Below, one piece after another: positions 1-45,662 of a stretch of DNA of 45,662 bases (position 1 is its first letter; each line of letters opens with the position of its first letter). The translations under genes were made by a program, and so were the position numbers. Below the pieces are notes generated by a model, which made no database searches, had not been told where the DNA came from, and worked only from the letters and a program-made list of their open reading frames with translations. This DNA is from Nocardiopsis potens DSM 45234. Its GTDB lineage: Bacteria; Actinomycetota; Actinomycetes; Streptosporangiales; Streptosporangiaceae. Location of the stretch: contig NZ_ANBB01000029.1 of assembly GCF_000341105.1 (NCBI RefSeq), forward strand, positions 1 to 45,662, in the 5' to 3' direction.

Positions 1-63
1 CCCCCCCGCCCCGTTCCGCGTCCCCGCCCAGGGGGAGCCGGCGGGGCCGCCCCGGCCGGCGGG

Positions 64-1023
64 TCAGAGCCGCTCCAGCAGCTCCGCCTTCTTCGCGCTG
101 AACTCCTCGTCGGTGAGGAGCCCCTCGGCGTGCAGCTCGCCCAGCTTGCGGATCCGGGCCATGACGATCCGGCTCTCCGGGTCGATGTCGTCGTCGGATC
201 CGGCCGCCGCGGCCTCCTCGGATCCGCCCCCCGCCCCGATCGCCGGGACCGCCCCGCCGGAGGGCAGCGCCGCCGCGGCCCCGTCGGCCTCGGGCCGGCC
301 CGAGCCGGCCGCCCACAGGTGGGCGGTGACGGTCGCCGCCATCAGCAGCGCCTGCGCCTGCTCGCCGCCCTCGTCGAACAGCAGGCAGGACAGATCCCGC
401 TTGGCCGGGACCGGCTTCTTCCGCGGCGCCCCGTCCTCGGACAGCACCCGCAGCACCCCGTAGTCCCAGCCGTCGGAGGGGTTCCACTCCACCTTCGCGA
501 TCCGCTCCAGCGGGAACTCCCTGCGCTGGGCGGACCGCTTCTCCTTGGCGGCCTCGCTGGTCCAGGAGAGCACCAGGGAGGAGCCGTCGAAGGCGGCGGT
601 GCCCTCGTGCACCTGGATGTGCAGCGGCAGCGGGGCGACCAGCCGGGCCGGGGCGCCGGCCGGGGGCGGCCCCTGGGCGGCGGCCCGCTCGGCCAGCAGC
701 CGCAGCTGGTCGGCGTGGTACTCGGCGACCAGCTCGGTCTTGGCGTCGCCGGACAGCAGAAAGGGGTCCTCCCCGGACATCGCGGCGCCCACCGCGGCGA
801 AGGGGTCGGCCTGGTCGCGGATGCGCAGCCGCATCTCCCAGCCCTTCTTCTTCGCGCCGGTGCCGCGGGTGCGGAAATCGACCCCGGCCACGCTCCGCAG
901 CGGCACCTCGGTGCGGGCCAGCGCCTTGTTCAGCGACGATGCCAACCAACCGGTCGCATAGTCGATGACGACCTTGTCCTCGTCGAAGGTCCAGGTGCCC
1001 TGCTTGCCGCGCAAATTCTCCAT
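64..1023 (-). CDS. DUF4429 domain protein with C-terminal SHOCT motif
   Basis: This is a 319-residue soluble protein with no signal peptide or membrane segment. Residues 1-115 and about 130-240 look like two copies of the DUF4429 fold: each begins with a Gly-Thr/Phe-Asp strand, followed by a PLRSVAGVDF-like or PLERIAKVEW strand and a tryptophan-containing strand. An acidic, Ala/Gly-rich linker (about 245-280) leads to a C-terminal SHOCT motif (about 285-319, with LLTDEEFSAKKAELLERL). SHOCT motifs are short helical oligomerisation modules; the biochemical role of DUF4429 is not established. The ATG at 1023 is the natural start, although the ribosome site (GTGGA) is weak. It is transcribed divergently from the deformylase gene, and 63 bp to the left edge hold nothing recognisable. 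Confidence 0.85.
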   Translation of the reverse strand: MENLRGKQGTWTFDEDKVVIDYATGWLASSLNKALARTEVPLRSVAGVDFRTRGTGAKKKGWEMRLRIRDQADPFAAVGAAMSGEDPFLLSGDAKTELVAEYHADQLRLLAERAAAQGPPPAGAPARLVAPLPLHIQVHEGTAAFDGSSLVLSWTSEAAKEKRSAQRREFPLERIAKVEWNPSDGWDYGVLRVLSEDGAPRKKPVPAKRDLSCLLFDEGGEQAQALLMAATVTAHLWAAGSGRPEADGAAAALPSGGAVPAIGAGGGSEEAAAAGSDDDIDPESRIVMARIRKLGELHAEGLLTDEEFSAKKAELLERL

Positions 1024-1184
1024 TCCACGATGGTATTGCCGAACAAGTCGCCCGGCCGACCCCGCGAACGCCTTCCGATCCCGCCATGGTGACCTGCGCC
1101 TTTATGCTATTTTGCGAAGGTCTTCGCGCGCCCCTTCCGGCGCGCGCCCCAGCCCGCGGCCGAGTGGAAAAGAGCGAGCAGCGC

Positions 1185-1868
1185 ATGTCCGAGCAGTCCA
1201 GCGCCGGAGACCCCGCCGACCAGAGGGTCCGAGTCCAGGGCGAACCGGTCGACGACCACCCCGAGATGGCGCCCGAGGCCGCCCGCGGCCGGGTCCGCCG
1301 GATCACGGTGGTCGGCGAGGACGTGCTGCACCGGGTCAACAACGACGTCCCCGCCGAGATGTTCGGCACCCCCGGGCTGTCCTCCCTCATCGACGACATG
1401 TTCCTCACCATGTACGTCGCCGAGGGCGTCGGCCTGGCCGGCAACCAGGTCGGCGAGGACCTGCGGCTGTTCGTCTACGACTGCCCCGACGACGACGGCG
1501 TGCGCCACGTCGGCCACGTGGTCAACCCGGTGCTGGCCGAGCGGGACGACTCCGTCCCGCTGGTGCTGGAGAACGAGGGCTGCCTGTCGGTGCCCGGCCC
1601 GCACGCCGAGCTGCCCCGCGCCGAGTACGCCAAGGTCACCGGGTTCGACAAGGACGGCGCCCCGGTGGAGATCGAGGGCACCGGCTACTTCGCCCGCTGC
1701 CTGCAGCACGAGACCGACCACACCTACGGCCGGCTCTACATCGACCGCCTCGCCGCGCGCCCGCGCAAGAAGGTGCTCAAGCAGATGAACGAGATGGCCA
1801 ACGACGTCTTCGCGCGCCGCGAGGCCAACGCCGCCGCACTGGCCGGCGCCGAGGCGGAGGCCGAGTAG
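1185..1868 (+). CDS. def: peptide deformylase
   Basis: This cytoplasmic metalloenzyme removes the N-formyl group from nascent proteins. All three family motifs are present: GVGLAGNQVG (residues 81-90; most family members have GLAA), EGCLS (131-135, Cys133 as metal ligand) and QHETDH (174-179, with His175 and His179 as ligands and Glu176 as catalytic base). At 227 residues it is longer than the usual 170-190 because of a 35-residue hydrophilic N-terminal extension and an Ala-rich tail. The ATG at 1185 was chosen because the extra upstream codons (from 1086) encode low-complexity Pro/Arg sequence. A TATGCT hexamer at 1103-1108 could be a -10 element. The gene ends in a strong hairpin shared with the convergent DUF218 gene. 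Confidence 0.95.
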   Translation: MSEQSSAGDPADQRVRVQGEPVDDHPEMAPEAARGRVRRITVVGEDVLHRVNNDVPAEMFGTPGLSSLIDDMFLTMYVAEGVGLAGNQVGEDLRLFVYDCPDDDGVRHVGHVVNPVLAERDDSVPLVLENEGCLSVPGPHAELPRAEYAKVTGFDKDGAPVEIEGTGYFARCLQHETDHTYGRLYIDRLAARPRKKVLKQMNEMANDVFARREANAAALAGAEAEAE

Positions 1869-1890
1869 CGCGCCCCCTTCCCCCGGTGAC

Positions 1891-1940
1891 CCCGGCGCCG
1901 TCGCCGCCTCGACCTGCGTCGAGGCGGCGACGGCGCCGGG
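1891..1940. terminator. bidirectional hairpin terminator between convergent genes
   Basis: This is a perfect 22-bp inverted repeat (1891-1912 against 1919-1940) with a 6-nt loop, CCTGCG. It sits between the deformylase stop codon and the convergent DUF218 gene stop. It has no T-run, as is common for actinomycete terminators. Confidence 0.85.
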
Positions 1941-1955
1941 AACATCGCCCGGGGG

Positions 1956-2660
1956 TCAGCCCAGCCCGGGCGGCTCCCCCGGGATCAGGTGCCCGGTGAA
2001 CCCGGCCCGCCCCAGCCGCTCGTAGGCCTCGGCGACCCGGTCCGGCACGTGCACCGGCGCCGCCCAGCCGCGCCGCGGGTAGACCACCAGCCGCTGCAGG
2101 TCGCCGACGAGGAAGCAGACCAGCTCCTCGGCCCCGTACCGCTCGTCGGGGTAGCCCCGGTAGCCGCCGCCGAAGGCGCGGAACCGCCACTCCACCCCGG
2201 GCCAGTGCACCGCCGCGGCGGCCAGGGCGCGCCGGGCCATGTAGGGCTTGGCGGTGGCCACCGCCGCGCGCACCCGCACGCCGTGCCGCGCGCACAGCTC
2301 GCGCGAGCAGGAGAAGTTCTCCCCGGTGTTGGTGGCCCGGGTCTCCAGCAGCACCGCCCGGTCCGGCAGCCCCGAGGCGTCGGCGAACACCTCGGCCTCG
2401 CGCCGCTCCCAGCGGGCGTGCCCGTGCCCGCCGCCGGTGCGCCGCCCCCGGTCGCCGCTGAACACCACCAGCGGCGCCGCGCCCTCCCGCCACAGCCGCG
2501 CGGCGTGCCCGGCGACCCGCAGGTCGTGGCTGCCCAGCGCCAGCACCACGTCGCCGCGGGCCGGCCCGCCCTCCCTGGCGGGGGCGGTGTGGAAGTCCCA
2601 CAGCTCGCGCGCCCACGCGTGCACCTCGCCGCTGAGCGGCGCCGCCTCGACCGAGTCCAT
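1956..2660 (-). CDS. YdcF-like DUF218 domain protein
   Basis: This is a 234-residue protein of the DUF218/YdcF family, which has a Rossmann-like fold; E. coli YdcF binds S-adenosylmethionine, but the reaction is not known. Family landmarks are a first strand GDVVLALGSHD, a second strand PLVVFSGDRG and the conserved TNTGEN motif after an Arg-Ala pair. The start at 2660 (MDSVEAAP) was preferred over a reading extending to 2942 because the longer form is Arg/Pro-rich and runs through the AT-richer divergent promoter region. No purine-rich ribosome site precedes this ATG, so a leaderless message is possible. There is no signal peptide. It is divergent from the UvrA-like gene. Confidence 0.8.
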   Translation of the reverse strand: MDSVEAAPLSGEVHAWARELWDFHTAPAREGGPARGDVVLALGSHDLRVAGHAARLWREGAAPLVVFSGDRGRRTGGGHGHARWERREAEVFADASGLPDRAVLLETRATNTGENFSCSRELCARHGVRVRAAVATAKPYMARRALAAAAVHWPGVEWRFRAFGGGYRGYPDERYGAEELVCFLVGDLQRLVVYPRRGWAAPVHVPDRVAEAYERLGRAGFTGHLIPGEPPGLG

Positions 2661-2759
2661 CCCGGGAGGATAGCGGCCGCCGGGACCTGCGTCGATACTC
2701 CCGCACCGGTTTCCCCCGCCCTCAGCGCGGCGCGCGTTTTCGCAGGTCAGGATGAATAT

Positions 2760-2772
2760 GAATGCGGCATTC
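2760..2772. promoter_or_regulatory. 13-bp palindrome in divergent promoter region
   Basis: GAATGC-G-GCATTC is a perfect inverted repeat with a one-base centre. It lies in the locally AT-rich part of the 248-bp gap between the DUF218 gene (-) and the UvrA-like gene (+). A shared operator is possible. Half-sites GAATGCG and CGCATTC recur in the intergenic region at 9773 and 9889. No binding protein can be named. Confidence 0.3.
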
Positions 2773-2908
2773 GCGTTTGCCTTCCGGGGGGCGCGCACCG
2801 AATATGGGTGTCCGCCCCGCGCTCTGCGGGGCCGTTCCCGATTCCCACCGGACAGGGCAGGAGACCCCTGCCCCGATGCGGCGTGCCCGCACGACGAGAG
2901 GAGCCCCA

Positions 2909-5215
2909 GTGGCAACGGCGACCGAGCGCTTCGGCGCGGCACCGCCGATCGTGATCGAAGGCGCCCGGGTGCACAACCTCAAGGACGTCTCCCTGGAGAT
3001 CCCGAAGAACACCGTCACGGTCTTCACCGGTGTCTCGGGCTCGGGAAAGTCGTCCCTGGTGTTCGGCACCCTGGCGGTGGAGTCCAACCGCCAGCTCAAC
3101 GAGACCTACCCGCTGCACATCCGCAGCCTGCTGCCCCGCTACGAGAAGCCCGAGGCCGACCTGGTGGACAACCTCGCGGTGGCCGTCGTCGTCGACCAGC
3201 GGCCGCCGGGCGGCAACTCCCGCTCCACCGTCGGCACCATGACCGACGTCCACCCGCTGCTGCGGCTGCTGTTCTCCCGGGCCGGGCACCCCTCCGCCGG
3301 CCCCTCCTCGGCCTACTCCTTCAACACCCCGGCGGGCATGTGCCCGAGCTGCGAGGGCATCGGCCGCGCGGTCGGCATCGACCACGCCGCCTTCTTCGAC
3401 GCCTCCCGGTCGCTCAACGGCGGCGCGGTGCTCTTCCCGCTGTTCGCCGAGAGCAGCGCCTACCCCTACGAGCTGTACCGGCGCACCGGGCTGCTCGACC
3501 CGGACAAGCCGCTGCGCGACTACACCGACCGGGAGTGGGAGGACCTGCTGCGCGGCGGCCGGGACGGCACGGTCAAGATCGAGCTCACCGCGGAGGAGGG
3601 CGGGTTCTCCCTCGGCTACGAGGGCTTGGAGGACCGGTTCCGCCGGCTCTACCTCAACCGGGACATCTCCGCGATGAGCAAGCGCACCCGGGAGGCGGTG
3701 CAGGCGGTCACCACCGAGGTGGTCTGCCCGGCCTGCGAGGGGCGCCGGCTCAACCCGGAGGCGCTGGCCACCCGGGTCGCCGGGCGCACCATCGCCGAGA
3801 TGTGCGCGATGGAGGCCGAGGACCTGGTCCCGGTGCTGGAGGAGGTGGACCACCCGCAGGGCGCCCCGATCGCCCGCGCGGCCGCGAGCAGCGTCCGCCG
3901 GCTCTGCGACATCGGCCTGGGCTACCTCAGCCTGGACCGGGAGGCGCCCACCCTGTCCGGCGGGGAGGCGCAGCGGATCAAGACGGTGCGCCACCTCGGG
4001 TCGGCGCTGACCGGGGTGACCTACGTCTTCGACGAGCCCAGCACCGGGCTGCACCCGCACGACGTGGGCCGGCTCAACCGGCTGCTGCTGCGGCTGCGCG
4101 ACCGGGGCAACACGGTGCTGGTGGTCGAGCACGACCGGGACGTGATCGCGGTCGCCGACCACGTGGTCGACATGGGGCCGGGCGCCGGGACGCACGGCGG
4201 GCGGGTGGTCTACCAGGGCGGCGTGGACGGGCTGCGCGCCGCCGACACCCGCACCGGGCGGTGCCTGCGCCGCCGCACCGGGCTGAAGGGGAAGGTGCGC
4301 ACCCCCACCGGCGCCCTGGAGGTGCGCGGCGCCGACCTGCACAACCTGCGCGGCGTCTCGGTGCGGGTGCCCACCGGGGTGCTCACCGTGGTCACCGGCG
4401 TCGCCGGGTCGGGCAAGAGCACCCTGGTCGGCCGGGTCCTGGTGGAGCGGCACCCCGACGCGGTCGTGGTGGACCAGTCCGCGGTGACCGCCTCCTCGCG
4501 CTCCACCCCCGCCTCCTACCTGGGCGTGATGGACGTGATCCGGAAGCGCTTCGCCGAGGAGAGCGGCGCCGAGCCGGGCCTGTTCTCCTTCAACTCCAAG
4601 GGCGCCTGCAAGGCCTGCGGCGGGCGCGGCGAGACCGTCACCGAGATGGCGATGATGGACCCGGTCACCACGGTGTGCGAGGAGTGCGGCGGCTCCCGGT
4701 TCGACGCCGCCGTGCTGGAGCACCGGCTGCGCGGGAGGAACGTGACCGAGGTGCTCGCGATGACCGCGGAGGAGGCCCGCGCCTTCTTCACCGGGCGCGG
4801 CGAGCGCAAGGTCGCCCGCGCCATGGAGCGGCTGGAGGAGGTCGGGCTGGGCTACCTCACCCTGGGCCAGGAGCTGAGCAGCCTGTCCGGCGGCGAGCGG
4901 CAGCGCCTCAAGCTCGCCACCCGGCTGGGCGGCACCGGCGCCGTCTACGTGATGGACGAGCCGACCACCGGGCTGCACATGGCCGACGTGGAGGTGCTGC
5001 TGGGGCTGCTGGACCGGCTGGTCGACGCGGGCAACACCGTCGTCCTGGTCGAGCACGACCTGGACGTGCTCAAACGCGCCGACCACGTGATCGACATGGG
5101 CCCGGGCGGCGGCCGGCACGGCGGCCGGGTGCTGTTCGAGGGGACCCCGGCCGACCTGCTCGGCCACCCCGGATCGGTCACCGCCGAACACCTCCGCCGC
5201 GATCTGGAGGGCTGA
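2909..5215 (+). CDS. UvrA-like ABC-class ATPase (short UvrA paralogue)
   Basis: This is a 768-residue soluble protein with two UvrA-type ATPase modules. Module 1 has Walker A GVSGSGKS (about 41-48) and signature LSGGEAQR (about 349). Module 2 has Walker A GVAGSGKS (about 496) and signature LSGGERQR (about 658). Each signature is followed by a Walker B strand with DEP and then a switch His (VEHD). Zinc-finger pairs CPSC, CPAC, CKAC and CEEC are present. Genuine UvrA is about 940-970 residues, so this is the shorter UvrA-like clade. Some members of that clade are linked to drug resistance or DNA-damage tolerance; the role here is unknown. The GTG at 2909 follows GAGAGGAG at good spacing. An in-frame ATG at 2876 is the alternative start. 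No uvrB or uvrC is nearby. Confidence 0.9.
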
Positions 5216-5603
5216 CCGGGCACGGGGGCGGTCCCGGCGGGCGGGCCCCGGCCTGCCTCCTGGACACCCCCGGTGCCCGCGGAAGGGCGGGGCGGGGCTC
5301 CGGTGCCCGGGCTCCTTCTCCGGCTCCTTGTTCCCTCCGCCGGCGGTCCGAGAGCGGGCGGGCCGCCGGCCGGGCGCGCTCCCGGCCCCGGTGCCCGCCG
5401 TGCCGTCTCCGAACCCCCGGTGGCCTGCGCGGACGTCCGGTTCCGCGGTCCGGGCGCCGGCGCAGGCCCGCCTCCGCCGCGCCGGCCGCCTCCCGGGACG
5501 GGCGGATCGTCCGCAGGAGGGCTCTGGTGCGGGCCGTGGGGAAGCTGCTACCTTCTGCTCCGAATTTTGTTGAACAAATCACTTGTATGGAGTTGGAGGC
5601 GGC
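5216..5603 (+). promoter_or_regulatory. 388-bp gap with AT-rich palindrome upstream of the C15 peptidase gene
   Basis: Most of this gap is featureless GC-rich DNA with no convincing reading frame. The last 50 bp become AT-rich and contain TTTGTT-G-AACAAA (5566-5578), a perfect palindrome 25 bp upstream of the TTG start. This position suits a repressor or activator site over the promoter. No confident -35/-10 pair was assigned. Confidence 0.45.
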
Positions 5604-6896
5604 TTGCCCGTCCGCAACCCGGCCCCCCGCATCGCGGCGGCCGCACTCGTCCTCGCCCCCGCTCTGGCCCTCGCCTCCCCGGCGCACGCCGCGCCCGGCG
5701 GAGAACCGGACTGCCTGGCGGCCGTCGGCGCCACCGTCGAAGAGGAGCGGCTCGCCGAGGAGGTCCCCCAGGAGATCCTGCGCCGCTCCGGCTTCGCCGA
5801 CCGCGCCGACGACTTCGCCCGCGCGCTGTGCGCCGCACCGAACGAGAAGGCGGCCCGGGCCGCGGTCCGGGTGCACGGCGAGCGGCTCTGGCGCGACGCG
5901 GTGCACCGGGTGCGGTCCGGCACCGCGGCCGAAGGGGAGCTGAGCGCCGGGGACGACCGCCCGCTGTACTGGGCCCGGCTCGGCATGACCTCGGCGCTGC
6001 GCCGCTGGGAGCCCTCCTTCGACCTCGCCGCCGAGGAGCGCACCGAGCTCCTCGCCGAACTGGAGCGCCGCTCCCGCGGCCAGTCCGGCATGGACTTCGG
6101 CGCCGACGAGGACGTGCTGCGGGTGGTGGTCACCGGCTTCGACCCGTTCCGGCTGGACAACGACATCCGCCAGGCCAACCCCTCCGGCGCGGCCGCCCTG
6201 GCCCTGGACGGTGCGGTGCTGGAGACCGCCGACGGCCGGACGGCCGTGGTGCAGGCCGCGATGTTCCCGGTGCGCTGGCGCGACTTCACCGACGGCATGG
6301 TGGAGCGGGCGCTGGCGCCGCACTACACCGGGGACCGCCCGGCCGACGCGGTGATCACCGTCAGCCAGGGCCGGGAGGGCCGGTTCGACCTGGAGGCGCA
6401 CAACGGGGCCTGGCGGGGCGGGGCCGACGACAACGAGTCGACCGGCACCGCCGAGACGGCGCCGATCCCCGAGGGGTTCCCCACCGTCACCCCGCAGCCG
6501 CAGTGGTCCGACTCCACCCTGGACCGCCCGGCGATCGTCGAGGCGGTCTCCGGCGAGCCCTTCCCGGTGGTGGACAACACCGAGGTCACCGAGATCCCGG
6601 CGGGGGAGGACGAGCCGGTGGTCCGCCCGGACGGGCCCACCCCCGGCTCCGAGGCCCGCGCGGGCGGCGGCGGGGACTACCTGTCCAACGAGATCGCCTA
6701 CCGCAACACCCTGCTGCGCGACGCCACCGGCCTGGACCTCCCCGCCGGGCACGTGCACACCCCGATCCTGCACCTGGGCGGGGGCTCCGAGGTCACCGAC
6801 CCGGCCTTCGAGCGGGACCGCGCCGCCATCGTCGCCCAGGTGGAGGCGATCGTCGCGGCCGCGCTCGGCGCGGACGGGGGCGTCCGGGGCGACTGA
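5604..6896 (+). CDS. secreted peptidase C15 (pyroglutamyl-peptidase I) family protein, Ser at the nucleophile position
   Basis: This is a 430-residue exported protein. It has a signal peptide (residues 1-30, Arg-containing n-region, Ala/Leu core, cleavage after AHA), then about 125 residues of helical sequence with no assigned domain, then a C15-like domain. C15 landmarks are VVTGFDPF, NPSGAAAL, the SQGREGRFDLEAHN segment carrying the expected catalytic Glu, and GHVHTP carrying the expected catalytic His (about 385). Where the family has Tyr-Val/Leu-Cys-Asn, this protein has YLSN (Ser361), so the cysteine nucleophile is replaced. A Pro/Gly/acidic insertion precedes that motif. Typical C15 enzymes are about 215 residues and cytoplasmic. 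The TTG at 5604 follows GGAGG at short (4-nt) spacing; another TTG at 5583 is possible. Confidence 0.8.
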   Translation: MPVRNPAPRIAAAALVLAPALALASPAHAAPGGEPDCLAAVGATVEEERLAEEVPQEILRRSGFADRADDFARALCAAPNEKAARAAVRVHGERLWRDAVHRVRSGTAAEGELSAGDDRPLYWARLGMTSALRRWEPSFDLAAEERTELLAELERRSRGQSGMDFGADEDVLRVVVTGFDPFRLDNDIRQANPSGAAALALDGAVLETADGRTAVVQAAMFPVRWRDFTDGMVERALAPHYTGDRPADAVITVSQGREGRFDLEAHNGAWRGGADDNESTGTAETAPIPEGFPTVTPQPQWSDSTLDRPAIVEAVSGEPFPVVDNTEVTEIPAGEDEPVVRPDGPTPGSEARAGGGGDYLSNEIAYRNTLLRDATGLDLPAGHVHTPILHLGGGSEVTDPAFERDRAAIVAQVEAIVAAALGADGGVRGD

Positions 6897-6934
6897 CCCG
6901 CGTTCCGGAGGCGCCGGCCCGCCTCCCCGCGACT

Positions 6935-6971
6935 CCCGCGGCGGGGTCCTCCGTCCGGACCCCGCCGCGGG
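6935..6971. terminator. bidirectional hairpin terminator
   Basis: Perfect 15-bp arms (6935-6949 and 6957-6971) with a 7-nt loop lie between the stop codons of the convergent C15 peptidase gene and the VWA lipoprotein gene. There is no T-run. Confidence 0.85.
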
Positions 6972-6975
6972 CGGA

Positions 6976-8580
6976 TCACTGGTAGCCGCGGATCTCCCGG
7001 AACGCCTCGTCCAGCGAGGTGGAGCGGGCGTCGAAGACGCGGCCGCCGGTGAGCTCGGCCAGCTCCTCCATCTCGGCCGGGTCGGACTCGCCCAGCAGTA
7101 CCGGGAAGACCGGGACGCCGCGCAGCTCCCCGCCGAGCCCGGCGTGCACCCCGTCGCGGAACTCCGCCAGGCCCGGGCCGCGGTTGACCTCCCCGTCGGT
7201 GAGCAGCACGATCGAGGTGAACCTGCCGCCGGTCTCCTCTTCGGCCAGCAGGCCGTAGGCCTCGGCCAGGGCGGCGTATCCGGCGGTCCACCCGCCGGGC
7301 TCCAGCGCCCGCACGCCCGCGCGGATCCCGTCCAGGGCCTCACCGGGGTCGCCGCTGTCCACCTCGAAGGTCCGCGCGCGGTGCACCCCGGAGGCGAACG
7401 GCAGCAGGGTGACCCGCTCGCGGTGGTAGAAGCGCTGGAAGCGGCCGTCCAGGGAACCGCCGTCGCCGCCGGTGAGGGTGTCCACCGCGGTGCGCAGCGC
7501 CGCCATCCGCTCCCCGGCCATCGAACCGGAGGAGTCCAGCACGAACACGGTGCGGGCCGGGCGGCGGTACTCGTCGAAGTAGGCGCCGATCAGCCCGTCG
7601 GCGACCTCGGCGGTGGCCGGGAACGGAAGCTCGGGCAGGGACGGCGGGCCCGGGTCGGCGGCGCCGGGCGCCATCGGCCGCCGGTGGGTGGTGCGCCCGA
7701 TCTCCTCCTGGACCTCCTCGCCCATCAGGTGGTCGACCAGGGCGCCGTACCGCTCGGCGGCCTGCGCGCCGGCCGGCTCCAGCAGCGTCAGCGGGTAGTC
7801 GGCGGTCACCGCCCCGTCGGCCGGGTGCACCACCGCCAGCGGCTCGGGCAGCTCCTCCCGCCGCTCCACCGACAGCAGCACCGACTCGTAGTTGACCATC
7901 GCGTTCAGCTCCGGGCCGGGGTCCTGCCCGGTGGCGCGCCGGACGTAGGCGTCGGCGAGCCACCCCGAGGAGCCCGCGGTGAGCCGCTGGCCGGAGAAGA
8001 ACCGCTCCAGTTCGGGGGCGGCCCCGGCGACGTCGGAGGCGCGCAGCGCCGACCCGGCGTCGGAGAGCGCGGCGGCCACGCCGACCAGCGCGGAGAACCC
8101 GGAGTTGGAGGCGGCGGGGCTGGTCATGCCGTAGGACAGGTCCCCGCCGGCCGCGGCCTCGGCGACGTCGGCCCAGGTCACCTCGGCGCCGCCGGTCCAG
8201 CCCAGCTCCTCGGCGGTGCTCCGGGCGACGCCCAGCACCACCGGGGAGGCCATCACCGAGGTCTGCTCGCCCAGCGCGTCCCGGCCTTCCGGGTGCAGCG
8301 CCAGGTAGCGGTTGGAGGAGAACCAGATCGCGTCGTAGTCCCGGGCGGCCTGCCCGGAGACCACCTGCTGCACGCCCTCCAGGGTGCCGGTGTAGTCCAT
8401 CTCCACCCGCACGCCGGTCTCCTGCTCGGCCCGCTCCAGCAGCGGCTCCATGTCGGCGAGCTCGCTGCCGGCCAGGACCCGCAGCACGCCGGAGGCCTGC
8501 GGGGTGCAGGCCGGCGCGAGGGCGGCCGCCAGGAGGGCGGCCAGGGCGGCGGCGCGCGCCCGGCGGCGCCCCGGCCTCAT
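6976..8580 (-). CDS. lipoprotein with solute-binding-like domain and von Willebrand factor A domain
   Basis: This is a 534-residue predicted lipoprotein. It has an Arg-rich n-region, a hydrophobic core and a lipobox-like APAC with Cys25 as the probable lipidated residue. Residues about 30-310 resemble a periplasmic-binding-protein type II domain (strand VLRVLAGSELADMEPLL and the MTSPAASNSGFSAL ligand loop). Residues about 340-530 are a VWA domain with an intact metal-ion-dependent adhesion site: DSSGS (Asp349, Ser351, Ser353) and a later LLTDGEVN. It probably acts on the outer face of the membrane. Its start overlaps the stop of the upstream gene by 4 bp (ATGA), so the two proteins are translationally coupled and likely work together. 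The ligand is unknown. Confidence 0.85.
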   Translation of the reverse strand: MRPGRRRARAAALAALLAAALAPACTPQASGVLRVLAGSELADMEPLLERAEQETGVRVEMDYTGTLEGVQQVVSGQAARDYDAIWFSSNRYLALHPEGRDALGEQTSVMASPVVLGVARSTAEELGWTGGAEVTWADVAEAAAGGDLSYGMTSPAASNSGFSALVGVAAALSDAGSALRASDVAGAAPELERFFSGQRLTAGSSGWLADAYVRRATGQDPGPELNAMVNYESVLLSVERREELPEPLAVVHPADGAVTADYPLTLLEPAGAQAAERYGALVDHLMGEEVQEEIGRTTHRRPMAPGAADPGPPSLPELPFPATAEVADGLIGAYFDEYRRPARTVFVLDSSGSMAGERMAALRTAVDTLTGGDGGSLDGRFQRFYHRERVTLLPFASGVHRARTFEVDSGDPGEALDGIRAGVRALEPGGWTAGYAALAEAYGLLAEEETGGRFTSIVLLTDGEVNRGPGLAEFRDGVHAGLGGELRGVPVFPVLLGESDPAEMEELAELTGGRVFDARSTSLDEAFREIRGYQ

Positions 8581-9665
8581 CCGGCGGTCCCGGCGGCCGG
8601 CTTGCCCGCGTAGTGCCGCTCGACCTCGCGGATGAGGCCCTCCATCGCGGCGTGGCCGGGGGCGTTGACGGTGTCGTCGAGCCGGGTGCGGACCGGCAGC
8701 CCGGCGGCCGCGGCGGCGTCGGCGAACACGCCGGGGTCGGTGGTGCGGAAGCCGTGCTCGGCGGCGAGGCGCTGCAGCTCGGGGTCCTCGGTGAGCAGCC
8801 GGCCGACCTCGTCCCCGGCGCCGGTGAGCGGCAGCACGGTGTGCGCCGAGACGGCGGTCGGGGCGGGGTAGAGCACCGCGGCCTCCTCCGGCAGCTCGCC
8901 GGCGGCCCCGGCGGCGACGTACTGCGACTCGTAGGCCCACAGCAGCGGGGTGTGCCCCGGCCCCAGCGCGATGTAGGAGTCGAAGGGCTGCCGGGAGGTG
9001 TCCGGCGGCCCGCCCTGGTCCAGGAAGAGCGGGACGGCGCGCTCGGCGACGCCGGGGGCGGGGCCGCTGACCACCTCCTCGCCGTTGAGCAGGTAGCCGA
9101 CGACCGCCAGGTACATCGCGGCGGAGTTGGAGGTGCGCGGGTCGGTGGTGCGGATCAGCACGGTGTTGCGGCCGGTGCCCTCAGGGGCGCCGCCGGGCAG
9201 GTCGCGCCAGCGGGTGCCGTCCTCGGCCAGGTCGAGGTAGGCGGCCATGTCCAGGGTCCAGGTGCCGTCGCCGGCCGGTGCGGCGGCCTCGGCGCGCTGC
9301 AGGGCCTCGGCCACCGGCCGGTGGCTCAGCACCACCATGGGGGAGAAGAACGGGCGGTGCTCGCGGTCGACGCCGTGCCGGGTGCGGAACGCCTCGGCGG
9401 CGGGGGCGCCGCTGGGGAAGGCGAAGTCCACGCCCCCGGTGTCGGCGGTGGTGATGGCCCGCGACCCCCGGCCGCGGACCTGCACCCGGTAGCCCAGCTC
9501 GGCGAAGCGGTCGCGGACCGCCTCGTCGGCGAAGAACCCCTCCTTCTCCGAACCGACCAGGCCGGTGACCTCGGTGACCGAGGCCCGGGCGTGGACGTTC
9601 CACAGCACGGCCGCCGCGCCCAGCAGCACGGCGGCCGCCACCGCGGCGACGGCGGCTCGCTTCAT
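8577..9665 (-). CDS. membrane-anchored solute-binding-like protein, partner of the VWA lipoprotein
   Basis: This is a 362-residue protein with one N-terminal hydrophobic segment (about residues 4-22, Ala/Val/Leu-rich) and no clear lipobox or cleavage site, so it is probably an anchored extracytoplasmic protein. The rest looks like a type II binding-protein fold, including a GVDFAFPSG segment and an RTTDPRTSNSAAMYLAVVGY segment typical of ligand-contact loops. The downstream lipoprotein gene starts inside its stop codon (ATGA at 8577-8580). No permease or ATPase gene accompanies the pair, so transport is not obvious; sensing or capturing a ligand for the VWA partner is an inference. The start ATG at 9665 is preceded by GGAG (CCGAAGGAGTCCG). 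Confidence 0.8.
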   Translation of the reverse strand: MKRAAVAAVAAAVLLGAAAVLWNVHARASVTEVTGLVGSEKEGFFADEAVRDRFAELGYRVQVRGRGSRAITTADTGGVDFAFPSGAPAAEAFRTRHGVDREHRPFFSPMVVLSHRPVAEALQRAEAAAPAGDGTWTLDMAAYLDLAEDGTRWRDLPGGAPEGTGRNTVLIRTTDPRTSNSAAMYLAVVGYLLNGEEVVSGPAPGVAERAVPLFLDQGGPPDTSRQPFDSYIALGPGHTPLLWAYESQYVAAGAAGELPEEAAVLYPAPTAVSAHTVLPLTGAGDEVGRLLTEDPELQRLAAEHGFRTTDPGVFADAAAAAGLPVRTRLDDTVNAPGHAAMEGLIREVERHYAGKPAAGTAG

Positions 9666-10101
9666 CGGACTCCTTCGGGGGGCAGGAGACCCCGCCCCGG
9701 GGGAGGGGCGGGAGGACCGAGTGTCGCCGCTGTGCGCGGCCGGTGCGGGAGGTTCCGCTGAACCGAAAGGGCGAATGCGGAGAAGACCGGGTGAACCGCG
9801 CGGGCGGCGGGGGCGCCGGCCCCGCGGGCGCGCAGGGGCGGGAGAGGAGGCGGGCCGCCCCGCCGAAGAGAAAACGCGAACAACGCATTCACATTTATCG
9901 GCCGCCTCGGCGAATTCGATTCAGGGGGATCATGAACATGACTTCACGTCCATTGGTGAATCGCTTCGACCTGTGTTGATGCATTTCCATGTGCGGAATT
10001 CGGCGATCCGGTCTAATCTCTCCCGGAAAGGCGGCGGAAAGGATCCCGTAAAGGGGTGGCCTTTGCTGCGCTGTTTTCCGACCGATCCGCCGGGAGGGCG
10101 T
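9666..10101. other. 436-bp divergent intergenic region
   Basis: The left part (9666-9870) is GC-rich. The right part (about 9870-10090) is much AT-richer than the surroundings and should hold the promoter of the NmrA-like operon. GAATGCG (9773) and its reverse CGCATTC (9889) occur about 115 bp apart. A 15-codon open frame (9932-9979) is listed separately. No RNA element is recognised. Confidence 0.5.
9932..9979 (+). CDS. possible 15-residue leader peptide upstream of the NmrA-like operon
   Basis: An ATG just after AGGGGGA opens a 15-codon frame reading MNMTSRPLVNRFDLC and ending in TGA, 122 bp upstream of the oxidoreductase start. The frame uses AT-richer codons and ends Asp-Leu-Cys, faintly like actinobacterial cysteine-linked leader peptides (Arg-His-x-Asp-Leu...Cys). 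The usual Ser-Ala-x-Cys tail is absent and no attenuator hairpin was found. This is a weak call; a chance frame in the 5' leader is equally possible. Confidence 0.2.
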   Translation: MNMTSRPLVNRFDLC

Positions 10102-11004
10102 ATGACGATATTGGTCACCGGAGCCACCGGGAACATCGGGAGGAGGGTGGTCGCCGGCCTGCTCGCCGCCGGGCGGCCGGTGCGGGCCATGACCCGCGAC
10201 CCGGAGGCCGCGGCGGCCCTGCTGCCGGCCGGCGCCCGGATCGTCCGGGGCGACTTCGAGGACCCGGACACCTGGGAGGCCGCCCTGGACGGGGTGGACC
10301 GGGTGCACCTGTTCCCCTTCGTCGACCCGGCCCCCGCACAGGGCCCCGGGTTCATCGGGGCGGCCGTGGACGCCGGGGTCCGCCGGTTCGCGGTGCACTC
10401 GGCGGCCGCCGCCGGGTTCCCCTACCAGGGCGACCCCGGCGACGCCTCGCTCACGCCCTACCGCCGCCACCTCGCCGACGAGCGCGAGGCCCACCTCGCG
10501 GTGGAGCGCGCGGTGGAGGCGAGCGGCGCCGAGTGGACGCACGTCCGCCCCGGGCTGCTCGCCGCGGGCACCCTGGACCGGGCCGCGGAGATCCGGGCCG
10601 GGGAGGTGCGCTCCCCCTACCCGGGGGCCAGGTCCACCCTGGTGCACGAGGCCGACGTCGCCGAGGTCGCGGTCGCCGCCCTGGTCACCGACGACCACCT
10701 GGGGTGCGCCCACACCGTCACCGGTCCCGAGCCGCTCACCGAGGCGGAGCAGGTCGCCGCCGTCGCCCGGGCCGTCGGCCGCGAGGTCCGGTTCACCGAG
10801 ATCACCCCCGAGCAGGCCCGCCGCGAGTGGTACGACCCGGAGCGGGGCGTCACCCGCGAGGTCCTGGACCGGACGCTGGAGATGATGGCCGCCGCCGAGA
10901 CCGCCGACCAGGTCCCGCCCACCGACACCTACCGCCGCATCACCGGCCGCCCGCCGCGCACCTACGCCCGGTGGGCCCGCGACCACCGAGAGGACTTCGC
11001 ATGA
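10102..11004 (+). CDS. NmrA-like NAD(P)-binding oxidoreductase (first of tandem pair)
   Basis: This is a 300-residue cytoplasmic protein of the atypical SDR/NmrA family. The N-terminal dinucleotide-binding motif is TGATGNIG, followed by RAMTRDP at the end of the second strand, a basic site consistent with NADPH use. No classical Tyr-x-x-x-Lys catalytic pair is visible. Residues around WTHVRPGLLA match the family's central strand. Relatives act as quinone or azo reductases or as redox sensors, so the substrate cannot be assigned. The ATG at 10102 follows GGGAGG. Its stop overlaps the next start (ATGA), and the two proteins share the C-terminal TGRPPRTYA/FA-WARDH signature, indicating tandem duplication. 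Confidence 0.85.
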   Translation: MTILVTGATGNIGRRVVAGLLAAGRPVRAMTRDPEAAAALLPAGARIVRGDFEDPDTWEAALDGVDRVHLFPFVDPAPAQGPGFIGAAVDAGVRRFAVHSAAAAGFPYQGDPGDASLTPYRRHLADEREAHLAVERAVEASGAEWTHVRPGLLAAGTLDRAAEIRAGEVRSPYPGARSTLVHEADVAEVAVAALVTDDHLGCAHTVTGPEPLTEAEQVAAVARAVGREVRFTEITPEQARREWYDPERGVTREVLDRTLEMMAAAETADQVPPTDTYRRITGRPPRTYARWARDHREDFA

Positions 11005-11852
11005 GCCGCGCACCCGTCATCCTGGTCACCGGCGCCACCGGCAGGGTCGGTCGGCACGTCGTCTCCGGCCTGCTGCGGGCCGGCGCGCACGTCCGGGCGC
11101 TGACCCGGAACCCGGACGCGGCCGGGCTCCCGCGTGAGGCGGAGGTCTTCCGCGGCGACCTGGCCGACCCGCCCTCCCTGGCCCGCGCCCTGCGCGGCGC
11201 CGAGCGGCTCTACCTGTTCCCGCACCCGCAGACCGCCCGCGAGGTCACCGCCATGGCCCGGGAGGCGGGGGTGCGCCGCACCGTGGTGCTCTCCGGGGCG
11301 CTGGCCGACGACGAGCCCGACGACCACCGCGGCTACCGCCCGGTGGAGGAGGCGGCCCGCTCCTCCGGCATGGACTGGACCCTGGTCCGCCCGGGCGAGT
11401 TCGCCGCGAACTGGCTGGACCACGCCGAGGCCGTCCGCACCCGGCGCGAGGTCCGCCGCCCGTTCGCCGCAGCGGTCACCCGCCCCGTGCACGAGGCGGA
11501 CACCGCCGCGGTGGCGGTGGAGGCCCTGCTCGGCGGCGGCCACGCCGGCGCCGCGTACACCTTCGGCGGCCCGGAGGAGCTGACCGCGGTCGAGCAGGTC
11601 GCCGCCATCGCCGACGCGATCGGCGAGCGGATCCGGTTCACCGAGCTCACCCCGGAGCAGACCCGCCGCGAGTGGCACGACCCGGAGCAGGGCGTCACCC
11701 GCGAGGTGATCGACTGGCTGCTCGACCTCTACGGCTCGGCCGCCTCCACCTCGGACCGGACCGGAGGCGCCGCCGCGATCCGGCAGGTCACCGGCCGCCC
11801 GCCGCGCACCTTCGCCCAATGGGCCCGCGACCACGCGGACGCCTTCCGCTGA
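11001..11852 (+). CDS. NmrA-like NAD(P)-binding oxidoreductase (second of tandem pair)
   Basis: This is a 283-residue paralogue of the preceding protein, translationally coupled to it through a 4-bp ATGA overlap. It has the nucleotide-binding TGATGRVG motif, RALTRNP after strand 2, and the WTLVRPGEFAANW segment matching WTHVRPG of its neighbour. It is shorter in the middle and carries a Ser/Thr/Gly-rich insertion near residue 255. Having two related reductases in one message suggests either a heterodimer or two substrates of one class; neither can be shown from sequence. Confidence 0.85.
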   Translation: MSRAPVILVTGATGRVGRHVVSGLLRAGAHVRALTRNPDAAGLPREAEVFRGDLADPPSLARALRGAERLYLFPHPQTAREVTAMAREAGVRRTVVLSGALADDEPDDHRGYRPVEEAARSSGMDWTLVRPGEFAANWLDHAEAVRTRREVRRPFAAAVTRPVHEADTAAVAVEALLGGGHAGAAYTFGGPEELTAVEQVAAIADAIGERIRFTELTPEQTRREWHDPEQGVTREVIDWLLDLYGSAASTSDRTGGAAAIRQVTGRPPRTFAQWARDHADAFR

Positions 11853-11923
11853 CCCCCGGCCCGGCCGCCTCCCGGCCCCGGGGGCGGCCGGGCCGCTCCT
11901 TCGCCGAATGTCCGCGAAACACG

Positions 11924-12208
11924 GTGCGGTCGGCCGATGACCTGGTGAGGTGGTACCGGAACGACATCCCGGCCGCAGAGCGCCTCTGCGGCGAGCACAC
12001 CGACCAGAGCGGGGAGCGAAAGGCGACCGGACGGGAGCGGGAGTCCTGGGAGGCCCTGGAACGGGAGCTCTGCGCCGCGGGCGCCGATCCGGCGGAGATC
12101 GCGGAGGGCACCCGGCGCCTGCTCGCCCGGGCGTCCGCCCCGAGGCGCCCTCGGGCGCAGGGCCGGAAGGGCGCCTCTGTCCCGCCGCGGGTCACAGCGC
12201 GCCGGTGA
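11924..12208 (+). CDS. small hypothetical protein
   Basis: This is a 94-codon frame downstream of the NmrA-like pair with protein-like composition: a hydrophilic start, then an amphipathic stretch WEALERELCAAGADPAEIAE that looks like two helices, and a basic low-complexity tail. Third positions are strongly G/C, as in real genes here. The GTG at 11924 is the likely start; a GTG at 11945 is an alternative. The ribosome site is weak. Its 3' end overlaps the convergent SDR gene by 17 bp. No family is recognised. Confidence 0.4.
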   Translation: MRSADDLVRWYRNDIPAAERLCGEHTDQSGERKATGRERESWEALERELCAAGADPAEIAEGTRRLLARASAPRRPRAQGRKGASVPPRVTARR

Positions 12209-12953
12209 GGCCGCCCGCGTCCACCGTCAGGGTCGTTCCGCTGATGTAGCGGGAGCGGTCCGAGAGCAGGAAGAGGACGGACTCCGCGACCTCGGCGGGG
12301 GTGCCGATCCGGGCGGCCGGGTTCTTCCGGTGCAGGTCGGCCAGGAGCTCTTCGCGCATGCCGCCGAGCATCGGGGTGTCGATGACGCCGGGGCACACCG
12401 CGTTGACCCGGACGCCGTGCGGGGCGTACTCCACGGCCAGGGAGCGGGTGAGCCCGATCAGGGCGTGCTTGCTCGCGGTGTAGGGGGCGGACAGGCTGTC
12501 GGCCGTGCGCAGGCCCGCCACCGAGGAGCAGTTGACGATCGACCCGGACCCCTGGGCCGCCATGATCGCCAGTTCGCCGCACAGGCTGCGCCAGGCGCCC
12601 TTGAGGTTGACCTCCACCACCCGGTCGAAGCCCTCCTCCCCGGCCTCGTGGGAGGGGGTGCCGTGCAGCGGGCCGCCGCCGTCGGCCACCCCCGCGGCGT
12701 TGAACGCCCCGCGCAGGTCGCCCGGGAGGGCGCGGACCCGCTCGAACAGCGCGTCCATGTCGTCCCGCCGGGCGACGTCGGCCCGGACGAACACGGCGCG
12801 GCGGCGCCGGTCCGGTTCCAGGGAGGCGGCGACCTCCGCCGCGGCCTCCTCGTTTCGGCCGCTGAAGACGACGGTGGCGCCCTCGATGCCGGCCAGCAGG
12901 CGGACGGTCTCCGCCCCGATCCCGGATGTCCCTCCGACGACCAGGTACTTCAT
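12192..12953 (-). CDS. short-chain dehydrogenase/reductase (classical SDR)
   Basis: This is a 253-residue classical SDR. It has GGTSGIG for cofactor binding (residues 7-13), an Arg after strand 2 (SGRN) favouring NADPH, NAAG (85-88), catalytic Ser143/Ser144 in NCSSVAG, Tyr158-x-x-x-Lys162, and the C-terminal SGTTLTVDAG. The start at 12953 has GGGGAG ten bases upstream. An in-frame ATG at 12986 overlaps the preceding stop codon (ATGA) and would add 11 residues. In either case the gene directly follows the synthase fusion on the same message. A natural job is reduction of the keto group made by that synthase; this is inferred from context. Confidence 0.9.
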   Translation of the reverse strand: MKYLVVGGTSGIGAETVRLLAGIEGATVVFSGRNEEAAAEVAASLEPDRRRRAVFVRADVARRDDMDALFERVRALPGDLRGAFNAAGVADGGGPLHGTPSHEAGEEGFDRVVEVNLKGAWRSLCGELAIMAAQGSGSIVNCSSVAGLRTADSLSAPYTASKHALIGLTRSLAVEYAPHGVRVNAVCPGVIDTPMLGGMREELLADLHRKNPAARIGTPAEVAESVLFLLSDRSRYISGTTLTVDAGGLTGAL

Positions 12954-12982
12954 CGGTGTCGTGCTCCCCTCGGAGTGGGCGG

Positions 12983-15900
12983 TCATGGGCGCGCGGCCCG
13001 GACGGCGCGGGCGACCCGCTCGGCCAGGCCCGGCAGCGCGGCCCGGTCGTGCACGGCGCTCACCGTGGTGCGCACCGCGTTGACGGCGCCGGGCGACGCC
13101 GAGGCGACCGGCAGCCCGTAGATCCCCGCGGACAGCAGCGCGGCGTGGGCCTCCTCGACCTCGGCGGGGCCCGGCAGCACCAGCGGCACGATCGCCGCCT
13201 GCGCCCCGCCGATGTCCAGCCCGGCCCCGCGCAGCGCCTCCCGCCAGGTCCGGGCGTTGGCCTGGAGCCGCCCCGCCAGCGCGGCGCCGTCGTCGAGCAG
13301 GGACCGGGCGGCGCGGTGCGCCATGAAGGCGTGGACCGGGGCGAGGCCGGTGGAGTACACCGCGCCCCGCCGGGCCGGCAGGCCGCCGAGGACCTCCCGG
13401 GGGCCGGCGAGGTAGCCGCCGCTGGAGCCCAGGGCCTTGGCCAGGGTGCCGGTGCGGACCACCGGGCCGGGCTCCGCCCCGCCGAAGTGCTCGGACACGC
13501 CGCGCCCGGTCGGCCCGAGCTGGCCGAGGGACCCGGCCTCGTCGACCAGGAGCAGGCAGCCGTGGCGCTCGGCCGCCCCGCGCAGCGCGGGCAGGTCGGT
13601 GATGTCGCCACCGATGCCGAACAGCCCCTCGGTGACGACCACCCTGCGCCGGGCGGGGGCGGCGGTGGCGATCAGCTCTTCGAGGTGCCCGGGGTCGTTG
13701 TGGCGGAAGAAGTCGAACCGGGCGCCGCTGAGGACGCACCCGTCCAGGAGGGAGCGGTGCGCCCGCTCGTCGACGAAGAGGTGGTCGCCGGGGCCCGCCA
13801 GGCCGGTGAGGGCGGTGAGGTTGGCGAGGTAGGCCGAGCTGAAGAGCAGGGCGGCCTCGGTGCCGTGCAGCTCGCACACGGCCTCGGCCAGCCTCTGGTG
13901 CCAGAGGGTGTGCGCGTTCACCTCGGCGGAGCCGTGCGAGTGCAGCGGCAGGCCGGAGGAGAGGAACTCCTCCAGGGCCCCGCGGTCGGCGTTGCGCCCG
14001 CCCAGGCCGAGGTAGTCGTTGGAGCAGCAGTGAGCGAAGGCGCGGCCGCCGAAGGCGATCTCGGTGGTGGACACCCGGGTGACCGGGCCCGGGCCGGCCG
14101 GTGCTCCCGAGCGGGGCGCCCCGGCGGGAGGCCCGGCGTCCGAGCGGGGCGCTCCGGTGGGCGGCCTTCCCTCCGCGAGGGGCGGTCCGCCGTCCGGGAG
14201 GGGAGGGCGGCCGGACAGCGCGGAGCGCACCTCGGCCAGGCTCATCCCCGGGTGCAGCCCCGGCGGGCGCCGCTCGGCGGGCCCGTCCGCCAGCAGGCCG
14301 GCGAGGGACAGGAAGCGCAGCGAGTCGATGCCCAGCTCGCGGAGGGGGACGTCCTCGGGGGGAGCGGCGGTGCCGGTGTGCCGGCGGACGAACTCGGCGG
14401 CGGCGTCGGCGCCGGACCCGGCCGCGGCCTCGCCGGCCTCCCCGGGTGCGGCCTCCCCGGCGGCGCGGGAGCGGGCCTCGCGCCGGAGCGCCTCCAGGTC
14501 GATCTTGCCGTTGGCGGTCAGCGGCAGGGCCCGGCGGGTGACGACATGGTGCGGGACCGCGTAGCGGGGCAGGCGCCCGGCGAGGAAGGAGCGGAAGCCC
14601 GCCGGGGAGAACTCCACCGCCTCGTCCGCGGGGACCACGAAGGACACCAGCGTCGGCAGGCCGTCGACGTCGACGGCCACCGTCGCCGCGTCGGCGGCCT
14701 GCGGGTGCGCCCGGCACGCGGAGCTCACCTCGGTCGTCTCCACCCGGTGGCCGGAGATCTTGACCTGGCCGTCGATCCGGCCGGCGCCGACCACCCCCAG
14801 GCCCGGCGCGGCATGGCCCAGGTCCCCGGTCAGGTAGGCGCGGCGGGGGCGGGGCGCGCCCGGCAGGCGGTCGCGGAAGGGGCCGCGGTCCGGCGCGGGG
14901 GCATCGAGGTAGCCCAGCGCGAGCTGCTCGCTGACCACCGCGACCTCGCCGGTCTCGTAGGGGAGGCGGGGGGTGCCGCCGCCGGCCCCGACCACCAGGA
15001 TCCCGGTGTCCTTCATCCCCCGCCCCAGGGGGACGACCGGGGGCAGCGCCGCGATCTCCCCGGAGGTCGGCGGCACCTCGAAGCAGGCGACGGCGCGCTG
15101 GGTCTCGGTGGAGCCGTACAGGTTGAGGATGCGGGCGGCCGGCGCCGCGCGGCGCAGCCGCAGGGCCTGGTCCCGGGCGAGCGGGGCGCCGACGGAGAGG
15201 AGCAGCCGCAGGTCGGGCAGGCCGCCGCCGTCGCGGTCCAGGGCGGGGGCGAGGACCGGGTTGAGGCAGACCGCCTCGACCCGCTCGCGCCGCAGCCACG
15301 CGGCGAGTTCCGCCGGGTCCTCCGCCGCCCCCTCCTCGGGCACGCTGATCGAGCCGCCGAGGAACAGCGGGGTCATCAGGTCCCGCTGCAGCGGGTCGTG
15401 GCCGAGGCTGGAGCACATGCCGAAGCGGGCGCCGGCCAGCGGCCCGAACCGCTCGTCCATCCAGTCGTAGAAGCAGGTGAGGGAGGCGTAGCGGCCCGCC
15501 ACCGCCTTGGGGGTGCCGGTGGTGCCGGAGGTGAAGGTGACGACGGCGCAGTCGTCGGGGCCGAACACGTCCCCCCTTCCCGCGCCGGGCGGGGGAGGCG
15601 CCTGCTCGGCCGCCGCGACCGCGTCCGCGCCCATGACCGGGAACCCGGCCGGCGCCCCTCCGCGCCCGGCGAGGTCGACGACCAGGTCCGGGGCGAGGGC
15701 CTTCGCGCAGGCCTCGATGTAGTGCGCGGGGTGGCGGGGGTCGACGAGCGCGACCGCGGTGCCGTTCCCGAAGGCGGCGAGCACCGCCGCCACCAGGTGC
15801 TCGTCGCGCCGGGGGAGGATCAGGGCGCGCGACCCCCGGCCCAGCCCCCGGGCGCGCAGCGCGGCGGAGAGCGCGGCGGCCCGCCGCGCCAGGGCGCCGT

Positions 15901-16504
15901 AGGAGAGGGCGGCGCCGGGGGCGCGCACCGCGGGCCGGCCGGGGTGCAGGCGGGCCAGTCGCTCGAAGCGGCCGGTGAGGCCCTCGGCGGGCGGCGGGTC
16001 GGCGGCGGGCAGGGACGGGGCGAACGCCCTCCGCATCTCGGCCTCGCGCCGCGCCGGGTCGCCCAGTCCGGACTCGGGCAGGCCGGTGAGCGCGCGCACC
16101 GCCTTCTCCACGACGCCGCCGAGCCCGTGCAGGGCCCGTTCCCCGTGCGGGACGCGCACCTCCACCCGGGCGCCGCCTCCGGCGGAGGCGACCGCGATCG
16201 CGGTTCGCGGCGGGGGCCGCTCCGCGAGCGCGTCCGGGGCGCGGTCGGCGTCGACGATCGCGTGCACGGGGCCGGGCGGGAGGCCGCCGCCGTCCCCCGG
16301 CTGCACCGCCTCCCCGGGGAAGGCGCCGTCGAGCAGCCGGTGGAGGTCGCGGACGGCGCACAGCACGTGCTCCTTGCCCAGCTCCACCGAGAAGCGGTGC
16401 ACCCGGACGGCGTCCTCCGGCCGCGGGCGGCCGTCCGGGGCGGGGGACCGCGCACCGGGACGGTTCCGGATATCGAATTCCGGAAAAGAGCACTCGTGTC
16501 GCAA
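12983..16504 (-). CDS. NRPS-like fusion: N-terminal domain of unknown type, adenylation, carrier protein, alpha-oxoamine synthase
   Basis: This is an 1173-residue fusion. Residues 1-170 have no recognised domain. Residues about 175-675 are an adenylation domain: FTSGTTGTPKA (324-334), NLYGSTET (461-468), YLTGD (557-561), GRIDGQVKISGHRVE (575-589) and PLTANGKIDL (661-670). Its SLGHDPLQRDLMTPLFLGG segment resembles alpha-aminoadipate-reductase (Lys2-type) domains. A carrier domain follows with phosphopantetheine Ser728 in LGIDSL. After a Pro-rich linker (about 765-808), residues 815-1170 are a PLP-dependent alpha-oxoamine synthase: CSNDYLGLG, VTEGLFGIGGDITDL, Asp988 and the PLP Lys1023 in TLAKALGSSGG. 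The usual Asp-Glu-Ala-His reads DEAGS (Gly991). Predicted chemistry is loading of an acid as a thioester and decarboxylative condensation with an amino acid to give an aminoketone. The TTG at 16504 follows AGGGGGA. Confidence 0.9.
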   Translation of the reverse strand: MRHECSFPEFDIRNRPGARSPAPDGRPRPEDAVRVHRFSVELGKEHVLCAVRDLHRLLDGAFPGEAVQPGDGGGLPPGPVHAIVDADRAPDALAERPPPRTAIAVASAGGGARVEVRVPHGERALHGLGGVVEKAVRALTGLPESGLGDPARREAEMRRAFAPSLPAADPPPAEGLTGRFERLARLHPGRPAVRAPGAALSYGALARRAAALSAALRARGLGRGSRALILPRRDEHLVAAVLAAFGNGTAVALVDPRHPAHYIEACAKALAPDLVVDLAGRGGAPAGFPVMGADAVAAAEQAPPPPGAGRGDVFGPDDCAVVTFTSGTTGTPKAVAGRYASLTCFYDWMDERFGPLAGARFGMCSSLGHDPLQRDLMTPLFLGGSISVPEEGAAEDPAELAAWLRRERVEAVCLNPVLAPALDRDGGGLPDLRLLLSVGAPLARDQALRLRRAAPAARILNLYGSTETQRAVACFEVPPTSGEIAALPPVVPLGRGMKDTGILVVGAGGGTPRLPYETGEVAVVSEQLALGYLDAPAPDRGPFRDRLPGAPRPRRAYLTGDLGHAAPGLGVVGAGRIDGQVKISGHRVETTEVSSACRAHPQAADAATVAVDVDGLPTLVSFVVPADEAVEFSPAGFRSFLAGRLPRYAVPHHVVTRRALPLTANGKIDLEALRREARSRAAGEAAPGEAGEAAAGSGADAAAEFVRRHTGTAAPPEDVPLRELGIDSLRFLSLAGLLADGPAERRPPGLHPGMSLAEVRSALSGRPPLPDGGPPLAEGRPPTGAPRSDAGPPAGAPRSGAPAGPGPVTRVSTTEIAFGGRAFAHCCSNDYLGLGGRNADRGALEEFLSSGLPLHSHGSAEVNAHTLWHQRLAEAVCELHGTEAALLFSSAYLANLTALTGLAGPGDHLFVDERAHRSLLDGCVLSGARFDFFRHNDPGHLEELIATAAPARRRVVVTEGLFGIGGDITDLPALRGAAERHGCLLLVDEAGSLGQLGPTGRGVSEHFGGAEPGPVVRTGTLAKALGSSGGYLAGPREVLGGLPARRGAVYSTGLAPVHAFMAHRAARSLLDDGAALAGRLQANARTWREALRGAGLDIGGAQAAIVPLVLPGPAEVEEAHAALLSAGIYGLPVASASPGAVNAVRTTVSAVHDRAALPGLAERVARAVRAARP

Positions 16505-16653
16505 GCGTTTCCCCCTAGGTGATTCGGGTGATTCAGGACTTGCGGGAAACCCCCGTCAGATCTCCCCGTGCGGCCCCGTTCGTACCTCACCGGAAAGGGA
16601 AGAAGTATCTTGCCGCCGCGCCCCGCCGATCTTCCTGCGAGGTGAAGAACCAG
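16505..16653. promoter_or_regulatory. divergent promoter region of the synthase fusion and the glutamine-synthetase-like gene
   Basis: These 149 bp separate the two oppositely transcribed genes. A 9-bp tandem direct repeat, GGTGATTCG then GGTGATTCA (16518-16535), sits immediately upstream of the synthase ribosome site (minus-strand AGGGGG, 16511-16517). TATCTT near 16606 is a possible -10 for the ligase gene. Both genes are probably co-regulated from here. Confidence 0.5.
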
Positions 16654-18042
16654 ATGTCAGACGGACCGGCCCTTCTGGGCGAGCACCGGAAACTGAACGC
16701 CGATTCCGCACTCGTGAAAGAGATCGAAGAGCGCGTCCGCGAATCGGGCGTCGAATACGTGCATTACCAGACAGTGACGCTCACCGGAAGGGTCGTCGGG
16801 AAGACCGTTCCGGCGCGCCACTTGAGGCGCGGCCTGGAAGAGGGGGTGCGGATGATCCGGCTCGTCCTCGCCGATATGCGCACCGACCGGTCGGGGGACC
16901 CCATCGGCGGGGGAGTGAACGCGACGGAGTTCGTCGCGATGCCCGACCCGGACACCTTCGCCGTGCTGCCGTGGGACCCCGGTTCGGCCCGCTTCCTGTG
17001 CCGCCTGTACGAGCCGGAGCAAGGCCCGGAGGAGACCGCCGGGCGGCCGCTGCCCGCCGACGCCCGGGGCGGCCTGCTCCGCCTGCACGGCGCGTTCACC
17101 GAGCGCACCGGCCTGGAGCTGCGCAGCGGCTGCGAACCGGAGTCCACCTGGACCGGCCCGGGGGCGGGCGCCGCCGAGGGGCACCGGGTCTCCCCGGCGT
17201 TCCACTTCGACTCCCTGGACCGGCTGCGCCCGGTCTACCGGCGCATCGTCGCCTACGGCCGGGCGATGGGGCTGGACATGGTCGAGGGCGGGCACGAGGG
17301 CGACGACGGCCAGCTGGAGATGAACTGGGCCCACGACCGCGCCGAACGCACCGCGGACCGGCTGATCGACTACCGCCAGATCTGCCGGCAGGTCGCCCGC
17401 GAACTCGGCATGGGCGTCACCCTCATGCCCAAACCGCCCGGCACCGGGCTGGGCAACGGCTGCCACCACAACGTCAGCCTGTGGCGGGGGGAGCGGAACG
17501 CCTTCACCGACCCGGGCGCGGACCGCCTGCACCTGACCGGGACCGGCCTGCACGCCCTCGGGGGGATCCTGCGGCACGCGGCGGCGATGGCGGCGGTGCT
17601 GTGCCCCACAGTCAACTCCTACAAGCGCCTCCTGAACGGCAGCGACTTCACCCCGTCCAGGATCGACTGGGGGCGGGAGACGAAGAGCTGCACGGTCCGC
17701 CTCCCGGCCAACGGCCGGCTCGAATTCCGGCTCCCCGACGCCCTGGCCAACCCCTATCTCTCCCACGCGGTCCTGCTCTCCGCAATGGAGGACGGAATCC
17801 GCTCGCGCATCGACCCCGGCCCGCCCAAAGGGGAGGAAGGCGGAAACGCGGAATCGTTTCCGGCCCTGCCGGGCGACCTCGGCCGGGCGCTGGAACTGTT
17901 CGCCGCCGACCCGGTCGTCACCGGCGCACTCGGCCCCGACCTGACCGGCCTGTTCCTCGAACTGAAGAAAGCGGAATGGTCCCGCTTCCGCGCCGCCGTC
18001 ACCGACTGGGAGAGCGCCGAATACGGCGGCGCGGTCTGCTGA
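16654..18042 (+). CDS. glutamine-synthetase-like ATP-dependent amide ligase
   Basis: This is a 462-residue member of the GlnA/GlnT/PuuA superfamily, which makes amides from a carboxylate, an amine or ammonia, and ATP through an acyl phosphate. Visible elements are a beta-grasp-type N-terminal domain; Glu-Pro-Glu (161-163) as probable metal ligands; EGDDGQLEMNW (215-225); LMPKP...GNGCHHNVSLW (257-277) with active-site His residues; NSYKRL (321-326) and W339-type Arg loop; and RLEFRLPDALANPYL (355-369). Primary-metabolism GlnA usually has tighter matches and an adenylylation loop, neither of which is clear here. Location opposite the synthase fusion suggests a biosynthetic amide or gamma-glutamyl ligase. 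The start ATG at 16654 follows GAGGTG. Confidence 0.88.
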   Translation: MSDGPALLGEHRKLNADSALVKEIEERVRESGVEYVHYQTVTLTGRVVGKTVPARHLRRGLEEGVRMIRLVLADMRTDRSGDPIGGGVNATEFVAMPDPDTFAVLPWDPGSARFLCRLYEPEQGPEETAGRPLPADARGGLLRLHGAFTERTGLELRSGCEPESTWTGPGAGAAEGHRVSPAFHFDSLDRLRPVYRRIVAYGRAMGLDMVEGGHEGDDGQLEMNWAHDRAERTADRLIDYRQICRQVARELGMGVTLMPKPPGTGLGNGCHHNVSLWRGERNAFTDPGADRLHLTGTGLHALGGILRHAAAMAAVLCPTVNSYKRLLNGSDFTPSRIDWGRETKSCTVRLPANGRLEFRLPDALANPYLSHAVLLSAMEDGIRSRIDPGPPKGEEGGNAESFPALPGDLGRALELFAADPVVTGALGPDLTGLFLELKKAEWSRFRAAVTDWESAEYGGAVC

Positions 18043-18123
18043 GATCCGTCCGCCCCGGGGCGGGAAAATGAACGGAAAAAGGGACGGGAAAAGGAGTGGG
18101 AAAGGGCGGCGCGGCCCCGGGGC

Positions 18124-18501
18124 TCAGGCCCGGGGGAACGCGCCCCCGCCCAGCGCCTCCTCGTATTCGGGGGCGCGGCCCAGCACGTGCCTGCTGCCCC
18201 AGGCGCCGAGGGGCTCCAGGGCGTCGTTGAGGGAGCGGCCCAGGTCGGTCAGCGAGTACTCCACGCGGGGCGGCACCTCGTCGTAGGACTCGCGGTGCAC
18301 GATGCCGTCCTCCTCCAGCTCGCGGAGATGGGCGGCGAGCACCTTCTCGGACACCCCGGCCAGCTCGCGGCGGAGCTCGCCGAAGCGGCGCGGGCCCTCC
18401 CCCAGAGCCCACAGGACGAGCACCTTCCACTTGCCGCCGATCACGTCCATCGCGGCGTCGATGCCGCAGTGGTACGCCCCGGGCCTGCGCATCGCACCCA
18501 T
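18124..18501 (-). CDS. HxlR-family winged-helix transcriptional regulator
   Basis: This is a 125-residue MarR-like HxlR regulator. It has the N-terminal conserved Cys12 in YHCGID, IGGKWKVLVLWAL as the first helices, RRFGELRREL...VSEKVLAAHLRELEEDG as the helix-turn-helix and recognition helix, and RVEYSLTDLGRSL as the wing. HxlR proteins often sense electrophiles, quinones or disulfide stress through a Cys. The ATG at 18501 follows GGAGGGG. It is divergent from the imine-reductase-like gene with only 98 bp between starts and a palindromic site between them, so it very likely controls that gene and itself. Confidence 0.92.
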   Translation of the reverse strand: MGAMRRPGAYHCGIDAAMDVIGGKWKVLVLWALGEGPRRFGELRRELAGVSEKVLAAHLRELEEDGIVHRESYDEVPPRVEYSLTDLGRSLNDALEPLGAWGSRHVLGRAPEYEEALGGGAFPRA

Positions 18502-18545
18502 TCCGCAACCCCTCCCGCCTGTTCGCTCACCCCGGGGTAACCACC

Positions 18546-18564
18546 CACTTCAAAGTGCGTACTT
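18546..18564. promoter_or_regulatory. probable HxlR operator
   Basis: Two overlapping inverted repeats lie between the divergent HxlR and reductase genes: CACTT-CA-AAGTG (18546-18557) and AAGT-GCGT-ACTT (18553-18564). Spaced ACTT/AAGT half-sites are typical of HxlR-family operators. The site is 36-54 bp upstream of the reductase start. Confidence 0.6.
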
Positions 18565-18599
18565 GTCCGCCCCCGGAGCGCTCCGCCAGCCTAATCCAC

Positions 18600-19481
18600 A
18601 TGAACGCGACCGAAACCTCCAAGCCCCGCATCTCCCTTCTCGGACTCGGCACCATGGGCACCGCCCTCGCCCGCGCCTGGCTGGCCGCCGGGCACCCGGT
18701 GACCGTGTGGAACCGGACCGCCGCCCGCGCCGAACCGCTCGCCGCGGAAGGCGCCGAGACCGCCGCGACGGCGGCCGAGGCCGTCGCGGCGGGAGACCTG
18801 GTCGTCACCTGCCTGCTCGACGACGCCTCGGTCGGCGAGGCGCTGGCCGCCGCCGACCTGTCCGGCAAGGACCTGGTGGACCTCACCACCGGCACCCCGG
18901 AGCAGGCCCGCGCCCGGGAGGCGTGGGCGCACGCCCGCGGCGCCCGGTTCCTCAGCGGCGGCATCATGGCCGTCCCGCCGATGATCGGCGTCCCCGAATC
19001 CGGCGGCTACGTCTTCTACAGCGGCGCCGAGGAGGTGTTCGCCGAGCACCGGGGGACGCTGGCCGTCCCGGCCGGCACCACCTACGCCGGCGCCGACGCC
19101 GGGGCGGCGGCGCTGTACGACGTCGCCCTGCTCAGCGCGATGAACGGGATGTTCGCCGGGGTCACCCACGCGTTCGCGCTGGTCCGCAAGGCCGAGATGC
19201 CGATCAGGGACTTCGCGTCCCTGCTCGCCGACTGGCTGACCGCGCTGGCGCCGGCCATCCACACCACCGCCGAGCAGCTGGACAGCGGCGACTACACCAC
19301 CGGCGTCGTCTCCAACCTCGCCATGCAGGCGGCGGGCGTCCCCACTCTGCTCCGCACCGCCGAGGACGAGGGGGTCGACACGGCGCTGGTGGCCCCCTAC
19401 CTGGAGCTGATGGAGCGCCGCGTCGCCGAGGGGCACGGCGACGAGGAGGGCGCCGGCATGATCGACATGCTGCGCCGGTAG
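18600..19481 (+). CDS. imine-reductase-like NAD(P)-dependent oxidoreductase (beta-hydroxyacid dehydrogenase superfamily)
   Basis: This is a 293-residue protein. An N-terminal Rossmann domain has GLGTMG (15-20) and VWNRTAARAE after strand 2, indicating NADPH. Segments DLTTGTPEQA and GGIMAVPPMIG match imine reductases closely. The lysine that beta-hydroxyacid dehydrogenases use for catalysis is replaced in the LYDVALLSAMNG helix, where Asp occupies the expected place, as in many imine reductases. The C-terminal half is all-helical and forms the dimer in this family. The ATG at 18600 was chosen because upstream codons run through the operator. The substrate is unknown; a cyclic imine from the adjacent biosynthetic locus is speculative. 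Confidence 0.85.
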   Translation: MNATETSKPRISLLGLGTMGTALARAWLAAGHPVTVWNRTAARAEPLAAEGAETAATAAEAVAAGDLVVTCLLDDASVGEALAAADLSGKDLVDLTTGTPEQARAREAWAHARGARFLSGGIMAVPPMIGVPESGGYVFYSGAEEVFAEHRGTLAVPAGTTYAGADAGAAALYDVALLSAMNGMFAGVTHAFALVRKAEMPIRDFASLLADWLTALAPAIHTTAEQLDSGDYTTGVVSNLAMQAAGVPTLLRTAEDEGVDTALVAPYLELMERRVAEGHGDEEGAGMIDMLRR

Positions 19482-19508
19482 CCGGGACGGGCCCTCAGCG
19501 GCGGCGGG

Positions 19509-19877
19509 TCACCCGAAGACCTGCTCGGCGCGGGTGGCGGTGGCGGCGCGGACGACCCACTCCCGGAGCCGCTCGGCGTCGGTGCAGGAGGAGACGGGTT
19601 CGCGGTGCCGCTCGGTGATGCCGACCCCCCGTGCCTCCAGCACGGCCGGCAGCGCCTCGGCTTCGCCCTCGCTCTTCCCTCTGCCGTGGTACCTGCGGGC
19701 GAACTCGGTCTGGAACTCGTAGGTCCCGGTGGTCATCAGGGCCTCCCAGTGGGCTCGAGCGGCCGGAGCGAGGCCGGCCGCCACGTGGTCACGATAAACG
19801 GCGACCCTGTCCGTGCGGCTTTCCGGCGGCCCTCGGGCCGGGGCCGTCCCGTCGGCGGTGAGCAGGGCGATGCCCCC
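19509..19877 (-). pseudogene. 5'-truncated remnant of a Rpn/DUF4351-like actinobacterial protein
   Basis: The frame is open from the ETF beta stop codon (19878-19880, same frame) to TGA at 19509, but the only usable start is an internal GTG at 19784 (91 residues). Protein-like sequence continues upstream of that GTG (DRVAVYRDHVAAGL), so coding homology begins before any start. The residues ALMTTGTYEFQTEFARRY, the Glu/Gly-rich stretch and the C-terminal Cys-Thr-Asp...LREWVVRAATA match the C-terminal third of roughly 290-residue actinobacterial proteins related to Rpn/PD-(D/E)XK-type putative transposase proteins. The N-terminal two thirds, including any nuclease domain, are missing. Confidence 0.55.
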
Positions 19878-20762
19878 TCAGCCCTCCGCCTCCGGCAGGT
19901 GGTCGTGCCGGCGGAGGAACGCCAGCAGCGCGTCGGCGGCCTCCGCCGCGCCCAGCGGGCCCAGCACGGTGGGCCGCTCCGTGCGCTCCAGGGCGCCGGT
20001 CAGCGCCAGGATGCGCCGGTGCGCGTCGCCCTGCGGCGGCGGCACCGGGCGGGTGCGAGGGCGGGCCGGGCCCACCGACACCGCGCGCACCCGCGGCCGG
20101 GCCGCCGGGGCCTGCACCACCGGGACCGGCGCACCGGCCGCCGCCAGCGCCGCGGCCAGCGGGGCGCGGCGCGGTTCCGCCCCGGTGCCCTCCACCGAGC
20201 AGACCGCGGGCAGCGGCACGCCGAGGACCTCGCGGCGGCCGCGGTCCAGCCGGCGCACCCCGGTCAGCCCGGCCGGCCCGCCCCCCGGACCCGCACCGGA
20301 CGGGGCCAGCGAGAGCAGCCCCAGCGCCTGGGCGAAGCCCAGCCGGTGGGCCAGGAACGCGGGCAGCGCCCCGGGAGCGTCGGCCGGGCCGGCCCCGCAC
20401 AGCACCAGGTCGGGCCGGTCCCCGCCGCGGGTCAGCGCGCCGGCCAGGGCCTCGGCGGTGTGCGCCTCGTACTCGGCGTCCTCCGGCCGCTCCGGCGGCC
20501 GGTCGACGCGGAGCACCCCGGCGCCCAGCGCGGCCGCCTCGCGCAGCGCGGCGTCGTGGCCGGGCGGCCCGGCGGCCACCGCCAGCAGGCGCGGCGCGGC
20601 GCCGCCCTCCCGCAGCCCGTCGGCCAGGCGCAGCGCCAGCTCCAGGGCGGCGGCGTCGCCGGGGGAGAGCCGGCAGGCCCGCCGGTCGGTGCGGACCTCG
20701 GCGGTGAGCGGGTCGACGTCGGGCAGCGGGTCGGCGGGGGCGAGCACGACGGAGATCAGCAC
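19878..20762 (-). CDS. mycofactocin-associated electron transfer flavoprotein, beta subunit
   Basis: This is a 294-residue ETF-beta/FixA-like protein. It has an N-terminal alpha/beta fold with VVLAPADPLPD, then LSPGDAAALELALRLAD and the DLVLCGAGPADAPGALPAFLAHRLG segment corresponding to the ETF nucleotide-binding region. Sequence identity to housekeeping ETF beta looks low and the protein is rich in Ala/Pro/Gly. It should pair with the ETF alpha encoded at 23093-24292 to carry electrons from flavoprotein dehydrogenases to the FixC-like protein. The GTG start lies 3 nt after the ferredoxin stop, so it is the last gene of the fixC-fixX-etfB message. Confidence 0.85.
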   Translation of the reverse strand: MLISVVLAPADPLPDVDPLTAEVRTDRRACRLSPGDAAALELALRLADGLREGGAAPRLLAVAAGPPGHDAALREAAALGAGVLRVDRPPERPEDAEYEAHTAEALAGALTRGGDRPDLVLCGAGPADAPGALPAFLAHRLGFAQALGLLSLAPSGAGPGGGPAGLTGVRRLDRGRREVLGVPLPAVCSVEGTGAEPRRAPLAAALAAAGAPVPVVQAPAARPRVRAVSVGPARPRTRPVPPPQGDAHRRILALTGALERTERPTVLGPLGAAEAADALLAFLRRHDHLPEAEG

Positions 20763-20765
20763 CGC

Positions 20766-21086
20766 TCACCCCTTCCGGAACACGACGCCGCGGCCGCCGT
20801 CGGGGTAGCCCCAGCTGATCGCGCCCGCCTCGTTGCAGACCAGGTAGCAGGTGCCGCACTCGAAGCAGTGCTCGTAGTTGAAGAGCACGCCGCCGTCGGC
20901 GGTGGGCGAGAACAGGTCCGCCGGGCAGGCGGTGACGCACGGCTTGGTGGTGCACGACCGGCACACCCGGGTGTCCACGGTGATGTGCGGCCGGGCGCCG
21001 ACGTCGAAGTCGACGGTGGCCATCCGGTCGGCCAGCGACGGCTCCTCGGCGGGCGGCAGCGGGCGGGGGCGGTCAGCGGAAGACAC
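20766..21086 (-). CDS. FixX-like 4Fe-4S ferredoxin
   Basis: This is a 106-residue ferredoxin-like protein. Its Cys motifs CRSCTTKPCVTACPADLF and CFECGTCYLVCNEAGAISW match FixX and the iron-sulfur domain of ETF:quinone oxidoreductase. It ends in YPDGGRGVVFRKG, as FixX proteins do. The N-terminal 25 residues are Pro-rich. GTG at 21086 starts it, overlapping the fixC-like stop by 14 bp. It probably passes electrons between the FixC-like flavoprotein and quinone. Confidence 0.92.
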   Translation of the reverse strand: MSSADRPRPLPPAEEPSLADRMATVDFDVGARPHITVDTRVCRSCTTKPCVTACPADLFSPTADGGVLFNYEHCFECGTCYLVCNEAGAISWGYPDGGRGVVFRKG

Positions 21087-22554
21087 GGGCGACCCTCCAG
21101 GCGTCGGCGGCGAGGTGGTGCAGGCGGACCCCGTTGGCCCGGGCCGCGCGCAGCAGCAGCCGGGCCAGCCCCGGCTTGGGCGCGGGGTTGTCCACGGTGA
21201 ACGCGGCCTGGGCCAGGTCGGCGGCCAGCCCGGGGTAGCGCTGCTGCACCCTCGGGGAGAGCACCAGCCCGGGGGCGCCGCGCAGCCGCGCGTGGTCGGC
21301 CAGGACGAACGAGGAGCGCAGGGCGCGCCCGTAGCGGGCCAGCCCGCGGCGGCCGGTGTCGCCCAGCGCCAGCGCCTCGGCGGCGGCGCGCCCGGCGGCC
21401 AGCCCGGCGCCGATGGCGAAGTTGACGCCCTCCAGCCAGATCCCGGCGGCCAGCGTCATCCCCGCGGCGTCGCCCGCGACCAGGATGCCGTCGCCGTACA
21501 GCCGGGGCATGTGCCGGTAGCCGCCCTCGGGCACCAGGTGCGCGGCGTACTCCTTGACGGTGCCGCCGCGCAGGTAGGGGGCGATGGCGGGGTGCCGCTT
21601 GATCCCGTCGACGACCTCCTCGGGGCGCCTGCCGGAGGAGGCCAGGCCCTCCACCGAGAGCACCGCGCCCACCGCCACCGTCTCGGCGTTGGTGTACAGG
21701 AACCCGCCGCCCGGTATGCCGCCGGTGCAGCCCAGCATCTCGAAGTCGGCGCCCTCGTCGCCGCTGAGCCCGAACCGCTGGTCGATGGCGTCCCGGGGCA
21801 GCGCGATCACCTCCTTGACGCCCAGCGCGACGTGCCGGGCGCGCGGGCCCGGGTGCAGGCCGGCCTCCCGGGCCAGCAGCGAGTTCACCCCGTCGCAGGC
21901 GATCACCACCCGGGCCGGCAGGTCGCCGCCGGGCCGGTCGGTGCGCACCCCGGCGACCCGCCCGCCGGGCCCGCGCAGCAGACCGGTGGCGGTGGTGGAG
22001 GGGACCAGCCGCGCGCCGGCCCGCACCGCCTCGCCGGCCAGCCAGGAGTCGAAGTCCGACCGGTAGGCGGTGACGCCGTTGCCGGGCGGCCGCCCCCAGG
22101 CCGGGGCGCGCACGTCCACCGAGACGGCGCGCTCCCCGGAGAGCATCACCGTGGAGCGGCGCACCACCCACCGCTGCACCGGCGCCTCCTCGCGCCAGTC
22201 CGGCAGCACCCCGTCCAGGACGCGCGGGTAGATCACCCCGCCGTAGACGTTCTTCGCCCCGGGGAAGGGGCCGCGCTCCAGCAGCACCACGGAGCGGCCC
22301 GCCCGGGCCAGCTCCAGCGCGGCGGCCGCCCCGGCCGGCCCGGCGCCCACCACCACCGCGTCGACCGCGCCCGGCCCGGGCCCCGGTTCCGGCTCCCGGA
22401 AGCGGAGCGGCGCGGCCCGGTCTCCCGCCGAGGGGGTCGACCTCGGCGCCACGGCCCCGTCGACGCGCTCGGACGGGGCCGCGGCGCCGAGATCGACGGG
22501 GGGCGGGGGCGGGCCGTCCGCGGGCCGGCGGTCGTCTGCACTCGGCGAGGTCAT
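21073..22554 (-). CDS. FixC-like FAD-dependent ETF:quinone oxidoreductase
   Basis: This is a 493-residue flavoprotein. After a Pro-rich 55-residue extension comes the FAD-binding VVVGAGPAGAAAALEL and LLERG at the end of strand 2, then PGAKNVYGGVIYP (typical of FixC), a CDGVNSLLAR motif and the GDAAGM FAD-binding element near residue 375. FixC with FixX corresponds to the split form of ETF-QO, which accepts electrons from ETF and passes them to membrane quinone. The ATG at 22554 follows GGAG; the longer reading (to 22686) is low-complexity. It heads the fixC-fixX-etfB message, separated by 538 bp from the other mycofactocin genes on the same strand. Confidence 0.9.
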   Translation of the reverse strand: MTSPSADDRRPADGPPPPPVDLGAAAPSERVDGAVAPRSTPSAGDRAAPLRFREPEPGPGPGAVDAVVVGAGPAGAAAALELARAGRSVVLLERGPFPGAKNVYGGVIYPRVLDGVLPDWREEAPVQRWVVRRSTVMLSGERAVSVDVRAPAWGRPPGNGVTAYRSDFDSWLAGEAVRAGARLVPSTTATGLLRGPGGRVAGVRTDRPGGDLPARVVIACDGVNSLLAREAGLHPGPRARHVALGVKEVIALPRDAIDQRFGLSGDEGADFEMLGCTGGIPGGGFLYTNAETVAVGAVLSVEGLASSGRRPEEVVDGIKRHPAIAPYLRGGTVKEYAAHLVPEGGYRHMPRLYGDGILVAGDAAGMTLAAGIWLEGVNFAIGAGLAAGRAAAEALALGDTGRRGLARYGRALRSSFVLADHARLRGAPGLVLSPRVQQRYPGLAADLAQAAFTVDNPAPKPGLARLLLRAARANGVRLHHLAADAWRVARVFR

Positions 22555-23092
22555 CGGCGGCTCCGAAGGTCGGGGACCGGAACGGTCGAGAAGGATCCCG
22601 GCCGGGCCGCCCCGCAGGGAGGGGCGGCGGGCGTTGTCCACCGGATCGCCGGACCGGCACCGGATGAGGGCGGGGCGCCTCCGCACCGGGACTCGGCCCT
22701 TTCGCCGGCCGGGCAGGGAAGGAGCGGGCGCGGTGCGGCCCGGCGCGGCCGGCCTCGTCGGTCTCTTTTTCCTGCGTTCTCCCGCCGCGCGGCCGGTGGG
22801 GTGACGACTGCTGGTGATTTCATCGGTGCTTCCCGATGATTCTCCGTTGCCATCGCCTCAGGCGGTTCGGCGGTCCGGCGCGGATGCAGGGCGTCCGCCA
22901 TCGGAGCGCCTGGAAGCGGGCGCATCTCGAAGAGGGCGCCGCCTGGCATCGGAACCCTCGCCGGGAAGTCGCCCGGAGAGTTGAAACGCCTCGTGGAGAC
23001 CGTGCGGGACCTCGCCCTTCGGAGCCGGCGGCGGTCGGTGAAGCGGGAAGAAGACCGGTGACGGGAACGCTGGGATTCACTCAACGGAGGGG
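22555..23092 (-). other. 538-bp gap inside the mycofactocin-linked gene set
   Basis: No convincing reading frame exists on either strand; the open frames present are Arg/Pro/Gly-rich shadows without start signals. Composition is slightly less GC-rich around 22790-22860. I saw no strong hairpin after the ETF alpha stop and no clear -35/-10 pair. Presumably it holds the promoter of the FixC-like gene. Confidence 0.5.
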
Positions 23093-24292
23093 TCACGGGT
23101 CGGCCACCCCCAGGCGGGCCGCGAGTTCGACGAGCAGGGCGCGGGCGTCGGTGACCAGGCCCAGGTCGGCCATGGCGGTCATCGGGCAGGCCGGGTCGGT
23201 GTTGACGCTGACCACGTGGCGCGGGGCGCCCAGGCCGCCGGTGTGCTGGGCGGCGCCGGAGATGCCGAACGCCAGGTAGAGGTCGGGGTCGACGGCGGCG
23301 CCGGTGGTGCCGATCTGGCGGTGCGCCTCGGCCCACCCCGCGTCGGTGGCGACCCGGGTGGCGCCGTGCGCCGCGCCCAGCGCCGCGGCGACCCGCTCCA
23401 GCAGGGCGAACGCCTCCCGGGCCGCCTGGGCGCCGTCGGCCCCGGCGGCCAGGCCCGCGCCGCCCGCCGCGACCCGCGCCGCCTCCGCCAGGTCCGCGGT
23501 ACCCGGGTCGGGCGCGCGCACTTCGACGGTGCGGGCCTCCGCCGGACCCGGCCCTGAGTCGGGCCCGTCCAACCGGACCGGTTCCGGGACGGTGGGCCGG
23601 GCAGGGGGAGCGGGGGCGGGGGGACCGGACGCGGGAGCCGGGCCGGTGGAGACGGCCGCTCCGGAGGCGGGAGTCGGCCCGGAGGCGGGGCCGGAGCCGG
23701 TGGGAACGGCCGCTCTGGGAGCGGGAACCGAGCCGGCGGAGACGGCCGCTTCGGGGGCGGAGAGCGGGCCGGTAGGGCCGGTAGGGGCGGACCGGCAGCC
23801 GGGCAGCAGGGTGGCGACGGCGGGCGCGTCGGCCTCGGCCCGCACCGCGACCCGGCCGCCGGCCCGGAGCAGTTCGGCCGCGACCGCCTCCGGGGCACCG
23901 TCCGCCCCGGTGACCAGGTCGACCCGGGAGGCCGCGGCCAGCAGCGGCCGGTCCAGCGCCGCGGCGAGCCGCGGGGCCAGGTCGCGCCCGTCCGGCGAGG
24001 CGGGCAGCAGCACCAGCGGCGCCGCCTCCAGCGCGGCGGCGAGCACCGGGACGAGCGCGGCCGGGGCGATTCCCTCGCCGGTCTCCCGGTAGAAGGTGCG
24101 GCCGGGGCGGAACGGGGCGAGCTCCCGCGCCCCCTCCCGGGCCCCGGAGCCGACCACCAGGACGTCGCCGGCGGCCTCGGCGACGGTTTCGGCGGCCCCC
24201 AGCGGGGGTAACCCGCCACGTACGACGATCAGCGCGACCGGACCCCTACCGGTCCATTGGCCCGGTTTCGCGGTGGTTTCGGTGCCAGTCAC
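23093..24292 (-). CDS. mycofactocin-associated electron transfer flavoprotein, alpha subunit
   Basis: This is a 399-residue ETF-alpha-like protein. Residues 1-165 are the N-terminal domain (VALIVVRGG, DVLVVGSG). Residues about 167-245 are a Pro/Ala/Gly/Ser linker with near-repeats such as GPASGP and PAPASGPP, absent from normal ETF alpha. The C-terminal FAD domain has the family pattern RVATDAGW...QIGTTGAAVDPDLYLAFGISGAAQH then VSVNTDPACPM. The GTG start at 24292 overlaps the preceding stop (GTGA), so it is translationally coupled to the upstream OYE-type gene. It should form the ETF heterodimer with the product of 19878-20762. Confidence 0.9.
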   Translation of the reverse strand: MTGTETTAKPGQWTGRGPVALIVVRGGLPPLGAAETVAEAAGDVLVVGSGAREGARELAPFRPGRTFYRETGEGIAPAALVPVLAAALEAAPLVLLPASPDGRDLAPRLAAALDRPLLAAASRVDLVTGADGAPEAVAAELLRAGGRVAVRAEADAPAVATLLPGCRSAPTGPTGPLSAPEAAVSAGSVPAPRAAVPTGSGPASGPTPASGAAVSTGPAPASGPPAPAPPARPTVPEPVRLDGPDSGPGPAEARTVEVRAPDPGTADLAEAARVAAGGAGLAAGADGAQAAREAFALLERVAAALGAAHGATRVATDAGWAEAHRQIGTTGAAVDPDLYLAFGISGAAQHTGGLGAPRHVVSVNTDPACPMTAMADLGLVTDARALLVELAARLGVADP

Positions 24293-26295
24293 AGGGCCAC
24301 CGCCGCCCGGTGGCCCTCGATCACCGCGGAATGGGCCCTTCTCGGTGCCAGGCAGTCACCGACCCTGTGCACATCGAAGCGCGCCTTCGAGTCGCCCCCG
24401 GCCCGCCGCAGCTCGCTCCAGAGCGCGTCGTCGGGGCGCTGGTGCACCGCGCAGACCACCCAGTCGACCGACCGGGACTCCTCGGCCCCGGTGGGGTGGT
24501 GCTGCAACCGGAGCAGCACCCCGCCGCCCTCGGCCCGCTCGGCGCCGGTGCAGATCCGGTCGGTGCTCCACACCGTGCCCGCCGCGTGCGCCTTCACCGC
24601 CGCCGCCTCCAGGTCCAGGGTGACGCCGAGGTCCTGGCCGACCGACATCGCCGGGGTGACGACCTCCACCGCGCAGCCGCGGTCGGCGAGCAGCTCGGCC
24701 ACCGACACCGCCTGGTGGAACCCCAGCTCGTCGAAGACCACCACCCGGCCGCGCGGCTCCGCCGCGCCGCCCAGCACGTCGCGCACGTCCACCACCCGCG
24801 GGTGCCCGCCGGCCCACCACGGGGCCTGCGGCAGCGCCCCGGTGGCCAGCACCACCGCGTCCGGCCGCTCGGCCAGCACCGTCCCGGCGTCGGCCGCCAC
24901 ACCGGTGCGCAGCTCGGCGCCGTACCGGGCGGCCTCGGCGGCGAGGTTGCGGACCAGGTCGAGCAGCTCGGCGCGGGAGGGGACCGAGGCGGCCGGCACG
25001 ATCTGCCCGCCGGTCCGGTGCTCCCGCTCCAGCAGCACCACCTCGTGGCCGCGGCGGGCCGCGCTCGCCGCCGCCTGCAGGCCGCCCGGACCGCCGCCGA
25101 CCACCAGCACCCGGCGCCCCCGGCGGCGCGGCGCGGGCAGCGGGACCGGGGCCCGCCCCGCCGCCTGCTCCGCCTCCCGCCCGGCCTCGGGGTTCTCGAT
25201 GCAGCCCAGCCACCGGTTGAGCCCCATCCGCCCGACGCACTCCTGGTTGCAGGAGAGGCAGGTGCGGATCTCCGCGGCCCGCCCGGTGCGGGCCTTGGCG
25301 GCGAACTCGGGGTCGGCGATCTGGCCGCGCACCACCCCGATCAGGTCGGCCTGCCCGGCGGCCAGCGCCCGGTCCGCCTGGAGCGGGTCCTTGAACCGGC
25401 CCACCCCCACCACCGGCAGCCGCACCGCCTCCCGGATCGCGCTGGGGACGTACATCGCGTACCCCGGCGGGACCTGCATGCTCGCCTCGATCATGTGCAG
25501 GGTGGAGGTGGCGGAGCCGATGGAGGTGTTGATGTAGTCCACGGCGCCGGTCGCCTCGACCATGCGGGCGGTGCGCACCGCCTCCTCCAGCACGGTCCCG
25601 CCCTCGATCAGCTCGTCCCCGCACAGCCGCACGCCCAGCGCCAGGTCCGGGCCGATCGCCTCGCGCACCGCCCGGACCAGCTCCAGCAGCAGCCGGGCCC
25701 GGTTCTCCAGCGGGCCGCCCCACCGATCGGTCCGCCGGTTGGCGGCGGGGGAGAGGAACCCGCGCACGATGGAGGAGTGCGAGCACTGCAGCTCCACCCC
25801 GTCGAAGCCGCCCAGGGCGCAGTGCCGCGCGGTGCGCGCGTACCCCTCGACGACCTCGGCGATCTCGTGCTCCTCCACCGCCTTGGGCACCTCCCGGAAC
25901 AGCGGGTCCGGCACCGGGCTGGGCGCCCACACCGGCAGCCGGGTGTACATCGAGGAGGCCTGGCCGCCGTTGTGGTTGAGCTGCGCGAGCACCGGCACCC
26001 CGTGCGCGTGCACCGCCTCGGTGATCCGCCGGTAGCCCGCCACCACCGCCGGGTCGTAGCCGCGGATCAGCTTCTCGTAGGGGTGGTCGGTGGGGTGGGT
26101 GGAGTGCTCCTCGGTGATGATCAGCCCCGCCCCGCCGGCCGCCCGCGCCGCGTAGTAGGCGGCGTGGCGCGCGGTGGGCGCGCCGTCCTCGGCGTAGTTG
26201 GTGAGGTGGGCGCAGAACACGATCCGGTTGGCCAGGGTGAGCGGCCCGACCCGCAGCGGGGTGAACAGGTACCGGTAGGTGCGCGCCGGGCTCAT
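24289..26295 (-). CDS. mycofactocin system FadH/OYE-family oxidoreductase (second of pair)
   Basis: This 668-residue multidomain flavoenzyme resembles 2,4-dienoyl-CoA reductase. An FMN-binding TIM barrel (1-340) contains PLTLANRIVFCAH, LNHNGGQ, RWGGPLENRARLLLE and VVGVGRF. A 4Fe-4S site follows at Cys346, Cys349, Cys353 and Cys365. The C-terminal part has two dinucleotide-binding motifs, the first VLVVGGGPGGLQ (396-407). The His-x-Ala-His-Gly-Tyr motif of classical dienoyl-CoA reductases reads QCSHSSIVRGF, so the active site differs. Expected flow is NAD(P)H or ETF through FAD, the cluster and FMN to an enoyl or other unsaturated substrate, or the reverse. It is coupled by ATGA to the upstream paralogue and by GTGA to ETF alpha. 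Confidence 0.88.
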   Translation of the reverse strand: MSPARTYRYLFTPLRVGPLTLANRIVFCAHLTNYAEDGAPTARHAAYYAARAAGGAGLIITEEHSTHPTDHPYEKLIRGYDPAVVAGYRRITEAVHAHGVPVLAQLNHNGGQASSMYTRLPVWAPSPVPDPLFREVPKAVEEHEIAEVVEGYARTARHCALGGFDGVELQCSHSSIVRGFLSPAANRRTDRWGGPLENRARLLLELVRAVREAIGPDLALGVRLCGDELIEGGTVLEEAVRTARMVEATGAVDYINTSIGSATSTLHMIEASMQVPPGYAMYVPSAIREAVRLPVVGVGRFKDPLQADRALAAGQADLIGVVRGQIADPEFAAKARTGRAAEIRTCLSCNQECVGRMGLNRWLGCIENPEAGREAEQAAGRAPVPLPAPRRRGRRVLVVGGGPGGLQAAASAARRGHEVVLLEREHRTGGQIVPAASVPSRAELLDLVRNLAAEAARYGAELRTGVAADAGTVLAERPDAVVLATGALPQAPWWAGGHPRVVDVRDVLGGAAEPRGRVVVFDELGFHQAVSVAELLADRGCAVEVVTPAMSVGQDLGVTLDLEAAAVKAHAAGTVWSTDRICTGAERAEGGGVLLRLQHHPTGAEESRSVDWVVCAVHQRPDDALWSELRRAGGDSKARFDVHRVGDCLAPRRAHSAVIEGHRAAVAL

Positions 26296-28463
26296 CGGGG
26301 CGCCCCTTCCGCCGCTTCGGCCGGTTCCGCCATGACGGCCGGGGCGGGGGCCCCGGTGGGCGGCACGGGGGCGGGCCCCGCCGCGCCGGCCAGGGCCAGT
26401 GCGGTGCGGCGCCCCTCCAGGACCGCCTCCAGTGCGGTGCGCGGGGCCACCGCGTCGCCGCACCGCGGCAGGTCCGGGCGGTGCAGGTGGAGCGCGTCCT
26501 CCGGCAGCCGGGGGCCGCAGTCGACGACGGCCGCGCACTCCACCTCGCGGCGGGCCGCCGTCCACACGTCGCGCAGCACCGCGCGCCCGCCGCCGGCCGA
26601 CTCCAGCCGGCAGCGCAGCTCGCGGACCACGCCCGCACGCTGCAGCCGCCCGTTGGCGTCGGCCAGGTCCCCGGTGGGCGCGAGCAGCCGCCCGGCGACG
26701 GTGTCCGGGCAGGCCAGCCGGACCTCGCGGCCGCGCGCGGCGAGCAGCTCCGCCGCGGCCACCCCCACCGGGCCGCCGACCGGGTCGTGCACCAGCAGCG
26801 CCCCATCGGCCGGCAGCAGCCCCGGCCGGGCCACCGCCCCGGCGACGTCGAGCACCGGCACGCCGCCGGTGTCCGCGTCCGGCGGCGCCGCCCGCGAACC
26901 GGTGGCCAGCACCACGCGGCCGCCGCGGTCCAGCACCGCGTCCAGGTCGGCGGCGGTGGCCTCGGTGCCGGTCTCCAACCGCACCCCCAGCCGCACGCAC
27001 TCCGACTCCAGCCAGTCCGCCAGCAGCCCCAGCCGCATCCGCCCGGCCACCGGTGCCCCGGGCGGGCCGGAGGAGACCGCCGGGGCCGGCGGAGGGCGGC
27101 GAGGAGAGGAGACCGCGGCCCGCAGCGCCTCCGCCGAGGCCGCGGCCGGGTCCAGCGCCGCCGCCGTGCGCAGCATTCCGCCGAGCCGCCTGGTCCGCTC
27201 GACCAGCCGCACCCGCAGCCCGCGCCCGGCGAGCACCCGGGCGCACTCCAGCCCGGCCGGCCCGCCGCCGACCACCAGCACCTCCTCCGGGGGGCCGCCG
27301 GCGCCGAACGGCATCGCGCGGACCGCAGCGGGCGGCGGGGGCGCGGCGGGCTCCGGATCGGGATCTTCGAGCTCGTGGCCGCTGCGCGGGTCGCCGACGC
27401 AGGAGACCGGCGGGTTGCGGTCGTCGCGCACCTGGCAGGCCTGGTTGCACAGCAGGCACGGGCGGATCCGCTCCGGCTCGCCGGCGCGCACCAGCGCCAC
27501 CAGCCGGGCGTCGGCGATCTGCGCCCGCACCATCTCCACCAGGTCGGCGGCGCCCGCGTCCAGCGCCGCCTGCGCCTGCGCCGGGTCGACCACGCTGCCC
27601 TGCAGGGACACCAGGGCGCGGCCGCGGGCGGCCCGGCGCATCGCCGCGCACAGCTCCAGGTTGAACCCGGGCGGGGTGTGCGCGTCGGGGCGCAGCGCGC
27701 GCGGGGCCATCGGCCCGGCGCGCACCACCGTCAGCAGGTCGGCCCGGGGCGCCAGCAGCCGCACCTGCCCGGCGGCCTGCTCGGGGGTGGTGCCCGCCCA
27801 GGGCGCCAGCTCGTCGCAGGACATCCGGAGCGCCAGCACCCGGTCGCCGCCGATCGCGGCGCGCACCGCGTCCAGCACCCTGCGGGTCAGCAGCAGCCGG
27901 TCGGCCCCGTAGGCGTCCTCGCGCAGGTTGCTCAGCCCGGACTGGAACTGGCGCAGCAGCGAGTACCCGCCGGCGTCCACCTCCACCCCGTCGGCCCCGG
28001 CCTCGCAGGCCGCCGCGGCCGCGGCGGCGAACCCCGCCACCACCTCGTCGATCTGCTCCTTCTCCATCGCGGCGGGCATTTCCCGGGACACCACGTCGGC
28101 GACGGGGGAGGGCGCCCACAGCACGTGCTGAGAGTGGGCGCCGGAGCCCTGCGCGCCGGCGTGCCCCAGCCCGGCCAGCACCAGCGCCCCGTGCGGGCGG
28201 CAGGCGGCGGCGATCCGCCGCCACCCCGGCGCGCACGCCGAGGCCAGCGGCGCGTACTCGTAGGGGTGGTCGTCGGGGGTGACCGACGCGGTCTCGGTGA
28301 CGATCACCCCGGCCCCGCCCTCGGCGCGCCGCCGGTAGTAGGCGGTGTGCCGGTCGGACAGGGCGCGGCCGCGGCCCAGGTTGGTCTCGTGCGCGCCGAA
28401 CACCGCGCGGGAGGGGGCGGTGCGCCCGGCCAGTGCGACGGGGTCGGTCAGCAGCGGCGGCAC
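26292..28463 (-). CDS. mycofactocin system FadH/OYE-family oxidoreductase (first of pair)
   Basis: This 723-residue paralogue of the following gene product has the same domain order: TIM barrel (1-330), cluster Cys336, Cys339, Cys343 and Cys355, then VLVVGGGPAGLECARVL (395-411) and a second nucleotide-binding region. The barrel keeps YRRRAEGGAGVIVTET and VIV-type strands, but the dienoyl-CoA-reductase HxAHGY motif reads VDAGGYSLLRQFQSG, so the usual catalytic His is missing. A Pro-rich linker (about 365-390) follows the cluster and another Pro/Ser-rich insertion lies near 475. GTG at 28463 begins 3 nt after the mftC stop. Two divergent OYE genes next to mftC are a recognised association of mycofactocin loci. 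The substrate is unknown. Confidence 0.88.
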   Translation of the reverse strand: MPPLLTDPVALAGRTAPSRAVFGAHETNLGRGRALSDRHTAYYRRRAEGGAGVIVTETASVTPDDHPYEYAPLASACAPGWRRIAAACRPHGALVLAGLGHAGAQGSGAHSQHVLWAPSPVADVVSREMPAAMEKEQIDEVVAGFAAAAAAACEAGADGVEVDAGGYSLLRQFQSGLSNLREDAYGADRLLLTRRVLDAVRAAIGGDRVLALRMSCDELAPWAGTTPEQAAGQVRLLAPRADLLTVVRAGPMAPRALRPDAHTPPGFNLELCAAMRRAARGRALVSLQGSVVDPAQAQAALDAGAADLVEMVRAQIADARLVALVRAGEPERIRPCLLCNQACQVRDDRNPPVSCVGDPRSGHELEDPDPEPAAPPPPAAVRAMPFGAGGPPEEVLVVGGGPAGLECARVLAGRGLRVRLVERTRRLGGMLRTAAALDPAAASAEALRAAVSSPRRPPPAPAVSSGPPGAPVAGRMRLGLLADWLESECVRLGVRLETGTEATAADLDAVLDRGGRVVLATGSRAAPPDADTGGVPVLDVAGAVARPGLLPADGALLVHDPVGGPVGVAAAELLAARGREVRLACPDTVAGRLLAPTGDLADANGRLQRAGVVRELRCRLESAGGGRAVLRDVWTAARREVECAAVVDCGPRLPEDALHLHRPDLPRCGDAVAPRTALEAVLEGRRTALALAGAAGPAPVPPTGAPAPAVMAEPAEAAEGAPR

Positions 28464-28466
28464 CGG

Positions 28467-29717
28467 TCAGGCCTCCGGGGCGGCGGGGGAGAACCCGGCC
28501 AGTGGGCTCTCGTCGCACGGCGCGGCCGGCGGGGCCGCCGTCGCCTCCGGGGGCCGGCGGCCGATGGCCACCGGCACCGGGCCGGCGCGGCGCGGCCGGG
28601 TGCGGTGCGAGTGGTCGCAGGAGGGGGCCGGCGCCGACCCCGGCACGACCTCGGCCAGCGCCGCCGCGCCGTGCCCCTTGACGCACTCCGGGTCGGGGCC
28701 GTCCAGCGGCAGCCCGGTGAAGAACTTGGCCGCCATGCACCCGCCCCGGCAGGAGTCGTAGGCGCCGCAGGAGGAGCAGGCGCCGCCGTCCTGCGGCCGG
28801 CGCAGCTCGGCGAAGAGCCCGGAGCCGCGCCAGACCGCGGCGAAGCCGCCCGGGCCGCGCACCGACCCGGCGCGGAACCGGTCGTGGATGGCGAACGGGC
28901 AGGCGTAGACGTCGCCCACCGGGTCGATGAGGCAGACCACCCGGCCCGCGCCGCACAGGTTGAGGCCGGGCAGGGCGCGCCCGTAGGCGGACAGGTGGAA
29001 GAAGGAGTCGCCGGTGAGCACCTCCTCGCCGTGTTCGAGCAGCCAGTCGTAGAGCGCACGCTGCTGGTCGGCGGTGGGGTGCAGCTCGTCCCAGACGTCG
29101 GCGCCGCGGCCGGCCGGGCGCAGCCGGGTCAGCCGCAGCCGGGCGCCGTGCTCGTCGGCGATCCGCTTGAAATCGTCCAGCTGCCCGGCGTTGTGCCGGG
29201 TCACCACCACCGACAGCTTGGGCTCGGCCAGTCCCGCGCCGGCCAGCGCGCCCAGGGCGCGCATCGCGGTGGCGTAGGAGCCGGGGCCGCGCACGGCGTC
29301 GTTGACCTCCGGGGTGGCGCCGTCCAGCGAGACCTGCACGTCCACGTAGCCGTCGGCGGCCAGCCGGCGGGCGGCGGCCGGGGTGATCCGCACGCCGTTG
29401 GTGGAGAACTTGACGCCGACCCCGCTGCCGGTGGCGTAGGAGACCAGCTCGAAGAAGTCGGGGCGCACGGTCGGCTCGCCGCCGCCGATGTTGACGTAGA
29501 AGACCTGCATCCGGCGGAGCTCGTCGATGACCGAGCGCGCCTCGGCGGTGTCCAGCTCGCGCGGGTCGCGCCGCCCGGAGCTGGACAGGCAGTGCACGCA
29601 GGAGAGGTTGCAGGCGTAGGTCAGTTCCCAGGTCAGGCAGATGGGGGCGTCCAGGCCGCGCTGGAAGTGGTCGACCAGGCGGGTGCCGGACGCCGGGGCC
29701 TCGGAGGGCTGTGCCAC
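28467..29717 (-). CDS. mftC: mycofactocin radical SAM maturase MftC
   Basis: This 416-residue radical SAM/SPASM enzyme carries the SAM-cluster motif Cys36-x3-Cys40-x2-Cys43 (ACNLSCVHC), GGGEP (78-82), and C-terminal SPASM cysteines in NLCGAGRVVC, DVYACPFA, ACSSCGAYDSCRGGC and DPECVKGH. MftC oxidatively decarboxylates the C-terminal tyrosine of MftA and then links it to the neighbouring valine. A Pro/Ala-rich tail ending CDESPLAG follows, which I recall from other MftC proteins. The GTG start is 46 nt after the mftB stop. Immediate neighbours mftB and mftA make the assignment secure. Confidence 0.96.
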   Translation of the reverse strand: MAQPSEAPASGTRLVDHFQRGLDAPICLTWELTYACNLSCVHCLSSSGRRDPRELDTAEARSVIDELRRMQVFYVNIGGGEPTVRPDFFELVSYATGSGVGVKFSTNGVRITPAAARRLAADGYVDVQVSLDGATPEVNDAVRGPGSYATAMRALGALAGAGLAEPKLSVVVTRHNAGQLDDFKRIADEHGARLRLTRLRPAGRGADVWDELHPTADQQRALYDWLLEHGEEVLTGDSFFHLSAYGRALPGLNLCGAGRVVCLIDPVGDVYACPFAIHDRFRAGSVRGPGGFAAVWRGSGLFAELRRPQDGGACSSCGAYDSCRGGCMAAKFFTGLPLDGPDPECVKGHGAAALAEVVPGSAPAPSCDHSHRTRPRRAGPVPVAIGRRPPEATAAPPAAPCDESPLAGFSPAAPEA

Positions 29718-29763
29718 GGCGGTCCTCGCGGTGCGTCGGGGAACGGGAGGGAGGGCGGCGGGG

Positions 29764-30084
29764 TCAGGGCTCCCCGTCGCGGGGCACGAGCATGCCGCCG
29801 GCGGCCAGTGCCGCCAGCGCCCGCTCGTAGCGGGGCAGCAGGCCGGCGGGGACGCCCGCGTGCTCGCAGGCGGCGCGGGCGCTGGGCCGCTCGCCCAGGG
29901 CGCGCACCACGTCGAGCAGCAGGCGGTCCTTGAGGAAGGAGAGCCGCCGGGTGTCGAAGTGGTAGAGCAGCGCGCCGAACGGCTCGGGGCGCACGGAGAC
30001 CCGGGGGTGCAGCGCCCAGGCCCGGCCGGGGTCGAACCCGGAAGGGCCGGGCGGGGCGGGGCCCGGGGCGGGAGCGGGCTGCAC
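29764..30084 (-). CDS. mftB: mycofactocin peptide chaperone MftB
   Basis: This 106-residue protein matches MftB, a small RiPP recognition element-type chaperone that binds the MftA leader and presents it to MftC. Visible features are a Pro-rich start, WALHPRVSVRPEPFGALLYHF (a beta-rich winged-helix start), TRRLSFLKDRLLLDVVRAL and a helical end RYERALAALAAGGMLVPR. It lies between mftA and mftC. GTG at 30084 starts 9 nt after the mftA stop with a weak AGGCGG ribosome site. Confidence 0.92.
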   Translation of the reverse strand: MQPAPAPGPAPPGPSGFDPGRAWALHPRVSVRPEPFGALLYHFDTRRLSFLKDRLLLDVVRALGERPSARAACEHAGVPAGLLPRYERALAALAAGGMLVPRDGEP

Positions 30085-30093
30085 GGCGGCCGC

Positions 30094-30228
30094 CTAGTAG
30101 ACGCCGCACATGCCGTCGATGGACACGTCCTCCACGAGCAGCTCGTCGTCGAGGAGGGCGGAGTCCTCGGCGTCCGCGCCGCGGGCCGCGCCGTCGTCGG
30201 AGGAGGAGGCGGTCGACTCGGGGCTCAT
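30094..30228 (-). CDS. mftA: mycofactocin precursor peptide MftA
   Basis: This 44-residue precursor has an acidic Ser/Asp-rich leader and the conserved core end VSIDGMCGVY. The last two residues, Val43 and Tyr44, are the part that becomes mycofactocin. MftC modifies them, and in known systems MftE releases the dipeptide, MftD oxidises it and MftF adds glucose units. ATG at 30228 follows AGGGAG. It is the first gene of the mftABC message and divergent from mftR. Confidence 0.97.
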   Translation of the reverse strand: MSPESTASSSDDGAARGADAEDSALLDDELLVEDVSIDGMCGVY

Positions 30229-30265
30229 GGGGCTCCCTTCGCAAGGGGGCGCGCGGGCGCGCCCG

Positions 30266-30309
30266 TTGTGATCCGCGCCACTGCCCGTACCATAATGGCA
30301 CCGAGTGCC
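30266..30309. promoter_or_regulatory. mftA-mftR divergent promoter and probable MftR operator
   Basis: On the plus strand TTGTGA (30266-30271) and CATAAT (30291-30296) form a plausible mftR promoter with a long 19-bp spacer. On the minus strand TATGGT overlaps the same place and may serve mftA. A perfect inverted repeat GGCAC-CGA-GTGCC (30297-30309) lies at the likely mftR transcription start. This arrangement suits autoregulation by the TetR-family MftR. Confidence 0.5.
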
Positions 30310-30322
30310 GAAAGGAAGGGCC

Positions 30323-30979
30323 ATGGCGGAGACGATCCCGGCCCCCGCCGCGGAGCCCGCCCGCGCCGGCCGCCGCCGCTCCACCTCTCGGGCGGCCCTG
30401 GAGCGGGTCGCCCTGGAGCTGTTCGACCGGGACGGGTTCGAGCACACCACCGTCGACGACATCGCGGCCGCCGCCGGCATCGGCCGCCGCACCTTCTTCC
30501 GCTACTACGCGTCCAAGAACGACGCGGTCTGGGGCGAGTTCGACCTGGAGGCGCTCCGCGCCCGCCTGGAGGCGCACGGCCCGCAGGTCCCGATGATGGA
30601 CGCGATCCGCGCCGCGGTCCTGGATTTCAACCGGATCGGCCCGGAGGAGGAGCCCCGGCACCGCCGCCGGATGGAGCTGATCCTGCGCGTCCCCGCGCTG
30701 CAGGCGCACTCCACCCTCAAGTACGCCGAGTGGCGCTCGGTCGTCGAGGGGTTCGCCGCCCGCCGCACCGGCGAGCCCCCCGGTTCCCTGCTGCCCCGCC
30801 TGATCGGCTCCGCGGTGCTCGGCGCCTGCATCGCCGCCTACGAGCAGTGGCTCGCCGACGACGGCGCCGACCTGCAGGAACTCCTCGACCGGGCACTGCG
30901 CGAACTGGCCGCCGGATTCGATCGACCGGACCCGGGCGCACCGCCTCCCCCGGCGGCGGGGGACCGGCCCCGGGCATAG
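30323..30979 (+). CDS. mftR: mycofactocin system TetR-family regulator MftR
   Basis: This 218-residue TetR-family protein has a helix-turn-helix at about residues 20-68 with ALELFDRDGFEHTTVDDIA and GIGRRTFFRYYASKND, both highly typical of MftR. The C-terminal helical ligand domain contains FNRIGPEEEPRHRRRMELI and WRSVVEGFAARR. MftR of mycobacteria represses the mft locus and responds to long-chain acyl-CoA. The start ATG at 30323 follows GGAAGG; a GTG at 30305 is unlikely because it overlaps the operator. The tail is Pro/Ala-rich and dispensable-looking. Confidence 0.95.
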   Translation: MAETIPAPAAEPARAGRRRSTSRAALERVALELFDRDGFEHTTVDDIAAAAGIGRRTFFRYYASKNDAVWGEFDLEALRARLEAHGPQVPMMDAIRAAVLDFNRIGPEEEPRHRRRMELILRVPALQAHSTLKYAEWRSVVEGFAARRTGEPPGSLLPRLIGSAVLGACIAAYEQWLADDGADLQELLDRALRELAAGFDRPDPGAPPPPAAGDRPRA

Positions 30980-31096
30980 GGGCGGCCCCGCACGCGGCCC
31001 CGTTCGGATCTGCGGGGCGGCGCGCCGCCGCGACGGCGGTCGGAAAGACCGGGGCGAAGCACTGCGTTCGCTCTTCGAGAGGGTTACTCTGATGGC

Positions 31097-31681
31097 ATGT
31101 CCGAGCCCATTCCCGACTGGCTGATTCCTCCGGACGGGGGATTCACCGCCGAGGAATTCCTGCGAATGCGGGGACTTCCGCCGCATACACAGCTGATCGA
31201 TGGCAGTCTCATCTTCGTGAGTCCGCAAAGGAAATGGCATTCCTCGGTCGTCGGGTTCCTCTGGGCCGAACTCGACGCCCAGGCGCCCGGCGGCCACCGG
31301 GCCGACCGGGAGATGGCGGTGCGCCTCGACCGGCACCAGGTTCCCGAGCCCGATGTCCTCGTGGTCACCGAAGAGGCGTTCGAGCGGGAGGCGCCGGACA
31401 CCCATTACCTGCCCGCGGACCTTCTGCTCGCGGTCGAAGCCGTTTCACCGGACTCCGTCGACCGGGACAGGGACACCAAGCCCTACAAATACGCCCGTGC
31501 CGGAATTCCGCATTTCTGGCGGGTGGAGAACGAGGGCGGGCGCACCGTCGTCTACACCTACCAGCTGGATCCGGCGACGGGGGGATACGGCCTCACCGGG
31601 ATACACCACGGGCGGCTCAAGGCCGATGCGCCGTTCCCGGTCGTCATCGACCTGGACGCCGTCCGCGCGAAGCGGGGCTGA
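31097..31681 (+). CDS. Uma2-family (DUF820) putative nuclease-fold protein
   Basis: This 194-residue protein belongs to the Uma2/DUF820 family, which has a restriction-endonuclease-like PD-(D/E)XK fold and is multiplied in many actinomycetes and cyanobacteria. Visible core elements are FTAEEFLRM, a strand with LIDGSLIFVSP, EPDVLVVTEEAF and LLLAVEAVSPDSVDRDRDTKPYKYA, in which the acidic residues and the final Lys are the expected metal-site set. The biological role is not established. Codon choice is less GC-rich at the start than in its neighbours. The ATG at 31097 has GAGAGGG rather far upstream. Confidence 0.88.
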   Translation: MSEPIPDWLIPPDGGFTAEEFLRMRGLPPHTQLIDGSLIFVSPQRKWHSSVVGFLWAELDAQAPGGHRADREMAVRLDRHQVPEPDVLVVTEEAFEREAPDTHYLPADLLLAVEAVSPDSVDRDRDTKPYKYARAGIPHFWRVENEGGRTVVYTYQLDPATGGYGLTGIHHGRLKADAPFPVVIDLDAVRAKRG

Positions 31682-31687
31682 GCGGGC

Positions 31688-31708
31688 CCGGCCGGCGCGA
31701 CCGGCCGG
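31688..31708. terminator. short hairpin between convergent genes
   Basis: Arms CCGGCCGG (31688-31695 and 31701-31708) with loop CGCGA lie between the Uma2-family gene and the MBL-fold gene, 7 bp from each stop. No T-run is present. Confidence 0.55.
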
Positions 31709-31714
31709 ACCGGC

Positions 31715-32647
31715 TCAGGCCTCGCAGTGCAGCGGCCCGCCGGAATAGGTGAGCGTGTCGGCGAAGGCCGCCCCCATGTCCATCTCCGCCCCGTCCGCGT
31801 CGGCGTAGACCCGGTGCAGGTTGAGCACGATCCGCTCGGCGTCCGGCCAGTCGGCGAACTCGCCCAGGTCGGTCTCGCGGGCGGCCTGCAGCGGGGTGAG
31901 TCCGCCGGCCCGGCCCCGGTCGGCGGCGCGCCGCACCAGGTCGTAGTAGCGGGCCTGCTCCTCCAGGCAGCGGCGGACCCCGCCGGCACCGGAGGGCAGC
32001 GGGCCGTGGCCGGGCACGAGCGTTTCGGCGCCGAACGCCTCCAGCCAGTCCAGCGCCCGCCGGGCGCCGTCCAGCGCCCCCATGAAGATCAGCGGGGTGA
32101 CCCGGTTGAACACCAGGTCGCCGGCGAACAGCACCTTCTCCTCGGGCAGCCACACCACCGCGTCGCCGGGGGTGTGCGCGGTCTCGCCGGGGTGGCGCAC
32201 CTCCGCCCGGCGCCCGCCCAGGTGGACCGTGAGCGACTCGCGGAAGGTGAGCTCCGGCGGCCGGAGCACCGCGTCGCTCCAGTCCGGCATCGGCTCCCAG
32301 ATCCGCGGGACATCGGAGAAGAACGGGTCGGCGAGGACGCCGTCGCGCGCCTTCTCCTGCGCGGCGATCAGGGCCGACTCCGGCAGCAGGTGGTTGCCGT
32401 AGGTGTGGTCGCCGTGCTGGTGGGTGTTGACCGCCAGGCGGACCGGTGCGCCGCCGGTCGCCGCGGCGGCGGCGTCCAGGAACCGGCGGGTCCGCTCCGA
32501 GGAGACGCAGGTGTCCACCACCAGGGCCTCGCCGCCGTGGTCGGCGGTGACCAGCCCGGCGTTGTTCACCCACCAGCCGCCCTCGGGCTGCACCCAGGCA
32601 TGGGCGCCCGGGGCGACCTCCACCAGCGTCGCGTCGTCCGCGTTCAA
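31715..32647 (-). CDS. MBL-fold metallo-hydrolase
   Basis: This 310-residue metallo-beta-lactamase-fold protein has the zinc motif His76-x-His78-x-Asp80-His81 (THQHGDH), a later ETAHTPGD His, LFAGD Asp and a VPGHG His, so both metal sites appear complete. There is no signal peptide. Relatives include SoxH-like and quinoprotein-relay MBL hydrolases and lactonases; the substrate is unknown. The TTG at 32647 is the start, preceded by AGGGGG at about 6-nt spacing. A P450 gene lies upstream on the same strand but a 223-bp gap with a hairpin separates them. Confidence 0.9.
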   Translation of the reverse strand: MNADDATLVEVAPGAHAWVQPEGGWWVNNAGLVTADHGGEALVVDTCVSSERTRRFLDAAAAATGGAPVRLAVNTHQHGDHTYGNHLLPESALIAAQEKARDGVLADPFFSDVPRIWEPMPDWSDAVLRPPELTFRESLTVHLGGRRAEVRHPGETAHTPGDAVVWLPEEKVLFAGDLVFNRVTPLIFMGALDGARRALDWLEAFGAETLVPGHGPLPSGAGGVRRCLEEQARYYDLVRRAADRGRAGGLTPLQAARETDLGEFADWPDAERIVLNLHRVYADADGAEMDMGAAFADTLTYSGGPLHCEA

Positions 32648-32781
32648 CCGGAACCCCCTGTGCTCCCGGCCCCGGACCGGGGCCGCTCTCCATCACCGAG
32701 GGCAGTCTGGTGCATCCGGACCGTGTCCGTCGAGGCCGCTGCCGTGGGCCGTGCACGGCCGGGCCGTCCGCCGGCGGGCGC

Positions 32782-32845
32782 GCCCTCCCCGCTCCTCCCT
32801 CCGCCCGGCCCGCCTCCCGAGCGGCGGGCGGGGAGCGGGGAGGGC
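32782..32845. terminator. long hairpin downstream of the P450 gene
   Basis: Perfect 14-bp arms (32782-32795 and 32832-32845) enclose a GC-rich 36-nt loop that can fold further. It begins 25 bp beyond the P450 stop on the minus strand and probably ends that message before the MBL-fold gene. Confidence 0.55.
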
Positions 32846-32870
32846 CGCCTCCTCCCTCTCCCCGGCCGGG

Positions 32871-34112
32871 TCAGCGGGGCGTGAAGCGCACCGGCAGGCT
32901 GGTCGGTCCGCGCATGAGCCCCGCGGAGATCCACGGCGTGGACCGCTCCGGGTCGGCGAGCTCCAGGTCGGGCAGGCGCTCCAGTACCGAGCGCAGCCCG
33001 ATCTCGCCCTCGGCGCGGGCCAGCGGAGCGCCCAGGCAGTAGTGGATCCCGTGGCCGAAGCTCAGGTGGCGGGCGTCGCCGCGGGTGACGTCCAGGCCGG
33101 TGCCGTCGCCGGGGGAGGCGCCGTGGTTGGCCGAGCCCAGGGCGATGGTCACCGACTCGCCCCTGCGGATCGGCTCCCCGCCCAGCCGCAGGTCCTCGGC
33201 GGCGAACCGCCCGGGGGTGTACTCCACCGGCGCGTCGCGCCGCAGGAACTCCTCCACCGCGCCGGGCAGCAGGCCGGGGTCCGCGCGGAGCAGGTCGGCC
33301 TGGGCGGGGTCGCGCAGCAGCGCCTCCAGTGCGCTGCCCAGCAGGTTCACCGTGGTCTCGTGACCGGCGATCACCAGCAGCGCCCCGGTGCCCAGCAGCT
33401 CCTCGTCGGAGAGCCGGCCGTCCTCCTCGTCGCGCACCCGGATCAGCGCGCTGAACAGGTCCTCGGCCGGTTCGCGCCGCTTCTCCTCCAGCAGTTCGGC
33501 GAGGTAGCGGCGGAGCCGCGCCATTCCCTCGCGGGTGTCGGTGCCCGGTTCGTTGCCCAGGGCCTCGTTGGACCAGTGCTGGAATTCGGCGCGCCGGTCC
33601 TCGGGCACCCCGAGCAGCTCGGAGATGACCGCCATGGGCAGCACCCGGGTGTAGGACTCCACCAGGTCGGTCTCGCCGAGCGGGGCGATGCCGTCCAGCA
33701 GCCCGTCGCAGATCTCCTGGATGCGCGGGCGCAGCCGGACCGCGCTGCGCGGGGTGAACGCGCCCGCGACGAGCTTGCGCAGCCGGGTGTGGTCCGGCGG
33801 GTCCGCGGTGAGCATGTTGCCCGCGAACAGCACGTCGCGCGCGTAGTCCTCGGCGGACACCAGGCCGGCGCGGACCGGGTCCTTCACCAGCGCGGGGTGG
33901 TTCAGCGCCTCCCGGGCGAGCGCCGGGTCGACCACCACCCACCCGGTGAACCCGCCGAGGAACCGGCCGCGGTGCAGCGGTGCCCGGCGGCGCAGCTCCG
34001 CGAAGCGCGCGGGGGAGTCGGCCTTGAAGTCGGGTCCGTCGAAGAGCGGGAGCCCCTCCGGCGGAACGGCGCGGTCTCGATCGGTGTCTCGGTCGGTGCC
34101 TGGATCGGTCAT
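32871..34112 (-). CDS. cytochrome P450 (bacterial class I type)
   Basis: This 413-residue soluble P450 has an I-helix oxygen-activation motif AGHETT, a K-helix Glu-x-x-Arg (EEFLR) and the heme-binding loop FGHGIHYCLG with Cys359 as the iron ligand. The I-helix also has the bacterial DEELLGTGALLVIAG lead-in. It would need a ferredoxin and reductase from elsewhere, as none is adjacent. Substrate cannot be inferred, although CYP105/107-like enzymes of this kind act on macrolides, steroids or xenobiotics. ATG at 34112 follows GGAGG. The N-terminus has an Asp/Arg repeat. Confidence 0.95.
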   Translation of the reverse strand: MTDPGTDRDTDRDRAVPPEGLPLFDGPDFKADSPARFAELRRRAPLHRGRFLGGFTGWVVVDPALAREALNHPALVKDPVRAGLVSAEDYARDVLFAGNMLTADPPDHTRLRKLVAGAFTPRSAVRLRPRIQEICDGLLDGIAPLGETDLVESYTRVLPMAVISELLGVPEDRRAEFQHWSNEALGNEPGTDTREGMARLRRYLAELLEEKRREPAEDLFSALIRVRDEEDGRLSDEELLGTGALLVIAGHETTVNLLGSALEALLRDPAQADLLRADPGLLPGAVEEFLRRDAPVEYTPGRFAAEDLRLGGEPIRRGESVTIALGSANHGASPGDGTGLDVTRGDARHLSFGHGIHYCLGAPLARAEGEIGLRSVLERLPDLELADPERSTPWISAGLMRGPTSLPVRFTPR

Positions 34113-34292
34113 GGAACCTCCACGGTGAAGTCCTCCCGGCCGCCGCTCTCCCTGCCGACCCTAGGCGCCCCCGCGCGGGAGCCGCGGCCGCCCCCCGTGA
34201 ACGCCGGCGGCCGGGCCCCGCCCCCCGAGGGGTGCGGATCCCGGCCGCCGGCGGCGTGAGCGCCCCCGGTCCCGGAGCCGCACGGGGCCGGG

Positions 34293-35333
34293 TCAGCGGT
34301 GGTGGGCCACCTCTGCGTGGGCGGCCTCGGCCTGGTGCTCGGGCTCGGTGTGCACGACCACCGCCCGCATGCGCGGTACGGCGTGCAGCACCGCGTGCTC
34401 CACCCGGTGGGCGATCCGGTGGGCCTCGGCCACGCTCAGCTCGGCGGCGACCGCCACCGACAGCTCGGCGCGCAGGCCGTGGCCGATCCAGCGCATCCGC
34501 ACGTCGTCCGCCCCGGCCACGCCCTCCACCGCGCGCGCGGCCTGCTCGGCGGCGCGGACCAGGTGCGGGTCGACGGCGTCCAGCAGCCGGGCGCCGACCT
34601 GCTTGGCCGCGCCGTAGCCGACGATCGCGATCGCGACCGTGATGCCCAGCCCGACCAGCGGGTCGGCCAGCGGGAACCCCAGGGCCACTCCGGCCGCGCC
34701 GCCCACCACGGCCAGCGAGGTGAACCCGTCGGCGCGGGCGTGGGCGCCGTCGGCCACCAGCGCGGCCGAGCCGATGCGCCGCCCCACGCGGATGCGCCAC
34801 CGGGCCACCAGCTCGTTCCCGGCGAACCCGACCACCCCGGCGGCGGCCACCGCCCACAGGTGGGAGACCTGCCCGGGGTCGGCCAGGCGGTTCAGCGCCT
34901 CGTAGCCGGCCGCGGCGGCCGAGGCGGCGATGAGCACCACCACGACCACCCCGGCCAGGTCCTCCGCCCGGCCCAGGCCGTAGGTGAACCGCCGGGTGGC
35001 CGCCCGGCGCCCCAGCAGCAGGGCGGCGCCCACCGGCAGCGCGGTCAGGGCGTCGGCGAAGTTGTGCACGGTGTCGCCCAGCAGCGCCACCGAGGAGGTG
35101 AAGGCCACCACCACCGCCTGGAGCGCGGCGGTGGCCATGAGCGCGAGGAAGGACCAGACCAGGGTGCGCACCCCCAGCCGACTGGACTCCAGGGCCGAGT
35201 CGAACCGCTCGGCGGTGTCGTGGTCGTGCGGGGTGAAGGCGTGCAGCAGCCGCGCCCACACCGCTTTCGGCCCCCGGGCGGCATGCCCGTGCCCATGGCC
35301 GTGTGCGTGCTCGTGGTGGTCCTGGGCGCCCAT
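34293..35333 (-). CDS. cation diffusion facilitator (CDF) metal exporter
   Basis: This 346-residue inner-membrane protein has an N-terminal His-rich stretch (EHAHGHGHGHAA, probable metal buffer) and about six hydrophobic segments between residues 50 and 240. The two His-x3-Asp metal-site pairs are present: HNFAD on helix II and HARAD on helix V. The C-terminal cytoplasmic metallochaperone-like domain (about 245-335) has several His residues, and the tail is His-rich. It exports Zn, Co, Ni or a similar divalent cation in exchange for protons. The ATG at 35333 is used because upstream codons lie in the regulatory gap. A divergent ArsR-family gene sits 77 bp away and probably represses it. Confidence 0.95.
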   Translation of the reverse strand: MGAQDHHEHAHGHGHGHAARGPKAVWARLLHAFTPHDHDTAERFDSALESSRLGVRTLVWSFLALMATAALQAVVVAFTSSVALLGDTVHNFADALTALPVGAALLLGRRAATRRFTYGLGRAEDLAGVVVVVLIAASAAAAGYEALNRLADPGQVSHLWAVAAAGVVGFAGNELVARWRIRVGRRIGSAALVADGAHARADGFTSLAVVGGAAGVALGFPLADPLVGLGITVAIAIVGYGAAKQVGARLLDAVDPHLVRAAEQAARAVEGVAGADDVRMRWIGHGLRAELSVAVAAELSVAEAHRIAHRVEHAVLHAVPRMRAVVVHTEPEHQAEAAHAEVAHHR

Positions 35334-35391
35334 CGGCTCGTGCCTTTCGTCCGGGGAGGGGCGGGACCCGGCGGTTTGCGGCGGGGCCCCG

Positions 35392-35414
35392 CATGCGACA
35401 TCATGCAAACATGC
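35392..35414. promoter_or_regulatory. CATGC-repeat region overlapping the ArsR-family gene start
   Basis: CATGC occurs three times at near-helical spacing (35392, 35402, 35410) in the gap between the CDF exporter and the ArsR-family repressor, overlapping both candidate ATG codons of the repressor. It is a likely operator for metal-dependent repression of both genes. Confidence 0.4.
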
Positions 35415-35764
35415 ACGCGCACAATAACGCAAATGGGCCTCCGGAGGACTCCGACGAGCAGTACGGCGCCGCCGCCGAAGTGCTCGGCCTGCTGGCCGAC
35501 CCCACCCGCCTGCACCTGCTGCGGCTGCTCGGCACCGAGCAGGACGTCACCACCCTGACCGCGCAGGTGGAGGCCTCCCGCTCCTCGGTCTCCCAGCACC
35601 TGGGCCGACTGCGCCTGGCGGGCCTGGTCACCTCCCGCAAGGACGGGCGCCGCATGCTCTACCGCATCACCAGCGACCACCTGGCCGCCCTGGTCGACGA
35701 GGCGCTGGGCTACGCCTACCACGCCGTCCACGACATCCCCGACCACGCGGTGACCGGCGACTGA
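35411..35764 (+). CDS. ArsR/SmtB-family metal-sensing repressor
   Basis: This is a 117-residue winged-helix repressor. The core is LADPTRLHLLRLLG, VEASRSSVSQHLGRLRLAGLV as helix-turn-helix, and SRKDGRRMLYRIT as wing. The last helix DHLAALVDEALGYAYHAVHD keeps His residues at part of the alpha-5 metal site, and the N-terminus is His-rich (MHAHNN), as in the Ni/Co sensor NmtR. The Cys-box of ArsR/CadC types is absent. ATG at 35411 was preferred; ATG at 35393 would add six residues (MRHHAN). No ribosome site precedes either, so the message may be leaderless. It is divergent from the CDF exporter. Confidence 0.9.
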   Translation: MHAHNNANGPPEDSDEQYGAAAEVLGLLADPTRLHLLRLLGTEQDVTTLTAQVEASRSSVSQHLGRLRLAGLVTSRKDGRRMLYRITSDHLAALVDEALGYAYHAVHDIPDHAVTGD

Positions 35765-36417
35765 CCGGTCCCGGCGCCCGCCTTCCCGCCCCGGCTCCGA
35801 GGAGGGCCGGCCCCGGGGCGGGCGCGGCCCGCCGGTGCCCGGACTCCGAAGCCGCCTCAGCAGCCTCTGCCCGGCGGTGCCTCTGCGGACCGGGGGCGGA
35901 GCGGTCCCCGCGCTCCGCGGGCCCGACGGCGGCCGCCGGGACCGAGGCGCCCGGTCGAGGAGGGCGTGCGGAGTGCGGCCGGTCCCGGTCCGCCGACCGG
36001 TCTCCGGATCCCGGGGGCCGCCTTTCCGCCGTACCGCTTCCGCGGGCCGCCCGGGGCCACCGGCCCCGGGGCGCTCGGTCGGCGATGAACAGGGACGGGC
36101 CGTACGGGGCCGCCGGGAGAACGCCCCTCGCACACGGCCCCGAACCGCCGGGGGAGCGGCCCCGCCGCCGACCGGTCCGACCGGTCCGCGGCCCCGGCGA
36201 AGCCGGCCGCGCGCCGCCCGAACCCCGGACCCCGGGGCTCCAACGGGTGGAACGGGTTGACATCGCAGGTCAGTGGGGTCCGGTGCGGTGCGCGACATCA
36301 CTCACAGAACCGAGGGCGCCGATCCGGAAAGAACACCGCTCCGCTCCGCGTTGTCGTCCCTTCGGGGCGCGGAGCGCCCCGCAGTCCCGCGCAACCGTCC
36401 CGTAGAAGGGGAGCACC
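35765..36417 (+). other. 653-bp gap without a recognisable gene
   Basis: The open frames here are Arg/Pro/Gly-rich and have no start signals. A consensus-like TTGACA lies at 36257-36262 and could be the -35 of the MFS gene, but the expected -10 is poor. The ribosome site AAGGGGAG immediately precedes the MFS start. Nothing else is recognised. Confidence 0.5.
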
Positions 36418-37626
36418 TTGCCCATCGCGCTGCTCGCTCTGGCCCTGGGGGGCTTCGGCATCGGCACGACCGAGTTCGTGGCGATGGGCATCCTGCCCGA
36501 AGTCGCCGAGGCCTTCGGCGTCTCCATCCCCACCGCCGGATACATGATCTCCGGCTACGCGCTGGGCGTGGTGGTCGGCGCACCGGTACTGGCCGCCGCC
36601 GGCGCCCGGCTGGACCGCAAGCACCTGCTGATCGGCCTGATGGCCGCCTTCACCCTGGGCAACCTGGCCTCGGCGCTGGCCCCCACCTTCGAGGCGCTGC
36701 TGGCGGCCCGCTTCCTCACCGCGCTGCCGCACGGCACCTTCTTCGGCATCGGCGCGGTGGTCGCCGCGTCGCTGGTGCCGGCGACCAAGCGCGCCCAGGC
36801 GGTCTCGCTGATGATCGCCGGGCTGACCGTGGCCAACATCGTCGGCGTGCCGCTGGGCACCGCCGTCTCGCACGCCTTCGGCTGGCGCAGCACCTACCTG
36901 CTGGTCACCCTGGTCGGCGCGGCCACCCTGCTGGCGCTGATCGCCTGGGTCCCCTCGCAGAAGCCCAAGGCCGGCGCCTCGGTCCGCGCCGAGCTCGGCG
37001 CGCTCCGCCGCGGCCAGGTCTGGCTGGCCCTGGCGGTCGGCGCGGTCGGCTTCGGCGGCATGTTCGCCTCCTACAGCTACATCTCGCCGATGATGACCGA
37101 GGTGGCCGGGTTCGGCCCCGGCGCGGTCACCCTCATCCTCGCCGTCTACGGCGTCGGCATGACCGCCGGGAACCTGGTCGGCGGCCGCGCCGCGGACCGG
37201 GCGCTGATGCCCACCATGTACGCGTGCATGGCCGCCATCGCGGTGGTCCTCCTGCTGCTGCACGCGGTGGCCCCGTACAAGGCCCCCGCGGTCGCCGTGG
37301 TGTTCCTGCTCGGCTTCGCGGGCAGCGCGCTGATCCCCTCGCTGCAGATGCGGCTGATGAACGCCGCCGCCGACGCGCCCTCCCTGGCGGCCGCGCTCAA
37401 CCACGCCGCCCTCAACACCGCCAACGCCGCCGGCGCCTGGCTCGGCGGCCTGGTCATCGCCGCCGGGTACGGCTACACCGCGCCCAACGTGCTGGGCGCC
37501 GGGCTGGCCGTCGTCGGGCTGGGCCTGGCCCTGCTCTCCGGCCTGCTGGACCGCCGGAGCAAGGCGGCCCCGGCGGCGCCGTCCGGCGGGGCCGCGGAGG
37601 CCGAACCGGCGGAGGCGCGCGGCTGA
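36418..37626 (+). CDS. MFS transporter, DHA1 family (AraJ/CmlA-like)
   Basis: This is a 402-residue membrane protein with about 12 hydrophobic segments. The start LALGGFGIGTTEFVAMGILP is very typical of the AraJ/YdhP-like DHA1 group, and the loop after helix 2 has the MFS motif A variant ARLDRKHLLIG. A helix 5 motif VANIVGVPLGT follows. The group includes chloramphenicol and sugar-analogue efflux pumps, so drug or metabolite export is likely but the substrate is unknown. It starts with TTG at 36418 after AAGGGGAG. The C-terminal tail is Ala/Glu-rich and cytoplasmic. Confidence 0.93.
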   Translation: MPIALLALALGGFGIGTTEFVAMGILPEVAEAFGVSIPTAGYMISGYALGVVVGAPVLAAAGARLDRKHLLIGLMAAFTLGNLASALAPTFEALLAARFLTALPHGTFFGIGAVVAASLVPATKRAQAVSLMIAGLTVANIVGVPLGTAVSHAFGWRSTYLLVTLVGAATLLALIAWVPSQKPKAGASVRAELGALRRGQVWLALAVGAVGFGGMFASYSYISPMMTEVAGFGPGAVTLILAVYGVGMTAGNLVGGRAADRALMPTMYACMAAIAVVLLLLHAVAPYKAPAVAVVFLLGFAGSALIPSLQMRLMNAAADAPSLAAALNHAALNTANAAGAWLGGLVIAAGYGYTAPNVLGAGLAVVGLGLALLSGLLDRRSKAAPAAPSGGAAEAEPAEARG

Positions 37627-37641
37627 GCCGGGCACCGGGCG

Positions 37642-37686
37642 CGGCGGGGGCCGGGGAGGAGCGGGCCGCCACCCCGGCCCCCGCCG
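37642..37686. terminator. bidirectional hairpin terminator
   Basis: Perfect 15-bp arms (37642-37656 and 37672-37686) with a 15-nt loop lie between the convergent MFS and SRAP gene stops. Confidence 0.8.
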
Positions 37687-37696
37687 TCCGGCCCCG

Positions 37697-38401
37697 TCAG
37701 CCGACCTCGTAGAGCAGGCCGGGGGTGTTGTTGCGCGGCGACCCCACGGCGGCGGTGACCTTGCGCGGCACCAGCTCGGGATCGGGCACCGCGTCGATCA
37801 TCTCGTTGACCTGCGCCTTGCCGGTGGCCGCCGGGTCGAGCCAGTCGCCGACCATGTCCGCCGGCAGGATCACCGGGGCGCGGTCGTGGATGAATCCGAG
37901 CGAGTCGGTCGCGGGCCGGGTGAGGATCGTGCAGGTCCACACCCAGTGCGCCGGGTCCTCCTCGGGCACGTCCGGGTCGGGCCACCGCTCGTACAGGCCC
38001 GCCAGGGGGAGCACCTCCTCCTCCGGGCCGTGCAGGTAGTAGGGGATCTTCCGGCCGCTCTCGGTCTTCTGCCACTCGTAGTAGCCGTCGGCCGGGACCA
38101 CGCACCGCCGCTTGGTGGCCGCCGACCGGAACGACGGCTTCTCGGTGACCGTCTCCGACCGCGCGTTGATCAGCCGCGACGCCATCTTGCGGTCCTTGGC
38201 CCACACCGGCAGCAGCCCCCAGCGCACATTGCGCATCCGCCGCACCGGCCCGCCGTCGGCCGCCTCGTCGGTGACGATCCGCACCGCCTGGGTCGGGGCG
38301 ATGTTGTAGGACGGGGCCAGCTCCTCGCCGACCCGCTCCTCCACGCCGAACAGCGGCAGGAGCTCGTAGTCCTTCCGGGCGCTCACGAAACGGCCGCACA
38401 T
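37697..38401 (-). CDS. SRAP-domain protein (YedK/HMCES family)
   Basis: This 234-residue protein belongs to the SOS-response-associated peptidase family, whose members form a covalent crosslink to abasic sites in single-stranded DNA through the N-terminal Cys and protect them. All four key residues are present: Cys2 (MCGRF), Asn79 (INARSET), Glu109 (YYEW) and His172 (IHDRAP). Initiator Met must be removed to expose Cys2. ATG at 38401 follows GGGAGGGA. No canonical actinobacterial LexA box (GAAC-N4-GTTC) was found directly upstream. Confidence 0.96.
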   Translation of the reverse strand: MCGRFVSARKDYELLPLFGVEERVGEELAPSYNIAPTQAVRIVTDEAADGGPVRRMRNVRWGLLPVWAKDRKMASRLINARSETVTEKPSFRSAATKRRCVVPADGYYEWQKTESGRKIPYYLHGPEEEVLPLAGLYERWPDPDVPEEDPAHWVWTCTILTRPATDSLGFIHDRAPVILPADMVGDWLDPAATGKAQVNEMIDAVPDPELVPRKVTAAVGSPRNNTPGLLYEVG

Positions 38402-38577
38402 GGGTGGTCCCTCCCCGAGAGCCGCGCACCCCGGGCGGGCGCGCCGCTGTCCTCCATGGTCGCACTGGACCACCTGCCTAACAGGCGGCACCGACAGACC
38501 GGGGGCGGGGACGCTCCCCGCCGTCCGGCCCCGCCCCCGGGAGGAACCGTGCGGAAGACCGCACCGGAACCCCGCTC

Positions 38578-38638
38578 GGGTGTTCGAACAGCGGCCCGGG
38601 CGGCTGTTCGAACACCCGCCGGTGCGCACCGGCGGGTG
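38578..38638. repeat. two overlapping, mutually exclusive inverted repeats
   Basis: Repeat 1 has perfect 15-bp arms (38578-38592 and 38603-38617, each containing TGTTCGAACA) around a 10-nt loop. Repeat 2 is a perfect 26-bp palindrome (38613-38638). The right arm of the first overlaps the left half of the second by 5 bp, so both cannot form fully in one RNA. They lie in the 311-bp gap downstream of the aminotransferase gene and upstream of the SRAP gene, both on the minus strand. A terminator for the aminotransferase is the simplest reading. Confidence 0.7.
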
Positions 38639-38712
38639 CCGGCGCGGCCCGCGGCCGGCCGGGTCGGCCCCGAGCCGCGCCCCCGGTGGGCCCGGGCCGG
38701 CCCGCCGGCCGC

Positions 38713-39531
38713 TCAGATCCCGGTGAGGGGCTCGTCCCGGTAGGCCCGGTGCAGGAGTTCCAGGAAGGCCGGGGCCTCGGGCAGGGCCGCGGTGCCGATC
38801 CGGTGCACCGCCACGCCGGGGGTCCAGGAGTTCATCACCGCGGCCCCGGACAGCTCCGGCAGGTCGGCGGGGCGGACCTCCCGGACGCGCTGCGGGACGC
38901 CGAGCCCGTCCAGCCGGCGGCGGACGATGCCCATCGTGGTCCCGGTCAGCATCTCGGCCTCGGGCCACACCACCGCCTCGCCGTCCCAGAAGGCCAGGTT
39001 CCAGATGGAGGCCTCGCTGAACCGGCCCCGGCGGTCGAGGAAGGCGGCGTCGTCGAAGCCCTGCTCGGCGGCCCGGCGCAGCAGCCGGGTCTTGGCGGGT
39101 TCGCCGACGTGCTTGATCCCCGGGAGGAACCGCTCGTGCTCGAAGGCGGCCAGCGCCAGCGGCCCCTCCGGCCCGGAGGCGGCCGGGCCGGTGCGGACCA
39201 GCAGCCCGAGTTCGGCGCCGGGGTCGGCGGGGGTGAACTCGCCGGCCGCGGAGTACACCGTCGCGGTCAGCGACAGGTCGTCCGGCCCGCCCGCCAGCGC
39301 GGACCGGAGCCGGGCGCGGACCAGGTCGTCCGGGAGGGCCCGGCCGAACAGCTCCACCGAGGCGGCCCGCAGCCGCTCCAGGTGCAGGTCGAGGCCGCGG
39401 ACCCGGCCCCCGCGCACCTGCACGGCGGTGAAGTGGGCGTACCCCGCGAAGGCGAGCGGCGCCAGCTCTCCGGCGGCCGCCGGGCGGCCGTTCAGCTCGG
39501 CGGCGGGTGCGGTGCGGGCGGTGGTGCTCAT
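38713..39531 (-). CDS. class IV aminotransferase (aminodeoxychorismate lyase/branched-chain type)
   Basis: This 272-residue PLP enzyme of fold type IV has probable PLP Lys140 in FLPGIKHVG, then AAFLDRRGRFSEASIWNLAFW (the conserved segment before the PLP phosphate site), and MLTGTTMGIVRR near residue 205. Family members include aminodeoxychorismate lyase (PabC), branched-chain and D-amino-acid aminotransferases. The PabC-like position of the Lys is suggestive only, and no pabA/pabB gene is adjacent. ATG at 39531 follows GAGG. The longer reading to 39792 is rejected as low-complexity. Confidence 0.88.
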   Translation of the reverse strand: MSTTARTAPAAELNGRPAAAGELAPLAFAGYAHFTAVQVRGGRVRGLDLHLERLRAASVELFGRALPDDLVRARLRSALAGGPDDLSLTATVYSAAGEFTPADPGAELGLLVRTGPAASGPEGPLALAAFEHERFLPGIKHVGEPAKTRLLRRAAEQGFDDAAFLDRRGRFSEASIWNLAFWDGEAVVWPEAEMLTGTTMGIVRRRLDGLGVPQRVREVRPADLPELSGAAVMNSWTPGVAVHRIGTAALPEAPAFLELLHRAYRDEPLTGI

Positions 39532-39816
39532 CGGAGGCCTCTTTCCGGGTCGTGGTCGCGGGCCCCGGCGTCCTCGGTGGGGCCCGGGAACAAGACTGCG
39601 GCCGCGGCGCGCCCCGGCACAGACCCCGGTCCCGCTACGACCGCCGATCCTGGCACCACCGGTGCCAGGCTCCGGACCGCCCGGGACGGGCACCGGGCCC
39701 GGCACGGACCGGGGCGGGTCGGCCGCCCCGGGGACCGGGTCCGTCTCCTGCCCCGCCGCGAGGCCGGCCCGGTGCCGTCCGGTCGCCCGCACGGCAGGAC
39801 CGGTGGACGGCCGGTG

Positions 39817-42726
39817 TCACCCGGTCAGCTCGTTCAGCAGCCGTTCGGCCTGGGGGGCGAAGGCGGCGTCGCCGGTGTCGCGGGCCCGCTCCAGGTGGGA
39901 TACTGCCTGGTCGGTGTCGCCGTCCTGGGCGGCCATCTCCCCGAGCCGGCAGGCGGCCTCGGCGACCAGGTCCGGGGAGCTCCTGGTGGAGCCGAGGGTG
40001 CGCCGGTAGAACTCGCGGGCCTGCTCCCGGTCGCCGACCAGGTAGTACAGCTCGCCGAGGTGGGCCAGCGCGAGCTCCCGCTGGAACAGGTCGCCGGAGT
40101 CGATCACCCACTGGTACCAGCGCCGCGCCTCGGCCGTGTCCCGGCTCTCCTTGGCGGCGTGGCCCAGCATCATCGCCCCCATCGCGGCCGTGCCCCGGTC
40201 GCCGTGGTCGACCATGTACAGGCAGCGGCGCCGGGCCTCGTCCGGGTCGCCGGAGAGCTCCGCCAGCTCGACCAGCCGCCGCCGGCACACGCCGACCAGC
40301 GATTCGCCGTTCCTGCCCAGCCGGTCCCCGATCTCGGCGCCGCGCAGCTGGGCCCGCTCCGCCGAGACCAGGTCCCCCTGCTCCTGGTAGAGGAGGCCGA
40401 GCTCGTGCCAGGCCAAGCCGGAGTGGAAGGAGTCCGGGGCCGCGGCGGCCCGCAGGTAGGCCGCGACCGCCGCGCCGGTCTCGCCCCGGCCCGCGTACGC
40501 CTCGCCCAGACGGTGGTCGGCGCGGACCGTCCAGGCGGCGTCGCCGGTACCGCTGACCAGCTCCCAGGCGAGGACGGCCTCGTCGATCCGCCCCGCCCGC
40601 TCCAGGTCGCCGCCCAGCTCCGAGCAGTGCCCCGGGTCGGGGCCGCCCGCCGGAGGCTCCGGGGCCTCCTCGGACCGGCCCAGGTGCCGGAGGAGCACGC
40701 CGAGGTCGGTGGCGGCCTTGCCGTACGCCTCCGGGAACTCCCCGGGGGTGACCCGCCGGTACAGCCCGATCGCCCGGTCGAGGTCGCCGGCGAGGTAGAG
40801 GCGGCGGGCCGTCTTCAGCAGCCCGCCGCCGGGGTGCCCGCCCAGGCGCAGGTTCTCCGCCTCCCGGGCGGCGACCTCGCCCTCCAGGTCGCCCTGGGCC
40901 ACGCAGGCCTCGATCAACCGCTCCGACACCTTGTGGACCAGGGGCGGGGTCTGATCGCCGAGGTCGGCCAGCACGAGCAGGGACCGCCGGGCGGCCGCCG
41001 AGTCCGCGGGCAGCTTCCACAGCACCGGCATGCAGCATTCGGAGGCCAGTTTCAGCGACTCCTCGTCCCACCGGGCCAGCCGCTCGAACACCGGCCGCAG
41101 GCCGTCGGCGTCCCCGTCCATCGCCAGGCGCACGGCCAGCGCGGGGGCGCCGAACCGGGGGTCGGACTCGGGGATCCGCTCCAGCGCCTCCCGCCCGCCG
41201 TTCAGGTCGTCCTCGATGCGGATCAGCCTCTCGGCCACCAGCCAGGCGAGCGGCGGAACCGCCTCGGCGGGCGGGTCGCCGCCGAGCAGCTCCGCGGCCG
41301 CCTCGTACCGCTCCTCCGACGAGTACCTGTCCGCCGGCGACGACTCGAACAGCCCGGCCGCGGCGCGGGGCATGAGCGCGCGGGGGCCCGTGTCGAGCAC
41401 GCTCCGGAAGCGGTACTGGCTTTCGCCGCCGTAGTGCTCGACCAGGTCCAGCTCGCCGAGAAGGAGGGCGGCCCAGGGCGCCACGGGGGCCCCGGGCCGG
41501 TCGGCCTCGGCGAGCGCGGCCTCCACACGCCGCGTGTCGTCCCAGGCCGCCGGGTCGACGGCGGCCAGGTAGGCGGCGCAGCCGGCCGCGGTCTCGTCCT
41601 CGGCCCGCACGGCCAGGGCCTGCTCGCGGGCCTCCGCCGCCCCGGGCCGGCCGTCGCCGGGCAGGTCGCCCAGGAGCACCGCGAACAGCCCGGCCGACGG
41701 GTGCCCGCTCAGGGCCGGCGCCTCCAGGGCGGAGGCCGCGTCCGGATCGCGGGTCAGGTAGCGGCCGACCGGGTCGGCGGCCGCGGCGGGGGGCGCCGCC
41801 TCGGCGGCGTCCAGGGCGGCCAGGGCGATGGCCGCGCGCGGGCCGTGGGTGAAGTCGGCGGTCTCGGCGATGCCCTCCAGGATCCGACGGGCGGCCGCGG
41901 GGCGGCCGTGCCGCAGCTCGATGCCGGCGAGCGCGAGGCCGGCCTGGTGCGCGGCGTGCCGCCAGCCGCCGGCCGCGACCGCGCGCAGTTCGGCGCGGGC
42001 GGCGTCCGGGTCGCCGGCGCGGTAGCGGTCGATCCCGGACCGGACCGGGGCCAGCCAGAACGGCGGCCCCTCCGGCTCGTCCAGCGGGGCCAGCGCCGAC
42101 TCGACCTGGTCGGGCGCGCCGGCCCCGGAGCCGGCGAGGCCGAGGAGCCGGTCGGCGCCCTCGGAATCGCCGGCCTCGCGCAGCAGCTCGGCCAGGGCCG
42201 CGGCGGCCCGGGGCAGGAAGCGGGGGTGGCCGGAGTCGACCACGGCCCGGTAGGCGCGGACCGCGGCCAGGTATTCCCGTTCGCCGCGGAGCAGCCGGCC
42301 GAGCTCGACGCCTGCCGCCGGAGCCAGGTGCGGGTGCTCGCTGCGGGCGAGCGCGGCCAGCCGCGCGGGGGCGGAGCCGGTCTCCCAGACCTGCGGGTAG
42401 GCCACGGACTCGCCGGCCGCGATCCCGGCCAGGGCGGCCCGCAGCGCGGCGAACCCGCGCACGTCGGAGCGCCGGCTCAGTTCTCCGGCGCGCCGGTGGG
42501 ACTCCGCCGCGGCGGTGAACTCGCCGAGCCCGTACCGGGCCAGGCCGGCGCAGTTCAGCGCCACGCCGCACAGGTCCGGCAGGCCCGCGGCGAGCACCCG
42601 GTCGTGCGCGTCGTCCGCGGCGGCCAGGGCCGCCCGGTGGTCGCCCTCCCGGAACCGCTCGGCGAACGCCGCGAACAGCGCCCGATGCCCTTGGTGCCCG
42701 CCGTCCGCCGCCGAATCGTCCGTCAT
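39817..42726 (-). CDS. large tetratricopeptide-repeat protein
   Basis: This 969-residue protein is built almost entirely of helical TPR-like repeats, for example ALNCAGLARYGLGEFTAAAE, GLAWHELGLLYQEQGDLVSA and ALAHLGELYYLVGDREQARE near the N- and C-termini. The middle is degenerate. There is no signal peptide, membrane segment, kinase or DNA-binding domain, so a cytoplasmic scaffold is likely; partners are unknown. ATG at 42726 follows GGAGG at 8 nt; codons upstream to 42831 are Arg-rich and discounted. It is divergent from the DUF4232 gene. Confidence 0.85.
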   Translation of the reverse strand: MTDDSAADGGHQGHRALFAAFAERFREGDHRAALAAADDAHDRVLAAGLPDLCGVALNCAGLARYGLGEFTAAAESHRRAGELSRRSDVRGFAALRAALAGIAAGESVAYPQVWETGSAPARLAALARSEHPHLAPAAGVELGRLLRGEREYLAAVRAYRAVVDSGHPRFLPRAAAALAELLREAGDSEGADRLLGLAGSGAGAPDQVESALAPLDEPEGPPFWLAPVRSGIDRYRAGDPDAARAELRAVAAGGWRHAAHQAGLALAGIELRHGRPAAARRILEGIAETADFTHGPRAAIALAALDAAEAAPPAAAADPVGRYLTRDPDAASALEAPALSGHPSAGLFAVLLGDLPGDGRPGAAEAREQALAVRAEDETAAGCAAYLAAVDPAAWDDTRRVEAALAEADRPGAPVAPWAALLLGELDLVEHYGGESQYRFRSVLDTGPRALMPRAAAGLFESSPADRYSSEERYEAAAELLGGDPPAEAVPPLAWLVAERLIRIEDDLNGGREALERIPESDPRFGAPALAVRLAMDGDADGLRPVFERLARWDEESLKLASECCMPVLWKLPADSAAARRSLLVLADLGDQTPPLVHKVSERLIEACVAQGDLEGEVAAREAENLRLGGHPGGGLLKTARRLYLAGDLDRAIGLYRRVTPGEFPEAYGKAATDLGVLLRHLGRSEEAPEPPAGGPDPGHCSELGGDLERAGRIDEAVLAWELVSGTGDAAWTVRADHRLGEAYAGRGETGAAVAAYLRAAAAPDSFHSGLAWHELGLLYQEQGDLVSAERAQLRGAEIGDRLGRNGESLVGVCRRRLVELAELSGDPDEARRRCLYMVDHGDRGTAAMGAMMLGHAAKESRDTAEARRWYQWVIDSGDLFQRELALAHLGELYYLVGDREQAREFYRRTLGSTRSSPDLVAEAACRLGEMAAQDGDTDQAVSHLERARDTGDAAFAPQAERLLNELTG

Positions 42727-42999
42727 CGTCCCTGCCTCCGAGTCCGCTCCGGTCGTGTGCTGCGCAGAGCGTAGGCGGCGGGTCCGACAGCGGCGCCGGG
42801 GCACTGACCCGCGCCCCGCGGGGTGCTTCACACGCTGCTCCGGGAGGCCGGAGCGGGGCCGCGGGGGACGCGCGGGGCGGTCCGGGGTTCACCCGGGCGG
42901 GTGTCCGGTTCGGGTCGGGGCGCGGTGGTGAGCTGGGCGAACCCCGGTGGGGGCGGGGCCGTCCCACTGTGTGTGAGGCGGAGAGCGGAGGAGCGGGCC

Positions 43000-43566
43000 A
43001 TGGGGTTCAGCGGATCGGGGATGCGGCGCCGGGTTCTGGGGGCGGCGGTGGCGGCCGGGGCGGCCGTCCCGCTGCTGCTGGCGGCGCCGCCGGTGTCGGC
43101 GGACGGCGGGGCCGCCGGTGTCCGCGGCTGCGAGTCGGGCGACTTCAAGCTGATCTACGAGGGCCGGGAGGCCGCGGCGGGGACGGACTACATCCGGTTC
43201 GCGATGCAGCGGATCATGGGCGACGGCCCGGGGGAGGAGCCGTGCACCGTCTATGCGCCGCTGCCGGTGCACTGGGTGGACGGCCCGTACGGCGAGCGGG
43301 TGGGGGACTGGGGGCGCTACGACTCCGACCCGCCGGAGCCGTTCACGGTCGAGCCTGGGGGCCGGGCCGACCTGGTGGTGCGCCACCCGAACCCGGCGAA
43401 CTACCCGGAGGAGGAGTGCGACCCGCGGCCGGTCGCGGGCGTCCGGCTGTACCTGCGGTTCGAGGACGACCCGGGGGTGTACGGGTCGACCGGGGGAGAG
43501 GACGTGATGTGCGCCGAGCCGGGGAAGGCGGTGCCGACCGCCGTCGTCACCCCGCACGGGGGCTGA
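43000..43566 (+). CDS. secreted DUF4232-like protein
   Basis: This is a 188-residue exported protein. It has an N-terminal signal with RRR then an Ala/Val/Leu core and cleavage near VSADGG; the Arg pair could allow Tat export. The mature part resembles DUF4232: an early Cys (GCESGDFKLIYEG), PCTVYAPLPVHWVDG, FTVEPGGRADLVVRHPN, ECDPRPVAGVRLYL and a late Cys in DVMCAEPG, so two disulfides are likely. DUF4232 proteins are common actinomycete secreted or lipoprotein modules without known function. ATG at 43000 follows GGAGGAG. No lipobox is visible. Confidence 0.8.
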   Translation: MGFSGSGMRRRVLGAAVAAGAAVPLLLAAPPVSADGGAAGVRGCESGDFKLIYEGREAAAGTDYIRFAMQRIMGDGPGEEPCTVYAPLPVHWVDGPYGERVGDWGRYDSDPPEPFTVEPGGRADLVVRHPNPANYPEEECDPRPVAGVRLYLRFEDDPGVYGSTGGEDVMCAEPGKAVPTAVVTPHGG

Positions 43567-44125
43567 GCCGGGGAGAGGGGCCCGCGGGGGCGGGGGCGCC
43601 GCGATGGGGCGGTGCCCCCTTCCCGTGCCCGGGGACGCCGGGCCGCTCAGGGGTGCGGGCGGGGCCGGATCCCGGGAGGGACGTGGCGGAGAAGGGGGCG
43701 GACCTCTTCCCCGCCATAAAAATCTACATCGTAAAGCTACTGGTCTCTGTTTTCAACAGAAGAGAGAAAAGAAACCAGAGAGGAGCGGCTACGCCGCCCT
43801 CATTACCGAAGACCTCCGCTTCCGTGCATAGCGGGCACTTCCGGCGTTGCGTTCCGCGGTCGCCGTGGAGACCGGTCGGTACGGGGTCTGCGGCGGTCCC
43901 GTCCGCGGATCGGAGGCCGGGCCGCGCCGGCGTCGGCCCGGGCCGGCGCCCCGGCCTGCGGGCCGCTCACGGCCCGTTGGGAGGCGGGGCCGTTCTCCCC
44001 TCGGGGCGGAACCGCGCGGCGCTGTCGGGGTGCCGCCCCTCCCCCGCCGGGCGCCGACCGCCCCGGGGCCCGGTCGGCGCGGCCGCGGGCGCCGGGCGGT
44101 GCGCGCCGGCTGTAGATTGCCGGGC
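43567..44125. other. 559-bp gap with an AT-rich island
   Basis: No credible protein gene was found. Positions about 43715-43780 are markedly AT-rich for this genome and fold as an imperfect hairpin: CTGTT-TTC-AACAG (43747-43759) extended by TCTCT/AGAGA and outer CTGGT (43740-43744) with ACCAG (43774-43778). The remainder (43830-44100) is featureless GC-rich DNA. Function is unknown; a small RNA, a promoter or a remnant are possible. Confidence 0.4.
44113..44118 (+). promoter_or_regulatory. putative -10 element for leaderless rnhA
   Basis: TAGATT lies 7 bp upstream of the rnhA ATG, placing the transcription start at the first codon. No ribosome site is present, consistent with a leaderless message. 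No -35 was assigned. Confidence 0.45.
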
Positions 44126-44584
44126 ATGTCGATCGAGCGTGACGCGGGCCGGGTGGAGATCTATACCGACGGGGCGTGCAAGGGGAACCCCGGTCCGGGC
44201 GGGTGGGGTGTGCTGCTGCGCTGGGGGCGGCACGAGAAGGAGCTGTACGGGGGCGAGGCGGAGACCACCAACAACCGGATGGAGCTGACCGCGGCGATCG
44301 TCGCGCTGGAGAGCCTGACCCGGCCGGTGCCGGTGGTGCTGCACACCGACAGCACCTATGTGCGGGACGGGATCACCCGGTGGGTGCACGGGTGGAAGCG
44401 GAACGGGTGGCGGACTTCGGGGAAGGCGCCGGTGAAGAACGCGGACCTGTGGCGGCGGCTGGACGAGGCGGCGTCCCGGTCCGAGGTGGAGTGGCGGTGG
44501 GTGAAGGGGCACGCGGGGGATCCGGGGAACGAGCGGGCGGATGCGCTGGCGTGCCGGGGGCGTGACGAGGCCGCGGGGGTGTGA
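44126..44584 (+). CDS. rnhA: ribonuclease HI
   Basis: This 152-residue RNase HI degrades RNA in RNA-DNA hybrids. The catalytic acidic residues are all present: Asp15 ([11 protein letters not shown]), Glu53 (NNRMELTA), Asp75 (HTDSTYV) and Asp139 (NERADALA), with the usual His129 in VKGHAG. The handle region WKRNGW is intact, so it resembles E. coli-type RNase HI. Codons are G-ending more than in neighbours. It is convergent with the SDR gene. Confidence 0.97.
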
Positions 44585-44590
44585 GGGGCG

Positions 44591-44645
44591 GCCGCGCCCC
44601 GCCGTGTGCGGGGTCCCGTCCGTGAGTCCCGGGGCGGGGCGCGGC
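44591..44645. terminator. hairpin between convergent rnhA and SDR genes
   Basis: Perfect 13-bp arms (44591-44603 and 44633-44645) enclose a 29-nt loop. It sits 6 bp after the rnhA stop and 13 bp before the SDR stop. Confidence 0.6.
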
Positions 44646-44658
44646 GGTCCGGGGGTGT

Positions 44659-45615
44659 TCAGCCGCCGGCGGTGCCGGCCGTGGTCTTCGTTTCGCGTCG
44701 TCCGCTGCGGGCGGCGCTCTTCTTTTTGCGGGTGCGGGCGGCGAGGTCGGCGCTGCCTCCGGCGCCGACGGCGTGGGCGCGCTGGGCGGCGGTGGCTTCG
44801 AGGCGGGGTTGGAGGCGGCGGATCTCGCGGGGGCCGAAGGCGGCGACGATGCCGGGGAGTGCGGCGCGGGCTCCTTGGAGGGCGCGGAGCCAGGGTTGGC
44901 CGTAGACGTGGGGGGAGCGTCGGGCGATGCCGGTGACGATGTTGTCGACGGCGGGCGGGAGGGGGTGGGTCTTGTTGAGGGGCCAGGGGAGGCGGGAGCG
45001 GAGTTCGCGGAGGACGTCGTCGGCGTCGGCGCCGCGGACCATGTCGGTGTCGGTCCAGGAGAGGTAGGCGATGCCGGTGGTGACGCCGTGGACGGCGGCT
45101 TCGGGGCGGATGGCGTGGGCGAAGGCTTCGACGCCGGCTTTGCTGGAGCAGTAGGCGGCCATGAGGGGTGCGGGGGTGAGGGCGGCGAGGGAGGCGATCT
45201 GGAGGTAGTGGCCGCGGCTGCGTCGGAGGGCGGGGAGGAAGGCGCGGGCGGTGGCGATGCTGCCGAGGAGGTTGACTTCGATGACGCGGTCGAAGGCTTC
45301 GGGGTGGGTGTCGGTGAAGGGGCCTCCGGTGGCGATGCCGGCGTTGGCGACGACGATGTCGATGGTGCCGTGGTGGGCTTCGATGGCTTTTGCGGTGGTG
45401 GTGAGGGTGGGGCCGTCGGTGACGTCGGCTTCCCAGTGGGTGGCGGTGGGGCCGCATTGGGCGGCGGTGGCGGCGAGGTGGTCGGGTTCGAGGCCGACGA
45501 GGGCGAGGTGGGCGCCTTGGTCGGCGAGTTTGCGGGCGAGGAGGGAGCCGACTCCGCGGGCGGCTCCGGTGACGACGGCGGTCTTTCCGTTGAGGGTGGG
45601 GTGGTGGGCGGTCAT
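44659..45615 (-). CDS. short-chain dehydrogenase/reductase with C-terminal basic extension
   Basis: This is a 318-residue SDR. It has TGAARGVG (16-23) for cofactor binding, DVTD, NAG (91-93), catalytic Ser142 in IASLAAL and Tyr155-x-x-x-Lys159 (YCSSK). The C-terminal part after about 235 extends beyond classical SDRs with helices and a Lys/Arg-rich tail (ARTRKKKSAARSGRR). Relatives occur beside flavin monooxygenase and hydrolase genes in actinomycetes, but the substrate is not known. Its codons end mostly in C, unlike the mixed C/G of other genes here. The ATG overlaps the stop of the upstream gene (ATGA). Confidence 0.9.
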   Translation of the reverse strand: MTAHHPTLNGKTAVVTGAARGVGSLLARKLADQGAHLALVGLEPDHLAATAAQCGPTATHWEADVTDGPTLTTTAKAIEAHHGTIDIVVANAGIATGGPFTDTHPEAFDRVIEVNLLGSIATARAFLPALRRSRGHYLQIASLAALTPAPLMAAYCSSKAGVEAFAHAIRPEAAVHGVTTGIAYLSWTDTDMVRGADADDVLRELRSRLPWPLNKTHPLPPAVDNIVTGIARRSPHVYGQPWLRALQGARAALPGIVAAFGPREIRRLQPRLEATAAQRAHAVGAGGSADLAARTRKKKSAARSGRRETKTTAGTAGG

Positions 45616-45662
45616 GCGTGGGCCTGCGCCTTCTGGTCGTCGGCGGGGGCGGTGGCGGTGGG
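45612..45662 (-). CDS. C-terminal end of a gene cut by the window edge
   Basis: In the frame ending with TGA at 45612-45614 the last 16 codons read PTATAPADDQKAQAHA. The stop overlaps the SDR start by 4 bp (ATGA), which argues that it is a real coupled upstream gene. Family cannot be told from this tail. Confidence 0.5.
   Translation of the reverse strand, partial: PTATAPADDQKAQAHA

Follow-up and report, generated by a model that had tools for sequence, protein, structure and literature searches.

Carrier-linked oxoamine synthases and similar proteins

The SxtA type of protein from saxitoxin biosynthesis has a carrier-linked alpha-oxoamine synthase (AOS), and in this it can be likened to the Nocardiopsis fusion protein described here. 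The adenylation (A) domain of the fusion is similar to that of the Lys2 alpha-aminoadipate reductases (TIGR03443), but a Lys2-type thioester reductase domain is absent from its Pfam matches and an AOS follows the carrier instead.

The adenylation-carrier-AOS architecture is itself already known, judging from domain order in a 2013 survey of assembly-line PLP domains, whose Table 2 contains A-CP-PLP2 proteins in Microscilla marina and Blastopirellula marina and an A-CP-Luc-PLP2 protein in Nocardia brasiliensis (PMC3870968). These proteins have the same order of adenylation, carrier and Aminotran_1_2 domains as the Nocardiopsis fusion; the rows of that table give no product, SDR or ligase partner and can be set beside the fusion by description only, and an N-terminal domain and a DEA[G/C] motif are features of the fusion beyond what the rows describe. 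In PigH-type proteins of prodiginine biosynthesis (PMC3870968), including a Thioclava PigH-like protein that we aligned, the carrier adjoins the AOS as in the fusion. The Thioclava locus is probably a prodiginine-type cluster by its gene content; unlike in Nocardiopsis, its AMP-binding protein is the product of a separate gene and its AOS has DDAH. Alb29 of albogrisin biosynthesis is, like the proposed fusion enzyme, a natural-product AOS that uses L-glutamate, but it joins glutamate to acyl-CoAs to give aminoketones (PMC11906848), whereas our proposal for the fusion makes glutamate the acyl group bound to the carrier.

The first-pass annotation did not recognize the three-gene set as a described pathway. 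Full-text searches gave no described cluster matching the trio among the literature matches listed, so this holds for the set, if not for the fusion architecture, which has the precedent given above. What appears to be new here, from sequence comparison, is the pocket code common to two A domains, the loss of the DEAH His from the AOS and a ligase motif pattern that lacks the flap Glu.

The three-gene locus and its counterpart in Allonocardiopsis

The trio lies in the GC-rich genome of Nocardiopsis potens DSM 45234, in a window (the whole stretch of DNA analyzed) of 45,662 bp. The ORF list and Pfam matches place an SDR, the fusion and a glutamine-synthetase-like ligase where the first-pass annotation had put them, and loci and families stand as given there, but the starts of the SDR and the ligase have been moved. 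The SDR-family oxidoreductase (253 amino acids; bp 12192–12953, reverse strand), the proposed aminoketone reductase, matches adh_short_C2 (PF13561, E 1.2e-58, scanned from 12986). Its start is most likely ATG 12953, since GAGGGGAG lies upstream of this codon and the sequence KYLVVGG is common to Nocardiopsis and Allonocardiopsis; the upstream ATG 12986 is possible. The SDR gene starts 29 bases behind the fusion gene on the same strand. The fusion (1173 amino acids; bp 12983–16504, reverse strand), recognized by its ORF and by Pfam and NCBIfam profiles, begins at a TTG codon. This start is supported by the AGGGGG that precedes it, by the GTG start behind AGGGGAG in the Allonocardiopsis fusion, and by the equal spacing to the sequence VHRFS, which lies 34 codons downstream of the start in both. 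The ligase gene (462 amino acids; bp 16654–18042, forward strand) is divergent from the fusion; its product matches PF00120 (E 4.5e-70, scanned from 16519), and its start is most likely ATG 16654 rather than 16519. An operator common to the divergent genes was considered and rejected, as most of the words of at least 9 bases present upstream of both genes fall within or close to coding sequence and none looks like an operator. An imine-reductase-like gene (bp 18600–19481) was likewise dropped as a possible cyclizing reductase for the aminoketone; it has no match in the Allonocardiopsis sequence L005 at E 1e-10.

Allonocardiopsis opalescens has the SDR, fusion and ligase genes in the same divergent layout. 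The fusion is 62% identical over 1137 residues to its counterpart there (L005:7526–11071), the ligase 67% identical (L005:5832–7268), and the SDR 79% identical to the one behind the Allonocardiopsis fusion. When 20.7 kb was compared at E 1e-10, the only matches among the window ORFs beyond the trio were an HxlR-type regulator (46.5% over 86 residues), whose orientation and position differ in Allonocardiopsis, and a distant SDR. Because a second genus has the trio arranged divergently in this way, the three genes likely form one pathway, as the first-pass annotation had proposed. It had suggested conservation in several genera as a check; one further genus has the trio, and Allonocardiopsis is the only close relative found, the second locus from the scan that gave it (Sulfurovum) matching the AOS part only. 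The fusion matched 1241 of 72,556 plasmid records (tblastn) and gave 32 matches in 50,697 phage records, none of them at 80% coverage in one place, in collections that may leave out records of the window's own genome. A match on a Streptomyces clavuligerus plasmid joins two pieces, and the ORF list there has a 412-residue AOS-like ORF. Scans of viral contigs with the fusion, the ligase and the fusion alignment gave no relative.

Domains of the fusion protein

By its NCBIfam scores the fusion is related to the amino-acid adenylation family TIGR01733 (239.4 bits, cutoff 317.4) and to bioF (238.6 bits, cutoff 426.45), below the curated cutoff in each case. About 130 conserved residues that the first-pass annotation did not mention precede the A domain (residues about 35–165; bp 16010–16402, reverse strand). 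This N-terminal domain is 62% identical between Nocardiopsis and Allonocardiopsis and falls in no known family. The Nocardiopsis copy has no Pfam match at E up to 10 in a scan whose program filters remove most matches above about E 0.1, and the Allonocardiopsis copy has a single sub-threshold match (PF17844, E 0.047).

The A domain (residues about 180–677; bp 14474–15967, reverse strand) contains AMP-binding (PF00501, residues 180–533, E 1.9e-47) and AMP-binding_C (residues 592–667) matches. Alignment with LgrA A1 gives the pocket code D-P-R-C-L-V-L-R-A-K in both the Nocardiopsis and Allonocardiopsis A domains; its residues in the Nocardiopsis fusion include D370, R374, C413, R470 and K667. 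The Asp235 and Lys517 code positions are both filled, which is consistent with an amino acid substrate and makes a plain fatty or aryl acid unlikely, and the two conserved pocket Arg residues would suit a second carboxylate. The fusion code resembles that of Lys2, agreeing with it at 7 of 10 positions, both Arg among them. The Lys2 model TIGR03443 scores 224 bits on the Nocardiopsis fusion (cutoff 1030; best stretch residues 311–537), and relative to the generic adenylation model it reaches 94% and 92% in the two fusions and 82% (a two-module protein), 64% and 39% in three controls. A literature search did not find the exact pocket-code strings, including that of Lys2, in print, and the excerpts of PMC7147772, PMC2823734, PMC9605436 and PMC2174460 contain no usable pocket code. 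ACV synthetase adenylates aminoadipate on its delta-carboxyl (PMC7147772). The substrate of the fusion would be alpha-aminoadipate or glutamate, loaded through the side-chain carboxyl, so that the acid of the first-pass annotation becomes, on the pocket code, more probably an amino dicarboxylic acid.

The same assembly logic would also hold if the A domain loaded an ordinary acid, or an amino acid through its alpha-carboxyl, a reading close to that of the first-pass annotation; a simple aminoketone, or a 1,3-diaminoketone, would then form and yield its amino alcohol. The domain order and the SDR fit this too, and two other Streptomyces A domains that match the query have D-P-R with other remaining letters; D-P-R alone is thus not specific, and the pocket code may mislead. 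The 82% of the two-module control also counts against side-chain loading of an amino diacid. Given the filled Asp and Lys positions and the two conserved Arg residues suited to a second carboxylate, we regard this reading as somewhat unlikely, and side-chain loading of an amino diacid is preferred below.

The carrier domain proposed in the first-pass annotation (residues about 705–775; bp 14180–14392, reverse strand) scores 16.8 bits against PF00550, under the cutoff of 20.8. Its putative phosphopantetheine Ser728 (codon 14321–14323) is nevertheless present and conserved, within GIDSL in Nocardiopsis and GVDSL in Allonocardiopsis.

The AOS domain (residues about 810–1173; bp 12986–14077, reverse strand) matches Aminotran_1_2 (PF00155, residues 827–1163, E 1e-31), and the best profile matches of this PLP domain are AOSs. 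In a motif alignment with 14 comparators, one of which ends before the C-terminal Arg, K1023, D988, H916 and R1145 are kept; we take these to be the PLP Lys, the Asp to the pyridine nitrogen, the stacking His and the C-terminal Arg, respectively. The His of the DEAH motif, kept in all 14 comparators, is absent; the motif is DEAG (Gly991) in Nocardiopsis and DEAC in Allonocardiopsis. In both fusions the flexible substrate loop G/A-x-R-x-x-x-G is replaced by G-S-A-E-V-N-A. An AOS without this His may perform the Claisen step slowly or catalyze another reaction in its place. The two changes, found in both relatives, would suit a PLP domain that does not work as a Claisen synthase and has diverged into a decarboxylase, racemase or aminotransferase for the carrier-bound amino acid, with the SDR acting on something else. 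We consider this rather improbable, since none of the other catalytic positions examined has changed, the best profiles are AOSs and the loop Arg is missing from two of the 14 comparators as well; the DEAH His, moreover, may be dispensable, as substitution of the equivalent His in mouse 5-aminolevulinate synthase reportedly leaves reduced activity.

The divergent ligase and a proposed pathway

The ligase retains, in an alignment with PDB entries, the EPE, HE..GQxE and NGxHH motifs, which we take to be its metal-ligand motifs. In glutamine synthetase a flap Glu closes the ammonium site. The Glu present in 8ool, the one ammonia-type row of the alignment, is Phe in the Nocardiopsis, Allonocardiopsis, S. 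clavuligerus and Gordonia rows, and it is missing from the Rhodococcus and methylamine ligase rows as well; the Nocardiopsis protein has an Asp one position before this site. In the N-R-S stretch, all four subfamily rows have Lys in place of Arg. The best and third solved-structure matches, PDB 9qur and 7cql (gamma-glutamylmethylamide synthetase/type III glutamate-ammonia ligase), also have a flap without Glu; 9qur is 36% identical to the Nocardiopsis ligase and its gene context differs. With the flap Glu missing, this enzyme, whose ligase activity is itself predicted, probably acts on some other amine in place of ammonia, and the amidation with ammonia that the first-pass annotation had allowed becomes less likely.

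The closest plasmid relatives of the ligase, in S. clavuligerus and Gordonia sp. KTR9, adjoin P450 genes, and no adenylation-carrier-AOS fusion is annotated or in the ORF list at those loci. A Rhodococcus opacus relative lies near gamma-glutamyl hydrolase, aldehyde dehydrogenase and aminotransferase genes, and in Allonocardiopsis an extra amine-oxidase-family gene (PF01593) lies behind the SDR. Such surroundings would fit a ligase gene that serves amine utilization or detoxification and stands apart from an aminoketone pathway of two genes, with only the divergent promoter region in common. This seems distinctly improbable, as the ligase gene accompanies the fusion at the corresponding place (67% identity) in the only close relative.

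Our preferred, though tentative, reading, to which we give somewhat less than an even chance, is that the trio is a small pathway from a side-chain-loaded amino diacid by way of an aminoketone to an amino alcohol, the ligase joining the gamma-carboxyl of glutamate to an amine. The order of loading, condensation, reduction and ligation set out in the first-pass annotation fits the domain families. Observation covers the domains, the pocket code common to both fusions and the occurrence of the set in a second genus; we infer loading through the side chain, the identity of the two amino acids, the ketone reduction and the gamma-glutamylation. An L-alpha-amino dicarboxylic acid, alpha-aminoadipate or glutamate, would be adenylated by the A domain on its side-chain carboxyl and passed to the carrier Ser. 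The AOS would convert another amino acid, a small one and most simply glycine, into a quinonoid and condense it with the carrier-bound acyl group, releasing an alpha-aminoketone with loss of CO2. Glutamate and glycine would give 2,6-diamino-5-oxohexanoate, and aminoadipate and glycine 2,7-diamino-6-oxoheptanoate. The SDR would reduce the ketone to an amino alcohol, 5-hydroxylysine or a homologue, a hydroxylysine-like diamino acid. The ligase would then couple glutamate, through its gamma-carboxyl, to an amine, the most likely acceptor being an amino group of this amino alcohol, as a cap, an activation or self-protection. A more specific version, which we consider unlikely, is a self-contained enzyme for side-chain extension of acidic amino acids, with an AOS pocket rebuilt without the DEAH His and the product kept as a gamma-glutamyl derivative. 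It would load glutamate or alpha-aminoadipate through the side-chain carboxyl and add to it carbon and nitrogen drawn from a second amino acid; hydroxylysine-type diamino acids would then be made by forming a carbon-carbon bond and reducing the ketone rather than by hydroxylating lysine. A link to negamycin, through a 3,6-diamino-5-hydroxyhexanoate product, was dropped because the producer's cluster is described as encoding lysine hydroxylation and beta-lysine formation (PMC12154649).

If the proposed pathway is correct, two common amino acids would be turned by three genes into an unusual diamino acid with no need of a hydroxylase. This would offer hydroxylysine-like building blocks by a compact route, together with an aminoketone biocatalyst that loads itself, and a DEAH His lost in nature would show how much change an AOS active site tolerates. 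Even if its details are wrong, the trio would be an uncharacterized small pathway common to two genomes.

The three-gene set in the window and in Allonocardiopsis

All three genes proposed by the first-pass annotation are present as claimed. The 1173-residue fusion (bp 12,983–16,504, minus strand) matches AMP-binding, AMP-binding_C and an α-oxoamine synthase (AOS)-type Aminotran_1_2 domain; a carrier that matches weakly (PF00550, 16.8 bits; cutoff 20.8), with a GIDSL motif containing Ser728, lies between the latter two. The SDR gene (bp 12,192–12,953, minus) is 3′ of the fusion on the same strand and the glutamine synthetase-like ligase gene (bp 16,654–18,042, plus) is divergent. Ribosome-binding-like sequences precede the fusion TTG (16,504), SDR ATG (12,953) and ligase ATG (16,654) codons, and VHRFS is encoded 34 codons downstream of the fusion start in both the window and Allonocardiopsis.

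A single scan of genome contigs for the AOS core returned 78 pattern matches, two of which encode a relative; it used exact eight-residue words, which many relatives would escape. The expectation that an SDR and a ligase accompany fusion homologs held at one of these two loci. Allonocardiopsis opalescens (locus L005) has the complete trio in the same divergent layout, with identities to the window of 62% for the fusion (over 1137 residues; its N-terminal domain is likewise 62% identical), 79% for the SDR and 67% for the ligase. In the Sulfurovum assembly (L006) the AOS part alone matches, at ∼31%, and no further window ORF matched there at E 1e-10.

Beyond the trio, the only window ORFs matching L005 at E 1e-10 are an HxlR-type regulator (46.5% identical over 86 residues) and a distant SDR. 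The regulator lies downstream of the ligase in both; in L005 its orientation differs and an MFS transporter gene lies in between, behind the ligase gene. A PF01593 amine oxidase family gene lies behind the L005 SDR, its top NCBIfam hit being weak (HpnE, 55.5 bits vs. 283); neither this gene nor the MFS gene adjoins the trio in the window. There, the HxlR gene and a divergent imine reductase/reductive aminase-like gene (RedAm-like_C, E 9.4e-31) span bp 18,124–19,481, followed by a mycofactocin region (bp 19,878–31,000) with mycofactocin-associated ETF α and β, FixC- and FixX-like, FMN oxidoreductase, radical SAM and MftR-type TetR regulator genes. No link between the trio and these downstream genes was found in the window, nor is one shown for a cytochrome P450 gene (PF00067; bp 32,874–34,112) ∼15 kb from the trio.

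Adenylation and oxoamine synthase domains

Alignment with LgrA A1 gives the adenylation domain the ten-letter code D-P-R-C-L-V-L-R-A-K, identical in the window and Allonocardiopsis. What we take to be the Lys2 code is identical at seven of the ten positions, both Arg among them; a literature search for that code in print found none. The Lys2 model TIGR03443 matches both fusions (224 and 232 bits, window and Allonocardiopsis), at 94 and 92% of the score of the generic adenylation model, compared with three control proteins at 82% (Streptomyces L003, two modules), 64% (Streptomyces L004) and 39% (S. clavuligerus megaplasmid locus L001). Against a Lys2-like reading, the D-P-R triplet may be a clade marker as much as a substrate marker, since the second L003 module and L004 also carry it with other code letters differing. 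ACV synthetase is reported to adenylate aminoadipate on its side-chain carboxyl (PMC7147772), so such loading exists. We infer that the fusion's adenylation domain loads an amino dicarboxylic acid via its side chain.

The window AOS domain has the PLP lysine (Lys1023), the Asp that contacts the pyridine nitrogen (Asp988), the stacking histidine (His916) and the C-terminal arginine (Arg1145). In place of the DEAH histidine the window domain has Gly and that of Allonocardiopsis has Cys; 14 of 14 comparators retain the His, namely S. clavuligerus, Thioclava and Sulfurovum proteins, three PDB entries and eight plasmid proteins hand-picked among 30 matches listed of 539 matching records and including near-duplicates of one type (two glycine acetyltransferase-like proteins). 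The flexible loop ahead of the stacking His is likewise altered in both fusions. These changes may tune the reaction or may reflect a different one.

Separately, L001:8104–20,000 holds an AOS-like ORF with acyl-CoA dehydrogenase-like and carrier-like ORFs, near NRPS-like ORFs, and two neighboring ORFs are each present in two similar copies (identities judged by sequence starts alone).

The ligase and its relatives

The best solved-structure match of the ligase is 9qur, a glutamate–methylamine ligase. Metal-ligand motifs are retained. Phe replaces the flap Glu of 8ool, the sole ammonia-type protein compared, in the ligases of the window, Allonocardiopsis, S. clavuligerus and Gordonia, and the Glu is absent from the Rhodococcus protein and 9qur as well; the window ligase has an Asp one position ahead of this site. 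In the N-R-S stretch, Arg is Lys in all four subfamily members.

The nearest plasmid relatives, on the S. clavuligerus megaplasmid (59% identical) and Gordonia sp. KTR9 pGKT2 (50%), sit beside P450 genes, the latter in what we take to be the RDX degradation region, and the subfamily may therefore act on diverse amines. At L007:13,659–16,359 (S. clavuligerus) a P450 ORF is directly followed by the ligase ORF, which suggests a P450–ligase pair. At L008:10,659–14,430 (pGKT2) an unannotated ligase-like stretch is flanked by a P450 gene on one side and an FAD oxidoreductase gene on the other, with another P450 gene beyond the latter; the match stops 15 bases short of the oxidoreductase gene in the same frame, so this is possibly a ligase–reductase fusion.

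Relation to described architectures

The first-pass annotation did not recognize the set as a described pathway, and no description of the trio was found in a search of full-text literature on AOS with adenylation, carriers, gene clusters or glutamine synthetase. The A-CP-AOS domain order of the fusion was already tabulated in 2013 (PMC3870968).
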